Source: an uncultured Bacteroidales bacterium (GTDB taxonomy: Bacteria; Bacteroidota; Bacteroidia; Bacteroidales; FEN-979). Taken from it: a DNA stretch of 44,565 nucleotides. Below are positions 1 to 44,565 of this stretch, piece by piece. The stretch spans positions 1 to 44,565 of the forward strand of contig CAIRDP010000061.1 of NCBI GenBank assembly GCA_903877385.1. Reading direction: 5' to 3'. The number at the start of each line of letters is the position of its first letter. The stretch's first letter is position 1. The position numbers and the translations under genes were made by a program. The notes under the pieces are model-generated. The model saw nothing but the letters and a program-made list of their open reading frames with translations, had not been told where the DNA came from and made no database searches.

Positions 1-58
1 AGGACAGTGCGTAAAGAAGGTCGTGAGGAAGATCGCAAATAAGGGCGTAAGGGAGACA
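1..58. repeat. Family A repeat, copy A1 (partial at window edge)
   Basis: Purine-rich units of the CGTGA.GAAG type (CGTAAAGAAGGT, CGTGAGGAAGAT and similar) in 12-13 nt steps. The same units recur at seven other places in this window. The copy sits just downstream of the HEPN fragment on the minus strand and is cut by the window edge. Confidence 0.75.
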
Positions 59-82
59 GCCTTTTCTTCGTCAGTGTCTTCG

Positions 83-217
83 CTATTGTTTGCATTGCTT
101 ACGACTCATCGCTCGATGGTTTCCAGGCAGGGAACAAACCCGGGTCCCCGGGCGCAGAAGCAATTGAATAGCAGCAGAAAGATCATCCTTTGTGGCATCA
201 AGCCACGCTTCAGTCAT
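83..217 (-). pseudogene. HEPN-domain fragment (toxin remnant)
   Basis: A 44-residue frame begins MTEAWLDATKDDLSAAIQLL, which matches the start of HEPN toxins (Trp, then DDL, then a leucine-rich helix). Its ATG overlaps the stop of the upstream MNT gene (ATGACTGA at 217-210), the usual layout of MNT/HEPN operons. The frame stops after 44 residues, whereas HEPN proteins are about 110-140 residues. The C-terminal R-x(4-6)-H RNase motif is therefore absent. A family A repeat follows directly. I read it as a truncated, inactive toxin gene. That it is HEPN is inferred from the first 20 residues and the context only. Confidence 0.5.
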
Positions 218-440
218 TTGAGAGCGCTTTGGCTATCCGGACCTTGATTTTCAGTTTTCCTGAAAAGCTTTGAGGAATATAACTTTTATCAGTAGCGACC
301 AGCAGATCAATATCGCTATCCTTATCTGCCTGTCCGGTGGTATAGAGGCCGAATAAGATCACCTTACGCACACCCGAACCATCAAGTGCGCCAATGATCC
401 GGTTTTTCAATTGTTCATCAAAGTGACCCCTTTCTTCCAT
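210..440 (-). CDS. MNT-type minimal nucleotidyltransferase antitoxin, probably degenerate
   Basis: 76 residues. In MNT/HEPN systems the nucleotidyltransferase (antitoxin) AMPylates the HEPN RNase. The strand-turn motif is present as LFGLYTTG followed by DSDIDLLV, giving the metal-binding pair D43/D45. The canonical GS of the GSxxxG motif is GL here (L32 replaces Ser). The protein is also shorter than the usual 95-110 residues and lacks the segment that carries the third acidic residue. It overlaps the HEPN fragment by 8 nt. The substituted motif, the short length and the broken partner suggest a decaying module rather than a working one. Confidence 0.6.
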   Translation of the reverse strand: MEERGHFDEQLKNRIIGALDGSGVRKVILFGLYTTGQADKDSDIDLLVATDKSYIPQSFSGKLKIKVRIAKALSND

Positions 441-965
441 CGCTATTCATCTTTTTCTCTGCTTCCAATATAAAATTAGCAAAAAGAAATTGGTTTCAGG
501 TTTCAGCCTACGGCATTTTATGATAGTGAGCAGTAAGATCAAAAAGAGATTCTATCCCGAACAAGAAAAAGTTGTGACGGTTAAATGGATATCTCCGGTA
601 AAAGAACCATCCCAGGATCGGCTCAAACGCTCGCCGGGCAATGTGCTATATCCCACGAAAGATAAGAGTAAAAGTATAGTAATCGTTAATTGACAAAATC
701 TCCTCGAATGAAGGATTAGCATTTTATTGCCCATTCTTGCCAAAAAAAGTGTCGGAACCCTGAAATTGAAACCTTGCCACCGTAAAAGAAGCCAAATAAA
801 AAGGGAAAAGCACTAAAAAGAAACATCTCCAGTAACCCATCCGGATGCCATTAAACTGAAACTTCTGGCGTAAAGTGCAAAGGAAACCTGCACCATTGTG
901 ATTTTGTTCAACCCGGGCTTCAACTTGGGCAACGTGCTGCAAGAGGTCCTATTTATTATGGTGAG
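441..965. other. Gene-free stretch
   Basis: About 525 nt with no frame that looks like a known family. Short frames on both strands lack recognisable domains or start signals. I see no clear repeat of the A or B type here. Confidence 0.5.
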
Positions 966-1955
966 CTATTCTTTCAATCTTAGGTTGCCCTTATAAATCT
1001 TCATATTCTTTGCGGTCTCACTATATTTAGACCCTAATTGCTCAAATTGTAATTTGAAAGCGTTTGAGGTATTAATCAGGTCTGCGTACTTTTCTTCATA
1101 GCTTAAGACAATTAGCAATAATTCATTTTCTTGTTTATCTCTTTTCTTTGCTTTTAATGACTTGAAGGTCATCATATAAAAGTTCAAATAAAAAATGTTA
1201 AGATTACCAGATATATTTGATAAATTATTCTTTTGAGTTTTTAGCGCAGTTGATAGATTTGATTCTTCACGAATGAAAAACTCTTTTGTAGATGTAATAA
1301 TATCTTCTAGTTTTCCCTGCAATATCCTTGTTTCATGCAGATAGGTAATATATACATTTTTGGATTGGGATTCTAATTCTTTAATGTATCCTGCCCCATA
1401 CAACAAATTATAATAATCGTTATCAATAACATATGGTCTATTTAAGTAACTAACAGATTCATACAACTTCTCAGATTCAATTTTTTCTATTCTGGCTGCA
1501 TCACTGTTACTTTCAAATTTAAGATTTTGTAATTCGTATGGTTGTTTCTTGATATTGTCAATAAAATGAGTGAAATGGTCTCCCTGTCTGTCGATATAAG
1601 CAGTTAATGAAATAACTCTGTCATAAAAGTATTTTGTCAATGCCTTGTAAGCTCTTATTATTTCATTCCTTTTATTCTTCTCAGTCCACCAGTAAGTCAA
1701 TATAGCAAATAATAATCCTATAATTGTAGCGATTTGAGCAATAAAGTCTATGAAGTCGAAATTGTCAGCTTGTTGATTGCAGCAATTGTTATTAATGGTA
1801 ATTGAGTTTTTGTTATTACCGGTTTTGTCAGCCAATAATGTATCCTTTTTATTCAAAAACTGAGCTAATATGTCATTCTGCTGTTTTAACGTATTGTTAA
1901 TTTCAAAACAGCATTCTTCTTGCGGTGTATATGATACATCAGCAAAAGTTAGCAA
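966..1955 (-). CDS. Single-pass membrane protein of unknown function
   Basis: 329 residues from a TTG start at 1955. Residues about 66-92 form a hydrophobic segment (IAQIATIIGLLFAILTYWW) followed by a positively charged stretch. The rest is Lys/Glu/Asn-rich and predicted helical, probably cytosolic. The frame stays open upstream of 1955 and encodes a good signal-peptide core (NRFYFTGILFLTSLLTFA) but has no ATG before a stop at 2024. An ATG at 2043 (MSYGALLDNQ) lies in another frame, joined only by a one-base shift in a run of nine A (2007-2015). The true N-terminus may therefore be longer. Composition is more AT-rich than the core genes. I do not recognise the family. Confidence 0.6.
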   Translation of the reverse strand: MLTFADVSYTPQEECCFEINNTLKQQNDILAQFLNKKDTLLADKTGNNKNSITINNNCCNQQADNFDFIDFIAQIATIIGLLFAILTYWWTEKNKRNEIIRAYKALTKYFYDRVISLTAYIDRQGDHFTHFIDNIKKQPYELQNLKFESNSDAARIEKIESEKLYESVSYLNRPYVIDNDYYNLLYGAGYIKELESQSKNVYITYLHETRILQGKLEDIITSTKEFFIREESNLSTALKTQKNNLSNISGNLNIFYLNFYMMTFKSLKAKKRDKQENELLLIVLSYEEKYADLINTSNAFKLQFEQLGSKYSETAKNMKIYKGNLRLKE

Positions 1956-2170
1956 TGATGTTAGAAATAAAATTCCTGTAAAATAAAATCTATTCGTAAT
2001 TGTGTCTTTTTTTTTGGTTGTCTAATAATGCTCCATAACTCATTTATAACATCAACCTTTATTATCCTGGTTGCAACTCAAGTGAGTTCCAGTAGGCGAG
2101 GTGTCATAGCGTGTTATATTTTTTCACTTGTTCAGAGTTATTCTTTTCACCAGATAACATTCAACTGTGA

Positions 2171-2338
2171 CGGCCAGTTTATGATATTGTATTGGAAATC
2201 AAAGTTTATCCCGATTTTGAATCCATTGTTGGAATCGGTTTTATTTGGAAAGAGGATAAGTCCGTTGAACTTTGGGTCCATCTTGAAAATCCCGATCATT
2301 TCGTTTGTATAATCTTCCGGCACAAGTTAAAGGAATAA
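2171..2338 (+). other. Possible protein-coding remnant
   Basis: A 55-codon open stretch without an ATG. It reads like real protein (EIKVYPDFESIVGIGFIW, then ELWVHLENPDHF) and ends in TAA at 2336-2338. It has balanced composition and no obvious homologue that I can name. It may be the 3' remnant of a lost gene. The rest of the 2044-2473 gap holds nothing I can support. Confidence 0.2.
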
Positions 2339-2473
2339 TCAGGTCTTATAATGCCAGATTTATCAGATTAAACTGCTTTTCTCCAAACGGCATAATGCGA
2401 GCGTATGAACCTGGGGTTTGGTATAAACGTATCAATAGAGGATAAGGGAAAGCGTGTAATTGAAGAAAAGAGA

Positions 2474-3004
2474 TTATTCCTTTTGCTTGGCTTTAAAAGT
2501 TATTTCGTGAAAGAAATCATCAAGATTAAAGAAGATAATACCTCCCATTTTTTTTAATTCAGCTGATGCTTGACTCCAAAAATACAATTCAACATTCCAA
2601 CCTTTTTTTAGACATCGTTGTAAGGTTGGAACATAATCTCGGTCACCAGCTATAATTGCAATAGTACCAGGTTCCTTATTATCTTCCAAAGTATCACGTA
2701 TTGAGTTGCTTAATTCAGCATCAACCCCCTTTTCTTTTCCCGAAAAGGTGTTTCTATCAAAAATACGCGGAGTTACTCCTAATTTTATTAATTTATCCCA
2801 AAGTAAATCGTTCTGTGGAGGGCGTGAGCCGACTAAAACTGTCTCCATGAGTTTGCGTCCATTCCTTACCTTTTCCAGGAGTTCTCCATAATTGATGCGA
2901 ACTCGAATAACAAGTTCGTCATCAAAAAAATATTTTTCTCTTGCAACCCGTTGAGCTTCAATGAAAATATTAGAATTATCGATGAATAAATGCAGTCCGT
3001 TCAT
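2474..3004 (-). CDS. NYN-domain (LabA/DUF88-like) PIN-fold protein
   Basis: 176 residues covering one complete NYN domain. These are PIN-fold, metal-dependent nucleases thought to act on RNA. The acidic cluster is visible: D9 in FIDNSN, D95 in KGVDAEL and D121/D123 in AGDRDYVP, all at the expected places on the central sheet. No other domain, signal peptide or membrane segment is seen. It stands alone in the accessory region between the membrane protein gene and the broken sugar dehydrogenase, with its own promoter-like TACTTTTG upstream. NYN proteins are often found in accessory or defence settings. The cellular target cannot be read from the sequence. Confidence 0.85.
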   Translation of the reverse strand: MNGLHLFIDNSNIFIEAQRVAREKYFFDDELVIRVRINYGELLEKVRNGRKLMETVLVGSRPPQNDLLWDKLIKLGVTPRIFDRNTFSGKEKGVDAELSNSIRDTLEDNKEPGTIAIIAGDRDYVPTLQRCLKKGWNVELYFWSQASAELKKMGGIIFFNLDDFFHEITFKAKQKE

Positions 3005-3032
3005 TGTGATCGAATATTTTAGGATTAAAAGA

Positions 3033-3040
3033 CAAAAGTA
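3033..3040 (-). promoter_or_regulatory. Putative -7 box of the NYN gene
   Basis: TACTTTTG on the minus strand fits the Bacteroidota TAnnTTTG element, about 30 nt upstream of the ATG. No good TTG is seen at the -33 distance. Confidence 0.4.
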
Positions 3041-3105
3041 GATAAAATAATTATCTTAAAATAAAAATGATGTTTTTATTCTATGCAAACCCAAGGTAAG
3101 AACGG

Positions 3106-3954
3106 TCAGGACACGGTATGAGTTCTCAACGATCTTGGTGTCTCCGATTCGATGGGGCGATCCCTCACGGTGAGCGGGAAATATTTGGGATTGAGTACTT
3201 CGCGCAGAAATTTTTCGACCCTTTCGCGGGCGATGGACTCGCAGCCCGAACGCACCCTCCAGAAATCGCGGATGCTGGCCACATATTGCTTTCCGGGCAT
3301 CACCCGTTCAAAGCTGTGGGCGAGCAGAGGAATTTCTTTAATTCTCCTGTTAGCAAAGGCCTTTTTTAGGATGGGCCAAGCCACGAATTCAGTGGTGCCC
3401 GGGGCAACTGTAGTTTCAATGAGCACAAGGCAATTGGGCTGGATTTTCTCACCGATGGTACGCATGGTATCCTCGAGGGCAGCCATATCTGCTTCACCAC
3501 TCTTCATATTTCCAAGTTCCTTCTTGGCGAAGTCACATTGTACATCAACTACCACACAGTCGGCCAATTGAAGGCAGTCGCTATTATACGTCGCCACAAA
3601 GGTTTTGTCATCGAGCACACAGCGTTTGATTAAAACATCAACCTCAGGATCCTATGCCTTAACCGGTGATTCCCCACGGTTAATCAAAGGAATCTTCCAT
3701 AAAGAACGGGAAGAAGGGCGCTGGCACCCAATCACGAATTTTGACTTCTTTCCGTTTGCATCTTTGGTGTCAGCCACAATAGCGGCCATCACGGCACCTA
3801 CAAAACCGAGGCCCATCACAACAACGATTTCTTTGTTTTCGCTGCGTGCCTGTTGCACAAGTTCTGCAATGCGGTTTAATTCATTTTGGTAGTCTGCTAT
3901 AACCGGGAGTGGGAAGGATTCTCCGGAGGGGCTAATTGAGAAGGTTGGGTTCAT
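3106..3954 (-). pseudogene. Nucleotide-sugar dehydrogenase pseudogene (UDP-glucose/UDP-ManNAc dehydrogenase family)
   Basis: This frame encodes the N-terminal part of a UDP-sugar 6-dehydrogenase, an enzyme that makes uronic acids for polysaccharides. It shows the NAD-binding motif VVVMGLGFVGAVMA, the IETTVAPGTTEF segment and the SFERVMPGKQ segment. Three lesions are present. An in-frame TAG at 3652-3654 separates residues SPVKA and DPEVDVLI. A frameshift near 3130 turns the expected ETTKIVENSYR into ETPRSLRTH. The central helix and the C-terminal UDP-binding domain are missing, since only about 280 of 430 or more residues remain. It lies next to the winged-helix protein that usually accompanies such genes in Bacteroidota, so this is the wreck of a polysaccharide locus. 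Confidence 0.85.
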
Positions 3955-4092
3955 GTTTTATGTTTGTCGGGTTGGTCGCTTTTTTTTCTTCAATTATTGA
4001 AATGTGGGTATTTGTTCTTAATAATGTTCATCCGATGTTCTCTTAAACCAAAGGAATAAAGTGATTGGATAATTTCAGGAAACATGATTTCG

Positions 4093-4647
4093 TTAATTGA
4101 GGTCCCAAAGGAGTAACCACTCATTTGATTTTATGTTTTCTGTCTTCAGATCAACGGGCTTATAAATGTTATGTGTTATACTTCGTCCAATGCTTTTTTC
4201 AACCTTTTCAACTAGTTGATTAAGATTTGTTACATTTATTTTGTCTCCAATCAAGATGATCTCTAACGGCCCCTTATTAAGTCCTTGTGAAAGAGGACCC
4301 GTGAGGTAGACTTGATAAACATTCCCAAGTTTTTGAATGACTTTTTCCAAAATCTGATCAAAGCCCAGTTGTTTATGAATAACCTCATTGATAAGTGAGT
4401 ACAAAGGATGTTTTTTATTTGCCCTGTAAATCTTCTTGTTTTTATCCAGATAGGATTCAAGCATCCCGGCCGCCTCAAAGCGATTCAGTTCAATGCGGAT
4501 GGCATTGGAAGATTCTCCGAATTCTTCCTCAAGACCTCTGAGGTAACCTTTTGAATCAGGATTCAGGAACATCCGGTAAAGCAATTTAATTCTTGTTTTG
4601 TTGGTGATTAAGGTCTCAAGCATTGGACTATGTGTTATGAAGTTCAT
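4093..4647 (-). CDS. Winged-helix regulator with degenerate nucleotidyltransferase-like domain
   Basis: 184 residues. Residues about 8-85 form an ArsR-like winged helix (MLETLITNKTRIKLLYRMF, then GESSNAIRIELNRFEAAGML, a recognition helix). Residues about 95-180 resemble a minimal nucleotidyltransferase fold, but the GS motif reads TGPLSQG and the acidic pair is not evident. It is therefore probably a regulatory or binding domain. Proteins of this layout commonly lie at the head of capsule or O-antigen loci in Bacteroidota, beside nucleotide-sugar dehydrogenases, as here. The gene itself looks intact although its neighbour is broken. A family A repeat lies just upstream. The target promoter is unknown. 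Confidence 0.75.
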   Translation of the reverse strand: MNFITHSPMLETLITNKTRIKLLYRMFLNPDSKGYLRGLEEEFGESSNAIRIELNRFEAAGMLESYLDKNKKIYRANKKHPLYSLINEVIHKQLGFDQILEKVIQKLGNVYQVYLTGPLSQGLNKGPLEIILIGDKINVTNLNQLVEKVEKSIGRSITHNIYKPVDLKTENIKSNEWLLLWDLN

Positions 4648-4654
4648 AATTATA

Positions 4655-4700
4655 ATCGTAAGTGAAAAAGTAAGGAAGTTGGTGAAGAAGGTCGTAAAAT
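4655..4700. repeat. Family A repeat, copy A2 (short)
   Basis: A few purine-rich family A units (GTAAGTGAAAAAG, GTAAGGAAG, GTGAAGAAGGTCGTAAA) immediately upstream of the winged-helix gene. The inverted right arm is not evident, so this copy looks partial. Confidence 0.6.
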
Positions 4701-5272
4701 GGCCTTTAGTCTTTATGGCTTCGCCCTTTCAGTCACAGGGACTTAGCTAAATCGGAAATCGTGAATCGTAATTCGAGAATCGAATTACAGTTTAATCAAG
4801 CAGGCAGTTTGGTTTTGGGCAATTCATTAGCCGGGGAAATTGTCCCCGGATTTAATCTCCATAACATTTCCTCAACTGTAGGCACATTCCTGAAAATCAA
4901 TGAAAAGACCTGGTACCCGTGAGATTGATGCATTAATAACAGCTTACTTGGATAACAAATTTACTCACTTGTTTTGAAAAGCAATAATTCGCAGGCTAAA
5001 TAATCCTGAAATATGGTTTTGATAGGTCAATATCTGCCTAACTGGGCATTTCATAAATAGCTAAAAATCAGGAATAAAGTAAATTATGTTAAGGTCGTAA
5101 AACATAAGTATGACGAAGAATATTAACATAAGTTATAGGAAAGGACATGTAGAGTTAAACTTGAGTAAATATATCCTCATTAACCTCTTTTACAACCCCA
5201 TTTATTGCCAACTTCTTCTTTTTTTACTTGCTACGCAACCCTTTTGAATTTAAACTGGTCTATATGTGGATA
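4701..5272. other. Gene-free stretch with one hairpin
   Basis: No convincing gene. A hairpin CCGGGGA/TCCCCGG with a 5-nt loop lies at 4831-4849, followed by ATTTAAT. It could be a transcription terminator, but no gene points into it closely. Short echoes of ATCGTGAATCGTAATTC occur near 4757-4790. The IS21 element begins at the right edge. Confidence 0.4.
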
Positions 5273-5343
5273 TGCCGACCAAATTGACCACCCTGTGCCG
5301 ATTCATTTTACCGACCTTCTGCCGATATAGTTTGACCACCCCA
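5273..5343. repeat. IS21 left-end multiple terminal repeats
   Basis: TGCCGACCAAATTGACCACC at 5273-5292 and a diverged copy TGCCGATATAGTTTGACCAC at 5320-5339, with a partial TGCCGATT between them. These are likely IstA binding sites. Confidence 0.75.
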
Positions 5344-5407
5344 CTTCTGCATTCTTAAGAAAGAACATTTTCTTGTTTTTTTAGGCGTTATACAAAATTA
5401 GACGGTT

Positions 5408-6163
5408 TTATATTGTTTCAACATCTTCTGTGATTTTATATTTCAGGGATTTGCGCAGTGATTCTCCCAGGAGTTCTATCCGGTGAGCATCATGAACGAT
5501 CCGGTCAAGGATGGCGTCCGCCACGGTTTGTTCCCCGATTACCTCGTACCATTGAGCCACTGGTAATTGTGATGTAATGATCGTTGAACGGTTCCCGTGA
5601 CGGTCCTCGATGATTTCCATTAGCACCGATCTTCCATATCCATCCATTGGCTGCAAGCCGAAGTCATCAAGGATCAGAAGATCCTGCCGTTCTATTTTAG
5701 CGATCTCCCGGATATAAGATCCGTCTGCCTTGGCCATCTTCAGCCTTGAAAAAAGTTTGGTTGCATTTGCATACAGAACTTTGTACCCGAGAGTGCAGGC
5801 CTGGTTTCCTATGGCAGATGCGATGTAACTCTTACCAATACCGGTGCTGCCGGTGATAAGCAGGTTCTCTTTGCGTTGAATAAAGGTACATTCAGCAAGC
5901 CTCATTAATTGATTTTTATCGAGATTACGATCGATATCAAAGTGCAACTGTTCGACATTGGCCTTGTACCGGAACCGGGCATTGCGCATTTGCCGTTCTA
6001 TGCGGCGATTGTTGCGATCATCCCACTCTGAGTCGATCAGGATGGAGACCATTTCATCATTGGTTACTTTCTCCAGATTGCCATTTTCCATGCTTGTACG
6101 GAAGGCCCTAACCATGCCAAAGAACTTCATCTGTCTCATTTTTTGTAGCGTTTGTTCATTCAT
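5408..6163 (-). CDS. istB: IS21-family helper ATPase IstB
   Basis: 251 residues from the ATG at 6163, which gives the classical start MNEQTLQKMRQMKFFGM. IstB is the DnaA/DnaC-like AAA+ ATPase that loads on target DNA and activates the IstA transposase. Walker A is GSTGIGKS (residues 105-112) and Walker B is LLILDDFG (D166, D167). The arginine-rich N-terminal helix typical of IstB precedes them. It lies 76 nt downstream of istA with a hairpin between the two genes. The open frame runs further upstream, but that extension is out of line with the family and crosses the hairpin, so I prefer the 6163 start. Confidence 0.93.
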   Translation of the reverse strand: MNEQTLQKMRQMKFFGMVRAFRTSMENGNLEKVTNDEMVSILIDSEWDDRNNRRIERQMRNARFRYKANVEQLHFDIDRNLDKNQLMRLAECTFIQRKENLLITGSTGIGKSYIASAIGNQACTLGYKVLYANATKLFSRLKMAKADGSYIREIAKIERQDLLILDDFGLQPMDGYGRSVLMEIIEDRHGNRSTIITSQLPVAQWYEVIGEQTVADAILDRIVHDAHRIELLGESLRKSLKYKITEDVETI

Positions 6164-6196
6164 TTTTATAGGTTTTAAGGTGAATAATATCCGATG

Positions 6197-6226
6197 CCTG
6201 GACCCGGAACAGAGCCCGAGTCCAGG
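6197..6226 (-). promoter_or_regulatory. Hairpin in the istA-istB gap
   Basis: CCTGGACCCGG (6197-6207) can pair with CCGAGTCCAGG (6216-6226), 11 bp with one mismatch and an 8-nt loop. It lies 34 nt before the istB start, so it could modulate the relative output of IstB. Confidence 0.5.
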
Positions 6227-6239
6227 TACCGGAGAGATT

Positions 6240-7802
6240 TTATCGGTAATAATTTTTACCACGGATATTATTATGCGGAGGTAATGGCTGATCATTGCCG
6301 GGTTCCGTCTCATCTGTGTTCCCGTCAAGGCCACGTTCAAGGATTGCCCGGATGGTCTGGTACCCGTAATCGCCATATTGGAGTGCACGGCGGCAGGCAT
6401 TGTTAAGACGCTCTTTTCCAACACGCGCAGCAAAACTCAACACGCCCTGGCACGAGCGGTAAGTCTGTTCCGGATGCTGGCGGGTATTCAGCAACTCAAT
6501 GATGTATTGCTTTGTTTCAGGGCCGATCTCTTCTGCTCGTTCGATAAACTTATTTGGATTCCAGTCGCTCATGTACCGGTGCTTAGAAGCCAGGTGTTCA
6601 ATGACCGTCGTATAGCCATAGGGTTGCCGGTTGCGGTTGTGTATGGCAATGCGTTCATAGCGATGATATACTTCAACAACGCTCTGGCTGTACAAAAGTG
6701 TTACCTTCTTGCCTATGTAGTGATACGGAACGCTGTAAAAATGTTTGTCTTCACTGAGGTTGACGTAATTGTTCTTCATGACCGTAACGATAAGGCGGTG
6801 TTTGAGTTCGTACTTGTGAGCGGCCAAAGGATGTAGCGTTTGACGCTCGGTTTCTTCAAACAACTGCCTGCGGCTGAACGGCCTGTTCTGCAACAACCGG
6901 TTGTTGTGTTCCTCCAGGGCTGCACCGATGGACTGGTTGATTAGTTCCAGGCTGGAATAGACTCGTTCCTTTACAGTGCCGTAAATCGTGCGATAGATGA
7001 TCTTTACAGCGCCTTCAACCAGTGCTTTGTACTTGGGCTTGTATGGCGCCGCGGGCAGCGCAGACATCGTGTAATGGCTTACAAAGTCACGGAATGCCTC
7101 GTTGAGGGTTGGCTCGTAACGGTTCCCCTTTATCACGGCTGACTTCAGATTGTCCGTGACAATGGCATTTGGAACACCTCCGAAGTAATACAGAGCATTC
7201 TCACAGGAACCGATGAAGTCTTCTTTCTTTTGACTATAACTGGCTTCTACATAGGTTAACTGGCTAGCACCAAGGATGGCAACAAAAACCTCAACAGGAA
7301 CCATCTCCCCGCTTTCAGGGTCAACGATATGCAGCTTTTGTCCAGCATAATCCACATACATCTTCTCCCCGGCCTTATGCTCCATATGCATTACCGGGTT
7401 GCGTACCTTCAGCCATTTGAGGTAATACCCCTTAAATTGTGACACACGGTAACCATCTGGATTAAGCGCGATGTATTGCTGCCACAGTTTTCCCTTGGTG
7501 TTTTCCCTGTGCTTCAGGGCTTTCTCCATCCCCGGGAAAAACGCTACTGCAGCGATATAACGGGGATCATTTTCGACATAATGGCGTGGAACCATGTCCA
7601 TGAAGAACTGCTCCAACTCCGTATCGCTCATCAGTTCAAGCTCCTGTGGGGACTTGTCCGAGGCCAGGAATAGCCTGATATATTTTTTAACACTGTTGCG
7701 GGGAAGATCTGTCCGATCCCCAATAGACTGCTTGCTTACACCTTCGGTGTATAGCCTGATAATGTTTCTCACCTTGCTCATAACAATTAGTTTATTTGAC
7801 AT
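6240..7802 (-). CDS. istA: IS21-family transposase IstA
   Basis: 520 residues, full length. An N-terminal helix-turn-helix (about residues 8-45, GVSKQSIGDRTDLPRNSVKK) is followed by an integrase-type RNase H core. The DDE triad can be assigned to D151 (YVDYAG), D217 (VTDNLK) and E263 (ALVEGAVK), followed by the C-terminal beta-barrel (YSVPYHYIGKKVTLLYSQ). It catalyses cut-and-join of the IS ends with IstB. The ATG at 7802 gives MSNKLIVMSKVRNIIRLY, the usual start. The right-end repeats lie 70-165 nt upstream, so the promoter probably overlaps transposase-binding sites. Confidence 0.93.
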   Translation of the reverse strand: MSNKLIVMSKVRNIIRLYTEGVSKQSIGDRTDLPRNSVKKYIRLFLASDKSPQELELMSDTELEQFFMDMVPRHYVENDPRYIAAVAFFPGMEKALKHRENTKGKLWQQYIALNPDGYRVSQFKGYYLKWLKVRNPVMHMEHKAGEKMYVDYAGQKLHIVDPESGEMVPVEVFVAILGASQLTYVEASYSQKKEDFIGSCENALYYFGGVPNAIVTDNLKSAVIKGNRYEPTLNEAFRDFVSHYTMSALPAAPYKPKYKALVEGAVKIIYRTIYGTVKERVYSSLELINQSIGAALEEHNNRLLQNRPFSRRQLFEETERQTLHPLAAHKYELKHRLIVTVMKNNYVNLSEDKHFYSVPYHYIGKKVTLLYSQSVVEVYHRYERIAIHNRNRQPYGYTTVIEHLASKHRYMSDWNPNKFIERAEEIGPETKQYIIELLNTRQHPEQTYRSCQGVLSFAARVGKERLNNACRRALQYGDYGYQTIRAILERGLDGNTDETEPGNDQPLPPHNNIRGKNYYR

Positions 7803-7874
7803 TTATGATTTGTTAATAACAAGTCAACATAATCATAAATGCCTGCCTTAAAGCAAGGAAAATATCGTTCTTAA

Positions 7875-7968
7875 GGGGTGGTCAATTTGGATCGGCAGGG
7901 GGTGGTCAATATGCTCCGGCGCAAACCGATTTTTATATCGGCAAAGGGGTGGTCAATTTGGATCGGCA
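7875..7968. repeat. IS21 right-end multiple terminal repeats
   Basis: A perfect direct repeat begins GGGGTGGTCAATTTGGATCG at 7875-7897 and again at 7946-7968 (23 bp each). A third, shorter GGGGTGGTCAATATG lies at 7899-7913. These are inverted relative to the left-end set. Confidence 0.85.
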
Positions 7969-8000
7969 GAGACTGGTCAAAAGGGCTGGTTTATCCAGGT

Positions 8001-8275
8001 AGTACGTGATGAAGGTCGTGAAGAAGTACGTGACGGTAGTACGTGAAGAAGGTCGTGAGGAAGGTCGTGAAGAAGAACGTAACGGTAGTAAGTGAGGAAG
8101 GACGTGAAGAAGAACGTAACGGTAGTACGTAAAGAAGGACGTGAAGAAGTGCGGATTACAATTACGTTTTATCGTTACGAATTACCATCACGTTTTATCG
8201 TTACGATTTACCATCACGATTTACCCTTACGTATTATCGTCACGAATTACCATCACGATTTACCCTTATCAGTTT
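8001..8275. repeat. Family A repeat, copy A3 (longest, both arms)
   Basis: The left arm (8001-8150) consists of 12-13 nt units such as GGTCGTGAGGAA, GGTCGTGAAGAA and GAACGTAACGGT. The centre is GTGCGGATTACAATTACG. The right arm (8163-8275) consists of 13 nt units such as GTTACGATTTACC and ATCACGTTTTATC, which are the inverted complement of CGTGATGGTAA-type units. The arms can fold back imperfectly. The copy starts about 30 nt past the IS21 right end and runs into the 3' end of the DUF4143 ATPase gene. Confidence 0.85.
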
Positions 8276-9552
8276 TTTAAGGCTGTAATTGGCAAGACAT
8301 ATACACCATCAGGGCGTTTGTATGAGGCATTAGACATTCCACATATTACACCCAAAAGGGTCGGAGCTGTTCCCTGTTTGTTTTTTGCTGATTCACAAAT
8401 ACGCAACAATTTTTTAGCTGCCTCATCTACCTGATTCATACCGAGTTTTATTTCAAAGGCCCCCCAACGTCCATCAGAAAGTTGTACTACCGCGTCAATT
8501 TCGAAGCTGTTATAATCCTGATAATGGAATAACTGTCCGCCAAGCGCCTGGGCATAGATCTTCAAGTCCCGTTCACATAAGGACTCAAATAAGAGGCCGT
8601 ATGTTTGCAAGTCATTCATCAACATTGATGACGATACTCCCAAAACAGCACAAGCAAGCGAAGGATCTGCAAAATGGCGCTTTTCAGATTGTTTCACTCT
8701 GACCGATGAACGGATATCAGGTGAGAAGGGCAACTGATTATTGAGTATGAAAAGGCGTTCGAATACATTAAGGTACTCTGCTATCGTATCAATATCAACA
8801 TCTTGGTTATCAATATCTTTAATATCATTTTTAAGCTTCTTGTTTGTTGCAGTTGTGCTTTCGTTGCGTGCCAAAGAGCGTAATAGCAGGTTCATTTTGC
8901 GTTTGTCACGTTTCACCCCGTCAATGCGCCATACATCATCCTGAACTACCGCATCAATATACGATTTTGGCAACTCGAACGCCACATTGTCAGGAACACC
9001 TATCGCTGCAGGCCATCCGCCACGGATGGTCAGGTTTATAAGATGCATTAAATTGACATTTCCGGTCAAGGTGTCTTGTTGTGCGCCATTGAATAAGTCC
9101 ATCAGGGAAACTTTCCCATTGGAATCGCCTGATTCGTATAACGACATCGGGCTCATAGAAATCCTCGCGATGCGCCCCGTCCCGCTATGAAGCACACCTT
9201 TATGGTTAGGTGTGGCGGATCCTGTGAGGATGAATAATCCTTTTTGCGCGAGTGAATCCACTTTATACCGCACGGCATCCCATAAGGAAGGCGCTTCTTG
9301 CCACTCATCCACCAAATGTGGATATTCGCCAGTGAGAACAAGTTCCGGATTTATTTGTGCCAATTGGCGATTCTGAAAACCACCAGAAGGGTCGCCCAAA
9401 AAGACCTGACTATTACTGTGACGAATAGCAGTCCACGTTTTGCCACACCATTTTGGCCCCTCTATGCACACTGCGCCAAAAGCATCCAGCAAAGATTCAA
9501 TCTTTGCGTCAATGATTCGGGGTCTGTAGTTTTTTATATCCATAATGGGCAT
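8269..9552 (-). CDS. AAA-family ATPase with DUF4143 C-terminal domain
   Basis: 427 residues. N-terminal AAA_14 P-loop domain: Walker A GPKWCGKT (32-39), Walker B HLVDEWQE (D82/E83) and a sensor-like FILTGSA. The C-terminal half is the DUF4143 region, ending in a PD-(D/E)xK-like strand pair (FEIDAVV and WGAFEIKLG). Such proteins are widespread in bacteria and archaea and unevenly distributed between strains. Their function is unsettled, though a defence or mobile-element role is often suspected. The last codons fall in the edge of repeat A3. The gene is boxed between repeats A3 and A4, and RhuM follows in the same direction upstream. A second, distant relative lies at 13315-14496. Confidence 0.85.
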   Translation of the reverse strand: MPIMDIKNYRPRIIDAKIESLLDAFGAVCIEGPKWCGKTWTAIRHSNSQVFLGDPSGGFQNRQLAQINPELVLTGEYPHLVDEWQEAPSLWDAVRYKVDSLAQKGLFILTGSATPNHKGVLHSGTGRIARISMSPMSLYESGDSNGKVSLMDLFNGAQQDTLTGNVNLMHLINLTIRGGWPAAIGVPDNVAFELPKSYIDAVVQDDVWRIDGVKRDKRKMNLLLRSLARNESTTATNKKLKNDIKDIDNQDVDIDTIAEYLNVFERLFILNNQLPFSPDIRSSVRVKQSEKRHFADPSLACAVLGVSSSMLMNDLQTYGLLFESLCERDLKIYAQALGGQLFHYQDYNSFEIDAVVQLSDGRWGAFEIKLGMNQVDEAAKKLLRICESAKNKQGTAPTLLGVICGMSNASYKRPDGVYVLPITALKN

Positions 9553-9573
9553 CTTATTTTCGCATCTTTAATG

Positions 9574-9581
9574 CAAAGATA
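9574..9581 (-). promoter_or_regulatory. Putative -7 box of the DUF4143 ATPase gene
   Basis: TATCTTTG on the minus strand, 21 nt upstream of the ATG at 9552. It fits TAnnTTTG. The -33 region falls toward repeat A4 and shows no clear TTG. Confidence 0.45.
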
Positions 9582-9610
9582 CACCATTCCGTGAGATTTG
9601 TGTAAAACAA

Positions 9611-9728
9611 CCCGTGAGGAAGGGCGTGACAGTAGGTCGTGAGGAAGAACGTGACAGTAGTACGTAATGAAGAGCGATTTACCGTCACGTTTTATCGTTA
9701 CGATTTACCGTCACGTTTTACCCTCATT
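9611..9728. repeat. Family A repeat, copy A4
   Basis: Left-arm units (CGTGAGGAAGGG, CGTGACAGTAGGT, CGTGAGGAAGAA) are followed by right-arm units (ATTTACCGTCACG, TTTTATCGTTACG, ATTTACCGTCACG). CGTGACAGTA can pair with TACCGTCACG with one mismatch. The right arm encodes the last codons (EGKT and stop) of the RhuM gene. Confidence 0.8.
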
Positions 9729-10610
9729 ATACGGGGTGTCGAGTTTCGTAATGAGTTCCCTTGGGTCGAGTTCGATTTTCGCAAAGGCAAACCACTTTTT
9801 GCCCAGGTCTTTTAATGAAGCGCCGATATGATAAACCTTTGCATGGTCAAGTATCAGAAACCTGTCGTGCGAGTTGGTAAATGTTTTAACCTCAACTTTT
9901 GGATATTGGGCATTAAATCGTTTCAAATCCAATTTTAATTGGTTTGTAACTGAAGCAGTATATATCGTGGCTGTAACTTCACTTTTTCTTTTCGACAACA
10001 AAGTCAGCACACTTTCATCAATATAATTGTCTACCAGTACAATAGATTTTGTAGCCGATTTGATTATATCCGATGCAAACTGGTAAGCATCGAATATTTG
10101 TCCCTCATAAAAAATACCTTCGGTGGGTAGCAAGTTTGTTTTTATTAGTAAGCCGAATTTTTGGTCGTGCTCCAAAAGTGTTTTATCATGTTGTTTTAAT
10201 TTATTCTCAATTTGCTCAAATTGCTGGTGAATAACGTATCCCTTGAGTAAATAAGTTTTCAAAACTTTATTAGCCCAAATACGAAACTGAGTTCCTTGAA
10301 TAGAATTGACACGATATCCGATAGAAATGATCATGTCCAAATTGGAATGGTCAGTATTGCGGTTTACGCTTCGATTTCCTTCGATTTGAACTGTTCGGAA
10401 TTTCCGAACAGTTGTTTCGGCTTCCAATTCTTTTGACTGATAAATTTGCTTAATATGTTCGCTTACATTTGCTTTACTTGTGGAAAAAAGGGTGACAATT
10501 TGAGCTTGTGTAAGCCAAATGGTTTCATCATCAATTCGCACTTCGAGATATGTTGATTTGTCATCTGGTTGATAGAAGATTATTTCACCATTTTCAATTG
10601 AGGCATTCAT
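9711..10610 (-). CDS. RhuM-family protein with PLD-like C-terminal domain
   Basis: 299 residues. Residues about 25-130 match the RhuM family: WLTQAQIVTLFSTSKANVSE (a helix-turn-helix), then DMIISIGYRVNSIQGTQFRI and LLKGYVIHQQ. A coiled linker (about 130-155) follows. Residues about 160-290 form a phospholipase-D-like fold (SIVLVDNYIDESVLTLL, then SHDRFLILD and YHIGASLKDLGKKWFAF). RhuM was named from a Salmonella pathogenicity island, but its biochemistry is unknown. In many genomes it occurs in accessory islands beside restriction or toxin genes. The last residues come from repeat A4, so the native C-terminus may have been replaced. Confidence 0.85.
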   Translation of the reverse strand: MNASIENGEIIFYQPDDKSTYLEVRIDDETIWLTQAQIVTLFSTSKANVSEHIKQIYQSKELEAETTVRKFRTVQIEGNRSVNRNTDHSNLDMIISIGYRVNSIQGTQFRIWANKVLKTYLLKGYVIHQQFEQIENKLKQHDKTLLEHDQKFGLLIKTNLLPTEGIFYEGQIFDAYQFASDIIKSATKSIVLVDNYIDESVLTLLSKRKSEVTATIYTASVTNQLKLDLKRFNAQYPKVEVKTFTNSHDRFLILDHAKVYHIGASLKDLGKKWFAFAKIELDPRELITKLDTPYNEGKT

Positions 10611-10651
10611 TGTTTCACAGGGTTTAAGATTCGGTAATACTTAATCCGCCG

Positions 10652-10860
10652 AAAGTGAAAAAGTGATATCCGTGAGGAGAGAACGTAAGGAAGATCGTGA
10701 GGAGAGAACGTAAGGAAGATCGTGAGGAAGAACGTGACGGTAGGACGTGAGGAAGAACGTGACGGAAGGTCGTGATGAAGAGCGTAATGAAGTTCGTGAA
10801 GAAGTGCGGATTATCATTACGTTTTACCCTCACGATTTTCTTCACGTTTTTCTTATCACT
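10652..10860. repeat. Family A repeat, copy A5
   Basis: Long left arm of CGTGAGGAGAGAACGTAAGG-type units, including an almost exact tandem duplication near 10671-10716. The centre GTGCGGATTATCATTACG is nearly identical to the centre of copy A3. A short right arm follows (TTTTACCCTCACG, ATTTTCTTCACG). It separates the divergent RhuM and receiver-domain genes, so any promoters there must lie in or beside the repeat. Confidence 0.85.
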
Positions 10861-10887
10861 TTTCCCACCTTGCCGGATTAAGGGTAA

Positions 10888-11280
10888 ATGATTTTACCTA
10901 TGAGACGTTTAAAGCTATTGGTGGCCACCCGCTCCGAAACGGACCGGGACCTGTTGAGGGCGTTTCTGAAACCCTCTGATTACCTGTTGGTCTTTGCGAT
11001 GAGCGCAAAGGAAGCGCTGGATACCCTTCTGTTTAATCCGGGTTTTGATCTTGTTCTGGCGGATGTCAGCCTGGCCTTGCCCTCCGGCATTGGGATATCA
11101 GGCGCAATCCGAAAGTTCAACCCGTATATTCCACTTATCGGTATTACGGCTTACCCGCCCGACTGGGTGCTGAAACAGAACGGGGGATCGGGGGTCGATC
11201 ATTGGCTGATGAAACCCTTCAGCCGGCAGGATCTGGAAACAGCAGTCTGGAAACTCCTCACCAGGGTTGTATCAGCATGA
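10888..11280 (+). CDS. Stand-alone receiver-domain (response regulator-like) protein
   Basis: 130 residues (126 if the second ATG at 10900 is used), a single CheY-like receiver with no output domain. The phospho-acceptor is D59 in DLVLADVS, the switch Thr is T87 (GITAY) and the conserved Lys is K109 (LMKPF). The acidic pair that normally binds Mg near the N-terminus is missing: the strand reads LLVATRSETDRD. Phosphorylation may therefore be altered. No histidine kinase is nearby. The gene begins just after repeat A5 and marks the shift from the accessory region to more GC-rich core sequence. Confidence 0.75.
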   Translation: MILPMRRLKLLVATRSETDRDLLRAFLKPSDYLLVFAMSAKEALDTLLFNPGFDLVLADVSLALPSGIGISGAIRKFNPYIPLIGITAYPPDWVLKQNGGSGVDHWLMKPFSRQDLETAVWKLLTRVVSA

Positions 11281-11294
11281 TTCTTCAGCCGTAT

Positions 11295-11346
11295 TCCCAG
11301 CCCCCAGTCCCCATTACCCAGTACCCAACCCCCAGAGCCCAGCCCC
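11295..11346. repeat. C-rich tract with G-quadruplex potential on the minus strand
   Basis: Eight C-runs of 3-5 nt separated by 2-4 nt (CCCAGCCCCCAGTCCCC, then CCCAGTACCCAACCCCC and so on). Read on the minus strand, these are G-runs spaced ideally for a G-quadruplex. The tract ends one base before the -33 TTG of the next promoter. Confidence 0.7.
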
Positions 11347-11377
11347 TTGCTTTTCCCCCCGAAATTGCCTACATTTG
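11347..11377 (+). promoter_or_regulatory. Promoter of the Omp28-like gene
   Basis: TTG at 11347-11349, 20 nt spacer, TACATTTG at 11370-11377. This is a good match to the Bacteroidota consensus. Predicted transcription start is near 11384, about 17 nt before the ATG. Confidence 0.7.
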
Positions 11378-11400
11378 ACTTCTGTAAAACCCCAGCTGCT

Positions 11401-13296
11401 ATGAAAAAAACTTTACTCTTCACCGGTCTTATCCTCCTCCTGTCACTCTCAGCCACCGCCCAGTATTCCACCAAAGCGCTGATAGAAGTCTTTACCGGGG
11501 CATCCTGCAAGTATTGCCCTGCCGCGAACGCTCACGTCGACAGCCTCGTGGCCGCCAATCCGCTCAAAGTGATGGCGATAAAATACCAGAGCATGCCCCC
11601 GGGCTACGATCCTTTGTACCTGGACGATTCGGCCGATGTGAACCAGCTTGCACGTTACTATACTCCTTCGAGTTTCCCCGATGGCCTGCTTAACGGCAAA
11701 ACGATCTATCCAACCGACATCACCCAGGCCATGATAGATTCGGTGTATTTCATCAGCAGTGCGTTCACCCTTACCCTGAGCCATTATTTCAACCAGGCCT
11801 GGGATACCATTTACGTGAAGCTTCTCATCAGGGCGAATACCAGGCTTAGTTTCGCTTCAGGGGTTTTGCATGCGAGGATTGCTGTTTCGGAGGACAGCAT
11901 CTGGTTTTTTGCCCCCCCGGGCTCCAACGAGGAAAAGACGTTTTACAAGGTCCTCAAAAAGATGCTGCCCGATGCGGTTGGTACGACCTTGCGCAGCAAC
12001 TGGGCCCAGGGACAGCTTGATTCGGTGGTCATAGCTTACCCCATGATGACTACCATGTACAATTTCAATAATATCTCGGTAAGCGCATTCATACAGCAGG
12101 ACGATACCAAAGGGGTACTGCAGTCAGCCCTCAGTACTCCCCGCCAGCTGCCCTATTACGCCCTCGTCGACAGGCTGTTAAGCCTGCAACTGGCCCCGGT
12201 TCAGTGTTTCGATTCCCTCTTATATGCCAAATTGTATTTCTTCAACGCCGGTTCCCAGGCGCTTACATCCTGCCGCCTGAGCTACGCCATCGACACCGGA
12301 CCCTATAATTATTATACCTGGTCGGGCTACCTGGATCCCGGGGCAACAACCTATGTTGCCCTCCCCACCACCTTCATGGGCAATGGAATGCATACGGTCA
12401 AAGTGAAGACCGACATCCCCGGCAATATGTATATCTTCCCTTCGAGGATGGCTGCTTACTCGAATTCACTTTCGGTTCAGAAGAACAGCGTTCTGCCTCC
12501 ATTGCACGAATATTTCAAGACCCAGGGCTTCCCGTATGCCGGCTGGGCTGTGTATAACCAGTCGAAGAATGGCAACACCTGGCGCTGGGTGAGCCTTCCC
12601 ATGGATACCACCAAATACCTCCTCGGGGCATTGCAGCTGCGCTGGTTCATCATGAACGAGGGATCGGTGAATGAGCTCTTCCTCCCGGCCGTGGATGTTA
12701 CATCAAAAAGCTCACTGGCTCTGAGCTGGGATATGGTTTACGCCAGCTTCGGCGACCTCTCCCACGACACCCTCAAGGTGATGGTGAGTACCGACTGCGG
12801 ACAGTCCTGGGACACGGTGTTTTCGGGACAGGGTTCTGAGATCTTTACAAATACCATGGACCAGTTCGAATGGAACTACTTGTTACCCGATACCTCCAAA
12901 TGGGCCAACCACCAGCTCAACCTGGGCAGTTTTATCGGCAACAACCGCCTTCTGATCAAATTCCGCGCCATCAGCAATTACGGCAACGATATGTACCTCA
13001 GGAATATCTATGTAGGCCCCCTGCTCGGGATTGAAACCCAAACCTCATCCGCAGTCAAAATATATCCTAATCCCATGCATGCGCACGGAACCCTTGAATT
13101 CAGTTCAGCCCCTTCTTCTGAATTCATTTTAAGGATGATGAATGCGGATGGCCGCCTCGTAAAGGAGACCCGGTACTCTTCGCCCGCCGGTCCCCTCACC
13201 CTGCCCCTGGATGTTTCACAACTCCTTCCCGGCGTCTATATCCTCGAATACGTTTCCGACAAAGACGTCTGGCGCCGGAAGATCGTGGTAAGGTAA
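11401..13296 (+). CDS. Exported Omp28-like protein with T9SS sorting domain
   Basis: 631 residues from the ATG at 11401, chosen because it gives a clean signal peptide (MKKTLLFTGLILLLSLSATA, cleavage before Q21). Next comes a thioredoxin-like Omp28-type domain with a CKYC motif (C36, C39) in FTGASCKYCP, then beta-rich modules around residues 270-540. The last ~85 residues are a type A T9SS sorting domain (KIYPNPMHAHGTLEFSS, then GVYILEYVS and a basic end). It should cross the outer membrane through the type IX system and be anchored or released at the surface. Possible roles are redox folding or adhesion. It is convergent with the DUF4143 gene, 18 nt apart. Confidence 0.85.
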   Translation: MKKTLLFTGLILLLSLSATAQYSTKALIEVFTGASCKYCPAANAHVDSLVAANPLKVMAIKYQSMPPGYDPLYLDDSADVNQLARYYTPSSFPDGLLNGKTIYPTDITQAMIDSVYFISSAFTLTLSHYFNQAWDTIYVKLLIRANTRLSFASGVLHARIAVSEDSIWFFAPPGSNEEKTFYKVLKKMLPDAVGTTLRSNWAQGQLDSVVIAYPMMTTMYNFNNISVSAFIQQDDTKGVLQSALSTPRQLPYYALVDRLLSLQLAPVQCFDSLLYAKLYFFNAGSQALTSCRLSYAIDTGPYNYYTWSGYLDPGATTYVALPTTFMGNGMHTVKVKTDIPGNMYIFPSRMAAYSNSLSVQKNSVLPPLHEYFKTQGFPYAGWAVYNQSKNGNTWRWVSLPMDTTKYLLGALQLRWFIMNEGSVNELFLPAVDVTSKSSLALSWDMVYASFGDLSHDTLKVMVSTDCGQSWDTVFSGQGSEIFTNTMDQFEWNYLLPDTSKWANHQLNLGSFIGNNRLLIKFRAISNYGNDMYLRNIYVGPLLGIETQTSSAVKIYPNPMHAHGTLEFSSAPSSEFILRMMNADGRLVKETRYSSPAGPLTLPLDVSQLLPGVYILEYVSDKDVWRRKIVVR

Positions 13297-13314
13297 GGGC
13301 GAGTGTAACCGTGC

Positions 13315-14496
13315 CTAATACAGGAATCCGAACAGCCAGAGAGGAATGACGTTCCTGTAGGAAGTTTCAATGTCGTCGAGGGCAAGGAAAAAGTTGTTTT
13401 TTATCTCTGCCCCTGGATTCTTATTTCGACCGCCGACTTCGAACAACCATTTGTTGTTGACCATGAAATCTCCTGTTTCGGTGTAGTTTACGGTTTCGCT
13501 GTTGCTGAGCTGGTTCAGGAAAAATGTTTCCCTGATGGTCCCGATGTCATGCCTGGAATCAATGCAGTTGAGCAGATTTGTATTGTTGAGGTAGATCTTT
13601 TCGGGTTTACGTATCAATTGATTCCCTTTCCCGTACCTTGAGAGAATTGTGATCAATTCGGCTTTTTCGAGCCAGAATAGGTAACGTAAGAGGGTACGCT
13701 GGTCGGCGATGAAAAGTTCATTTCGTGTTTTGCTTAGATTGGGAGTGTAGGGGGCTGAACTGGCGATGACCGAGAGGAGTTTTTTCAGTTTATAGGTGGT
13801 TTCGAACGAAATATCGGTTACCGCAGGAATATCGTTTTCGAGGATCACCGAAATGCTGTTCTTTAATCGTTGTTCATATTGCTCCGGGGCCTCGGACTGG
13901 TATGGAAAATATCCGGTTTTCAGATAGTTGCGAAATTCAGGTATTATCCTGAGCTGCCGGATAATATCCTTTGACAAAGAGGCATGATCTTGTATGATCT
14001 CATCAAGGCTTAATGGTTTTAAGCTTATTATCTGCGTGAATTGAAGAAATTCACGCAGCGATAAGCCCGGAAGCTGGTAATTCAGTTTACGCCGGCTTAA
14101 GTCACCTTGCCCTTTGTACAGTTTTAAAATAGACGAACCGGTGTAAATAAAATGAATTTCGGGAAATTTGTCGTACAGGGTTTTGATCTCGGCGCTCCAA
14201 TCAAAATCCCTGTATTTGGATGGGTATTTATGAACCTCGTCCAGAAACAGGTGAGTGCCGCCAATCCTCGAAAATTCATACGCGACTTCGGTAAGGGATT
14301 GCTTGTAAAAAAAAGGATCGTCCAACGAACAATACAAGGCCTTGCCTGCAGACAGACTGTTTATTTCATGAATTTTCTGAAGCATCAGGGTGGTCTTGCC
14401 TACACCCCTGGAGCCTGAGATTTCAATCAATCTGCCGTTCCAGCGAATGCTGTGGTACAGGGACCTGTAAAATAAAACCGCTGAAAAAGCGAACAT
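13315..14496 (-). CDS. AAA ATPase of the DUF4143 type (second, divergent copy)
   Basis: 393 residues. Walker A is SGSRGVGKTT (about 27-36) and Walker B is HLFLDEVH (D86/E87), with a sensor strand FIYTGSS. It then has the DUF4143-type helical middle and a C-terminal segment with WLFEVGGRNK, which recalls the conserved E..K of nuclease-like folds. It is only distantly similar to the one at 8269-9552 and is not bordered by family A repeats. It is divergent from recJ across a 56-nt gap. The cellular role of this family is not established. Strain-variable occurrence makes an accessory or defence role plausible. Confidence 0.85.
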   Translation of the reverse strand: MFAFSAVLFYRSLYHSIRWNGRLIEISGSRGVGKTTLMLQKIHEINSLSAGKALYCSLDDPFFYKQSLTEVAYEFSRIGGTHLFLDEVHKYPSKYRDFDWSAEIKTLYDKFPEIHFIYTGSSILKLYKGQGDLSRRKLNYQLPGLSLREFLQFTQIISLKPLSLDEIIQDHASLSKDIIRQLRIIPEFRNYLKTGYFPYQSEAPEQYEQRLKNSISVILENDIPAVTDISFETTYKLKKLLSVIASSAPYTPNLSKTRNELFIADQRTLLRYLFWLEKAELITILSRYGKGNQLIRKPEKIYLNNTNLLNCIDSRHDIGTIRETFFLNQLSNSETVNYTETGDFMVNNKWLFEVGGRNKNPGAEIKNNFFLALDDIETSYRNVIPLWLFGFLY

Positions 14497-14540
14497 TTTA
14501 CAAAAGCCGCATCAGCTGCAAGGAACGAGCGAAATTTCCT

Positions 14541-14548
14541 TATATTTG
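14541..14548 (+). promoter_or_regulatory. Putative -7 box of recJ
   Basis: TATATTTG ends only 4 nt before the recJ ATG at 14553. If it is the promoter, the transcript would be leaderless or nearly so. No clear -33 TTG. Confidence 0.45.
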
Positions 14549-14552
14549 CCTT

Positions 14553-16361
14553 ATGCAAAAACGCTGGGTCACGAAACCTCTGGGAGAGAAGGATAGCATC
14601 CGCAAAATGTCGGAATTACTGGGAATCGACCACTATCTCTCCGGCCTTCTGGTCCAAAGGGGCATCACGACTTTCGAAGACGCCAAAGCCTTTTTCAGGC
14701 CCGGCCTGAACCATCTCCACGACCCCTTCCTGATGAAGGATATGGACCTCGCCATCAACCGTATCGAAGAGGCCATGGAAAAGCAGGAAAAGGTGATGGT
14801 GTACGGCGATTACGATGTGGACGGAACTACCGCTGTGGCCCTGGTGTACAGCTTCCTCAAACGTTTCCACGAGCCGGCCGGTTATTATATCCCCGACCGC
14901 TATACCGAGGGTTACGGGGTTTCGTACAAGGGCATAGATTACGCGGCCGAAAACGGTTTTAAACTCATCATCGCCCTCGATTGCGGGATCAAGGCGGTTG
15001 AGAAGGTTCAGTACGCACTGGAAAAAGGAATTGATTTCATCATCTGCGACCACCACCGTCCGGGAGCTGAACTCCCCCCTGCATCGGCTGTTTTAGACCC
15101 CAAGCGGGCCGATTGTCCTTACCCTTATAAAGAGCTTTCGGGCTGTGGCATTGGGTTCAAGCTCATCCAGGCGATAGCCATGCGTAAAAATATAGAGTTC
15201 GAAAAACTTCATACCTACCTCGACCTGGTAGCGATCAGCATTGCTTCGGATATCGTTGATATTACGGGGGAAAACAGGGTGCTGGCTTACTTCGGACTTA
15301 AGCTCATCAATTCCTCGCCCCGGCCCGGGATAGAGGCGCTGCTGCATTATTCAGGGGTGCACGCGAAGAAAAATGATGCGGTATACAAGATACAGGATGC
15401 CCGTTCGGAACCCCTCAGCTCATCCCGCAACCCGCATCCTGCATCCCCAAACTGCTACGACAAAGAGCTCACTATCTCCGACCTGGTGTTTACCATAGGA
15501 CCCAGGATCAACGCTGCGGGCAGGATAGAGAGCGGGAATAATTCGGTGAAGCTGCTGATCGCCGAAAGCCTGGATGATGCACGCGCTACCGCCGAACAGA
15601 TCAACAATTACAATACCGAACGCAAGAACCTGGATGCCATTGCCACCCTACAGGCCATCGACATGATACAGAAGGATGAGAAGCTGCGCAACGCCAAGTC
15701 CACGGTGATCTTTCATCCCGACTGGCATAAGGGCGTTATAGGCATAGTGGCTTCCAGGCTTACCGAGACGTTTTACAGACCTACCATAGTGCTTACGTCT
15801 TCCAACGGACTAATTACGGGCTCGGCCCGCTCGGTCAAGGATTTTGATATTTACGAGGCAGTGGATGCCTGCAGCGGGCTGCTGGAACATTTCGGCGGAC
15901 ATAAATATGCTGCGGGGCTCTCGCTGAAACCCGAAAACCTTCTTGCTTTCCAGGAGAAGTTCGAAGCTATCGTAAGGGAAAAGCAGAAAGGGGCGGAGTT
16001 TGTCCCTGAACTTGAAATTGACGAGGTGCTCCCCCTGAGCGCGGTGAATTCCCGCTTTTACAACATCCTGAAGCAGTTTGCGCCCTTCGGTCCGGGTAAC
16101 ATGGCCCCCCTCTTCGAAACCGACGGGGTGGTGAATGCCGGCGGCTCCCGCCTCGTGGGCAAGAACCATATCCGCCTTACCGTGGTCCATCCCGAGATCT
16201 CCGGCGGCCCCTGCTCCGCTATCGCCTTCCAGCAGGGCGAACACTTCCACCTCATCGACAAAGGCATCCCCTTCGATATCTGCTACCACCTCGAGGAAAA
16301 CGAGTGGAACGGGCAGGTGTCGCTTCAGCTGAATGTAAGGGATATCCGCTTCGCGATGTAA
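14553..16361 (+). CDS. recJ: Single-stranded-DNA-specific exonuclease RecJ
   Basis: 602 residues. A 5'-3' ssDNA exonuclease of recombination and mismatch repair. DHH-family motifs: VYGDYDVDGTT (86-91 core), ALDCGI, ICDHHRPG (DHH 166-168) and GCGIGFKL. The DHHA1 part has GPRINAAGRIESG and FGGHKYAAGLSL, and an OB-like C-terminal domain follows. The start MQKRWVTKPL agrees with the family. Residues about 282-305 are an unusual linker containing SSRNPHPASP (290-299), encoded by a family B repeat unit inserted in frame just before the TISDLVFTIGPRIN strand. Length is otherwise normal for Bacteroidota RecJ, and the enzyme is likely functional. It is divergent from the DUF4143 ATPase gene. Confidence 0.95.
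   Translation: MQKRWVTKPLGEKDSIRKMSELLGIDHYLSGLLVQRGITTFEDAKAFFRPGLNHLHDPFLMKDMDLAINRIEEAMEKQEKVMVYGDYDVDGTTAVALVYSFLKRFHEPAGYYIPDRYTEGYGVSYKGIDYAAENGFKLIIALDCGIKAVEKVQYALEKGIDFIICDHHRPGAELPPASAVLDPKRADCPYPYKELSGCGIGFKLIQAIAMRKNIEFEKLHTYLDLVAISIASDIVDITGENRVLAYFGLKLINSSPRPGIEALLHYSGVHAKKNDAVYKIQDARSEPLSSSRNPHPASPNCYDKELTISDLVFTIGPRINAAGRIESGNNSVKLLIAESLDDARATAEQINNYNTERKNLDAIATLQAIDMIQKDEKLRNAKSTVIFHPDWHKGVIGIVASRLTETFYRPTIVLTSSNGLITGSARSVKDFDIYEAVDACSGLLEHFGGHKYAAGLSLKPENLLAFQEKFEAIVREKQKGAEFVPELEIDEVLPLSAVNSRFYNILKQFAPFGPGNMAPLFETDGVVNAGGSRLVGKNHIRLTVVHPEISGGPCSAIAFQQGEHFHLIDKGIPFDICYHLEENEWNGQVSLQLNVRDIRFAM
15420..15449 (+). repeat. Family B repeat units inside recJ
   Basis: TCATCCCGCAACCCGCATCC plus TGCATCCCC, the same CATCCCGCATCC-type units seen between genes, here read in frame as SSRNPHPASP. 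No hairpin core is present in this copy. Confidence 0.75.
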
Positions 16362-16382
16362 TCATCGAAGGCATGCTGCTCC

Positions 16383-17414
16383 CTATTTATACGGGGTGAA
16401 TACCTTTTCAACCCTTGAGTGATAAGTCCCTGTTTTACAGGTATAGCTGGCTTCTACAATGATCATAGCCTGGTTGCAGCCACTACTGCTGTAATTCCAG
16501 GAGACCAGGTACACATTCTTGAGCTGTCCGCTGATCATAGCAAACAGGTTCTGAAGCGTGGTGATATCAGGGGTGTAATAATACCTCCCACCAGTACTCT
16601 CGGCAATATTGGTGAGAAGTACAGGATCGGCGCTCCCGAATCCAAGCATGTACAAAGGGATCTGGTTTGAATTGGCATGATCGATCACCTGCTGCATGGT
16701 GTTTACCGACTCATTGTCGATTCCATCGGTAAAGCCTATCAGCGCCGGCAGGTAGGATGTGGAGGACTTGTTCACGAAAGTATTCGCATCATCTATGCCC
16801 ATGTATACGGCATCGTAAAAGGCAGTCATGTTGAATGCCCCGGACCAGCTGGACCTCAGTGCTTTGAGTAAAGCGGTGGTGTCGGTTGTGAAGCCCTGCA
16901 CGTTCTCGATCGAGCTGCTGAATTTGATAAGCTCGGCCTGGTCACTCTTGTTCTTCATATCGATGAATTTGGCTGCAGCCAGCTCCAGGTCAGGCACATA
17001 GGATTCCATGCTACCCGAATAATCGAGTATCAGCGGGGTTGCGATATTCTTCCCGCTCTGGTTCATCTGCTGGAAGTTGAGGCTTCCCACCACGGTGGTA
17101 TCCGTGCCTCCCACGCAAACCTGTTTAATGATAAAGTTATACTGGTTGAAGTTGCTGAAGACATGCCCGTTCTGGTCGGTGACCGAGATGTAAAGCGTGA
17201 CTCCCGTGCTCTTGACCTGTTTCAGATCTATCCTTGGGATGCTTGCGACGATCTGGGTCGTGGTGTCGTCGTTCATGTTGGTGTAAGCCTGCACCGTGGG
17301 GGTGGAAGTACTGTCGTCTTTCTTGGTACAGCCTGTGAAGACAAATAATGCTGACAGCAGGCCCAGCATTATAACTACTGCAATCTGTAATTTAAATGGT
17401 CTTTGTGTTTTCAT
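16383..17414 (-). CDS. VWA-domain lipoprotein
   Basis: 343 residues. The lipoprotein signal ends in the lipobox FTGC (C29). A beta-rich region (about 55-120) precedes a von Willebrand factor A domain (about 125-300). Its metal-ion-dependent adhesion site is visible: DYSGS (D131, S133, S135), a downstream Thr in NMTAFYDAV, and TDGIDN. The protein should be anchored in the periplasm or at the surface and bind a protein ligand. Two cysteine pairs (C100, and near the C-terminus SGCNQ and YTCKTG) may form disulfides. The gene has its own promoter and a leader of about 58 nt. It is convergent with recJ. No ATPase or other VWA partner gene is adjacent. Confidence 0.85.
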   Translation of the reverse strand: MKTQRPFKLQIAVVIMLGLLSALFVFTGCTKKDDSTSTPTVQAYTNMNDDTTTQIVASIPRIDLKQVKSTGVTLYISVTDQNGHVFSNFNQYNFIIKQVCVGGTDTTVVGSLNFQQMNQSGKNIATPLILDYSGSMESYVPDLELAAAKFIDMKNKSDQAELIKFSSSIENVQGFTTDTTALLKALRSSWSGAFNMTAFYDAVYMGIDDANTFVNKSSTSYLPALIGFTDGIDNESVNTMQQVIDHANSNQIPLYMLGFGSADPVLLTNIAESTGGRYYYTPDITTLQNLFAMISGQLKNVYLVSWNYSSSGCNQAMIIVEASYTCKTGTYHSRVEKVFTPYK

Positions 17415-17478
17415 GCCATTCGGTTTTAAAGTTCAACATAGAATTTCTTTTTTGATCCCTTGACTGATCATAAGGTTT

Positions 17479-17509
17479 CAAAAATAAGATAATATGTAGC
17501 AAAAAGCAA
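17479..17509 (-). promoter_or_regulatory. Promoter of the VWA lipoprotein gene
   Basis: On the minus strand: TTG (17509-17507), 20 nt spacer, TATTTTTG (17486-17479). Strong match to TTG-N(19-21)-TAnnTTTG. Confidence 0.7.
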
Positions 17510-17612
17510 GGAAAATGTTAGGAAAAAGTTCTGATGCCCCCCGGGAGGGAGAGAAGTGTTAATGAACTTCGTTATTGTTTTTCAGATAAGAAATGCTTCT
17601 GCCGGGATTACA

Positions 17613-18632
17613 TCAGCTCCCGCTGCCGAAGCAGATATCCATCTTGCGGGCCTTCTCGATCAGGGGATCGTTATTGGGGACCAGCCTCAGCTTCCCGCCC
17701 ACGTCTTTGAGCGGCACCGAGGTCACTTCGTTGCCTTTGAGGCAGACCATGCGGCCGAATTTCTTTGAAGTGATGAGTTCCACGGCATACGCTCCGTACC
17801 TGGTTGCCAGCACCCGGTCCATAGGCGAGGGGCTGCCCCCGCGCTGAATATACCCGAGTATGGTTTCCCGGGTCTCAAGGCCGGTGAGTTCTTTAATGCC
17901 GTTGCCGATATACTGGGCCGCTGACATTTCCCTGGGCCTTGGGATTCCCTCGGCCACGACCACGATGCTGTAAGGTTTCTTATTGATGGCCCGCTTTTTA
18001 AGGCATTTAGCCACGGTCTCGATCTTGTATTCTATTTCAGGTATGAGGATGACATCTCCCCCGCCGGCTATGCCGGAGTATAAGGCAAGCCATCCTGCAT
18101 GATGCCCCATGACTTCTATCACCATGATGCGTTTGTGGCTGTTTGCCGTGCTGTGCAGCCTGTCGATGGCCTCTGTGGCAATCCATACCGCCGAATCAAA
18201 CCCGAAAGTGACATCCGTGCCAAAAACATCATTATCGATGGTCTTTGGGATACCCACCACGTTAAGTCCTTCCTCGGCCAGAAGGGCAGCTGTGCGCTGG
18301 GTGCCGTTCCCGCCAATGCAAACGAGGGCGTCGAGCCCGAGTTCATTATAATGCTTGCGGATGAGTTTGGGCTTGTCGATGGTGTTGAAAGAAGCAGACT
18401 TTTTGAACGGGTTCTCGCGCGAGGTTCCCAGTATCGTTCCGCCTACCGTAAGTATGCCCGAAAGCTGGTTCTCATCCAGGGTCACATACTCCTGGTTGAT
18501 CAGCCCCAGGAAGCCGGCCGATATCCCGATCACTTCCATGCCGTATTCGAGGATCGCGGTTTTACCCACACCCCGTATTGCCGCATTTATACCGGGGCAA
18601 TCTCCGCCTGCTGTAAGTATACCTATTTTCAT
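17613..18632 (-). CDS. pfkA: 6-phosphofructokinase
   Basis: 339 residues from the ATG at 18632 (MKIGILTAGGDCPGINAAIR), the family start. A longer frame to 18686 only reads through family A repeat sequence. It phosphorylates fructose-6-phosphate at C1 in glycolysis. Motifs: GGDCPG (donor phosphate loop), GGNGT, PKTIDND with the catalytic Asp, and EVMGHHAGWLA. The usual metal-binding Asp of GGDGS is Asn here (CIGGNGT). The Lys in PKTIDND is typical of pyrophosphate-using enzymes, while the Gly after Asn is typical of ATP users. The phosphoryl donor is therefore uncertain. An intergenic family A repeat precedes it. Confidence 0.9.
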   Translation of the reverse strand: MKIGILTAGGDCPGINAAIRGVGKTAILEYGMEVIGISAGFLGLINQEYVTLDENQLSGILTVGGTILGTSRENPFKKSASFNTIDKPKLIRKHYNELGLDALVCIGGNGTQRTAALLAEEGLNVVGIPKTIDNDVFGTDVTFGFDSAVWIATEAIDRLHSTANSHKRIMVIEVMGHHAGWLALYSGIAGGGDVILIPEIEYKIETVAKCLKKRAINKKPYSIVVVAEGIPRPREMSAAQYIGNGIKELTGLETRETILGYIQRGGSPSPMDRVLATRYGAYAVELITSKKFGRMVCLKGNEVTSVPLKDVGGKLRLVPNNDPLIEKARKMDICFGSGS

Positions 18633-18644
18633 TTTGTCAGATCC

Positions 18645-18700
18645 GTTAGTGAAGTTCGTGAGGAAGACCTCACGTTTTACCCTCACGATTTACCCTCACG
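18645..18700. repeat. Family A repeat, copy A6 (compact hairpin)
   Basis: Contains the perfect stem CGTGAGG/CCTCACG with loop AAGA, then right-arm units TTTTACCCTCACG and ATTTACCCTCACG. It lies between pfkA and the coiled-coil gene, which are on the same strand, directly upstream of the pfkA start. Confidence 0.8.
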
Positions 18701-18704
18701 TAGT

Positions 18705-19601
18705 TCATTTCAGTTCAAACGATCCTTCGCCTATCTCCTTATCATCTGCAAACACACTGATGATGTACTTCCCCTTCATGGCCGCAATATCGTTATCCCT
18801 TTTGTTCCATATCACGCAGAGGTTCTGGGCTTTGCCGATATAGTTCACGTCTTCGCGAACCGAGTAGGGGATGGTCTGTCCGTTGTAGGTGAACACATCG
18901 TACTTGGTCTTCTGCACCACCACGTTGTCGGGGCGCTGTATCCTCACGTAGATCGGGCGTTTGCCGGCCGGCACCAGGGGATTCTCACCCAGGGTGAAAC
19001 AAACCTTAAGGCGCTCGGTGCGGTTGGCCTTATCGGTCTGGGTTTCCTTTCCCCCTCCCTTGACTTTCCATGCAGATGCCGTTACGTCGTAAGCTTTGAT
19101 AAACGCCGCCTGGTTCATCTTTTCTTTCAGGTCTTCCTTGTCCTTCATGAGGCCCTGGTTGCGGTTCCTTTCGGTAACCACCTGGGCTTTCACCTTCTCA
19201 TTCTCGGCTGTAAGTTCACGGTTCACGGTATAGAGAGAGTCCATCTGCCTGATATATCCCTGGGCCACCACCTGCAGCATCGCCAGCTTTTTACGCACCT
19301 TATTGTATTCCCACTGGGTGTCGAGCAGCTTCCTGATCTCCACGGCATTGGCCTGGATCAGGCTGTCCTTGGCCCTCAGACTGTCGCTGAGTGCGCCGTA
19401 CTCGACCTTGATCTTGTTGTGTTCCACGACCACCGAATCGAGTTCGTGCTGGAGTTCATTCTTTTCGGTCTCTTTCTCATGAACCAGCTTAAGCAGCTGT
19501 GACCTCTGTATGAACAACCAGAATGCCAGTACAAGGATCAGGATCCCGAGGATGGCGAGATACATCTTGTATTTTCTTACGCCGGAACTTTGCTCTTCCA
19601 T
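18705..19601 (-). CDS. Membrane-anchored coiled-coil protein, conserved in Bacteroidota type
   Basis: 298 residues. A short cytosolic N-terminus is followed by one transmembrane helix (about 13-32, KMYLAILGILILVLAFWLFI). A long coiled coil (about 35-165) rich in Glu, Lys, Leu and Gln comes next. The C-terminal globular beta domain (about 170-298) has CFTLGENPLVPAGKRPIYVR and ends GKYIISVFADDKEIGEGSFE. Proteins of this layout recur in Bacteroidota and are often loosely labelled as chromosome segregation proteins. I see no evidence for that label. The domain after the coiled coil is most likely periplasmic. Its stop codon lies at the edge of repeat A6. Confidence 0.7.
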   Translation of the reverse strand: MEEQSSGVRKYKMYLAILGILILVLAFWLFIQRSQLLKLVHEKETEKNELQHELDSVVVEHNKIKVEYGALSDSLRAKDSLIQANAVEIRKLLDTQWEYNKVRKKLAMLQVVAQGYIRQMDSLYTVNRELTAENEKVKAQVVTERNRNQGLMKDKEDLKEKMNQAAFIKAYDVTASAWKVKGGGKETQTDKANRTERLKVCFTLGENPLVPAGKRPIYVRIQRPDNVVVQKTKYDVFTYNGQTIPYSVREDVNYIGKAQNLCVIWNKRDNDIAAMKGKYIISVFADDKEIGEGSFELK

Positions 19602-19626
19602 GGTCCTAGGATGTTTGTTTGTGGTT

Positions 19627-19634
19627 CAAATATA
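19627..19634 (-). promoter_or_regulatory. Putative -7 box of the coiled-coil gene
   Basis: TATATTTG on the minus strand, 25 nt upstream of the ATG. The -33 region lies inside repeat A7 and has no clear TTG. Confidence 0.5.
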
Positions 19635-19643
19635 TGAATAAAT

Positions 19644-19746
19644 CGTGATGGTAATGCGTGAAGAAGTGCGTGAGGGTAATTCGTTATGGTAAGTCGATTT
19701 TTTTCACGTACTCCCATTACGAACTTCTTCACGAACTACCATCACG
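19644..19746. repeat. Family A repeat, copy A7 (long near-perfect hairpin)
   Basis: Outer arms CGTGATGGTA (19644-19653) and TACCATCACG (19737-19746) pair perfectly. After a 3-nt bulge on each side, CGTGAAGAAGT (19657-19667) pairs perfectly with ACTTCTTCACG (19723-19733). Inside, TCGTTATGG can pair with CCATTACGA with one mismatch. The hairpin spans 103 nt between the 3' end of the C69 gene and the promoter of the coiled-coil gene. Confidence 0.9.
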
Positions 19747-19754
19747 TTCTTCCA

Positions 19755-21425
19755 TCAATGCTTCTCTGCGGGTGCCTTGATAACATCCCCATGCTCACGT
19801 ACGATCTCGCGCAGCCACCATTCCGGGTAACCGGGCTGGGACGGCATCACGGGAACCCCGTAACCGTTATCCTGGAACTTTCCGTCCTTTTCCTTCATGA
19901 TATTGCCGTCCTTGTACTTAACGAAAAGATATTCGCCAAGTTCTTTCCAGCGGGCTACAGTGGCATCGGCCGTCTTCACACTATAATTCGTTACACAGGC
20001 AATGCCTTTTGCCTTATCGGTTTTGTAAAGCTTTGCAGCTTCGGCATCGATCTTCGGGGTTTCCTGGGCGTACCTGGTTTCAAGCTCGCCCTGCACTTTC
20101 TGAAGGTCCTTGATCATATAACTCCAGCGGGTGTAAACCCAGTTGGCAACCCAGTTGAAGGTCCAGAATGCCGAAGTGTTGCTCCAATGCAGCATATTTC
20201 CGTTGCCCACGGCATATGATTTGGGGACCTTGTTCGAACCGCAGTAGATCGGGTTGAAAACGGTGGTATAGGTATCGTCGACACCGAACCAGAAGATGCC
20301 CCCGATCGGATCGGGCAGCCAGGAACGGCTCTGGGCTACGAAAACGAAGCCCGTCTGCATGGTCGAAGTGGCGCGTTCGTGAACGTAATTCACCGAATCA
20401 ACGCTCCATGTCATGGGTCTCCAGCGGATGGGGCAGGCAAAAGGACCGGCTCCGATATCGTGGTTCATATCCATTTTGGTGCCTTCGTAATGGTCGCGCA
20501 TGAGGCCCTGCATATCCTGAGCCGAAATTTTATGGTCGGGCTTGATATAGAGCGGCATGCGGTTGGTAGCATAGCCCCATTTTCCCGTCTGGACCTTGCC
20601 CATGGCATAATCCTGGTACTTGCCCATATCCTTGTTGCAGCGGTTGAACATGGCCCAAACGCGGGCTTCGCAGAAGCGGGCCCCGCCAAAGGTCACGGGT
20701 GCATAAGTGTCGGAAAAGCTGAACTCTTCATCCTTGCCGTCGAACCAGCCTTTGGATCTTGCAAACGAGATCACATCCGCCGAATAAATACAATTCTGGG
20801 GATCATTCAAGGGGAACTGGGTGATGCGCGCCTGGTTGGCATGGCCCGAGATATACCCGTCGGGGATGCGAACGGCAACCCAGACAGCTCCTTTTACACC
20901 GTCGCCCTTGCTGATCATCTCGAGGATCCAGGCTTCGCTGGCATCGGAAATGCTGAAGGATTCGCCTTCGGATGCATAGCCGTAAGCGGCGGTAAGTTCA
21001 CCGAACATTTTGATGGCTTCGCGTGCGGTCTTCGAACGCTGAAGTCCCACGTAAATGAGTGCGCCGTAATCGACAATGGCATCTTTCTGATGCTGAAGCT
21101 CTTCGCGGCCCCCGAAGGTGGTTTCACCTATGGCGACCTGGTGCTCGTTCATATTGCCGATGACCTGGTAAGTATGTTTTATCTGGGGTATCTTGCCAAG
21201 GGGTTTCTGGGTATCCCATTCAATGATATTCAACATAGATCCGGCGGGCCAGTCCTTGGCGGGCCAGAAGTATAATTCTCCATACAGCTGATGTGAATCA
21301 GCCGAATACGAGATCATCACCGATCCGTCAGCGGAAGCTCCTTTGGTGACGATGAAGTTGGTGCACGCATCAGCCTGGTGTCCTAAGAACAGGGCGAGCG
21401 CGATGATTAAGAAGTATTGTTTCAT
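19755..21425 (-). CDS. C69-family dipeptidase, exported
   Basis: 556 residues. The signal peptide MKQYFLIIALALFLGHQADA is followed directly by C21 (CTNFIVTKGASADGSVM). In this Ntn-hydrolase family the N-terminal Cys exposed by processing is the nucleophile. The following pattern (NxxxGAS.DGSV) fits the C69 (PepD-like) signature, as does the ASEAWILEM segment. It should hydrolyse dipeptides or short peptides in the periplasm or outside the cell. Length is normal. It has a strong promoter that lies back to back with that of the outer-membrane protein gene, with a leader of about 60 nt made partly of family B units. Confidence 0.88.
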   Translation of the reverse strand: MKQYFLIIALALFLGHQADACTNFIVTKGASADGSVMISYSADSHQLYGELYFWPAKDWPAGSMLNIIEWDTQKPLGKIPQIKHTYQVIGNMNEHQVAIGETTFGGREELQHQKDAIVDYGALIYVGLQRSKTAREAIKMFGELTAAYGYASEGESFSISDASEAWILEMISKGDGVKGAVWVAVRIPDGYISGHANQARITQFPLNDPQNCIYSADVISFARSKGWFDGKDEEFSFSDTYAPVTFGGARFCEARVWAMFNRCNKDMGKYQDYAMGKVQTGKWGYATNRMPLYIKPDHKISAQDMQGLMRDHYEGTKMDMNHDIGAGPFACPIRWRPMTWSVDSVNYVHERATSTMQTGFVFVAQSRSWLPDPIGGIFWFGVDDTYTTVFNPIYCGSNKVPKSYAVGNGNMLHWSNTSAFWTFNWVANWVYTRWSYMIKDLQKVQGELETRYAQETPKIDAEAAKLYKTDKAKGIACVTNYSVKTADATVARWKELGEYLFVKYKDGNIMKEKDGKFQDNGYGVPVMPSQPGYPEWWLREIVREHGDVIKAPAEKH

Positions 21426-21457
21426 ATGTGTTGGGTTTGTTTACAATTGACGAATTA

Positions 21458-21492
21458 CGATCCCGCATCCTGCATCCTGCATCCGAAATCCG
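21458..21492. repeat. Family B repeat units without hairpin core
   Basis: GATCCCGCATCCTGCATCC and further TGCATCC units, lying in the untranslated leader predicted for the C69 gene. Confidence 0.65.
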
Positions 21493-21494
21493 TA

Positions 21495-21524
21495 CAAAAT
21501 TACACATTCCCGTTAAACTGGCAA
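21495..21524 (-). promoter_or_regulatory. Promoter of the C69 dipeptidase gene
   Basis: On the minus strand: TTG (21524-21522), 19 nt spacer, TAATTTTG (21502-21495). Strong match to the Bacteroidota consensus. Confidence 0.7.
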
Positions 21525-21527
21525 GGC

Positions 21528-21561
21528 TTTGCGCAAACTGAGGTAAATATGCGTATCTTTG
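21528..21561 (+). promoter_or_regulatory. Promoter of the outer-membrane protein/nitronate monooxygenase pair
   Basis: TTTG at 21528-21531, 22 nt spacer, TATCTTTG at 21554-21561, then the ATG at 21581. The -33 box lies 3 nt from the -33 box of the opposing C69 promoter. Confidence 0.6.
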
Positions 21562-21580
21562 CAGTGTTACTTTGCATTAA

Positions 21581-22354
21581 ATGAATCGTTTGAAGTATTT
21601 CATGCCGGCCTTGCTGGTAATAATCCTGCTGCTGCCCGTCCAGGTATTCAGCCAGGAACAGAAAAAAGAAAAGAAACCGAGGGAGAAGGATCTGCTGTCG
21701 GTGGAATTCAGCCTGAACTATTCCATGGTGATGGGAAATTACGGGCAAACGGATAAGTCGACCGAAAAAGCAGGGTACGCGAAGAACGGCTGGGTAAGCC
21801 AGCTTGGTCTTAACTGGCTGGGCCCCAGGGGCTGGGGACTGGGATTCCAGTGGGACATCCAGCGTAACGGGTATAAGGATATTGCTTCAACCACCAATCC
21901 GTACGGCACTAAATACCCTTTGGGGACTTCGGGCTGGTTCAACAACTACCTCCTCGTTGGGCCGGTGTTTATCAATGATTTCGGCAAATTCGAGCTGAAT
22001 GTAAAAGCGCTTTTCGGGCTCATCATTTCACAGTCGACCAACTTCAACGTTCAGAGCCCGGTCGATGCCGCCAATGTTTCCATCACCGCCACCGGCTTTG
22101 GCTATGCCGTGAACCTGGGCCTGGGTTACAGGATCAGCAGGCATTGGGGGGTGAACGTCCAGCTGGGGTATTTGGGCGGAATGCCGAAAGCCACGAAATC
22201 TTACGGACAGGAATTTCTTGGCTACAGGGAAGTTGTTGATACACTTACAGGTAATAAATATTATATGTCGCTTTATTCGGCGGCAACAAAATATGAGATC
22301 AAAAGAACCGTTTCTACTATAAACGGAGGCATAGGGGTGATTTATCACTTCTAG
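21581..22354 (+). CDS. Outer-membrane beta-barrel protein
   Basis: 257 residues. The signal peptide (about 1-24, LLVIILLLPVQVFSQ) is followed by a Lys/Glu-rich stretch, then alternating amphipathic strands with many Gly and aromatic residues (LGPRGWGLGFQWDIQRNGY and similar). It ends in an aromatic C-terminal residue (GVIYHF), the standard signal for barrel insertion by BamA. This fits an 8-10-stranded porin-like barrel. No specific substrate is suggested. The nitronate monooxygenase gene follows 15 nt downstream on the same strand, so the two are probably cotranscribed, although no functional link is obvious. Confidence 0.75.
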   Translation: MNRLKYFMPALLVIILLLPVQVFSQEQKKEKKPREKDLLSVEFSLNYSMVMGNYGQTDKSTEKAGYAKNGWVSQLGLNWLGPRGWGLGFQWDIQRNGYKDIASTTNPYGTKYPLGTSGWFNNYLLVGPVFINDFGKFELNVKALFGLIISQSTNFNVQSPVDAANVSITATGFGYAVNLGLGYRISRHWGVNVQLGYLGGMPKATKSYGQEFLGYREVVDTLTGNKYYMSLYSAATKYEIKRTVSTINGGIGVIYHF

Positions 22355-22369
22355 AAGATAAAGGAAACA

Positions 22370-23461
22370 ATGAATCAACTTAAGATAGGCAACCTGACCA
22401 TTCAGGTCCCGATAATCCAGGGTGGGATGGGTGTAGGCGTTTCGCTTTCGGGGCTTGCCGTCGCCGTTGCAAACGAAGGCGGTGTGGGCGTGATTTCCAG
22501 CGCAGGGCTTGGTTTGCTCTATCGCAACCTCTCCAGGGATTTCCTCGAAGCCAGTATTCTTGGCCTTAAGGAAGAACTGCGGATTGCGCGCGAGAAAACC
22601 CGGGGCATCATCGGCGTGAATGTTATGGTCGCCATGACCAATTTCGCCGATATGGTCAAGACTTCCATCAAGGAGAAGGCCGATATTCTTTTTTGCGGGG
22701 CCGGATTGCCTCTCGATTTGCCGTCCTTCCTTACTGCCGGAAGCAAGACAAAGCTCGTGCCTATCGTTTCCTCGGGCCGTGCGGCAAAACTGATCTGTTC
22801 AAAGTGGATCTCGACCTATAAATATGTCCCTGACGCTTTTGTTGTCGAAGGCCCGAAAGCCGGCGGACATCTTGGTTTCAAGCAGGAGCAGATCACCGAT
22901 GAGGATTACAGGCTGTGCAAGCTCGTAAGCGATGTGCAGCATGAGGTGAGGGAGGTCGAGAAAGAGCATCATTGCAGGATACCCGTGATTGCGGCCGGGG
23001 GGATTTACACCGGGAGCGATATTTATGATATCATGGAATGCGGGGCCGACGGGGTGCAGATGGCGACGCGTTTTGTCACTACCAACGAATGCGATGCCTC
23101 GGATGCCTTCAAGCAAACCTATATCGATGCTGTTGAGAAGGATATCGGTATCATTAAAAGCCCGGTGGGCATGCCCGGCCGCGCTATCGTGAACTCCTTT
23201 ATCGACAAGGTGAGGGCCGGAAAGAAGCATCCTTTCTCCTGTCCGTTCAAATGTATCAAAACCTGCGACATCACAAGCAGTCCGTACTGCATCATCACGG
23301 CTTTATTCAATGCCTTTAAAGGTAATTTTGAAGGCGGATATGCCTTTGCCGGGACCAATGCGTTCAGGGCAACCAAGATCACCACGGTCAAGGAGATCTT
23401 CGCCGAACTGCTCGAAGACTTCAACAAGAAAAAGGATGAATTCTTAAAGAAAAAAGTATAA
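22370..23461 (+). CDS. Nitronate monooxygenase family protein (FMN, FabK/2-nitropropane dioxygenase type)
   Basis: 363 residues, TIM-barrel flavoprotein. Seen: IIQGGMGVGVSLSGLAVAVA at the N-terminus (FMN phosphate region), VVEGPKAGGHLGF with the catalytic-type His, and IPVIAAGGIYTGSDI and GADGVQMATRFV for flavin binding. The C-terminal insert CPFKCIKTC...YC (residues about 288-306) holds four cysteines that could bind metal or form disulfides. This insert occurs in related Bacteroidota and Clostridia proteins. Family members oxidise nitronates or act as enoyl-ACP reductases. I cannot tell which from the sequence. The ATG is preceded by AAAGGA at a suitable distance. Confidence 0.85.
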   Translation: MNQLKIGNLTIQVPIIQGGMGVGVSLSGLAVAVANEGGVGVISSAGLGLLYRNLSRDFLEASILGLKEELRIAREKTRGIIGVNVMVAMTNFADMVKTSIKEKADILFCGAGLPLDLPSFLTAGSKTKLVPIVSSGRAAKLICSKWISTYKYVPDAFVVEGPKAGGHLGFKQEQITDEDYRLCKLVSDVQHEVREVEKEHHCRIPVIAAGGIYTGSDIYDIMECGADGVQMATRFVTTNECDASDAFKQTYIDAVEKDIGIIKSPVGMPGRAIVNSFIDKVRAGKKHPFSCPFKCIKTCDITSSPYCIITALFNAFKGNFEGGYAFAGTNAFRATKITTVKEIFAELLEDFNKKKDEFLKKKV

Positions 23462-23482
23462 ACTGCATGCAAGTTTCAGAAT

Positions 23483-23541
23483 ATCCTGCATCCTGCATCG
23501 GCGCGCAGCGCTCATCGGCAACGCAAAGCGTTGCCCATCCC
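23483..23541. repeat. Family B repeat with two hairpin cores
   Basis: ATCCTGCATCCTGCATC units, then core GCGC-GCA-GCGC, then GGCAACGC-AAA-GCGTTGCC (23517-23535, perfect 8-bp stem), then CCATCCC. It lies between nitronate monooxygenase and the next gene. Confidence 0.85.
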
Positions 23542-23555
23542 ATAACCCCTGACCT

Positions 23556-24323
23556 ATGCTGAAACGTTTACTTGTCTTACTGTTCCCGATCGTACTCGCG
23601 GCTCCCTCATCCGCCCAGGTTAATTTAAAAGATACCACTATTGGCATGGGCATGTTTTATGCGGCATACTCCTACCAGCTTCCCGGGGGAGGACTTTCGA
23701 AGCTTTTTGGCGGGAATTCGAGCGTTGGCGGCGGCTTTTTGTATAAACTGCGGACTAACTGGCTGATAGGGGGCGAAGGGAATTTCCTGTTCGGGGGCGA
23801 CGTAAAGAATTCCGATGCACTCACCCTGATGATGCAGGACAGTGACGGCCTGCTCATAGACGAAAACGGTTACGGTGCGGCAATCAATTATTACGAGAGG
23901 GGCTACAGCATTTACGGGAAGTTCGGGAAGATATTCCCGTTTTATCCCACCCTTGCGCCGAACCGAAATTGCGGGATTACGGTGATGCTGGGAGGGGGGT
24001 ATATACAGGATAAGATCAGGATGAATAATCCCGACGGCACCACTCCCCAGATCAACGGGGATTATGCCAAGGGTTACGACCGTCTGAATAACGGCATTGC
24101 ATTGAATGCTTCGCTGGGCTATCTTTTCATGAGCAATACCCGTTTGTTTAATTTTTACCTGGGTTTCGAATTCATCCAGGCCTGGACCAAAAGCGCGCGC
24201 AAATATGATTTCGACCGCATGGCCTATGACAATACCAAATACTCAAGCCAGTTTTACGGCTTCAAGGTATGCTGGTTCGTCCCCATCTACGCCCGCAAAC
24301 CCAAGGAATTTTATTACTACTAG
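23556..24323 (+). CDS. Exported outer-membrane protein (barrel-like)
   Basis: 255 residues. Signal peptide MLKRLLVLLFPIVLAAPSSA with cleavage before Q21. The body alternates short amphipathic strands and glycine turns (SSVGGGFLYKLRTNWLIGG, GITVMLGGGYIQDKI, ASLGYLFMSNTRLFNFYLG), typical of a small barrel. The C-terminus is FYYY. Two family B repeat clusters lie on its two sides. I do not recognise a specific family. It lies about 1.2 kb upstream of waaA with the AbiEii pair in between. Confidence 0.65.
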   Translation: MLKRLLVLLFPIVLAAPSSAQVNLKDTTIGMGMFYAAYSYQLPGGGLSKLFGGNSSVGGGFLYKLRTNWLIGGEGNFLFGGDVKNSDALTLMMQDSDGLLIDENGYGAAINYYERGYSIYGKFGKIFPFYPTLAPNRNCGITVMLGGGYIQDKIRMNNPDGTTPQINGDYAKGYDRLNNGIALNASLGYLFMSNTRLFNFYLGFEFIQAWTKSARKYDFDRMAYDNTKYSSQFYGFKVCWFVPIYARKPKEFYYY

Positions 24324-24412
24324 CATAGTCGCGCAGCGCCTCATCCCGCATAGTCGCGAAGCGCCTCATCAGCGCGAAGCGCTACCATCAACGCGAAGCG
24401 TTGCCCATCCTC
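24324..24412. repeat. Family B repeat cluster with four hairpin cores
   Basis: Four cores in 90 nt: CGC-GCA-GCG, CGC-GAA-GCG, AGCGC-GAA-GCGCT (24371-24383) and AACGC-GAA-GCGTT (24390-24402), joined by CTCATCCCGCATAG-type units. The outer base pairs differ from core to core but stay complementary. It fills the whole gap between two convergent genes and may act as a terminator for both. Confidence 0.88.
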
Positions 24413-25034
24413 ACATGAGGTATCCTGCGACGGCTTTTTTAAGAACCTTTTTAACTGCAGACCAGCTAAGCCTGGGTTCCAGGATCATTACAGGCCAGTC
24501 CGACAGATCAGCATCTTCAAACCAGATAAGACTTTTGAGTACTAAAGCATCATTGTTTTCGCTGTACTTTTGGCGGTAAAATGATAGCATTTCCCCTATG
24601 GTGTATTTCTGCAGAAGGAAATAAATATCAATAAAGTCTTTTATCCTCTGTCCGCTGCCCGAAATAGCATTCAGTTTCATGGCTGTGATATCCTGTTCCG
24701 ATTGCATGGTAATTCCATTCTCCCTGATTTGCCCGGCAACAATGGGATACCTGTGGGCGAGGCAATCAATCTGTATGCCCCTGATACTGCCTTTTAATGT
24801 GTTTGCCGACGAATACTGAAGAGAAAACGGAAAATCGTGATGTAATTTTTCCTGTAATGCAACAACATCAAAATCATGCACTGTAAACAAATCGATATCC
24901 ACTGAACGCCGGTGCCCAAGCCTGATGGCGAGGGCTGTGCCTCCGACCAGGTGAAAACCATCAAGATACTGCTTCGACTGAAGTTCGGCGATTAACTCCA
25001 GTGTTGAATTGTCGACTGCCGGCGTTGGTAGCAT
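24411..25034 (-). CDS. AbiEii/AbiGii-type nucleotidyltransferase toxin
   Basis: 207 residues, DUF1814-type. The nucleotidyltransferase core is HLVGGTALAIRLGHRRSVDI followed by DLF, with the acidic pair D46/D48 and the GG of the phosphate loop. The helix with DITAMKLNAISGSGQRIKDF and DIYFLL is the conserved second motif. In AbiE systems this protein is a type IV toxin that modifies tRNA or uses nucleotides to halt growth on phage infection. It overlaps the upstream partner by 43 nt, a tight coupling typical of toxin-antitoxin pairs. Both catalytic motifs are intact. The C-terminus (KKVLKKAVAGYLM) runs into the family B cluster. Confidence 0.88.
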   Translation of the reverse strand: MLPTPAVDNSTLELIAELQSKQYLDGFHLVGGTALAIRLGHRRSVDIDLFTVHDFDVVALQEKLHHDFPFSLQYSSANTLKGSIRGIQIDCLAHRYPIVAGQIRENGITMQSEQDITAMKLNAISGSGQRIKDFIDIYFLLQKYTIGEMLSFYRQKYSENNDALVLKSLIWFEDADLSDWPVMILEPRLSWSAVKKVLKKAVAGYLM

Positions 25035-25288
25035 TTAAAATCCTTTTTTGGAATTTTAAAGAGAAATGAAACGAAATTCAGGTTCTTGGGTTCAAGATAA
25101 TTAAGATTACGCAGGGTTTTGATGATTTCCTCTTTCCCGTAAAACCCTGTAATGATTTTTATTTCCTCAAGATTCCCAAGTGTAAAGACGCGTTCGATAA
25201 TAAGACGCTTTGACTTCAAGGGGTCAAGTGCTGAAGAATTGACATCCCAGAAATATACAGGATTAAGTCGGTGAATGAGGTCGTTCAT
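24992..25288 (-). CDS. Putative antitoxin-like partner of the AbiEii toxin (DUF6922-type)
   Basis: 98 residues from the ATG at 25288 (MNDLIHRLNPVYFWDVNSSA). The longer frame uses a TTG and is less likely. The sequence WDVNSSALDPLKSKRLIIER and GNLEEIKIITGFYGKEEII is typical of small proteins that precede AbiEii genes in Bacteroidota. It is much shorter than a classical AbiEi antitoxin. The family number is from memory of that pattern and should be confirmed. A promoter-like TACCTTTG lies 19 nt upstream. The gene overlaps the toxin start by 43 nt. Confidence 0.7.
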   Translation of the reverse strand: MNDLIHRLNPVYFWDVNSSALDPLKSKRLIIERVFTLGNLEEIKIITGFYGKEEIIKTLRNLNYLEPKNLNFVSFLFKIPKKDFKCYQRRQSTIQHWS

Positions 25289-25307
25289 AGGATCACTGCC
25301 CAATGAT

Positions 25308-25315
25308 CAAAGGTA
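25308..25315 (-). promoter_or_regulatory. Putative -7 box of the AbiEii-type operon
   Basis: TACCTTTG on the minus strand, about 19 nt upstream of the ATG at 25288. No good -33 TTG. Confidence 0.45.
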
Positions 25316-25430
25316 CGAAAATATTCTGTAAAAAGACCCTGTGTTTGCCTTTTAATCTCTCCCGGTAATTTCCCCTCTCAACGGGCGGAACCCGGGTCCG
25401 GGGCTCTGCCCTTGCTGTAATTCCGATTTA

Positions 25431-25463
25431 TTGCTGATATTATGGCCCGAATCCGTATATTTG
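25431..25463 (+). promoter_or_regulatory. Promoter of waaA
   Basis: TTG at 25431-25433, 22 nt spacer, TATATTTG at 25456-25463. The ATG is at 25494. Confidence 0.6.
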
Positions 25464-25493
25464 GATTGTAATATTTATGAGGATACCGCACAA

Positions 25494-26738
25494 ATGCATT
25501 CCCTTTATAATTTCTCGCTGAGGCTGTATTACCTGGCCGTGTGGATTGCCTCTGGCTTCAGTCAAAAGGCTAAATCCTGGATAGACGGCCGTAAGGGATG
25601 GAAGGAGGATCTTGCCGAAAAAGTGAAGGGATTCGGCGGGGCCCAGGTGGTTTGGTTCCATTGTGCTTCCCTGGGTGAATTTGAACAGGGGAGGCCGCTG
25701 ATCGAAGAACTCCTCGAACGCTATCCATCCTATAAGATCATCGTGAGTTTCTTCAGCCCTTCGGGCTATGCCATCCGCAGAAATTATAAGCATGCCGATG
25801 CCGTTGTTTACCTTCCCTTGGATACTCCCTCGAATGCGAAGTTCTGGCTTGATACGGTGAAACCGAAAGCGGCTTTTTTCATAAAATATGAGTACTGGTT
25901 TAACTACCTTATTGAACTCAGGGAGCATAAGGTACCGGTGGTGTTTGCCTCGGCTGTTTTCAGGCAGGAACAGCTGTTTTTCCAATGGTACGGCAGCTGG
26001 TTCAGATCCCAGCTCGAGAACATCAATTGGTTCTTCGTCCAGGATGAAGCTTCGGGAAAGCTCATAGTATCACTGGGTTTTGAGAATGTCACGATCACCG
26101 GCGACACCCGTTTCGACAGGGTTTCCGAAACTGCAAAGAATGCAGGGGAATTTCCCCTGGTTAAGAAATTCTGCGGCAATGCGAATATCATCATGGGCGG
26201 AAGCACCTGGCCCGGGGATGAGGCTATGCTGATCCCCCTCATCAGGGCTGGTTCTCCGAAGATTAAATTTATCCTTGCCACCCACGATGTAAGCCCTTCG
26301 AGGATACATTCGCTGGAACATTCGCTTCAGATGCCATCTGTACGTTATTCGGTTCTTAACGAAGAGAATGCAGTATCGGCCGGCGTCCTGATCATCGACA
26401 CCATTGGAGTGCTCTCCCAGCTGTACCAGTATGCTCATCTTGCTTTTATAGGCGGCGCATTTGGTTCCGGACTGCATAACATACTCGAAGCTGTGGTATT
26501 CGGGGTGCCTGTGTTTTTCGGCCCCAGGCATTCCAGGTTCTGGGAGGCTGATGCCCTGGTCAAAAAAGGCGGGGCCTTTGAGATTAGAAAAGCCGGGGAA
26601 TTCGCGCTTATTGCCCTCGCTTTGTTCTCAGACCTTGAAAAATACAAGAAAGCAGCGGATGCCTGTTTGGATTTTATAGGCGAAAACCGCGGGGCTACTT
26701 ACCTGATTATTGATGGGGCTGATGATCTTTTACGATGA
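25494..26738 (+). CDS. waaA: 3-deoxy-D-manno-octulosonic acid (Kdo) transferase
   Basis: 414 residues from the ATG at 25494 (MHSLYNFSLRLYYLAVWIAS). The frame is open further upstream, but that part overlaps the promoter. WaaA (KdtA) transfers Kdo from CMP-Kdo to lipid A precursor at the inner membrane. GT30 features: an N-terminal anchor helix, VWFHCASLGEFEQGRPLIEE (with the catalytic Glu region), KYEYWFNYLIEL, and the C-terminal Rossmann part with GGAFGSGLHNILEAVVFGVP and FFGPRHSRF. Length is normal. It is the only LPS core gene here, flanked by an AbiEii pair and a lipoprotein gene. Confidence 0.93.
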   Translation: MHSLYNFSLRLYYLAVWIASGFSQKAKSWIDGRKGWKEDLAEKVKGFGGAQVVWFHCASLGEFEQGRPLIEELLERYPSYKIIVSFFSPSGYAIRRNYKHADAVVYLPLDTPSNAKFWLDTVKPKAAFFIKYEYWFNYLIELREHKVPVVFASAVFRQEQLFFQWYGSWFRSQLENINWFFVQDEASGKLIVSLGFENVTITGDTRFDRVSETAKNAGEFPLVKKFCGNANIIMGGSTWPGDEAMLIPLIRAGSPKIKFILATHDVSPSRIHSLEHSLQMPSVRYSVLNEENAVSAGVLIIDTIGVLSQLYQYAHLAFIGGAFGSGLHNILEAVVFGVPVFFGPRHSRFWEADALVKKGGAFEIRKAGEFALIALALFSDLEKYKKAADACLDFIGENRGATYLIIDGADDLLR

Positions 26739-26742
26739 TAAT

Positions 26743-26773
26743 TTTGGTGATCCGATAGAACTTCCTATATTTG
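26743..26773 (+). promoter_or_regulatory. Promoter of the Tyr-rich lipoprotein gene
   Basis: TTTG at 26743-26746, 19 nt spacer, TATATTTG at 26766-26773. Close to the full Bacteroidota consensus. The ATG is at 26803. Confidence 0.75.
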
Positions 26774-26802
26774 GTTTAAAAAACTGAGAAAAATACAACC
26801 CT

Positions 26803-27456
26803 ATGAAAAGAAAATTACTGTTTTTTGCCGCCTCCGGTTTTGCGCTCATTCTTATTTTGGGCGGATGTGCGTCTCCCGTAAGCCTTACCAGCTGGGTGAA
26901 CCCGAAAGAACACCAGCAGGTCTCCAAGATCGCTGTATGGGGTATGTTCGACAGGCTGGAATTTCAGAAACCTTTTGAACAAACTGTTACGAATTATCTT
27001 AACAATAAAGGGCTGAAGGCCGTGGAAGCCCTTTCGTTCATCCCCCCCGGAACGAAACACCAGTTTGCCGAGCTTGAATCGAAGTTCGACAGTGCCGGGG
27101 CCGACGGTATCCTTATTGTGACTTACAAGGGCACCGACAAGGAACAGAGTTATGTTCCCCCAACGACCACGGTCTACCCCGATTTCTATTATAATTATTA
27201 CAATTATTATGCCTGGGGATATCCGTATTACGCACCCGGTGCTGCGGTGGTTACAAACGGCGGTTACTGGGTTACCACTTCGACGGTGAACCTCACTGCG
27301 AACCTGTATGCCAATTCCGATAATGCATTACTGTGGACAGGCGAGATTTCCGTTTCGGATCCTTCATACATCGATGAAGCTTCGTACGAGATCATCGGTT
27401 CAATGTATGCCGACTGGCTCAAGAACGGCCTTCTCAAATTCCCCGATAAAAAGTAA
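26803..27456 (+). CDS. DUF4136-like lipoprotein
   Basis: 217 residues. Lipoprotein signal ending in LILGGC (C22). The body resembles the DUF4136 fold: SKIAVWGMFDRLEFQKPFEQ, AGADGILIVTYKG, then TVNLTANLYANSDNALLWTG and a C-terminal helix. Between them is a low-complexity aromatic stretch (about 126-148, YPDFYYNYYNYYAWGYPYY) that probably forms a surface loop. It should be anchored in a periplasm-facing or surface membrane leaflet. Function is unknown. It has its own strong promoter and is convergent with mqnC across a family B repeat. Confidence 0.75.
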   Translation: MKRKLLFFAASGFALILILGGCASPVSLTSWVNPKEHQQVSKIAVWGMFDRLEFQKPFEQTVTNYLNNKGLKAVEALSFIPPGTKHQFAELESKFDSAGADGILIVTYKGTDKEQSYVPPTTTVYPDFYYNYYNYYAWGYPYYAPGAAVVTNGGYWVTTSTVNLTANLYANSDNALLWTGEISVSDPSYIDEASYEIIGSMYADWLKNGLLKFPDKK

Positions 27457-27467
27457 TTATCCGCGAA

Positions 27468-27532
27468 TCATCCCGCATCGGCGCGAAGCACCCATCGGCA
27501 CGAAGTGCCTAATCCGCGCGAAGCGCCTCATT
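27468..27532. repeat. Family B repeat with three hairpin cores
   Basis: Cores GGCGC-GAA-GCACC (one mismatch), GGCAC-GAA-GTGCC (perfect, a stem different from the others) and GCGC-GAA-GCGC, with ATCATCCCGCATC. It fills the gap between two convergent genes and overlaps the mqnC stop codon. Confidence 0.88.
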
Positions 27533-28628
27533 CCCAGCTGAAATCCTGGTTCCTCAGCTGTGGCACGAAGCCTGCTTCGCGAATCGCCTTCTGCATCCCT
27601 TCTGCATCCATGGAATTATGCGCACCTGCCGCCGAAACCACGTTTTCCTCTATCATGATACTGCCGAAATCATTGGCCCCGGCATGCAGGCACAACTGCC
27701 CCGTTTCCTTGCCCACCGTGAGCCACGATGCCTGTATGTTCGGGATGTTCGGAAGCATGATACGGCTGATGGCGATCATGCGGATATATTCTTCGGAAGT
27801 GACATGATTGCTGATCCCCGATTTCTTCAGCAGCACCGTTCCTTCATCCTGGAACGGCCAGGGGATAAATGAAAGGAAGCCCTTATGCCCGGTCGGTTTG
27901 CACGACTGCAGTTCCCGTATGCTCACCATATGTTCCAGCCTCTCTTCCAGGGTCTCGATATGCCCGAACATCATGGTTGCCGATGTGGTGAGATCCATGA
28001 TATGCGCTACCTTCATGACTTCCAGCCATTCAACGGCAGTGCATTTGACGGGTGAGATCTCATGCCTTACCCTGTCGACCAGGATCTCGGCCCCGGCTCC
28101 CGGCAGACTGTCCATCCCCGAGGCAACAAGCTGTTCAAGAACTTCACGGTACCCCAGCTTTTCCATATTTGCCAGGTGGACGACCTCCGGAGGACCCAGG
28201 GCATGCAGCCTGAGAGTGGGGTAGAGCTTTTTTAAACCCGAGAACAGATTGGTATAGAAATCAATCCCGAGATGGGGATGCATCCCGCCCTGCAGCAAAA
28301 GCTGGTTTCCTCCCAGTTTGTGCATTTCGTCTATCTTCTCAATATATTCCTCCAGGCTGGTGATGTAACAGGCTTCGTTGCTTACAGGTTTGTAAAAGTT
28401 GCAGAATTTGCATCCCGAAACGCAGGCGTTCGTGATGTTGACATTGCGGTCGATGATCCATGTTACCCTTCCGTGGGGATGATGTTTTTTCCTGAGTTCA
28501 TTTGCCGTAAACATGAGATCAGCCAGAGGAAGCTCCCTGAAAAGGGATCTTCCTTCGTCAATGCTGAGGAATCCGAGGGAAAGGGCTTTTTGGATTAATG
28601 ATGTCATCGGGGTTTTTATCACATTCAA
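27528..28628 (-). CDS. mqnC: Cyclic dehypoxanthinyl futalosine synthase (MqnC)
   Basis: 366 residues (359 if the second Met at 28607 is the start). Radical SAM enzyme of the futalosine route to menaquinone. It cyclises dehypoxanthinyl futalosine. The [4Fe-4S] motif is C69-x3-C73-x2-C76 (NACVSGCKFC). Family-specific segments are present: LLLQGGMHPHLGIDFYTNLF, SLPGAGAEILVDRVRHEISP, TSATMMFGHIET, FIPWPFQDEGT, NIPNIQASW and NDFGSIMIEENVVSAAG. No other menaquinone gene is adjacent, so the pathway is scattered in this genome. The stop lies at the edge of a family B repeat. Confidence 0.92.
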   Translation of the reverse strand: MNVIKTPMTSLIQKALSLGFLSIDEGRSLFRELPLADLMFTANELRKKHHPHGRVTWIIDRNVNITNACVSGCKFCNFYKPVSNEACYITSLEEYIEKIDEMHKLGGNQLLLQGGMHPHLGIDFYTNLFSGLKKLYPTLRLHALGPPEVVHLANMEKLGYREVLEQLVASGMDSLPGAGAEILVDRVRHEISPVKCTAVEWLEVMKVAHIMDLTTSATMMFGHIETLEERLEHMVSIRELQSCKPTGHKGFLSFIPWPFQDEGTVLLKKSGISNHVTSEEYIRMIAISRIMLPNIPNIQASWLTVGKETGQLCLHAGANDFGSIMIEENVVSAAGAHNSMDAEGMQKAIREAGFVPQLRNQDFSWE

Positions 28629-28692
28629 TCAATAGTATGTAAAGCGAAATCCGCCGTGCAAAGATGCAAGCAAAATCCCGGTTCCGCAAGAC

Positions 28693-31476
28693 CTAATAGT
28701 TCACAAGTATTTTAACGGCTTTGCTGCTTTCGTTACTTTGGAAAACGACAGTGTAGAACCCGGGGGGAATTGTCCCCAGGTCTATATCCTGGCTTAGGCT
28801 TTTATTCACACGTATCCCCGTTTTTTCGAAGATAACTTCTCCGAGCTGGTTATAAACCCTGATGCTGAAGTCCTCGGGGCCGGCGGATGTGAATGAAGCG
28901 GTAAATGCGCCATGGTTGGGAACGGGGTAAATGCTGAGGTTCCCCTCTTGCATGTCTTTTATACCTAAAATTATGATTACATTATTGGATGTATCTGAAG
29001 CGCAGCCGTTTAATGTTACTATATCCCAGTACCATCCGTTGAGGTTAACAGCATACGTTGGGGAAGTAGCTCCCGGGATAAGGGTCCCCTCGTAATACCA
29101 TTGATTGCCATAGGGGGTATTGCTGTACAGGGTACCTCCGCTGAAGGTGACCTGGGGTACAGGCGGAACGGTGTTCACTGTAACGTCCAGAACCGTGGGG
29201 CTTGCCGCCGTGCATGCGTTTGCATCGGTATAGGAAACACTTACTGTTTGTGCCCCGGCAGTGTTCCAAAGGACTGTGACCTGGCTGGTCCCGGTTCCTG
29301 ACAAGATTGTCCCTCCGCCGGAAACTGCCCATGTATAGTTAAGCATCCCCGTTTCGGTAGAATAAGTCTGTGCAAGCCCGTCGAGGCAAACCTGGTTCGG
29401 GCCGGTGATGAAGGGTACGGGAAGTGGCATAACGGAAATGGTCACTGTATTTGTGATTACGTTTCCGCAGCTGCCCGAAGAAGCCTGTACCAGCCTGTAA
29501 TATGTTGTATAGGCAAGGGCAGCGGGCTGGTAATTCAGGGCCGTGGCCCCTGGAATATTGAAAAATGTGATATTGTCAAGGCAGCTTTGCCATTGGTAGG
29601 TGTAAGGGCCCATTCCACCTACGGGCGGACTTCCGCTGATCTGCTGGGGAATGGTATTGGAGCAGATAGTCTGGTCGCTTCCGGCCGAACCCGGGCTGAA
29701 ATTGGAGTTCAGTCCGGTGACTATGAGTGAGAAAACCTGTAAGCCGTTGGTAAGGACGGCTTTATGGGTGATGCTGAGCACATGGTTCCCTGCCTGAGGG
29801 CTCTGAATGTAGATCTTCTCTACGTTGTCGCGGAAGTTATCCCCCGTGGTAGCGGCCGCCGTGATGTTCTGGGGATCCAGAACGTATGGTTTGTGGGCGT
29901 CCCCGTCTATCCTCATGTCAAGGTCATTGACCAGCATAAGGTTTGGCGGATTGAGGGACGGGGGAGGAGGCGTTCCCTGGGGATCAGTCCAGCAGAGGGT
30001 AGCGACCAGGGGTTCGCTGCCTTTGGCATTCAGGTTGATTGTAAAAGTACTTCCGCTGAGCAGGGTATCTTCGAGGATCAGGGTATTGCAAACCTGGGAT
30101 AAGGCGCTTGCTGCTTTGGCGATATCAAGCAATCCCCATCCGAACTGGTAGTCGGGGCCGGGGTAGCTTCCCGCCTCATCGGCGGTATGAATTGCAAGCC
30201 CCCTCAGGGTCGAAGAACGCATATAATTCCCGTGCAGGTTATGATAATGTTCCTGCAAAAGGCTCAGAGAGCCGGTTACATTGGGTGTGGCCATCGAAGT
30301 TCCGCTCATGGTTCCGTAAGCGGTATTGCTTCCGCTAAGGGTTGAATACAGCCCGATGCCGTCGGCGACAATATCGGGTTTGATACGGCCGTCATCGGTG
30401 GGGCCGGTGCCGCTGAACGAAGCAAACACCACATCGGAGGGGGATGAATAACCATTCGGGATAGGGTATACGGCACCCACCGACATGATATTCTTGCTGA
30501 CCCCGAAACCTGAGGATATGCAGTCCCATCCGTTGGGCCCCCCGTTGAGGTCTCTCACCGTATTGGAAAGCACCCAGGCATTTCCTATGTAAACATAATG
30601 CGTCACAGGTTGATTTGTTGGCCCGCCCAGGCGGTCGTTGCCCACTGCCTTGCAAACCAGGTAATAAGGGGCGTTATACGCGATCTCATCCACAGTCGCA
30701 GCATCATCCATATAGAAACCATAGAGGTAATCGGTGGTCTGGCTGATGGTCGGGTCGCCGTACCAGTACCATATGCTACCGTCGTAATACCAGCCGGTCT
30801 GATAAATATAGGAGTGGTTCGAAAGCAAAGCCCCGGCTGCAGCCTCGGTAGTCATCTCGGCATAATCGTTCCACCAGTCAAAATCCCTGAGGGTGGCGAG
30901 GTTCCCCATTCCGTGTGCATTGGCAACCACACCTGTAGCCAGCATTGTACCTGCCACATGCGTTGAATGGTCGACCAGGTTCGTGGCCCCGTCGCCAATG
31001 GTGATGCGGCCGTTAAGTTCCTGATGGGTGGGCCTCACTTCCCCTGCATCCCATTCCCTCAAAACAACCCCGTTGCCGCTGAGGTTGAGCCCAAGCGAAC
31101 CTCCCGGCCATACCTTGTCGGCCGAGACTGTTTTAGCGGCGTTGAGGTTGGCCGTGGAATAAAACACAGGTTTGCCCGAACGGTCGAGGCCTTTCAGTTC
31201 AATAATCCTTCCATCTTCAAAATCCTTACGGATCAGCCATCCTTTTTCCTTCGCAGTCTTCAGGGCCAGGGCCCTGGATGCAGCAGACTGTTGTGAAAGC
31301 CTTATGCCCATTGCCCTGAGCGCCTCCAGGTTTGTGGAGCCCCGGATTTTTTGAACATCCAGGCTGTTTTGGGCCTGCAAATTCAGGGCTAGGGCCAGAA
31401 TTAACATCAGAAGGAATGAGGAAAAAATCCGGCAGCGGGATATATCTAGGACCATTTTTAGCATGATTAATACCAT
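28693..31476 (-). CDS. Secreted subtilisin-family (S8) serine protease with T9SS sorting domain
   Basis: Up to 927 residues. Three in-frame ATGs lie at 31476, 31464 and 31455. A near-consensus TACCTTTA overlaps the first, so one of the later two is more likely. Signal peptide ends about LNLQAQ. The S8 domain has D143 (REWDAGEVR), H170 (VDHSTHVAGTM, with Ser in place of the usual Gly), N280 (KAVGND) and S394 (GTSMATPNVTG). A beta-sandwich domain, Ig/PKD-like modules (about 600-810) and a type A T9SS domain (LSIYPVPNHGAFTASF, then GFYTVVF) follow. It is predicted to be surface-bound or released. The region YYDGSIWYWYGDP is an aromatic loop near the active site. Confidence 0.88.
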   Translation of the reverse strand: MVLIMLKMVLDISRCRIFSSFLLMLILALALNLQAQNSLDVQKIRGSTNLEALRAMGIRLSQQSAASRALALKTAKEKGWLIRKDFEDGRIIELKGLDRSGKPVFYSTANLNAAKTVSADKVWPGGSLGLNLSGNGVVLREWDAGEVRPTHQELNGRITIGDGATNLVDHSTHVAGTMLATGVVANAHGMGNLATLRDFDWWNDYAEMTTEAAAGALLSNHSYIYQTGWYYDGSIWYWYGDPTISQTTDYLYGFYMDDAATVDEIAYNAPYYLVCKAVGNDRLGGPTNQPVTHYVYIGNAWVLSNTVRDLNGGPNGWDCISSGFGVSKNIMSVGAVYPIPNGYSSPSDVVFASFSGTGPTDDGRIKPDIVADGIGLYSTLSGSNTAYGTMSGTSMATPNVTGSLSLLQEHYHNLHGNYMRSSTLRGLAIHTADEAGSYPGPDYQFGWGLLDIAKAASALSQVCNTLILEDTLLSGSTFTINLNAKGSEPLVATLCWTDPQGTPPPPSLNPPNLMLVNDLDMRIDGDAHKPYVLDPQNITAAATTGDNFRDNVEKIYIQSPQAGNHVLSITHKAVLTNGLQVFSLIVTGLNSNFSPGSAGSDQTICSNTIPQQISGSPPVGGMGPYTYQWQSCLDNITFFNIPGATALNYQPAALAYTTYYRLVQASSGSCGNVITNTVTISVMPLPVPFITGPNQVCLDGLAQTYSTETGMLNYTWAVSGGGTILSGTGTSQVTVLWNTAGAQTVSVSYTDANACTAASPTVLDVTVNTVPPVPQVTFSGGTLYSNTPYGNQWYYEGTLIPGATSPTYAVNLNGWYWDIVTLNGCASDTSNNVIIILGIKDMQEGNLSIYPVPNHGAFTASFTSAGPEDFSIRVYNQLGEVIFEKTGIRVNKSLSQDIDLGTIPPGFYTVVFQSNESSKAVKILVNY

Positions 31477-31526
31477 AAAGGTACGATAAAAAAGAGATTT
31501 GTATCCTGCCCGGTTTTATGCGCTTT

Positions 31527-31580
31527 CATCGGCAACGCGCAGCGTTGCTTCATCCCGCATCGCAACGCGAAGCGTTGCAC
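31527..31580. repeat. Family B repeat with two hairpin cores
   Basis: GGCAACGC-GCA-GCGTTGC (31531-31548) and GCAACGC-GAA-GCGTTGC (31562-31578, perfect), joined by TTCATCCCGCATC. It lies between the divergent protease and pepA genes, just upstream of the pepA promoter box. Confidence 0.88.
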
Positions 31581-31601
31581 GCTTGTGATCGCGAATTTTC
31601 C

Positions 31602-31609
31602 TACCTTTG
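31602..31609 (+). promoter_or_regulatory. Putative -7 box of pepA
   Basis: TACCTTTG, 33 nt before the ATG at 31643. The -33 region would fall in the family B hairpin. TTG at 31575 or 31583 is poorly spaced. Confidence 0.5.
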
Positions 31610-31642
31610 CCTGTGAAACCACGCTTCAAACCCAATAACACC

Positions 31643-33124
31643 ATGCTTCCGAAAATTTCCCTTACCAGCCGTTCCCAGGAGCTCGAAAACCTCGTCCTTT
31701 TGGTGAGCTCCCTGAAAGCCTTGCCCGACGGGGTGTTTACGGCATCCGAACGCTCGTACATCAGCAAACAACATAAAGAACTTAAAAAAGACATCATTGC
31801 ATATAACCGGCTTGAACACTGGATCTATGTTTATGTGATCAGGGATGAGAAATCGGTTCACAAACGCCTTGAGGCATGCCGCAAGGCGGGTGACAAGGTA
31901 GGAGGGATGCTGAATTCGCAGAATGCCGAAAAAGTGGTGATCTTTGATAATGAAGATCTTCCGGCCGAAGTGCTCGCTTTTGCCGAAGGAATGGCCCTGG
32001 GAAACTACCAGTTCCTGAAATACAAATCGGATCAGGAGAAAAAAAATACGCTGAGAAAGATCGAGATCTATTCCGAGGGATTAAATAGTAGTGAACCTGG
32101 GGATGAGAAAAATATACCAGCAGTAGTTCCATCGCTCCATTACGATTTGATCAACATCGTTAACGATGCGGTGTTCAAATGCCGAGACCTGATCAACGAA
32201 CCTGCGTCTTACCTTACCGCCACTGTGTTTTCGAAAGAGATGGAGAAGCTCGGAAAGGATTGCGGTGCCAGGGTTGATGTGATGAACAAGAAGAAACTCG
32301 AGGCTTTGCGTATGGGTGGATTGCTGGGCGTGAACAAAGGCAGCCATGAACCTCCCACGTTTACGGTGATGGAATGGAAACCTGCGGATGCCGTGAATAA
32401 AAAACCCATCGTATTTGTGGGTAAGGGCATAGTGTTCGACAGCGGAGGGATGAACCTGAAGCCGGGTGAGTCGATGCAGAATATGAAGGACGATATGAGC
32501 GGGGCTGCAGCTGCGGCTTTGGCTGTGTATGCCATCGCCAGGGCAAAACTCCCGGTTTATGTGGTGGCCCTTATGCCTGCTACAGATAACCGTCCCGGGG
32601 CCAAAGCCATCGTTCCCGGGGATATCCTTACAATGCATAACGGCACAACGGTTGAAGTGCTCAATACGGATGCTGAAGGCAGATTAATACTGGCGGATGC
32701 GCTTTCGTATGCACGAAGGTACAAGCCTGAACTGGTGATTGACCTGGCTACCCTCACGGGTGCGGCTGTTCGTGCCATAGGGAAAATTGCCTGTGCAGGG
32801 ATGCAGGTTAAGGCATCGGAAGAGTTCCTGGAACTTACCGAAAGCGGCTTCACAACGAATGAACGAATCGTGGAACTTCCGATGTGGGATGAGTATGCCG
32901 ATCTGATCAAATCGGAACTGGCTGATCTTAAAAACATAGGCCCTGGAGATGCAGGTACCATCACTGCCGGAAAATTCCTCGAGAAATTTACCGATTATCC
33001 TTACATCCACCTTGATATCGCAGGCCCTGCTTTCATCGACAAAGCCGATTCATACCGGGGTACAGGCGGCACCGGCTTCGGAGTGAGGATGCTGTTTGAT
33101 TTTATAGTAAAAAGAATTAAGTAG
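31643..33124 (+). CDS. pepA: Leucyl aminopeptidase (M17 family)
   Basis: 493 residues from the ATG at 31643 (MLPKISLTSRSQELENLVLL). The longer frame starts with a TTG inside the promoter box. It is a two-zinc cytosolic exopeptidase. Seen: VGKGIVFDSGGMNLKP (Lys and Asp ligands), NMKDDMSGAAAAAL, the signature NTDAEGRLILADAL starting at N341, and VIDLATLTGA. The C-terminal end GTGGTGFGVRML is conserved. The N-terminal domain (about 1-165) is divergent, as expected in this family. A family B repeat follows, then pdxA in the same direction. Confidence 0.93.
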   Translation: MLPKISLTSRSQELENLVLLVSSLKALPDGVFTASERSYISKQHKELKKDIIAYNRLEHWIYVYVIRDEKSVHKRLEACRKAGDKVGGMLNSQNAEKVVIFDNEDLPAEVLAFAEGMALGNYQFLKYKSDQEKKNTLRKIEIYSEGLNSSEPGDEKNIPAVVPSLHYDLINIVNDAVFKCRDLINEPASYLTATVFSKEMEKLGKDCGARVDVMNKKKLEALRMGGLLGVNKGSHEPPTFTVMEWKPADAVNKKPIVFVGKGIVFDSGGMNLKPGESMQNMKDDMSGAAAAALAVYAIARAKLPVYVVALMPATDNRPGAKAIVPGDILTMHNGTTVEVLNTDAEGRLILADALSYARRYKPELVIDLATLTGAAVRAIGKIACAGMQVKASEEFLELTESGFTTNERIVELPMWDEYADLIKSELADLKNIGPGDAGTITAGKFLEKFTDYPYIHLDIAGPAFIDKADSYRGTGGTGFGVRMLFDFIVKRIK

Positions 33125-33125
33125 G

Positions 33126-33186
33126 ACGAAGGATGAAGGATGCAGGATCATCCCGCATCGGCGCGAAGCGCCATTATCCCGCATCT
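33126..33186. repeat. Family B repeat with one perfect core
   Basis: GGATGCAGGATCATCCCGC, then GGCGC-GAA-GCGCC (33160-33172), then TTATCCCGCATC. It lies between pepA and pdxA. Confidence 0.85.
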
Positions 33187-33206
33187 GATAAAGAAAAACA
33201 TTAAAC

Positions 33207-34277
33207 ATGGAACCAACCCAGGAAAAAGAAAAACGGATCCGCGTCGGGATCACCCACGGTGATATCAACGGGATCAGCTACGAGATCATCATAAAAACCT
33301 TGCAGGACCAGCGACTGATGGAGAACAACACCATCATCCTATACGGTTCTTCCAAGATCGCCAGCTATTACCGTAAAACCCTGAATATAGCCGAGTTCAA
33401 CTTCAACGTGATCCATAAAGCCGAAACGGCGCATCCGCGCAGGCCGAACATCCTCAACATCCACGATGAGGAAGTGAAGATCGACATCGGGCAGTCCACT
33501 CCCATCGCGGGCGAACTTGCCCTGCTTTCGCTGGAGGCTGCAACCGCCGACCTGGCAAGAGGTGAGATCGACGTAGTGGTGACCGCTCCCATTAACAAGA
33601 AAAATATACAGTCCGATGCCTTCCGCTTCCCCGGACATTCTGAATATTTCGCGCATAAGTTCAACTGCCCCGATCATCTAATGCTGATGGTGAGCCGTGA
33701 AGTCCGCATAGGAATGATCACAGGTCATGTGGCCCTGAACCGCATCAAAGAAGTCCTCAACGAGGACCTGATCATGCGCAAAATACGCATCATGAACCAT
33801 TCTCTGATCAGGGACTTCGGGATTGTGAAGCCCAAGATAGCGGTACTGGCGCTTAATCCACATGCAGGTGACGAAGGATTGCTGGGCAACGAAGACACTA
33901 CATTCATCCGCTCTGCGATTGCAAAATCATACGAACAGAATATGCTGGTGTTCGGGCCTTATCCGGCCGACGGGTTTTTCGGCGCAGCCCAGTTCAGGCA
34001 TTTCGACGGCATCCTTGCCATGTACCATGACCAGGGAATGATACCGTTCAAACTGCTTTCATTCGACGAGGGAGTGAATTTTACCGCAGGATTGCCGGTG
34101 ATCAGGACTTCCCCTGGCCACGGAACAGCATACGAGATTGCCGGGAAAAACCTGGCTTCGCCCGAGGGATTCAGAACGGCTGTCCACCTGGCCTGCGATA
34201 TTTTTGAGAACAGGCAGAGGTACGACGAGCTGGTGGCCAACCCACTGAAACCTGCAGATCCTCCGAAAGAATCCTGA
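33207..34277 (+). CDS. pdxA: 4-hydroxythreonine-4-phosphate dehydrogenase
   Basis: 356 residues. Oxidises 4-phosphohydroxy-L-threonine in the DXP-dependent route to pyridoxal phosphate. Start MEPTQEKEKRIRVGITHGDI. Zinc-binding histidines fit H174 (ITGHVAL), H219 (LNPHAGD) and H274 (AMYHDQG). FRFPGHSEYFAHKF and RTSPGHGTAYEIAG are also family features. It is the first gene of a tight same-strand series: murF-alr starts 8 nt after its stop. The link is sensible because alanine racemase needs PLP. Confidence 0.93.
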   Translation: MEPTQEKEKRIRVGITHGDINGISYEIIIKTLQDQRLMENNTIILYGSSKIASYYRKTLNIAEFNFNVIHKAETAHPRRPNILNIHDEEVKIDIGQSTPIAGELALLSLEAATADLARGEIDVVVTAPINKKNIQSDAFRFPGHSEYFAHKFNCPDHLMLMVSREVRIGMITGHVALNRIKEVLNEDLIMRKIRIMNHSLIRDFGIVKPKIAVLALNPHAGDEGLLGNEDTTFIRSAIAKSYEQNMLVFGPYPADGFFGAAQFRHFDGILAMYHDQGMIPFKLLSFDEGVNFTAGLPVIRTSPGHGTAYEIAGKNLASPEGFRTAVHLACDIFENRQRYDELVANPLKPADPPKES

Positions 34278-34285
34278 ACAAAAGG

Positions 34286-36904
34286 ATGTATACAGTATCT
34301 GAAATAGCTGGGATCGTTGGCGGGAAATTATTCCCGGGAGACTGTGCCGATACGGAGGTGAAGGATATCCTCATCGACAGCCGCCGCCTGATCCGGCCCG
34401 AAGGGACGATGTTTGTAGCTGTTGTGACCCCGAGGAACGACGGCCACCAGTATATTGATGAGCTGCTGGCGAAAGGGGTGAAGGTGTTTCTCGCATCCCG
34501 CATCGGCGCGCAGCGCCCTCATCCCGCATCGGCATTGCCAAGCGTTGCCCATCCCGCATCCTATATCCTTGTTCCCGACACACTGTCTGCATTGCAGAAG
34601 CTTGCAGCTTACCACCGCCGGCAGTTTGACATCCCCGTAATCGGGATCACCGGAAGTAACGGCAAGACGATAGTCAAGGAATGGCTGTACCAGTTGCTGA
34701 GTCCCGATTTTAACATCATCCGCAGTCCGAAGTCATACAACTCCCAGATAGGAGTTCCTCTTTCGGTATGGAAGATGGAGAAGGAGAACCAGCTTGCGAT
34801 TTTCGAAGCAGGGATCTCCCAGGCGGGGGAGATGGAAAAACTGGAAGAGATCATCAAACCCGAATACGGCATCATCACCAACATCGGGCATGCGCATGAT
34901 GTAGGATTTGCCAGCACTATCCAGAAGACCGACGAAAAACTCAGGCTTTTCAGGCATAGCAAAGTCCTGGTGTATTGTTCCGACCACGATCTGATCGACA
35001 GCTGTGTGAAATTCTGCGATCCCACCCGTACCTGTACAGCATTTTCGTGGAGCCGCAGCAAGCCCGCGGATCTTTTTGTGAAGGACGTGAGGAAGGGCGT
35101 GATGGAGGACGTGAGGAAGAACGTGACAACGGTCACGGTCGTCACGAAAATCGACGAGGAGCTAAGTTTCAGCATTCCTTTTACCGATGATGCTTCCATT
35201 GAAAATGCCATCCATTGTTTTGCGTTGATTGTTGCGATGGACGAAGTATCATCCCGCATCCCGCATCCCGCATCGGCGCTCAGCGCCATCATCCCCCGCT
35301 TTGCATCGCTTGCCCCCATCGCAATGCGCCTGGAGCTGAAGGACGCCATAAACCGCTGTTCCATTATCAACGATTCTTACAACAACGACATCAACTCCCT
35401 GAGCATCGCCCTGGACTTCCTCATCCAGCAGAACCAGCATAAGAAAAAAACGGTGATCCTTTCCGACATTCTCCAGAGCGGGAGGGATAAAAATGATTTA
35501 TACAATGAGATCGCCGCTTTGCTCGAGAGCAAGGGAATAGGCAAACTCATCGGGATTGGCCGGGATATGAATAAATATTCCGATAAGTTCAGGATGCAGA
35601 AGAACTTCTATTATACCACCGACGACTTCCTGATGCATTACCCGGTTTCGTCCTTCCTCGACGAATCCATACTCCTGAAAGGCGCGAGGATCTTCGAGTT
35701 TGAAAGAATAAGCAATGCGCTTCAACAGAAAGCGCATGAAACCGTGCTCGAGATCAACCTCGATGCGATGGTCCACAACCTTAACCATTACCGCTCGCTT
35801 CTGAAGCCGGGAGTGAAGCTCATGGCCATGGTCAAGGCCTTTTCGTACGGAAGCGGGAGTTTTGAAATAGCCAACCTCCTCCAGTTCCACAGGGTCGATT
35901 ATCTTGCCGTGGCTTATGCCGATGAAGGCGTTGAACTCAGGAAGTCGGGTGTACACCTACCTGTCATGGTGATGAGCCCCGAAGAGCAAAGCCTGGATAC
36001 CCTTTTAAAATACAACCTCGAACCCGAGATCTACAACCTGCATATCCTCTCACTTCTTGAAGAAGCTGTAAAGCGCAACCAGACCTCCAACCAGGAAGCC
36101 GTTCGCGTACACATCAAGCTTGATACGGGTATGCACAGGCTGGGGTTCCAGGAAGATGAGATTGATGAGTTGATCACGAGATTAATGGAGATGGAAGATG
36201 CATCGGCAACGCAAAGCGCTGCCCATCCCGCATCAGCAGCACGCAGTGCTGCCTCATCCCGCATCTCTGTCGTTTCCGTCTTCTCCCATCTTGCTGCCAG
36301 TGAAGATGAGTCGGAAGATGAATTCACACGGGAGCAGATCCGGCGTTTCGATGCTATGAGTTCGCGCATCACTGCAGCCCTTGGTTATCCCGTTTTAAGG
36401 CATATCCTGAATTCGGCCGGGATCAGCCGTTTTGCCGGGGCCCAGTTCGACATGGTACGCCTGGGGATAGGGCTTTACGGGCTGGGGGCCAACGAAGGAG
36501 AACAGCAAAGAATGAGAAATGTAAGCTCACTACGCACCGTCGTCATCCAGCTTAAAAAAATTATAAAAGGGGAAACAATAGGTTACGGCCGCAAAGGCAG
36601 GGCAAAGAAAAACAGCCTGCTCGCCGTGGTCCCCGTAGGTTACGCCGACGGGCTGAACCGCAGGCTGGGAAACGGGGCGGGCAAAGTTTATATTGGAGGC
36701 AAAGCCGCTCCTTTTATAGGCAATGTGTGCATGGACCTTTGCATGATCGATGTGACGGGACTGGAGGTTAAAGAAGGCGACGAGGTGGTCATCTTCGACA
36801 ATGCCCATCCCGTAACGGATCTTGCAAAAGCTACCAGAACAATCCCATACGAAGTGATGACGGGGATTTCGGGAAGAGTTAAACGAATCTATTACCACGA
36901 ATGA
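34286..36904 (+). CDS. murF-alr: Bifunctional MurF / alanine racemase with four repeat-derived insertions
   Basis: 872 residues. The fusion is characteristic of Bacteroidota. The N-terminal part adds D-Ala-D-Ala to the UDP-MurNAc-tripeptide (ATP loop GITGSNGKT at 120-128; INDSYNNDINSL further on). The C-terminal part (from about 485) is the PLP racemase (K517 in MAMVKAFSYGSG; VPVGYADG; IGNVCMDLCMIDVT). Four segments do not belong to the family and are encoded by intergenic repeat sequence: residues 71-92, 267-288, 322-336 and 639-660. All lie between secondary-structure elements and keep the frame. Both catalytic cores look intact. Length exceeds the usual 800-odd residues by roughly the inserted amount. 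Confidence 0.93.
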   Translation: MYTVSEIAGIVGGKLFPGDCADTEVKDILIDSRRLIRPEGTMFVAVVTPRNDGHQYIDELLAKGVKVFLASRIGAQRPHPASALPSVAHPASYILVPDTLSALQKLAAYHRRQFDIPVIGITGSNGKTIVKEWLYQLLSPDFNIIRSPKSYNSQIGVPLSVWKMEKENQLAIFEAGISQAGEMEKLEEIIKPEYGIITNIGHAHDVGFASTIQKTDEKLRLFRHSKVLVYCSDHDLIDSCVKFCDPTRTCTAFSWSRSKPADLFVKDVRKGVMEDVRKNVTTVTVVTKIDEELSFSIPFTDDASIENAIHCFALIVAMDEVSSRIPHPASALSAIIPRFASLAPIAMRLELKDAINRCSIINDSYNNDINSLSIALDFLIQQNQHKKKTVILSDILQSGRDKNDLYNEIAALLESKGIGKLIGIGRDMNKYSDKFRMQKNFYYTTDDFLMHYPVSSFLDESILLKGARIFEFERISNALQQKAHETVLEINLDAMVHNLNHYRSLLKPGVKLMAMVKAFSYGSGSFEIANLLQFHRVDYLAVAYADEGVELRKSGVHLPVMVMSPEEQSLDTLLKYNLEPEIYNLHILSLLEEAVKRNQTSNQEAVRVHIKLDTGMHRLGFQEDEIDELITRLMEMEDASATQSAAHPASAARSAASSRISVVSVFSHLAASEDESEDEFTREQIRRFDAMSSRITAALGYPVLRHILNSAGISRFAGAQFDMVRLGIGLYGLGANEGEQQRMRNVSSLRTVVIQLKKIIKGETIGYGRKGRAKKNSLLAVVPVGYADGLNRRLGNGAGKVYIGGKAAPFIGNVCMDLCMIDVTGLEVKEGDEVVIFDNAHPVTDLAKATRTIPYEVMTGISGRVKRIYYHE
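34493..34562 (+). repeat. Family B repeat inside murF (insertion 1)
   Basis: GCATCCCGCATC, then core GGCGC-GCA-GCGCC (34505-34517), then CATCCCGCATC, a decayed second core (34531-34549), then CATCCCGCATCC. Translated as SRIGAQRPHPASALPSVAHP and AS (residues 71-92). Two full units are inserted, a multiple of three. Confidence 0.9.
35078..35152 (+). repeat. Family A repeat inside murF (copy A8, insertion 2)
   Basis: GTGAAGGACGTGAGGAAGGG and similar units, followed by CGTGACAACGGTCACG, a short fold-back, and a right-arm GTCACG. Translated as DVRKGVMEDVRKNVTTVTVV (residues 267-286). Confidence 0.85.
35249..35293 (+). repeat. Family B repeat inside murF (insertion 3)
   Basis: TCATCCCGCATCCCGCATCC, then core GGCGC-TCA-GCGCC (35275-35287), then ATCATCCC. 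Translated as SSRIPHPASALSAII (residues 322-336). Confidence 0.88.
36199..36263 (+). repeat. Family B repeat inside the alr part (insertion 4)
   Basis: Core GGCAACGC-AAA-GCGCTGCC (one mismatch), CATCCCGCATC-like unit, core GCAGCAC-GCA-GTGCTGC (36236-36252, perfect 7 bp, a stem not seen elsewhere), then TCATCCCGCATC. Translated as ASATQSAAHPASAARSAASS and RI (residues 639-660). Confidence 0.9.
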
Positions 36905-36956
36905 ACGAACCGGGCCCGGGTCCGTTTCAGGCGGTTGCCGGGCAGGGAGGGACAAG

Positions 36957-38372
36957 ATGAAAGTACTTATTATTGGCGCCGGCCCCGCGGGTTTAAGCTG
37001 CGGTTACGAACTGGTGAAAGCCGGTTGCGAAGTTGAGGTGTACGAGGCCTCGCCCTTTGTAGGTGGAATGGCAAGGAGTTTCGACCTCTGGGGACAGAGG
37101 GTGGATATGGGGCCCCACAGGTTTTTCTCCAAGGAAAAACATATCAACGAATTCTTCACAACCCTTGTGAAGGATGATTACACCCTGGTGAACCGGCTTA
37201 CCCGGATTTATTACCGCAACCGTTTTTTCCATTATCCCATCAAGCTCTTCAATGTGCTATGGAACCTCCCCCTGGTAACAATATTTCAGATACTCTGGGA
37301 ATACGGCCGCATCAGGATGTTCCCGTACAAGAACCCCGTGACTTTCGAGGAATGGGTGTCGAACCGCTTCGGGCGAAAGCTTTTTGAGATCTTCTTCAAG
37401 CATTATTCCGAAAAACTATGGGGGATTTCCACTTCAAAGATCGATGCCGACTGGGCTGCCCAGCGCATCAAATCGCTCTCGCTATGGGAGGCCGTGATCA
37501 GCGCCATCTTCGGTAACAAAGGCGACAAACACAAGACGCTTCTCGACCAGTTTGCCTACCCTAATCACGGCACAGGTACCTTATACGAAAGGGCTGCGGC
37601 CTATATTAACGAACACGGGGGAAAAGTGAATGTGAAAACTCCAGTCCAGGGCATTGTTCAGGATGCCCAGGGCAAGGTCATCGGGATTAAGCTTGCTGAT
37701 GGCAGTATCGTTACTGCCGACAGGGTGGTTTCGACCATGCCGCTTACATTGATGGTGAAGAGTTTGCAGAATGTGCCTGCGGATGTGGTTGCGTCGGTTG
37801 AGAAGCTTTACTTCAGGAATACTATCCTGGCCTACCTGGAGGTGGATTCCCTGGACCTGTTCAGGGATAACTGGATCTATGTTCATTCGCCCGAGGTGAA
37901 ACACGGCCGTATCACGAATTTCCGCAACTGGAGCAAGGACCTTAATGGGGATAAAAAGACCACCATCCTCTGCATGGAATTCTGGGCTTTCGACAATGAT
38001 CCCATCTGGAAAGACCAGGATGAAAATATTGCAGAACTGGCAAAGAAGGAGATCCACCTTCTCAAGCTGGTGCCTCCCCAGACTAAAATATTGAACGCCT
38101 TTATCCTGAGGGTTCCGCGCTGCTACCCGGTTTATGAAACCGGTTACCAGGTGAACCTGAAAAAAGTGGAGAATTATCTTGATACTGTTGAAAACCTGCT
38201 TCCTATAGGACGTTACGGCTCTTTTAAATACAACAACCAGGACCATTCGATTCTGATGGGGATACTCGCCGCCGACAAGATCATGCAGGGGCTGGATACC
38301 GACCTCTGGAAGATCAATACCGACGTGGAGTACCAGGAGGAAGCAAGGATCAAGGATGTACTTATACAATAA
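36957..38372 (+). CDS. FAD-dependent oxidoreductase, UDP-galactopyranose mutase/protoporphyrinogen oxidase-like
   Basis: 471 residues. N-terminal dinucleotide-binding motif IIGAGPAGLSCGYELVKAG (GxGxxG at 7-12), then EVYEASPFVGGMARSF with the ribose-binding Glu, then MGPHRFF, which is typical of a subgroup next to glycan genes. The C-terminal FAD contact is GRYGSFKYNNQDHSILMG. Relatives act on nucleotide sugars or lipids, but the exact substrate is unknown. It follows murF-alr by 52 nt and precedes three membrane proteins of the probable glycan locus by 12 nt. No membrane segment. Likely role: redox or mutase step making a precursor for the surface glycan. This is an inference from context. 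Confidence 0.8.
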   Translation: MKVLIIGAGPAGLSCGYELVKAGCEVEVYEASPFVGGMARSFDLWGQRVDMGPHRFFSKEKHINEFFTTLVKDDYTLVNRLTRIYYRNRFFHYPIKLFNVLWNLPLVTIFQILWEYGRIRMFPYKNPVTFEEWVSNRFGRKLFEIFFKHYSEKLWGISTSKIDADWAAQRIKSLSLWEAVISAIFGNKGDKHKTLLDQFAYPNHGTGTLYERAAAYINEHGGKVNVKTPVQGIVQDAQGKVIGIKLADGSIVTADRVVSTMPLTLMVKSLQNVPADVVASVEKLYFRNTILAYLEVDSLDLFRDNWIYVHSPEVKHGRITNFRNWSKDLNGDKKTTILCMEFWAFDNDPIWKDQDENIAELAKKEIHLLKLVPPQTKILNAFILRVPRCYPVYETGYQVNLKKVENYLDTVENLLPIGRYGSFKYNNQDHSILMGILAADKIMQGLDTDLWKINTDVEYQEEARIKDVLIQ

Positions 38373-38384
38373 ATACAGATCGTA

Positions 38385-39839
38385 ATGATAGTTGCAATAT
38401 CCAGTCTGATTACCCTTGCGGGTTTATGGTGTGTACTGCGCAAATACTTCAGTTCAGGCGTAACCATCCTCACCCTGCTGTTATTGATCCTGGGCACCAA
38501 CTTTTATTTGATGCTGGTGTACAGCGGGGCAATCCAGGCCAGTGTACTGCTGGCCCTTATGGTGCTGGTGGTGTGGATGACCCGGAGCTGGTATGAAAAA
38601 CCCCGCTGGGCCGAAGCCGTCATCGCCGGGCTTGCCATGGCCTGCCTGGTTTTTATCAAGCCTGCAGGTTTTGCTTCAATTCTCGTGTTCTTCTTCTGGG
38701 ACGCATACAATAAGGAGACCTTTAAGAAAAAGTGGAGGCTCTTTAAAGAGAATATAATGATGGTGATCCTGGTCTTCAGCCTGTTTTTAACAGGGCTGAT
38801 TTTGAGAGCGATCTTTCCCCATGCGTTTGAAAATACCATGTTCAGCGATTATATGGAACACAAGCGGGTACTTTACCTGCTGGCTCCCTTTCTATGGGAG
38901 GTGATGTTCTCGATCAGGAACGGCTGGCTTATTTATACCCCCCTGGTACTTTTCTCCATCCCGGGCTTTTATATACTTGCCATCAGGAATAAACGGATAT
39001 TTTATGCCGTTTTCCTGTTCTCACTCAGCTTCGTTTTAATGCTTGCTTCCTCCCCCGATGTAGTCGCACCCAATAATTTTTCACAGTCAAGGATGACCGA
39101 AATATTTGCTGTGCTTTTCATCCCCCTGGGCTATTTCATCGCCTGGGTGATGGAAGGCAGGTGGCTTAGGAAAACTGCATTCCTTCTGGTCCTTGCCGCC
39201 CTTATAGGGCTCAACCTATTCCAGACCTGGCAGTACAGGCACAAGATCCTCAATCCCTGGTTCACTTCCCCCGGGTATTACACTGCCGTCTTTCTTAAAA
39301 CCCATGTCAGCCCCGAAACCCGTATGCTGCAGTCATTCAGTAATATGGATATGTCGTCCTACCTCGCCAACGAGAATGACTTCAACATAAAAACGATTGT
39401 CGAAACAGGTTTCGAAAATAATCCGGGTGCCTTTGGAGGACACTTTCAAACGAAAATTTTCCATGCGGGGCAGGCTGCGCTAAGGCTGGACGACGACCTG
39501 AGGTTTACGCCTTCGTTGAGCATGCCCGTTTCAAAGCTCCCGGCCAACGAGCTGATGGGTATAAGGCTGTCGGCCTGGGTATATTCCGAAACCGATTTCA
39601 GTGAGAATACGGCAAATATGATCATAACCCTGAGCCATCACGGGGGACTCTACCACTATAAGGCCCTCGCAATAAGCACCCTGCCCCTGGAAAAAGGCAA
39701 ATGGAACAAGGTGCAGCTCGATTATGTCATATCCCGGCAGCTTGACCCCTCCGACGAACTCATCCCTTACATCTGGTATACAGGGAAGACGGTTTTGTAT
39801 GTTGATGACCTCAAGGTGGAACTGTTTGAGCAAAAGTAG
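38385..39839 (+). CDS. Polytopic membrane protein, paralogue 1, lacking the N-terminal module
   Basis: 484 residues. About 8 transmembrane helices (residues 1-290) are followed by a soluble C-terminal domain (about 345-484) ending IWYTGKTVLYVDDLKVE. It aligns with the two following genes from their third helix onward (AMACLVFIKPAGFASI against AVLLRPTNVMAI; SIRNGWLIYTP against SPFNGLFPYHP). The first ~130 residues present in the paralogues, including the WxDxAxYYVYxPATFxY motif, are absent here. The CW.YG.SFG.R motif is also absent. The start follows the FAD gene stop by only 12 nt, so the missing part was probably deleted. It may still be expressed as a shortened protein. Confidence 0.75.
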   Translation: MIVAISSLITLAGLWCVLRKYFSSGVTILTLLLLILGTNFYLMLVYSGAIQASVLLALMVLVVWMTRSWYEKPRWAEAVIAGLAMACLVFIKPAGFASILVFFFWDAYNKETFKKKWRLFKENIMMVILVFSLFLTGLILRAIFPHAFENTMFSDYMEHKRVLYLLAPFLWEVMFSIRNGWLIYTPLVLFSIPGFYILAIRNKRIFYAVFLFSLSFVLMLASSPDVVAPNNFSQSRMTEIFAVLFIPLGYFIAWVMEGRWLRKTAFLLVLAALIGLNLFQTWQYRHKILNPWFTSPGYYTAVFLKTHVSPETRMLQSFSNMDMSSYLANENDFNIKTIVETGFENNPGAFGGHFQTKIFHAGQAALRLDDDLRFTPSLSMPVSKLPANELMGIRLSAWVYSETDFSENTANMIITLSHHGGLYHYKALAISTLPLEKGKWNKVQLDYVISRQLDPSDELIPYIWYTGKTVLYVDDLKVELFEQK

Positions 39840-39886
39840 CTGGCTGGGGATGGAGGAATAAAAAGAGAAATTATAAAAGCAGAGAT

Positions 39887-41743
39887 TTGGACAATAAAGT
39901 AAACAGCGAAGAAAACGCTCACCAGAAGCAGGGCGTCGAAACGGATACCGGCCGGCCATCATCCCGCATCCTGCATCCTTCTTCCCTCGCAAGCAGGAAG
40001 CGCTCACTGCGCGATGGCCTTATATTCCTTGTGATTTTCGGAATTGGCATTTTCATTACCCTGAGTTGGAACATGCAAAACGGGAAAGTAAGGAGCCCGG
40101 GAAAGATCTGGTCCGATGCGGCACACTATTACGTTTACATGCCGGCTACCTTTATTTATGGCTGGAATGCCTTCTGTTTCCCGTATAAGATAGAGAAGAG
40201 ATTCGAGGGCTTCCTTTTGAATGATAAAACCGGCAAGGTTGAAATAAAAACCACCTGCGGCGAGGCTTTACTACTTACCCCGTTTTTTCTGGCAGCGCAT
40301 GCATCAGCATACCTGTTTAAATTGCCCATGGACGGGTTCTCATCGTTTTACCAGGTGTTCATGCTTATCGGTTGTATATTCTATTTTACCCTTGGGCTGT
40401 TCTTTCTGAAGAAATTCCTCGACCGATATTTTAAGCATGCGATCTCGCTAACGGCAGTCCTTATCATTGCCCTGGCCACACAGATGTATTTCTACGCTTA
40501 CGACCAGGCCCTGATGTCGCATACCTATTCGTTTTTCCTGTTCAGCGCATTCTTTTACCTTCTCAAGCTTTACCTCGACGGGGGTAAGAAATCCTATACC
40601 CTGTTCTCGCTTCTCAGCCTCAGCCTGGCAATGGCTGTGCTGCTCAGGCCCACAAACGTTATGGCCATATTGTGGTTTGCTTTCCTTGACCTCAAATCAT
40701 CGAAGGAACTCTGGCAACGCCTGCTCTTCTTCCTCAACCCCAAACGCAGCCTGCTTTATATCCTCATACAGTTCATCGTTCTGGTCCCCCAGTTCATCTA
40801 CTGGAAATACCTTTCGGGACATTATATTTATTTCTCCTACCCCGGCGAGGTCTTTTTCTGGGGAAACCCCATGCTGCTCCAGGTCTGGTTCTCGCCTTTC
40901 AACGGATTGTTTCCCTACCATCCCATCTTTTTTCTTTTCCTGGCAGGGATGATCATTATGATCGTACGCCACAAGCTGAACGGGATATTTTCACTCTTGT
41001 TTTTCCTGCTGGCTTCCTATGTTTTCTCCTGCTGGCACTGCTGGTATTACGGGGGAAGCTTCGGGTTCCGGCCCCTGGCCGAATTTACAGTGTTCATGGC
41101 CCTCCCCCTGGCTTATCTCATCCTGGATATCGTCCAGTGGAAAAACCTCTTCCTGAAATCGGTCATGGTTGTGACATTTTTCCTGCTCATATACTTTAAC
41201 CTGATGCAGTTCTACCACTACCAGGTTTTTACCGGCGGCATGTGGTCCTGGGATGATTACTTTATCAAGCTCAGGGAGTACGAGGTGGTCGATTATCCTC
41301 AGAAAACCTATGAATGGAAAACCGATTTCGCAAACACTTTCCAGTATGAACCGGTAATCCTCACCTTTCAGCACCCCCGTTCAAGGGTACTGGCGACATA
41401 CTGCAGCAAGGACATTGCCGATAACGTGCATTACAGGCGTAAATTATCCAAAATCCTCGACCACCCTGTGAGCAGGTTAAGCCTTTCGGTTTGGGTTTAC
41501 CCTGTGGAACATGATTCAACCCATGCCCTATGGGTTTGCCGCATCCAGAACTCCGATTCCCTGGTCTTCTTTAAAGGCATCTCCTTTGATGAATTCGTAA
41601 ATAAACGTGATATTTACAGCGAGGTTCACGCCTCCTTTGAAGTACCTGAATGGGTGGACCCCAACTCGGATATAGAGTTTTTCATCTGGAATCCCAAGGG
41701 CCGTGAATTCTATTTTGACGATATGTCCATAAAATTCGAATGA
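39887..41743 (+). CDS. Polytopic membrane protein, paralogue 2 (GT39-like fold suspected)
   Basis: 618 residues from a TTG at 39887. No ATG fits. About 10 transmembrane helices (about 50-430) resemble the membrane body of dolichyl-phosphate-sugar-dependent glycosyltransferases. The luminal motif WSDAAHYYVYMPATFIY (about 85) has an Asp in a position suited to catalysis. CWYYGGSFGFRPLAEF and SPFNGLFPYHP are other conserved marks. A soluble C-terminal domain (about 495-618), beta-rich and jelly-roll-like, ends FIWNPKGREFYFDDMSIKF. The N-terminal residues PSSRILHPSS come from a family B repeat. Acceptor and donor are unknown. Confidence 0.75.
   Translation: MDNKVNSEENAHQKQGVETDTGRPSSRILHPSSLASRKRSLRDGLIFLVIFGIGIFITLSWNMQNGKVRSPGKIWSDAAHYYVYMPATFIYGWNAFCFPYKIEKRFEGFLLNDKTGKVEIKTTCGEALLLTPFFLAAHASAYLFKLPMDGFSSFYQVFMLIGCIFYFTLGLFFLKKFLDRYFKHAISLTAVLIIALATQMYFYAYDQALMSHTYSFFLFSAFFYLLKLYLDGGKKSYTLFSLLSLSLAMAVLLRPTNVMAILWFAFLDLKSSKELWQRLLFFLNPKRSLLYILIQFIVLVPQFIYWKYLSGHYIYFSYPGEVFFWGNPMLLQVWFSPFNGLFPYHPIFFLFLAGMIIMIVRHKLNGIFSLLFFLLASYVFSCWHCWYYGGSFGFRPLAEFTVFMALPLAYLILDIVQWKNLFLKSVMVVTFFLLIYFNLMQFYHYQVFTGGMWSWDDYFIKLREYEVVDYPQKTYEWKTDFANTFQYEPVILTFQHPRSRVLATYCSKDIADNVHYRRKLSKILDHPVSRLSLSVWVYPVEHDSTHALWVCRIQNSDSLVFFKGISFDEFVNKRDIYSEVHASFEVPEWVDPNSDIEFFIWNPKGREFYFDDMSIKFE
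39957..39985 (+). repeat. Family B repeat units at the 5' end of paralogue 2
   Basis: CATCATCCCGCATCCTGCATCC, read as PSSRILHP. Hairpin core absent. Confidence 0.65.
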
Positions 41744-41744
41744 T

Positions 41745-43514
41745 ATGCGAGCAAGAAAAATGTTTCCTGCATGGTTTGAAGTTGTTTTTTTTACCCTTAT
41801 CCTGGTCGTTTCTCTTTCGTTGACATACCGTTTCCATAAAAGATTCGGATATTTTACCTGGAAAAGTGAGATTTGGGCCGACCGAGCAGGGTATTATGTA
41901 TTCCTGCCGGCTACATTCTACTATCACTGGGACCTGAAAAAAGCCCCTCAGGGTATGGATGAAAAAACAGGGTATGGATTCGTATATGATACTAAGCACA
42001 ATGTGATCAGTACAAAATATTCCTGCGGACTGGCTTTTCCCCTGGCCCCGTTTTTTATTTCGGTTCATTATATTGCCAAAATCTTCGGTATTCCCCGGGA
42101 TGACGGCTTCGCCCCGGTTTTCCACCGCATGGTCAATGTGGCAGCTGTGATCTACCTCGTTTTGGGATTATTCTTCCTGTTCAGGTTCCTCAGGCATTAC
42201 TTCAGTGAATTGGCTTCTTATCTTGGAATTTTCTTTTTGTTCGCGGGGACCAACCTGTTCTATTATGCCATTGCCGACACCCTCATGGCGCATGTTTACA
42301 ATTTCTTTTTGGTGGCGCTTTATCTTTTTTCACTGAAGAAATACCTCGAAAATCCCGCAAAATACCGGTATTTCATCTTCGCCTGCATTGCCCTTGCCCT
42401 GGTAGTGCTTATCCGCCCTACTTCCCTTCTGCTGATCATACTGTTCTTTTTACTGGATGTGAGGAGCCTGGATGAGCTGAAAGCAAGGCTGGCTGTGATG
42501 TTCAGGGCAAAACACCTGCCGGTGCTGGTTCTGATCCTGCTCATAGGATATATTCCCCAGCTGCTGTACAATCATTACGTAAGCGGGCAGTATATCCGTT
42601 ACCTGTATGACGACAGCTTCGCGAACCTCTTCGCACCCAGGTTACTTGAAGTGTGGTTCTCGACCATGAACGGACTGTTTATCTATACTCCCCTCATGAT
42701 ACTGTTTATTGCGGGGATGGTCATGATGGTAAGGAAAAAGGCAGCCAACGCCTGGATCAGCCTTATTCTTTTTCTCGTTTACTCCTATGTGTTTGCCTCA
42801 TGGACCTGCTGGTATTTCGGCTGTTCCTTTGGGCAGAGATCATTCATTGACCTGTTCCCTGTTTTTGCAATCCCTTTTACTTTCCTGATCGAAAACTCAA
42901 TCGGAGGAAAACGCTGGCTCAGGACAGGCATTATCGCTTTTTTCCTGCTGTTCTTTTCCTGGTATAATGTCAGGCTTTCGCGTGCCCATGAAGAATGCTT
43001 TTTCGGATCGACCTGGGACTGGAACCGGTTCGGGCAACTTCTGAATAAAGCGAAGATCCTGCCCTTCAAACCCGGCTTTGCTTATATGAATGATTACGAG
43101 AATGCAGCCATCTGCAACGGGGGTGAAACAACTTCACTCATCTCCAGGTCGGGCAACCACAGCCTGGTGTTCAATCCCAACCATGAGTTCAACGGTTATT
43201 TCATGGAATACCCGGCAAATATGGTAAGGGATTCGGTAATGAAAAGACTTAAGATCAAACTGTTTCTTTTTAAAACCTCAGGTACACCCACCGGGGCATT
43301 GATAGTTTGCAGCGCCGAGAAAGACGGGAAAATGCTTTTCTGGTCCTCAAGGCCTGTTGATGTTCCCATGGCCAGGACCAGGCAATGGTATGCAGTGCCT
43401 GTTAATTTTGACATCCCCAAAGATCTCGATCCCTGGGCCGAAATGAAAGTGTATATATGGAACAAGGAGAAGATCACATTTTATATCGATGACTTTGAAA
43501 TCAATGCCGAATAA
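41745..43514 (+). CDS. Polytopic membrane protein, paralogue 3 (GT39-like fold suspected)
   Basis: 589 residues. The stop of paralogue 2 and this ATG are separated by one base (TGATATG), so translation is coupled. It has about 10 transmembrane helices with the motif WADRAGYYVFLPATFYY near residue 45, then IRPTSLLLI, STMNGLFIYTP and CWYFGCSFGQRSFIDL. The soluble C-terminal domain (about 465-589) ends YIWNKEKITFYIDDFEI. These are the same landmarks as in paralogue 2, with overall moderate identity. No repeat insertion is seen. It likely acts at the inner membrane with the C-terminal domain in the periplasm, possibly binding the growing glycan. Confidence 0.78.
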   Translation: MRARKMFPAWFEVVFFTLILVVSLSLTYRFHKRFGYFTWKSEIWADRAGYYVFLPATFYYHWDLKKAPQGMDEKTGYGFVYDTKHNVISTKYSCGLAFPLAPFFISVHYIAKIFGIPRDDGFAPVFHRMVNVAAVIYLVLGLFFLFRFLRHYFSELASYLGIFFLFAGTNLFYYAIADTLMAHVYNFFLVALYLFSLKKYLENPAKYRYFIFACIALALVVLIRPTSLLLIILFFLLDVRSLDELKARLAVMFRAKHLPVLVLILLIGYIPQLLYNHYVSGQYIRYLYDDSFANLFAPRLLEVWFSTMNGLFIYTPLMILFIAGMVMMVRKKAANAWISLILFLVYSYVFASWTCWYFGCSFGQRSFIDLFPVFAIPFTFLIENSIGGKRWLRTGIIAFFLLFFSWYNVRLSRAHEECFFGSTWDWNRFGQLLNKAKILPFKPGFAYMNDYENAAICNGGETTSLISRSGNHSLVFNPNHEFNGYFMEYPANMVRDSVMKRLKIKLFLFKTSGTPTGALIVCSAEKDGKMLFWSSRPVDVPMARTRQWYAVPVNFDIPKDLDPWAEMKVYIWNKEKITFYIDDFEINAE

Positions 43515-44565
43515 ATGAGAGCGAAGAAACCTCTTTTTCTTGCAGTGCTTGTTCTCCTTCTTGCCTTCTCCATCCAGAAGAAAACCCATATTATCCACAG
43601 CAAGGGCCTTGAAGGTTTTGTGCCAAAGGATTCGGTACCCTTGCTCTCGGAAAACGGCTGGATGGACGGGACATTCCAATCCGCCTACAGTAATCATATC
43701 AATAACGACCTTGGTTTCAGAAGCGACCTGGTAAGGCTCTACAACCAGCTTGATTTCTCGCTTTTCGGGATACCTCATGCAAACAAGATCGTCGTGGGTA
43801 AAGGCAATTACCTGATCGCCCAGCAGTATATCGAGGCTTCGCTGGGGTACGATTTTGCCGGGAAAGCTGCCATTGGGCGCAGTGTGAAGCTGATGAAAGC
43901 CCTGCAGGACAAGCTTGAACAAACGGCCAAGGTACATTTTCTGGTTCTTTTCGTTCCCGACAAAGGCACATTCTACCCCGAGATCATCCCGCAGAGATAC
44001 CTTAAAAAGAAACAGCCTCTGACGAATTATGCCTATTATGTTGAGCAATGCCGGGCCCGGGGAGTGAACTTCATTGACTACAATGCCTGGTTCCTGGCGA
44101 TGAAGGAGAATTCAAAATACATACTTTATCCCAAGACCGGGATACACTGGAGTACTTACGGTTCAACCCTGGCAGCGGATTCCCTGATGAAATACCTGCG
44201 TTCGAAATTCGGGCTTAACATCCCCCGGCTTTCCGTCGACAGCATCAGCATGAGTTCCAGGGCTAAATTTGAAGACGACGATATCGGCAGGACCCTGAAC
44301 CTTATCCGCCCGCTTTCATATCCCCCCCTGGCATACCCTGCATTCCATTTTATTGCCGATACCACGAAACCCAGGCCCAGGGCCTTGTTCGTAGGCGACA
44401 GCTTTTACTGGCAGCTGTATTACCCGGGTTTTATTGCGAATATATTCAGCAACAGCGAATTCTGGTATTACAATAAGGACGTGTATCCCGAGACCTTCAA
44501 TGCCCCGAAATCAACTTCCCAGCTGAATTATCTCAAGGATGTGCTGAGCCAGGACCTGGTTGTCC
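43515..44565 (+). CDS. AlgX/AlgJ-like SGNH-family protein (partial, cut by window end)
   Basis: The first 350 residues are visible from the ATG directly after the stop of paralogue 3. A signal-anchor helix (PLFLAVLVLLLAFSI) is followed by a periplasmic domain of the AlgX/AlgJ type, enzymes that O-acetylate exopolysaccharides. Seen: NDLGFRSDLVRLYNQLDF, KGNYLIAQQYI, LVLFVPDKGTFYPE, then LYPKTGIHWSTYG with H211, and FVGDSFYW with the nucleophile-type S296. The Asp that usually stands two residues before the His (DxH) is Gly here, as GIH. The function may therefore differ or the acid may come from elsewhere. Context suggests acetylation or another edit of the same glycan. Confidence 0.8.
   Translation, partial: MRAKKPLFLAVLVLLLAFSIQKKTHIIHSKGLEGFVPKDSVPLLSENGWMDGTFQSAYSNHINNDLGFRSDLVRLYNQLDFSLFGIPHANKIVVGKGNYLIAQQYIEASLGYDFAGKAAIGRSVKLMKALQDKLEQTAKVHFLVLFVPDKGTFYPEIIPQRYLKKKQPLTNYAYYVEQCRARGVNFIDYNAWFLAMKENSKYILYPKTGIHWSTYGSTLAADSLMKYLRSKFGLNIPRLSVDSISMSSRAKFEDDDIGRTLNLIRPLSYPPLAYPAFHFIADTTKPRPRALFVGDSFYWQLYYPGFIANIFSNSEFWYYNKDVYPETFNAPKSTSQLNYLKDVLSQDLVV

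Follow-up and report, generated by a model that had tools for sequence, protein, structure and literature searches.

Intergenic repeats appear to be translated within variable loops of an essential fused enzyme in an uncultured Bacteroidales bacterium

The window, the whole 44,565-nt stretch of DNA analysed here, carries an intact murF-alr fusion of 872 residues (34286..36904, + strand). MurF and Alr are essential enzymes. The fusion matches the Pfam families Mur_ligase_M, Mur_ligase_C (slightly below its cut-off), Ala_racemase_N and Ala_racemase_C, and it scores 1119 bits against NCBIfam NF008897, with residues 1-872 aligned to positions 2-822 of the 822-position model. Its core is under purifying selection: compared with six congeners, dN is 0.10-0.13 and dS is 1.2-1.7, for a dN/dS of about 0.07-0.09 at a high dS.

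The initial annotation described four stretches of this gene, all on the + strand, as being written by repeats, and the sequence confirms each of them in place. Site B1 (residues 71-92, SRIGAQRPHPASALPSVAHPAS; 34493..34561) consists of CATCCCG-type repeats and two mini-hairpins, one perfect and one imperfect. Site A (residues 267-288, DVRKGVMEDVRKNVTTVTVVTK; 35080..35149) is built from 12-nt family A units and contains the inverted repeat CGTGAC-AACG-GTCACG. At site B2 (residues 322-336, SSRIPHPASALSAII; 35249..35298), CATCCCG heptamers accompany the mini-hairpin GGCGC-TCA-GCGCC. Site B3 (residues 639-660, ASATQSAAHPASAARSAASSRI; 36199..36265) holds two mini-hairpins, the first imperfect, with CATCCCGCATC between and after them. 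The idea that these copies are in frame, free of stops and positioned between core elements of MurF-Alr is supported.

Surface loops had been anticipated at all four sites. In the predicted structure, B1, B2 and B3 indeed lie in low-confidence loops (pLDDT below 50 at residues 76-87, 326-329 and 650-657, respectively), the first of which is variable across the family, but site A falls in a β-hairpin with strands at residues 263-273 and 278-287. Relative to minimal loops, the net gain is about 6 to 11 residues at B1, 7 at A, 10 at B2 and 17 at B3. These gains are smaller than the inserts themselves (22, 22, 15 and 22 residues in the same order) because the repeats replaced part of the loop sequence. 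Family A DNA is present in frame, as first proposed, but it lengthens an existing β-hairpin by about 7 residues and is no clean insertion. A congener, G005, also has family A at this site, longer by 12 nt. Three loops and one β-hairpin are written by repeat DNA that is also present between genes.

Originally presented as a hairpin unit, family B does contain mini-hairpins of 13-19 nt but is chiefly a heptamer array, (CATCCYG)n, in which they are set; family A is a tandem unit of 12/13 nt. Copies of both in the window lie mostly between ORFs, in agreement with the earlier observation that the same sequences occur intergenically. For family B, these include a heptamer array (21441..21483), an array with the perfect hairpin GGCAACGC-AAA-GCGTTGCC (23489..23541), mini-hairpins between two genes (24342..24410 and again 27469..27540), further intergenic mini-hairpins (31515..31575) and an intergenic unit immediately upstream of the gene preceding murF-alr (33149..33185), all on the + strand. 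Also on this strand, family A forms a large array of 12/13-nt units followed by reverse-type units (7998..8272) and two more arrays (9613..9730 and 10665..10852); an inverted array with 41-nt arms that are 80% complementary, assigned to neither strand, spans 19644..19753. Two + strand copies extend the coding series beyond murF-alr. CATCCYG-type heptamers are in frame in recJ, where they encode SRNPHPASPN (15421..15447), and others lie in an ORF that begins with TTG and matches no Pfam family, close to its N-terminus (39942..39986); these are in frame only if that start is correct.

The repeats are abundant well beyond the window. CATCCCGCATC occurs 8 times in murF-alr, 12 times in the whole window on the same strand and 105 times in the 4.3-Mb genome, G000, in which its reversed control has no match. 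Among the 41 genomes searched, it is found 302 times in G003, 6-34 times in six congeners and at most 7 times in the others. A strict family A pattern has 10 matches in G000, one of them in murF-alr, compared with none for its control. Applying a regular expression for both families to 486 kb of G000 (the window and 23 other stretches), we counted 38 clusters. ORFs of 120 aa or more that start with ATG make up 89% of this DNA, yet only 13 clusters fall inside them and 25 outside. Four of the 13 in-ORF clusters fall in murF-alr, where about 0.2 would be expected at random in 2.6 kb, a biased test since the gene was chosen because repeats had been noticed there.

Heptameric tandem repeats are in surplus outside coding DNA. 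Under a strict lag-7 rule applied to 12 genomes, 13 of 24 arrays lie inside stop-to-stop ORFs of at least 150 aa, below the 84-96% of DNA that these ORFs cover. Strict tandem arrays in the 12 sampled genomes occur almost entirely at lags 7, 14 and 8 (24, 25 and 16 arrays), and a shuffled G000 has none at any lag. Lag 8 is almost as frequent as lag 7, which counts against the explanation favoured below.

To place the four sites among relatives, we aligned 30 homologues, the loci kept from 41 genomes, comprising 21 family members and 9 order-level outgroups. Two of the related metagenome-assembled genomes (MAGs) bear Lake Pavin names. The reading frame is open in all 30 sequences, and the loops are minimal in all nine outgroups, so the sites are true length-variable gaps, as the initial annotation had expected of such an alignment. 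B2 is 10 aa long in the outgroups and in 8 of the 21 family members and 12 to 52 aa long in the other 13. B3 measures 6-7 aa in every one of the 23 non-genus rows and at least 22 aa in four of the seven genus rows. All six aligned congeners differ from the window at the repeat sites. Instead of sharing its residues, relatives carry other sequences there, mostly from repeats that abound in their own genomes.

We followed these other sequences by counting overlapping matches on both strands of the 41 genomes, gene copies included. VTRH-type inserts occur in two genomes, G016 and G009, where the CGTCACS-type pattern GTCACSCGTCACSCGTCAC has 465 and 43 matches, respectively; elsewhere it has at most 10. 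The GGCAGTK-type GGCAGTKGGCAGTKGGCAGT has 110 in G018, 95, 23 and 19 in its congeners and at most 4 elsewhere, and the GAGCRGG-type GGGAGCRGGGAGCRGGGAGC has 64 in G006, 15 in G007 and none in the remaining 39 genomes. For five of the six patterns counted, the carrier genome has the loop repeat in many copies, and genomes outside the carrier's genus have few or none. TTCGTCATTCGTCATTCGTC, with 21 matches in G016 and only 6 in its carrier G022 (two of them in murF-alr), counts against an own-genome link. Reversed controls for GTCACSCGTCACSCGTCAC and GGGAGCRGGGAGCRGGGAGC gave 1-33 matches in four genomes labelled g5, and that for GGCAGTKGGCAGTKGGCAGT gave 100 in G016; as far as can be seen, these controls are non-empty because reversing the pattern gives a heptamer native to another genome. 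Controls for CATCCCGCATC, TTCGTCATTCGTCATTCGTC, the strict hairpin and the ~61-nt element described below gave 1-9 stray matches. Comparing inserts and genome samples by 10-mers gave a mixed outcome, with the own genome ranked first in 5 of 11 cases, third for G000 and last for G021; ten of the eleven samples were only 19-59 kb, and the whole-genome pattern counts supersede this comparison.

In sister species, a hairpin element of about 61 nt (at most 2 mismatches) has 118 matches in seven congeners, none in G000 and at most one elsewhere. It occupies several sites in two reading frames, both of them within murF-alr of G004. Because it is read in two frames, it is the DNA that spreads and not a peptide. 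Two weaker matches (L009 and L026, with 4 and 5 mismatches) were rejected as chance matches in core sequence.

Other housekeeping genes have similar sites. RecJ of the congeners has one loop or linker that is filled by differing repeats, and PolA and Lnt each have one loop or linker that is filled differently in G000 and G018. The genome search suggested at the outset did find further coding copies, among the 13 in-ORF clusters. The initial annotation considered two families in one gene unusual. Both are present, but they are one case of a wider pattern: much of the family shows it at these sites, and further housekeeping genes show it too.

We conclude that the four stretches are probably G000's own dispersed intergenic repeats, copied into or grown within pre-existing variable loops of MurF-Alr and translated there. 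What carries this reading is the own-genome match of five of the six patterns, the different repeats at the same loops, the hairpin read in two frames and the placement of copies mostly outside ORFs. The three family B inserts lie in loops predicted with low confidence, within a gene whose core is constrained. In the best reading, the repeats are lineage-specific, apparently non-autonomous and spread by a putative copying process. The earlier suggestion of mobile elements that tolerate translation is well supported only for the sister-species hairpin of ~61 nt; copying of families A and B is what we infer.

How the repeats move invites a first alternative, in which a single-strand HUH nuclease would mobilize the mini-hairpins, perhaps together with the arrays, in trans as non-autonomous transposable elements, a mechanism that has been proposed for REP/REPIN with RAYT. 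We consider this unlikely. There is a candidate gene, a single syntenic Y1_Tnp match in each of eight genus genomes, with DHIH and YILSQE-type motifs. Its product resembles TnpAY1 subclass 1.2, which the cited part of PMC6006769 describes as low-copy and mainly from Cyanobacteria and Bacteroidetes, but it stays under the NCBIfam cut-offs for IS200 (50.5 of 55 bits) and REP-associated proteins (26.8 of 80 bits). In all eight genomes, the flanks of the gene have no family A/D repeat and no hairpin matching the regular expression, and a heptamer about 3 kb off is seen in three. Y1_Tnp has no match in G011, G019, G021 or G024. Three of these genomes (G011, G021 and G024) nevertheless have abundant GGCAGTK arrays, and the MurF-Alr loop of the fourth, G019, is filled by repeats; conversely, G002 has the gene but lacks the strict hairpin. 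REP/REPIN palindromes have a conserved tetranucleotide at their foot. Perfect 3-nt-loop hairpins show a weak general excess (176 observed, 129 in a simple shuffle), so we restricted the hairpin evidence to the CATC-flanked class. CATC immediately precedes such a hairpin 32 times, compared with a mean of 7.3 per tetramer; by reading, 23 of the 32 are of family B type, and 19 have the loop GAA. But the rates for ACAA (20 hairpins) and TGGG (17) are close to that for CATC (52 and 49 per 10,000 occurrences, compared with 58), and CATC is itself within the family B heptamer. The Y1_Tnp gene was weighed as the mover of all the repeats and set aside as a requirement for the heptamer arrays, which do not depend on it.

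Could the repeats have been born in place instead, by slippage from chance seeds in tolerant loops, with no input from the intergenic copies? Most strict arrays are built of 7-nt and 8-nt units, which are prone to slippage, and the loops tolerate changes in length. But the loop units are mostly common units of the same genome, and the ~61-nt hairpin, itself no simple repeat, sits at several sites in two frames, making this origin improbable. Less probable still is that the inserts are selected, for example to tune linkers or as contingency loci that switch an essential gene through slips of 7 nt. The inserts do recur at the same sites in many relatives, but their sequence, length and frame are unconserved, the 8 family members with the shortest B2 have none there, and the frame is open in every aligned sequence, whereas switching such a gene would do harm. 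Finally, several relatives are MAGs, and assemblies can be interrupted by repeats, as in G006, whose RecJ array is located at two contig ends; but an assembly or binning artefact is very unlikely as the source of the murF-alr stretches because the same loops vary, with different sequences, unique flanks and an open frame, across MAGs of several named projects, and the core is constrained.

On the favoured reading, the repeat stretches in MurF-Alr would be translated, and their history might run as follows. Heptamer arrays would lengthen and shorten through slippage, while template switching during replication would create the arms of the mini-hairpins and maintain their complementarity. A putative copying process would seed new loci from the common repeats of the genome. 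Selection would then clear all but harmless insertions, so that a few tolerant loops recur as hot spots; genic copies would survive solely where they are in frame, stop-free and in such loops, and no benefit to the enzyme would be required. A broader and more tentative possibility is that Bacteroidales repeats of this kind are family-wide, each lineage holding private and continually replaced heptamer arrays and GAA-loop mini-hairpins copied via a single-strand or template-switch route, with fixed loops of essential enzymes as safe harbours. If so, each lineage would see unrelated repeats arrive at the same protein sites, with new protein sequence in steady supply.

Judging from sequence, junk-like intergenic DNA seems to have been turned into protein repeatedly without breaking the enzyme. 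This amounts to a natural experiment that bears on three questions: which protein loops accept foreign sequence, by what route small repeats spread in the absence of a known transposase, and how protein arises from non-coding DNA.

Several known systems share parts of this picture. The mini-hairpins within heptamer arrays may resemble the small dispersed repeats (SDR) of Nostoc punctiforme, 21-27-nt tiny hairpins embedded in such arrays. In-frame filling of essential proteins is not a known feature of SDR. The tandem 7-nt units dispersed genome-wide, with their excess outside coding DNA, are features of the STRR/LSSR heptameric type. Heptameric simple sequence repeats of Xanthomonas, Nostoc and Beggiatoaceae are likewise dispersed, patchy by lineage and mostly outside genes, and the cited excerpts stress their non-coding positions and under-representation in coding DNA (PMC4692102, PMC4679880); here, in contrast, housekeeping genes repeatedly contain in-frame arrays, and hairpins form part of family B. 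In a largely open-access literature, judged by title and the opening of the abstract, we saw none that reports heptamer arrays in frame in proteins of Bacteroidales. REP/REPIN-RAYT systems, as excerpted, also combine short palindromes with a Y1_Tnp gene, one per genus genome here (PMC3116915, PMC6006769), but in our case repeats do not flank that gene, stems vary in sequence and repeats lie within genes. A template-switch origin would explain perfect, co-varying hairpin arms without selection, although the cited part of that work concerns RNA genes and not coding repeats (PMC8794818). Coding palindromes in mitochondria appear from the excerpt to be of another kind (PMC6649704).

In-frame repeats are known already from Rickettsia and from certain MITEs, both enterobacterial ones and those of Neisseria (PMC2229807, in the part cited). 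Correia/NEMIS, ERIC and Yersinia RU-2 are short non-autonomous repeats with open frames and in-frame gene fusions, but they are single elements of ~100-200 bp, unlike the tandem heptamers here, and the cited part does not describe recurrent filling of one loop by different families (PMC2229807). Here, the hosts are uncultured Bacteroidales, in whose related lineages unrelated repeats of several types occupy corresponding loops of the same housekeeping enzymes. The initial annotation drew a parallel with Rickettsia palindromic elements while noting that the sequences differ; the effect is indeed similar, and size and anatomy are different. As in Rickettsia, small palindromic repeats lie between genes and in frame in conserved protein genes, where they are seemingly tolerated. 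But the Rickettsia elements are given in the excerpt as 105-146 bp with ~12-bp terminal inverted repeats (PMC2229807), a size and anatomy not shared by 13-19-nt hairpins, 7-nt and 12-nt units and a ~61-nt hairpin in sister species. By their descriptions, the two are also set apart by phylum and by the different repeats found at one site among relatives. The system works like Rickettsia palindromic elements yet is not one.

The window ORF at 34286-36904 encodes a MurF-Alr fusion (Pfam; NCBIfam NF008897, 1119 bits). As the initial annotation had proposed, family B DNA writes residues 71-92 (site B1), 322-336 (B2) and 639-660 (B3), and family A DNA writes residues 267-288 (site A). The murF-alr core differs from that of six congeners with dN of 0.10-0.13 and dS of 1.2-1.7. 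We aligned homologues from 30 loci kept from 41 genomes, nine order-level outgroups included, and the claimed length gaps proved real: B1, the A segment, B2 and B3 span 23, 29, 20 and 24 residues in this genome, against minimal lengths of 13-17, 22, 10 and 6-7 in the outgroups. Because the repeats replaced part of the loop sequence, the net gain is only about 6-11, 7, 10 and 17 residues, respectively. Site B2 exceeds 10 residues in 13 of 21 family sequences and is not longer in the other eight; the A segment has 24 to 33 residues in six of seven genus rows and 22-23 in every other row. A fifth variable site, near the C-terminus, is lengthened in G012 and in all four genomes of group g3. In an AlphaFold2 model (mean pLDDT 85.7, pTM 0.49), site A is a lengthened β-hairpin, and pLDDT falls below 50 at residues 76-87 within B1, 326-329 within B2, 650-657 within B3 and 522-524, the last unrelated to the repeat sites. 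We infer that the repeat-written segments are surface-exposed.

The family B sequences form a degenerate array of heptamers, (CATCCYG)n, with embedded mini-hairpins such as GGCGC-GAA-GCGCC, AGCGC-GAA-GCGCT, GGCAC-GAA-GTGCC, GGCAACGC-AAA-GCGTTGCC and GGCAGCAC-GAA-GTGCTGCC. The arms vary from copy to copy, yet full complementarity is often kept; some copies, including two within murF-alr, are imperfect. Across 486 kb of this genome, CATC immediately precedes a perfect hairpin (stem ≥5, loop 3) in 32 cases, compared to a mean of 7.3 per tetramer; 19 of these have a GAA loop and 23 are, by our reading, of family B type. Since ACAA (20) and TGGG (17) precede hairpins at similar per-occurrence rates, the CATC count by itself does not establish a foot signal. 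Family A consists of tandem units of 12/13 nt (GAAGNNCGTGAN and variants) that form long, partly inverted arrays elsewhere in the window. Its strict pattern occurs in all eight genus genomes and is absent from the other 33 of the 41 counted. CATCCCGCATC is found 105 times in this genome, 302 times in congener G003 and 6-34 times in the remaining six congeners; no genome outside the genus has more than 7 copies, and the reversed control gave 0 or 1. A further hairpin repeat (L186:12218-12305, L187:12710 and L116:7453, in fetched stretches) reads TTGGGCGAAGCCCAA, TTCGGCGCAGCCGAA or TTTGGCAAAGCCAAA, then ATGAGCACACAA or close variants.

The suggested search for coding copies elsewhere was fruitful. 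The 486-kb sample holds 38 family A or B clusters, 25 outside and 13 inside ORFs with an ATG start and at least 120 aa, which make up 89% of the DNA; this rule places the cluster within the ORF at 39887, which has a TTG start, among those outside. The 13 are spread over ten ORFs, murF-alr holding four. Some of the 13 could represent native sequence or sit at the termini of ORFs, for example at the C-terminal end of L126:5528-8707, at the N-terminal end of L126:19174-19998 and in the M24 peptidase on L128. In the window, three large membrane-protein-like ORFs follow one another at 38385-43514; repeats D15 and D18 are common to the ones at 39887 and 41745, which are apparently tandem paralogues. 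The region 5294-7980 contains two ORFs on the minus strand, 5408-6433 and 6240-7802, that resemble an IS21-type istB/istA pair, with inverted GGGGTGGTCAATTTGGATCGGCAG-like repeats at both ends. Two adjoining minus-strand ORFs at 3106-3954 read, in translation, as parts of a single nucleotide-sugar dehydrogenase, possibly a broken gene.

In-frame repeats also occur in RecJ, in the window and in congeners. The RecJ loop is shorter in all nine order-level outgroups aligned, one of which reaches about 27 residues versus 36 here. This genome further has them in DNA polymerase I, Lnt, HolB and a MutY-like protein, and relatives carry heptamers in MiaA and an FAD oxidoreductase (G003), PepA (G016), PolA and Lnt (G018) and an amino acid permease (G004). 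Homologues were compared for MurF-Alr, RecJ, PolA and Lnt; the remaining cases are unaligned in-frame matches. The same inter-domain linkers of PolA and Lnt are filled by different repeats in this genome and G018. Within lnt here (L125:14650-16287, minus strand), heptamer arrays lie back to back in both orientations, a long imperfect inverted repeat.

Lineages fill MurF-Alr loops with repeats of their own. In G016 and G009 the arrays are of VTRHASP or VTRHTSR type, and the encoding pattern is matched 465 and 43 times in the respective genomes and no more than 10 times in any other of the 41. G018 carries WAVGSWQLAVGS; the underlying heptamer is matched 110 times in that genome, against 95, 23 and 19 times in three of its congeners and no more than 4 times elsewhere. 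G006 carries SREQGAG, with 64 heptamer matches, 15 in G007 and none in the other 39; in the RecJ loop of G006 this heptamer, read from the opposite strand, gives SPLPAPG. These three sets of counts are of overlapping matches and include the copies within murF-alr itself. Some results run counter to this rule. Reversed controls matched four g5 genomes for the VTRH-type (15, 11, 5, 3) and SREQGAG (21, 33, 9, 1) patterns and G016 for the WAVGSWQLAVGS-type heptamer (100), apparently because a reversed pattern spells another private heptamer. In addition, TTCGTCATTCGTCATTCGTC occurs 21 times in G016 but 6 times in its carrier G022 (two within murF-alr), and a 10-mer comparison against genome samples ranked the own genome first in just 5 of 11 cases, and third in the case of this genome.

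Seven congeners share a hairpin element of about 61 nt, GCATTTCACACAAGCCGC...GCGGCGGTGTGAAGATGC, which is not present in this genome. Its first 18 bases have 118 matches in the seven (at most 2 mismatches). Folding of three copies gave one long hairpin in two and a weaker one in the third, and the inner part exists in at least two versions, each able to pair. MurF-Alr holds seven copies over five genomes, two of them divergent (four mismatches within the first 18 bases). Translated in silico, the element is read in two frames, in G004 one at B1 and the other at B3; therefore, the spreading entity is DNA.

Strict arrays in 12 sampled genomes lie nearly all at lags 7 (24), 14 (25) and 8 (16), with none at any lag in a shuffled control of this genome. 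Polymerase slippage was proposed for heptamers in earlier work, as reported in PMC4679880. Template switching, which according to PMC8794818 can create and repair perfect hairpins in one step, would fit arms that are variable yet complementary. Neither alone accounts for transfer to new loci, a step that we infer. An HUH nuclease is a candidate for moving the repeats: all eight genus genomes carry a syntenic, single-copy Y1_Tnp gene (L175:7848-8192, minus strand; also on L176, L177, L178, L179, L136, L180 and L181) with the same two neighbors, an intact DHIH motif and YILSQ (YIMSQ in G002), and the protein resembles TnpAY1 subclass 1.2 as outlined in PMC6006769. However, it scores under NCBIfam cut-offs, no repeats were found in the gene's flanks, and G011, G019, G021 and G024 have no Y1_Tnp match even though G019 has a loop filled by repeats and the other three carry heptamer arrays.

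The MurF-Alr repeats act in the manner of Rickettsia palindromic elements, which are likewise found in frame within conserved genes and apparently tolerated there (PMC2229807), but the two differ in size and anatomy. The repeats of this genome and its relatives fall within the broad heptameric class outlined in PMC4692102. Within the literature searched, what looks new is that, across one bacterial family, different private repeats converge on a shared set of loops in the same housekeeping enzymes.
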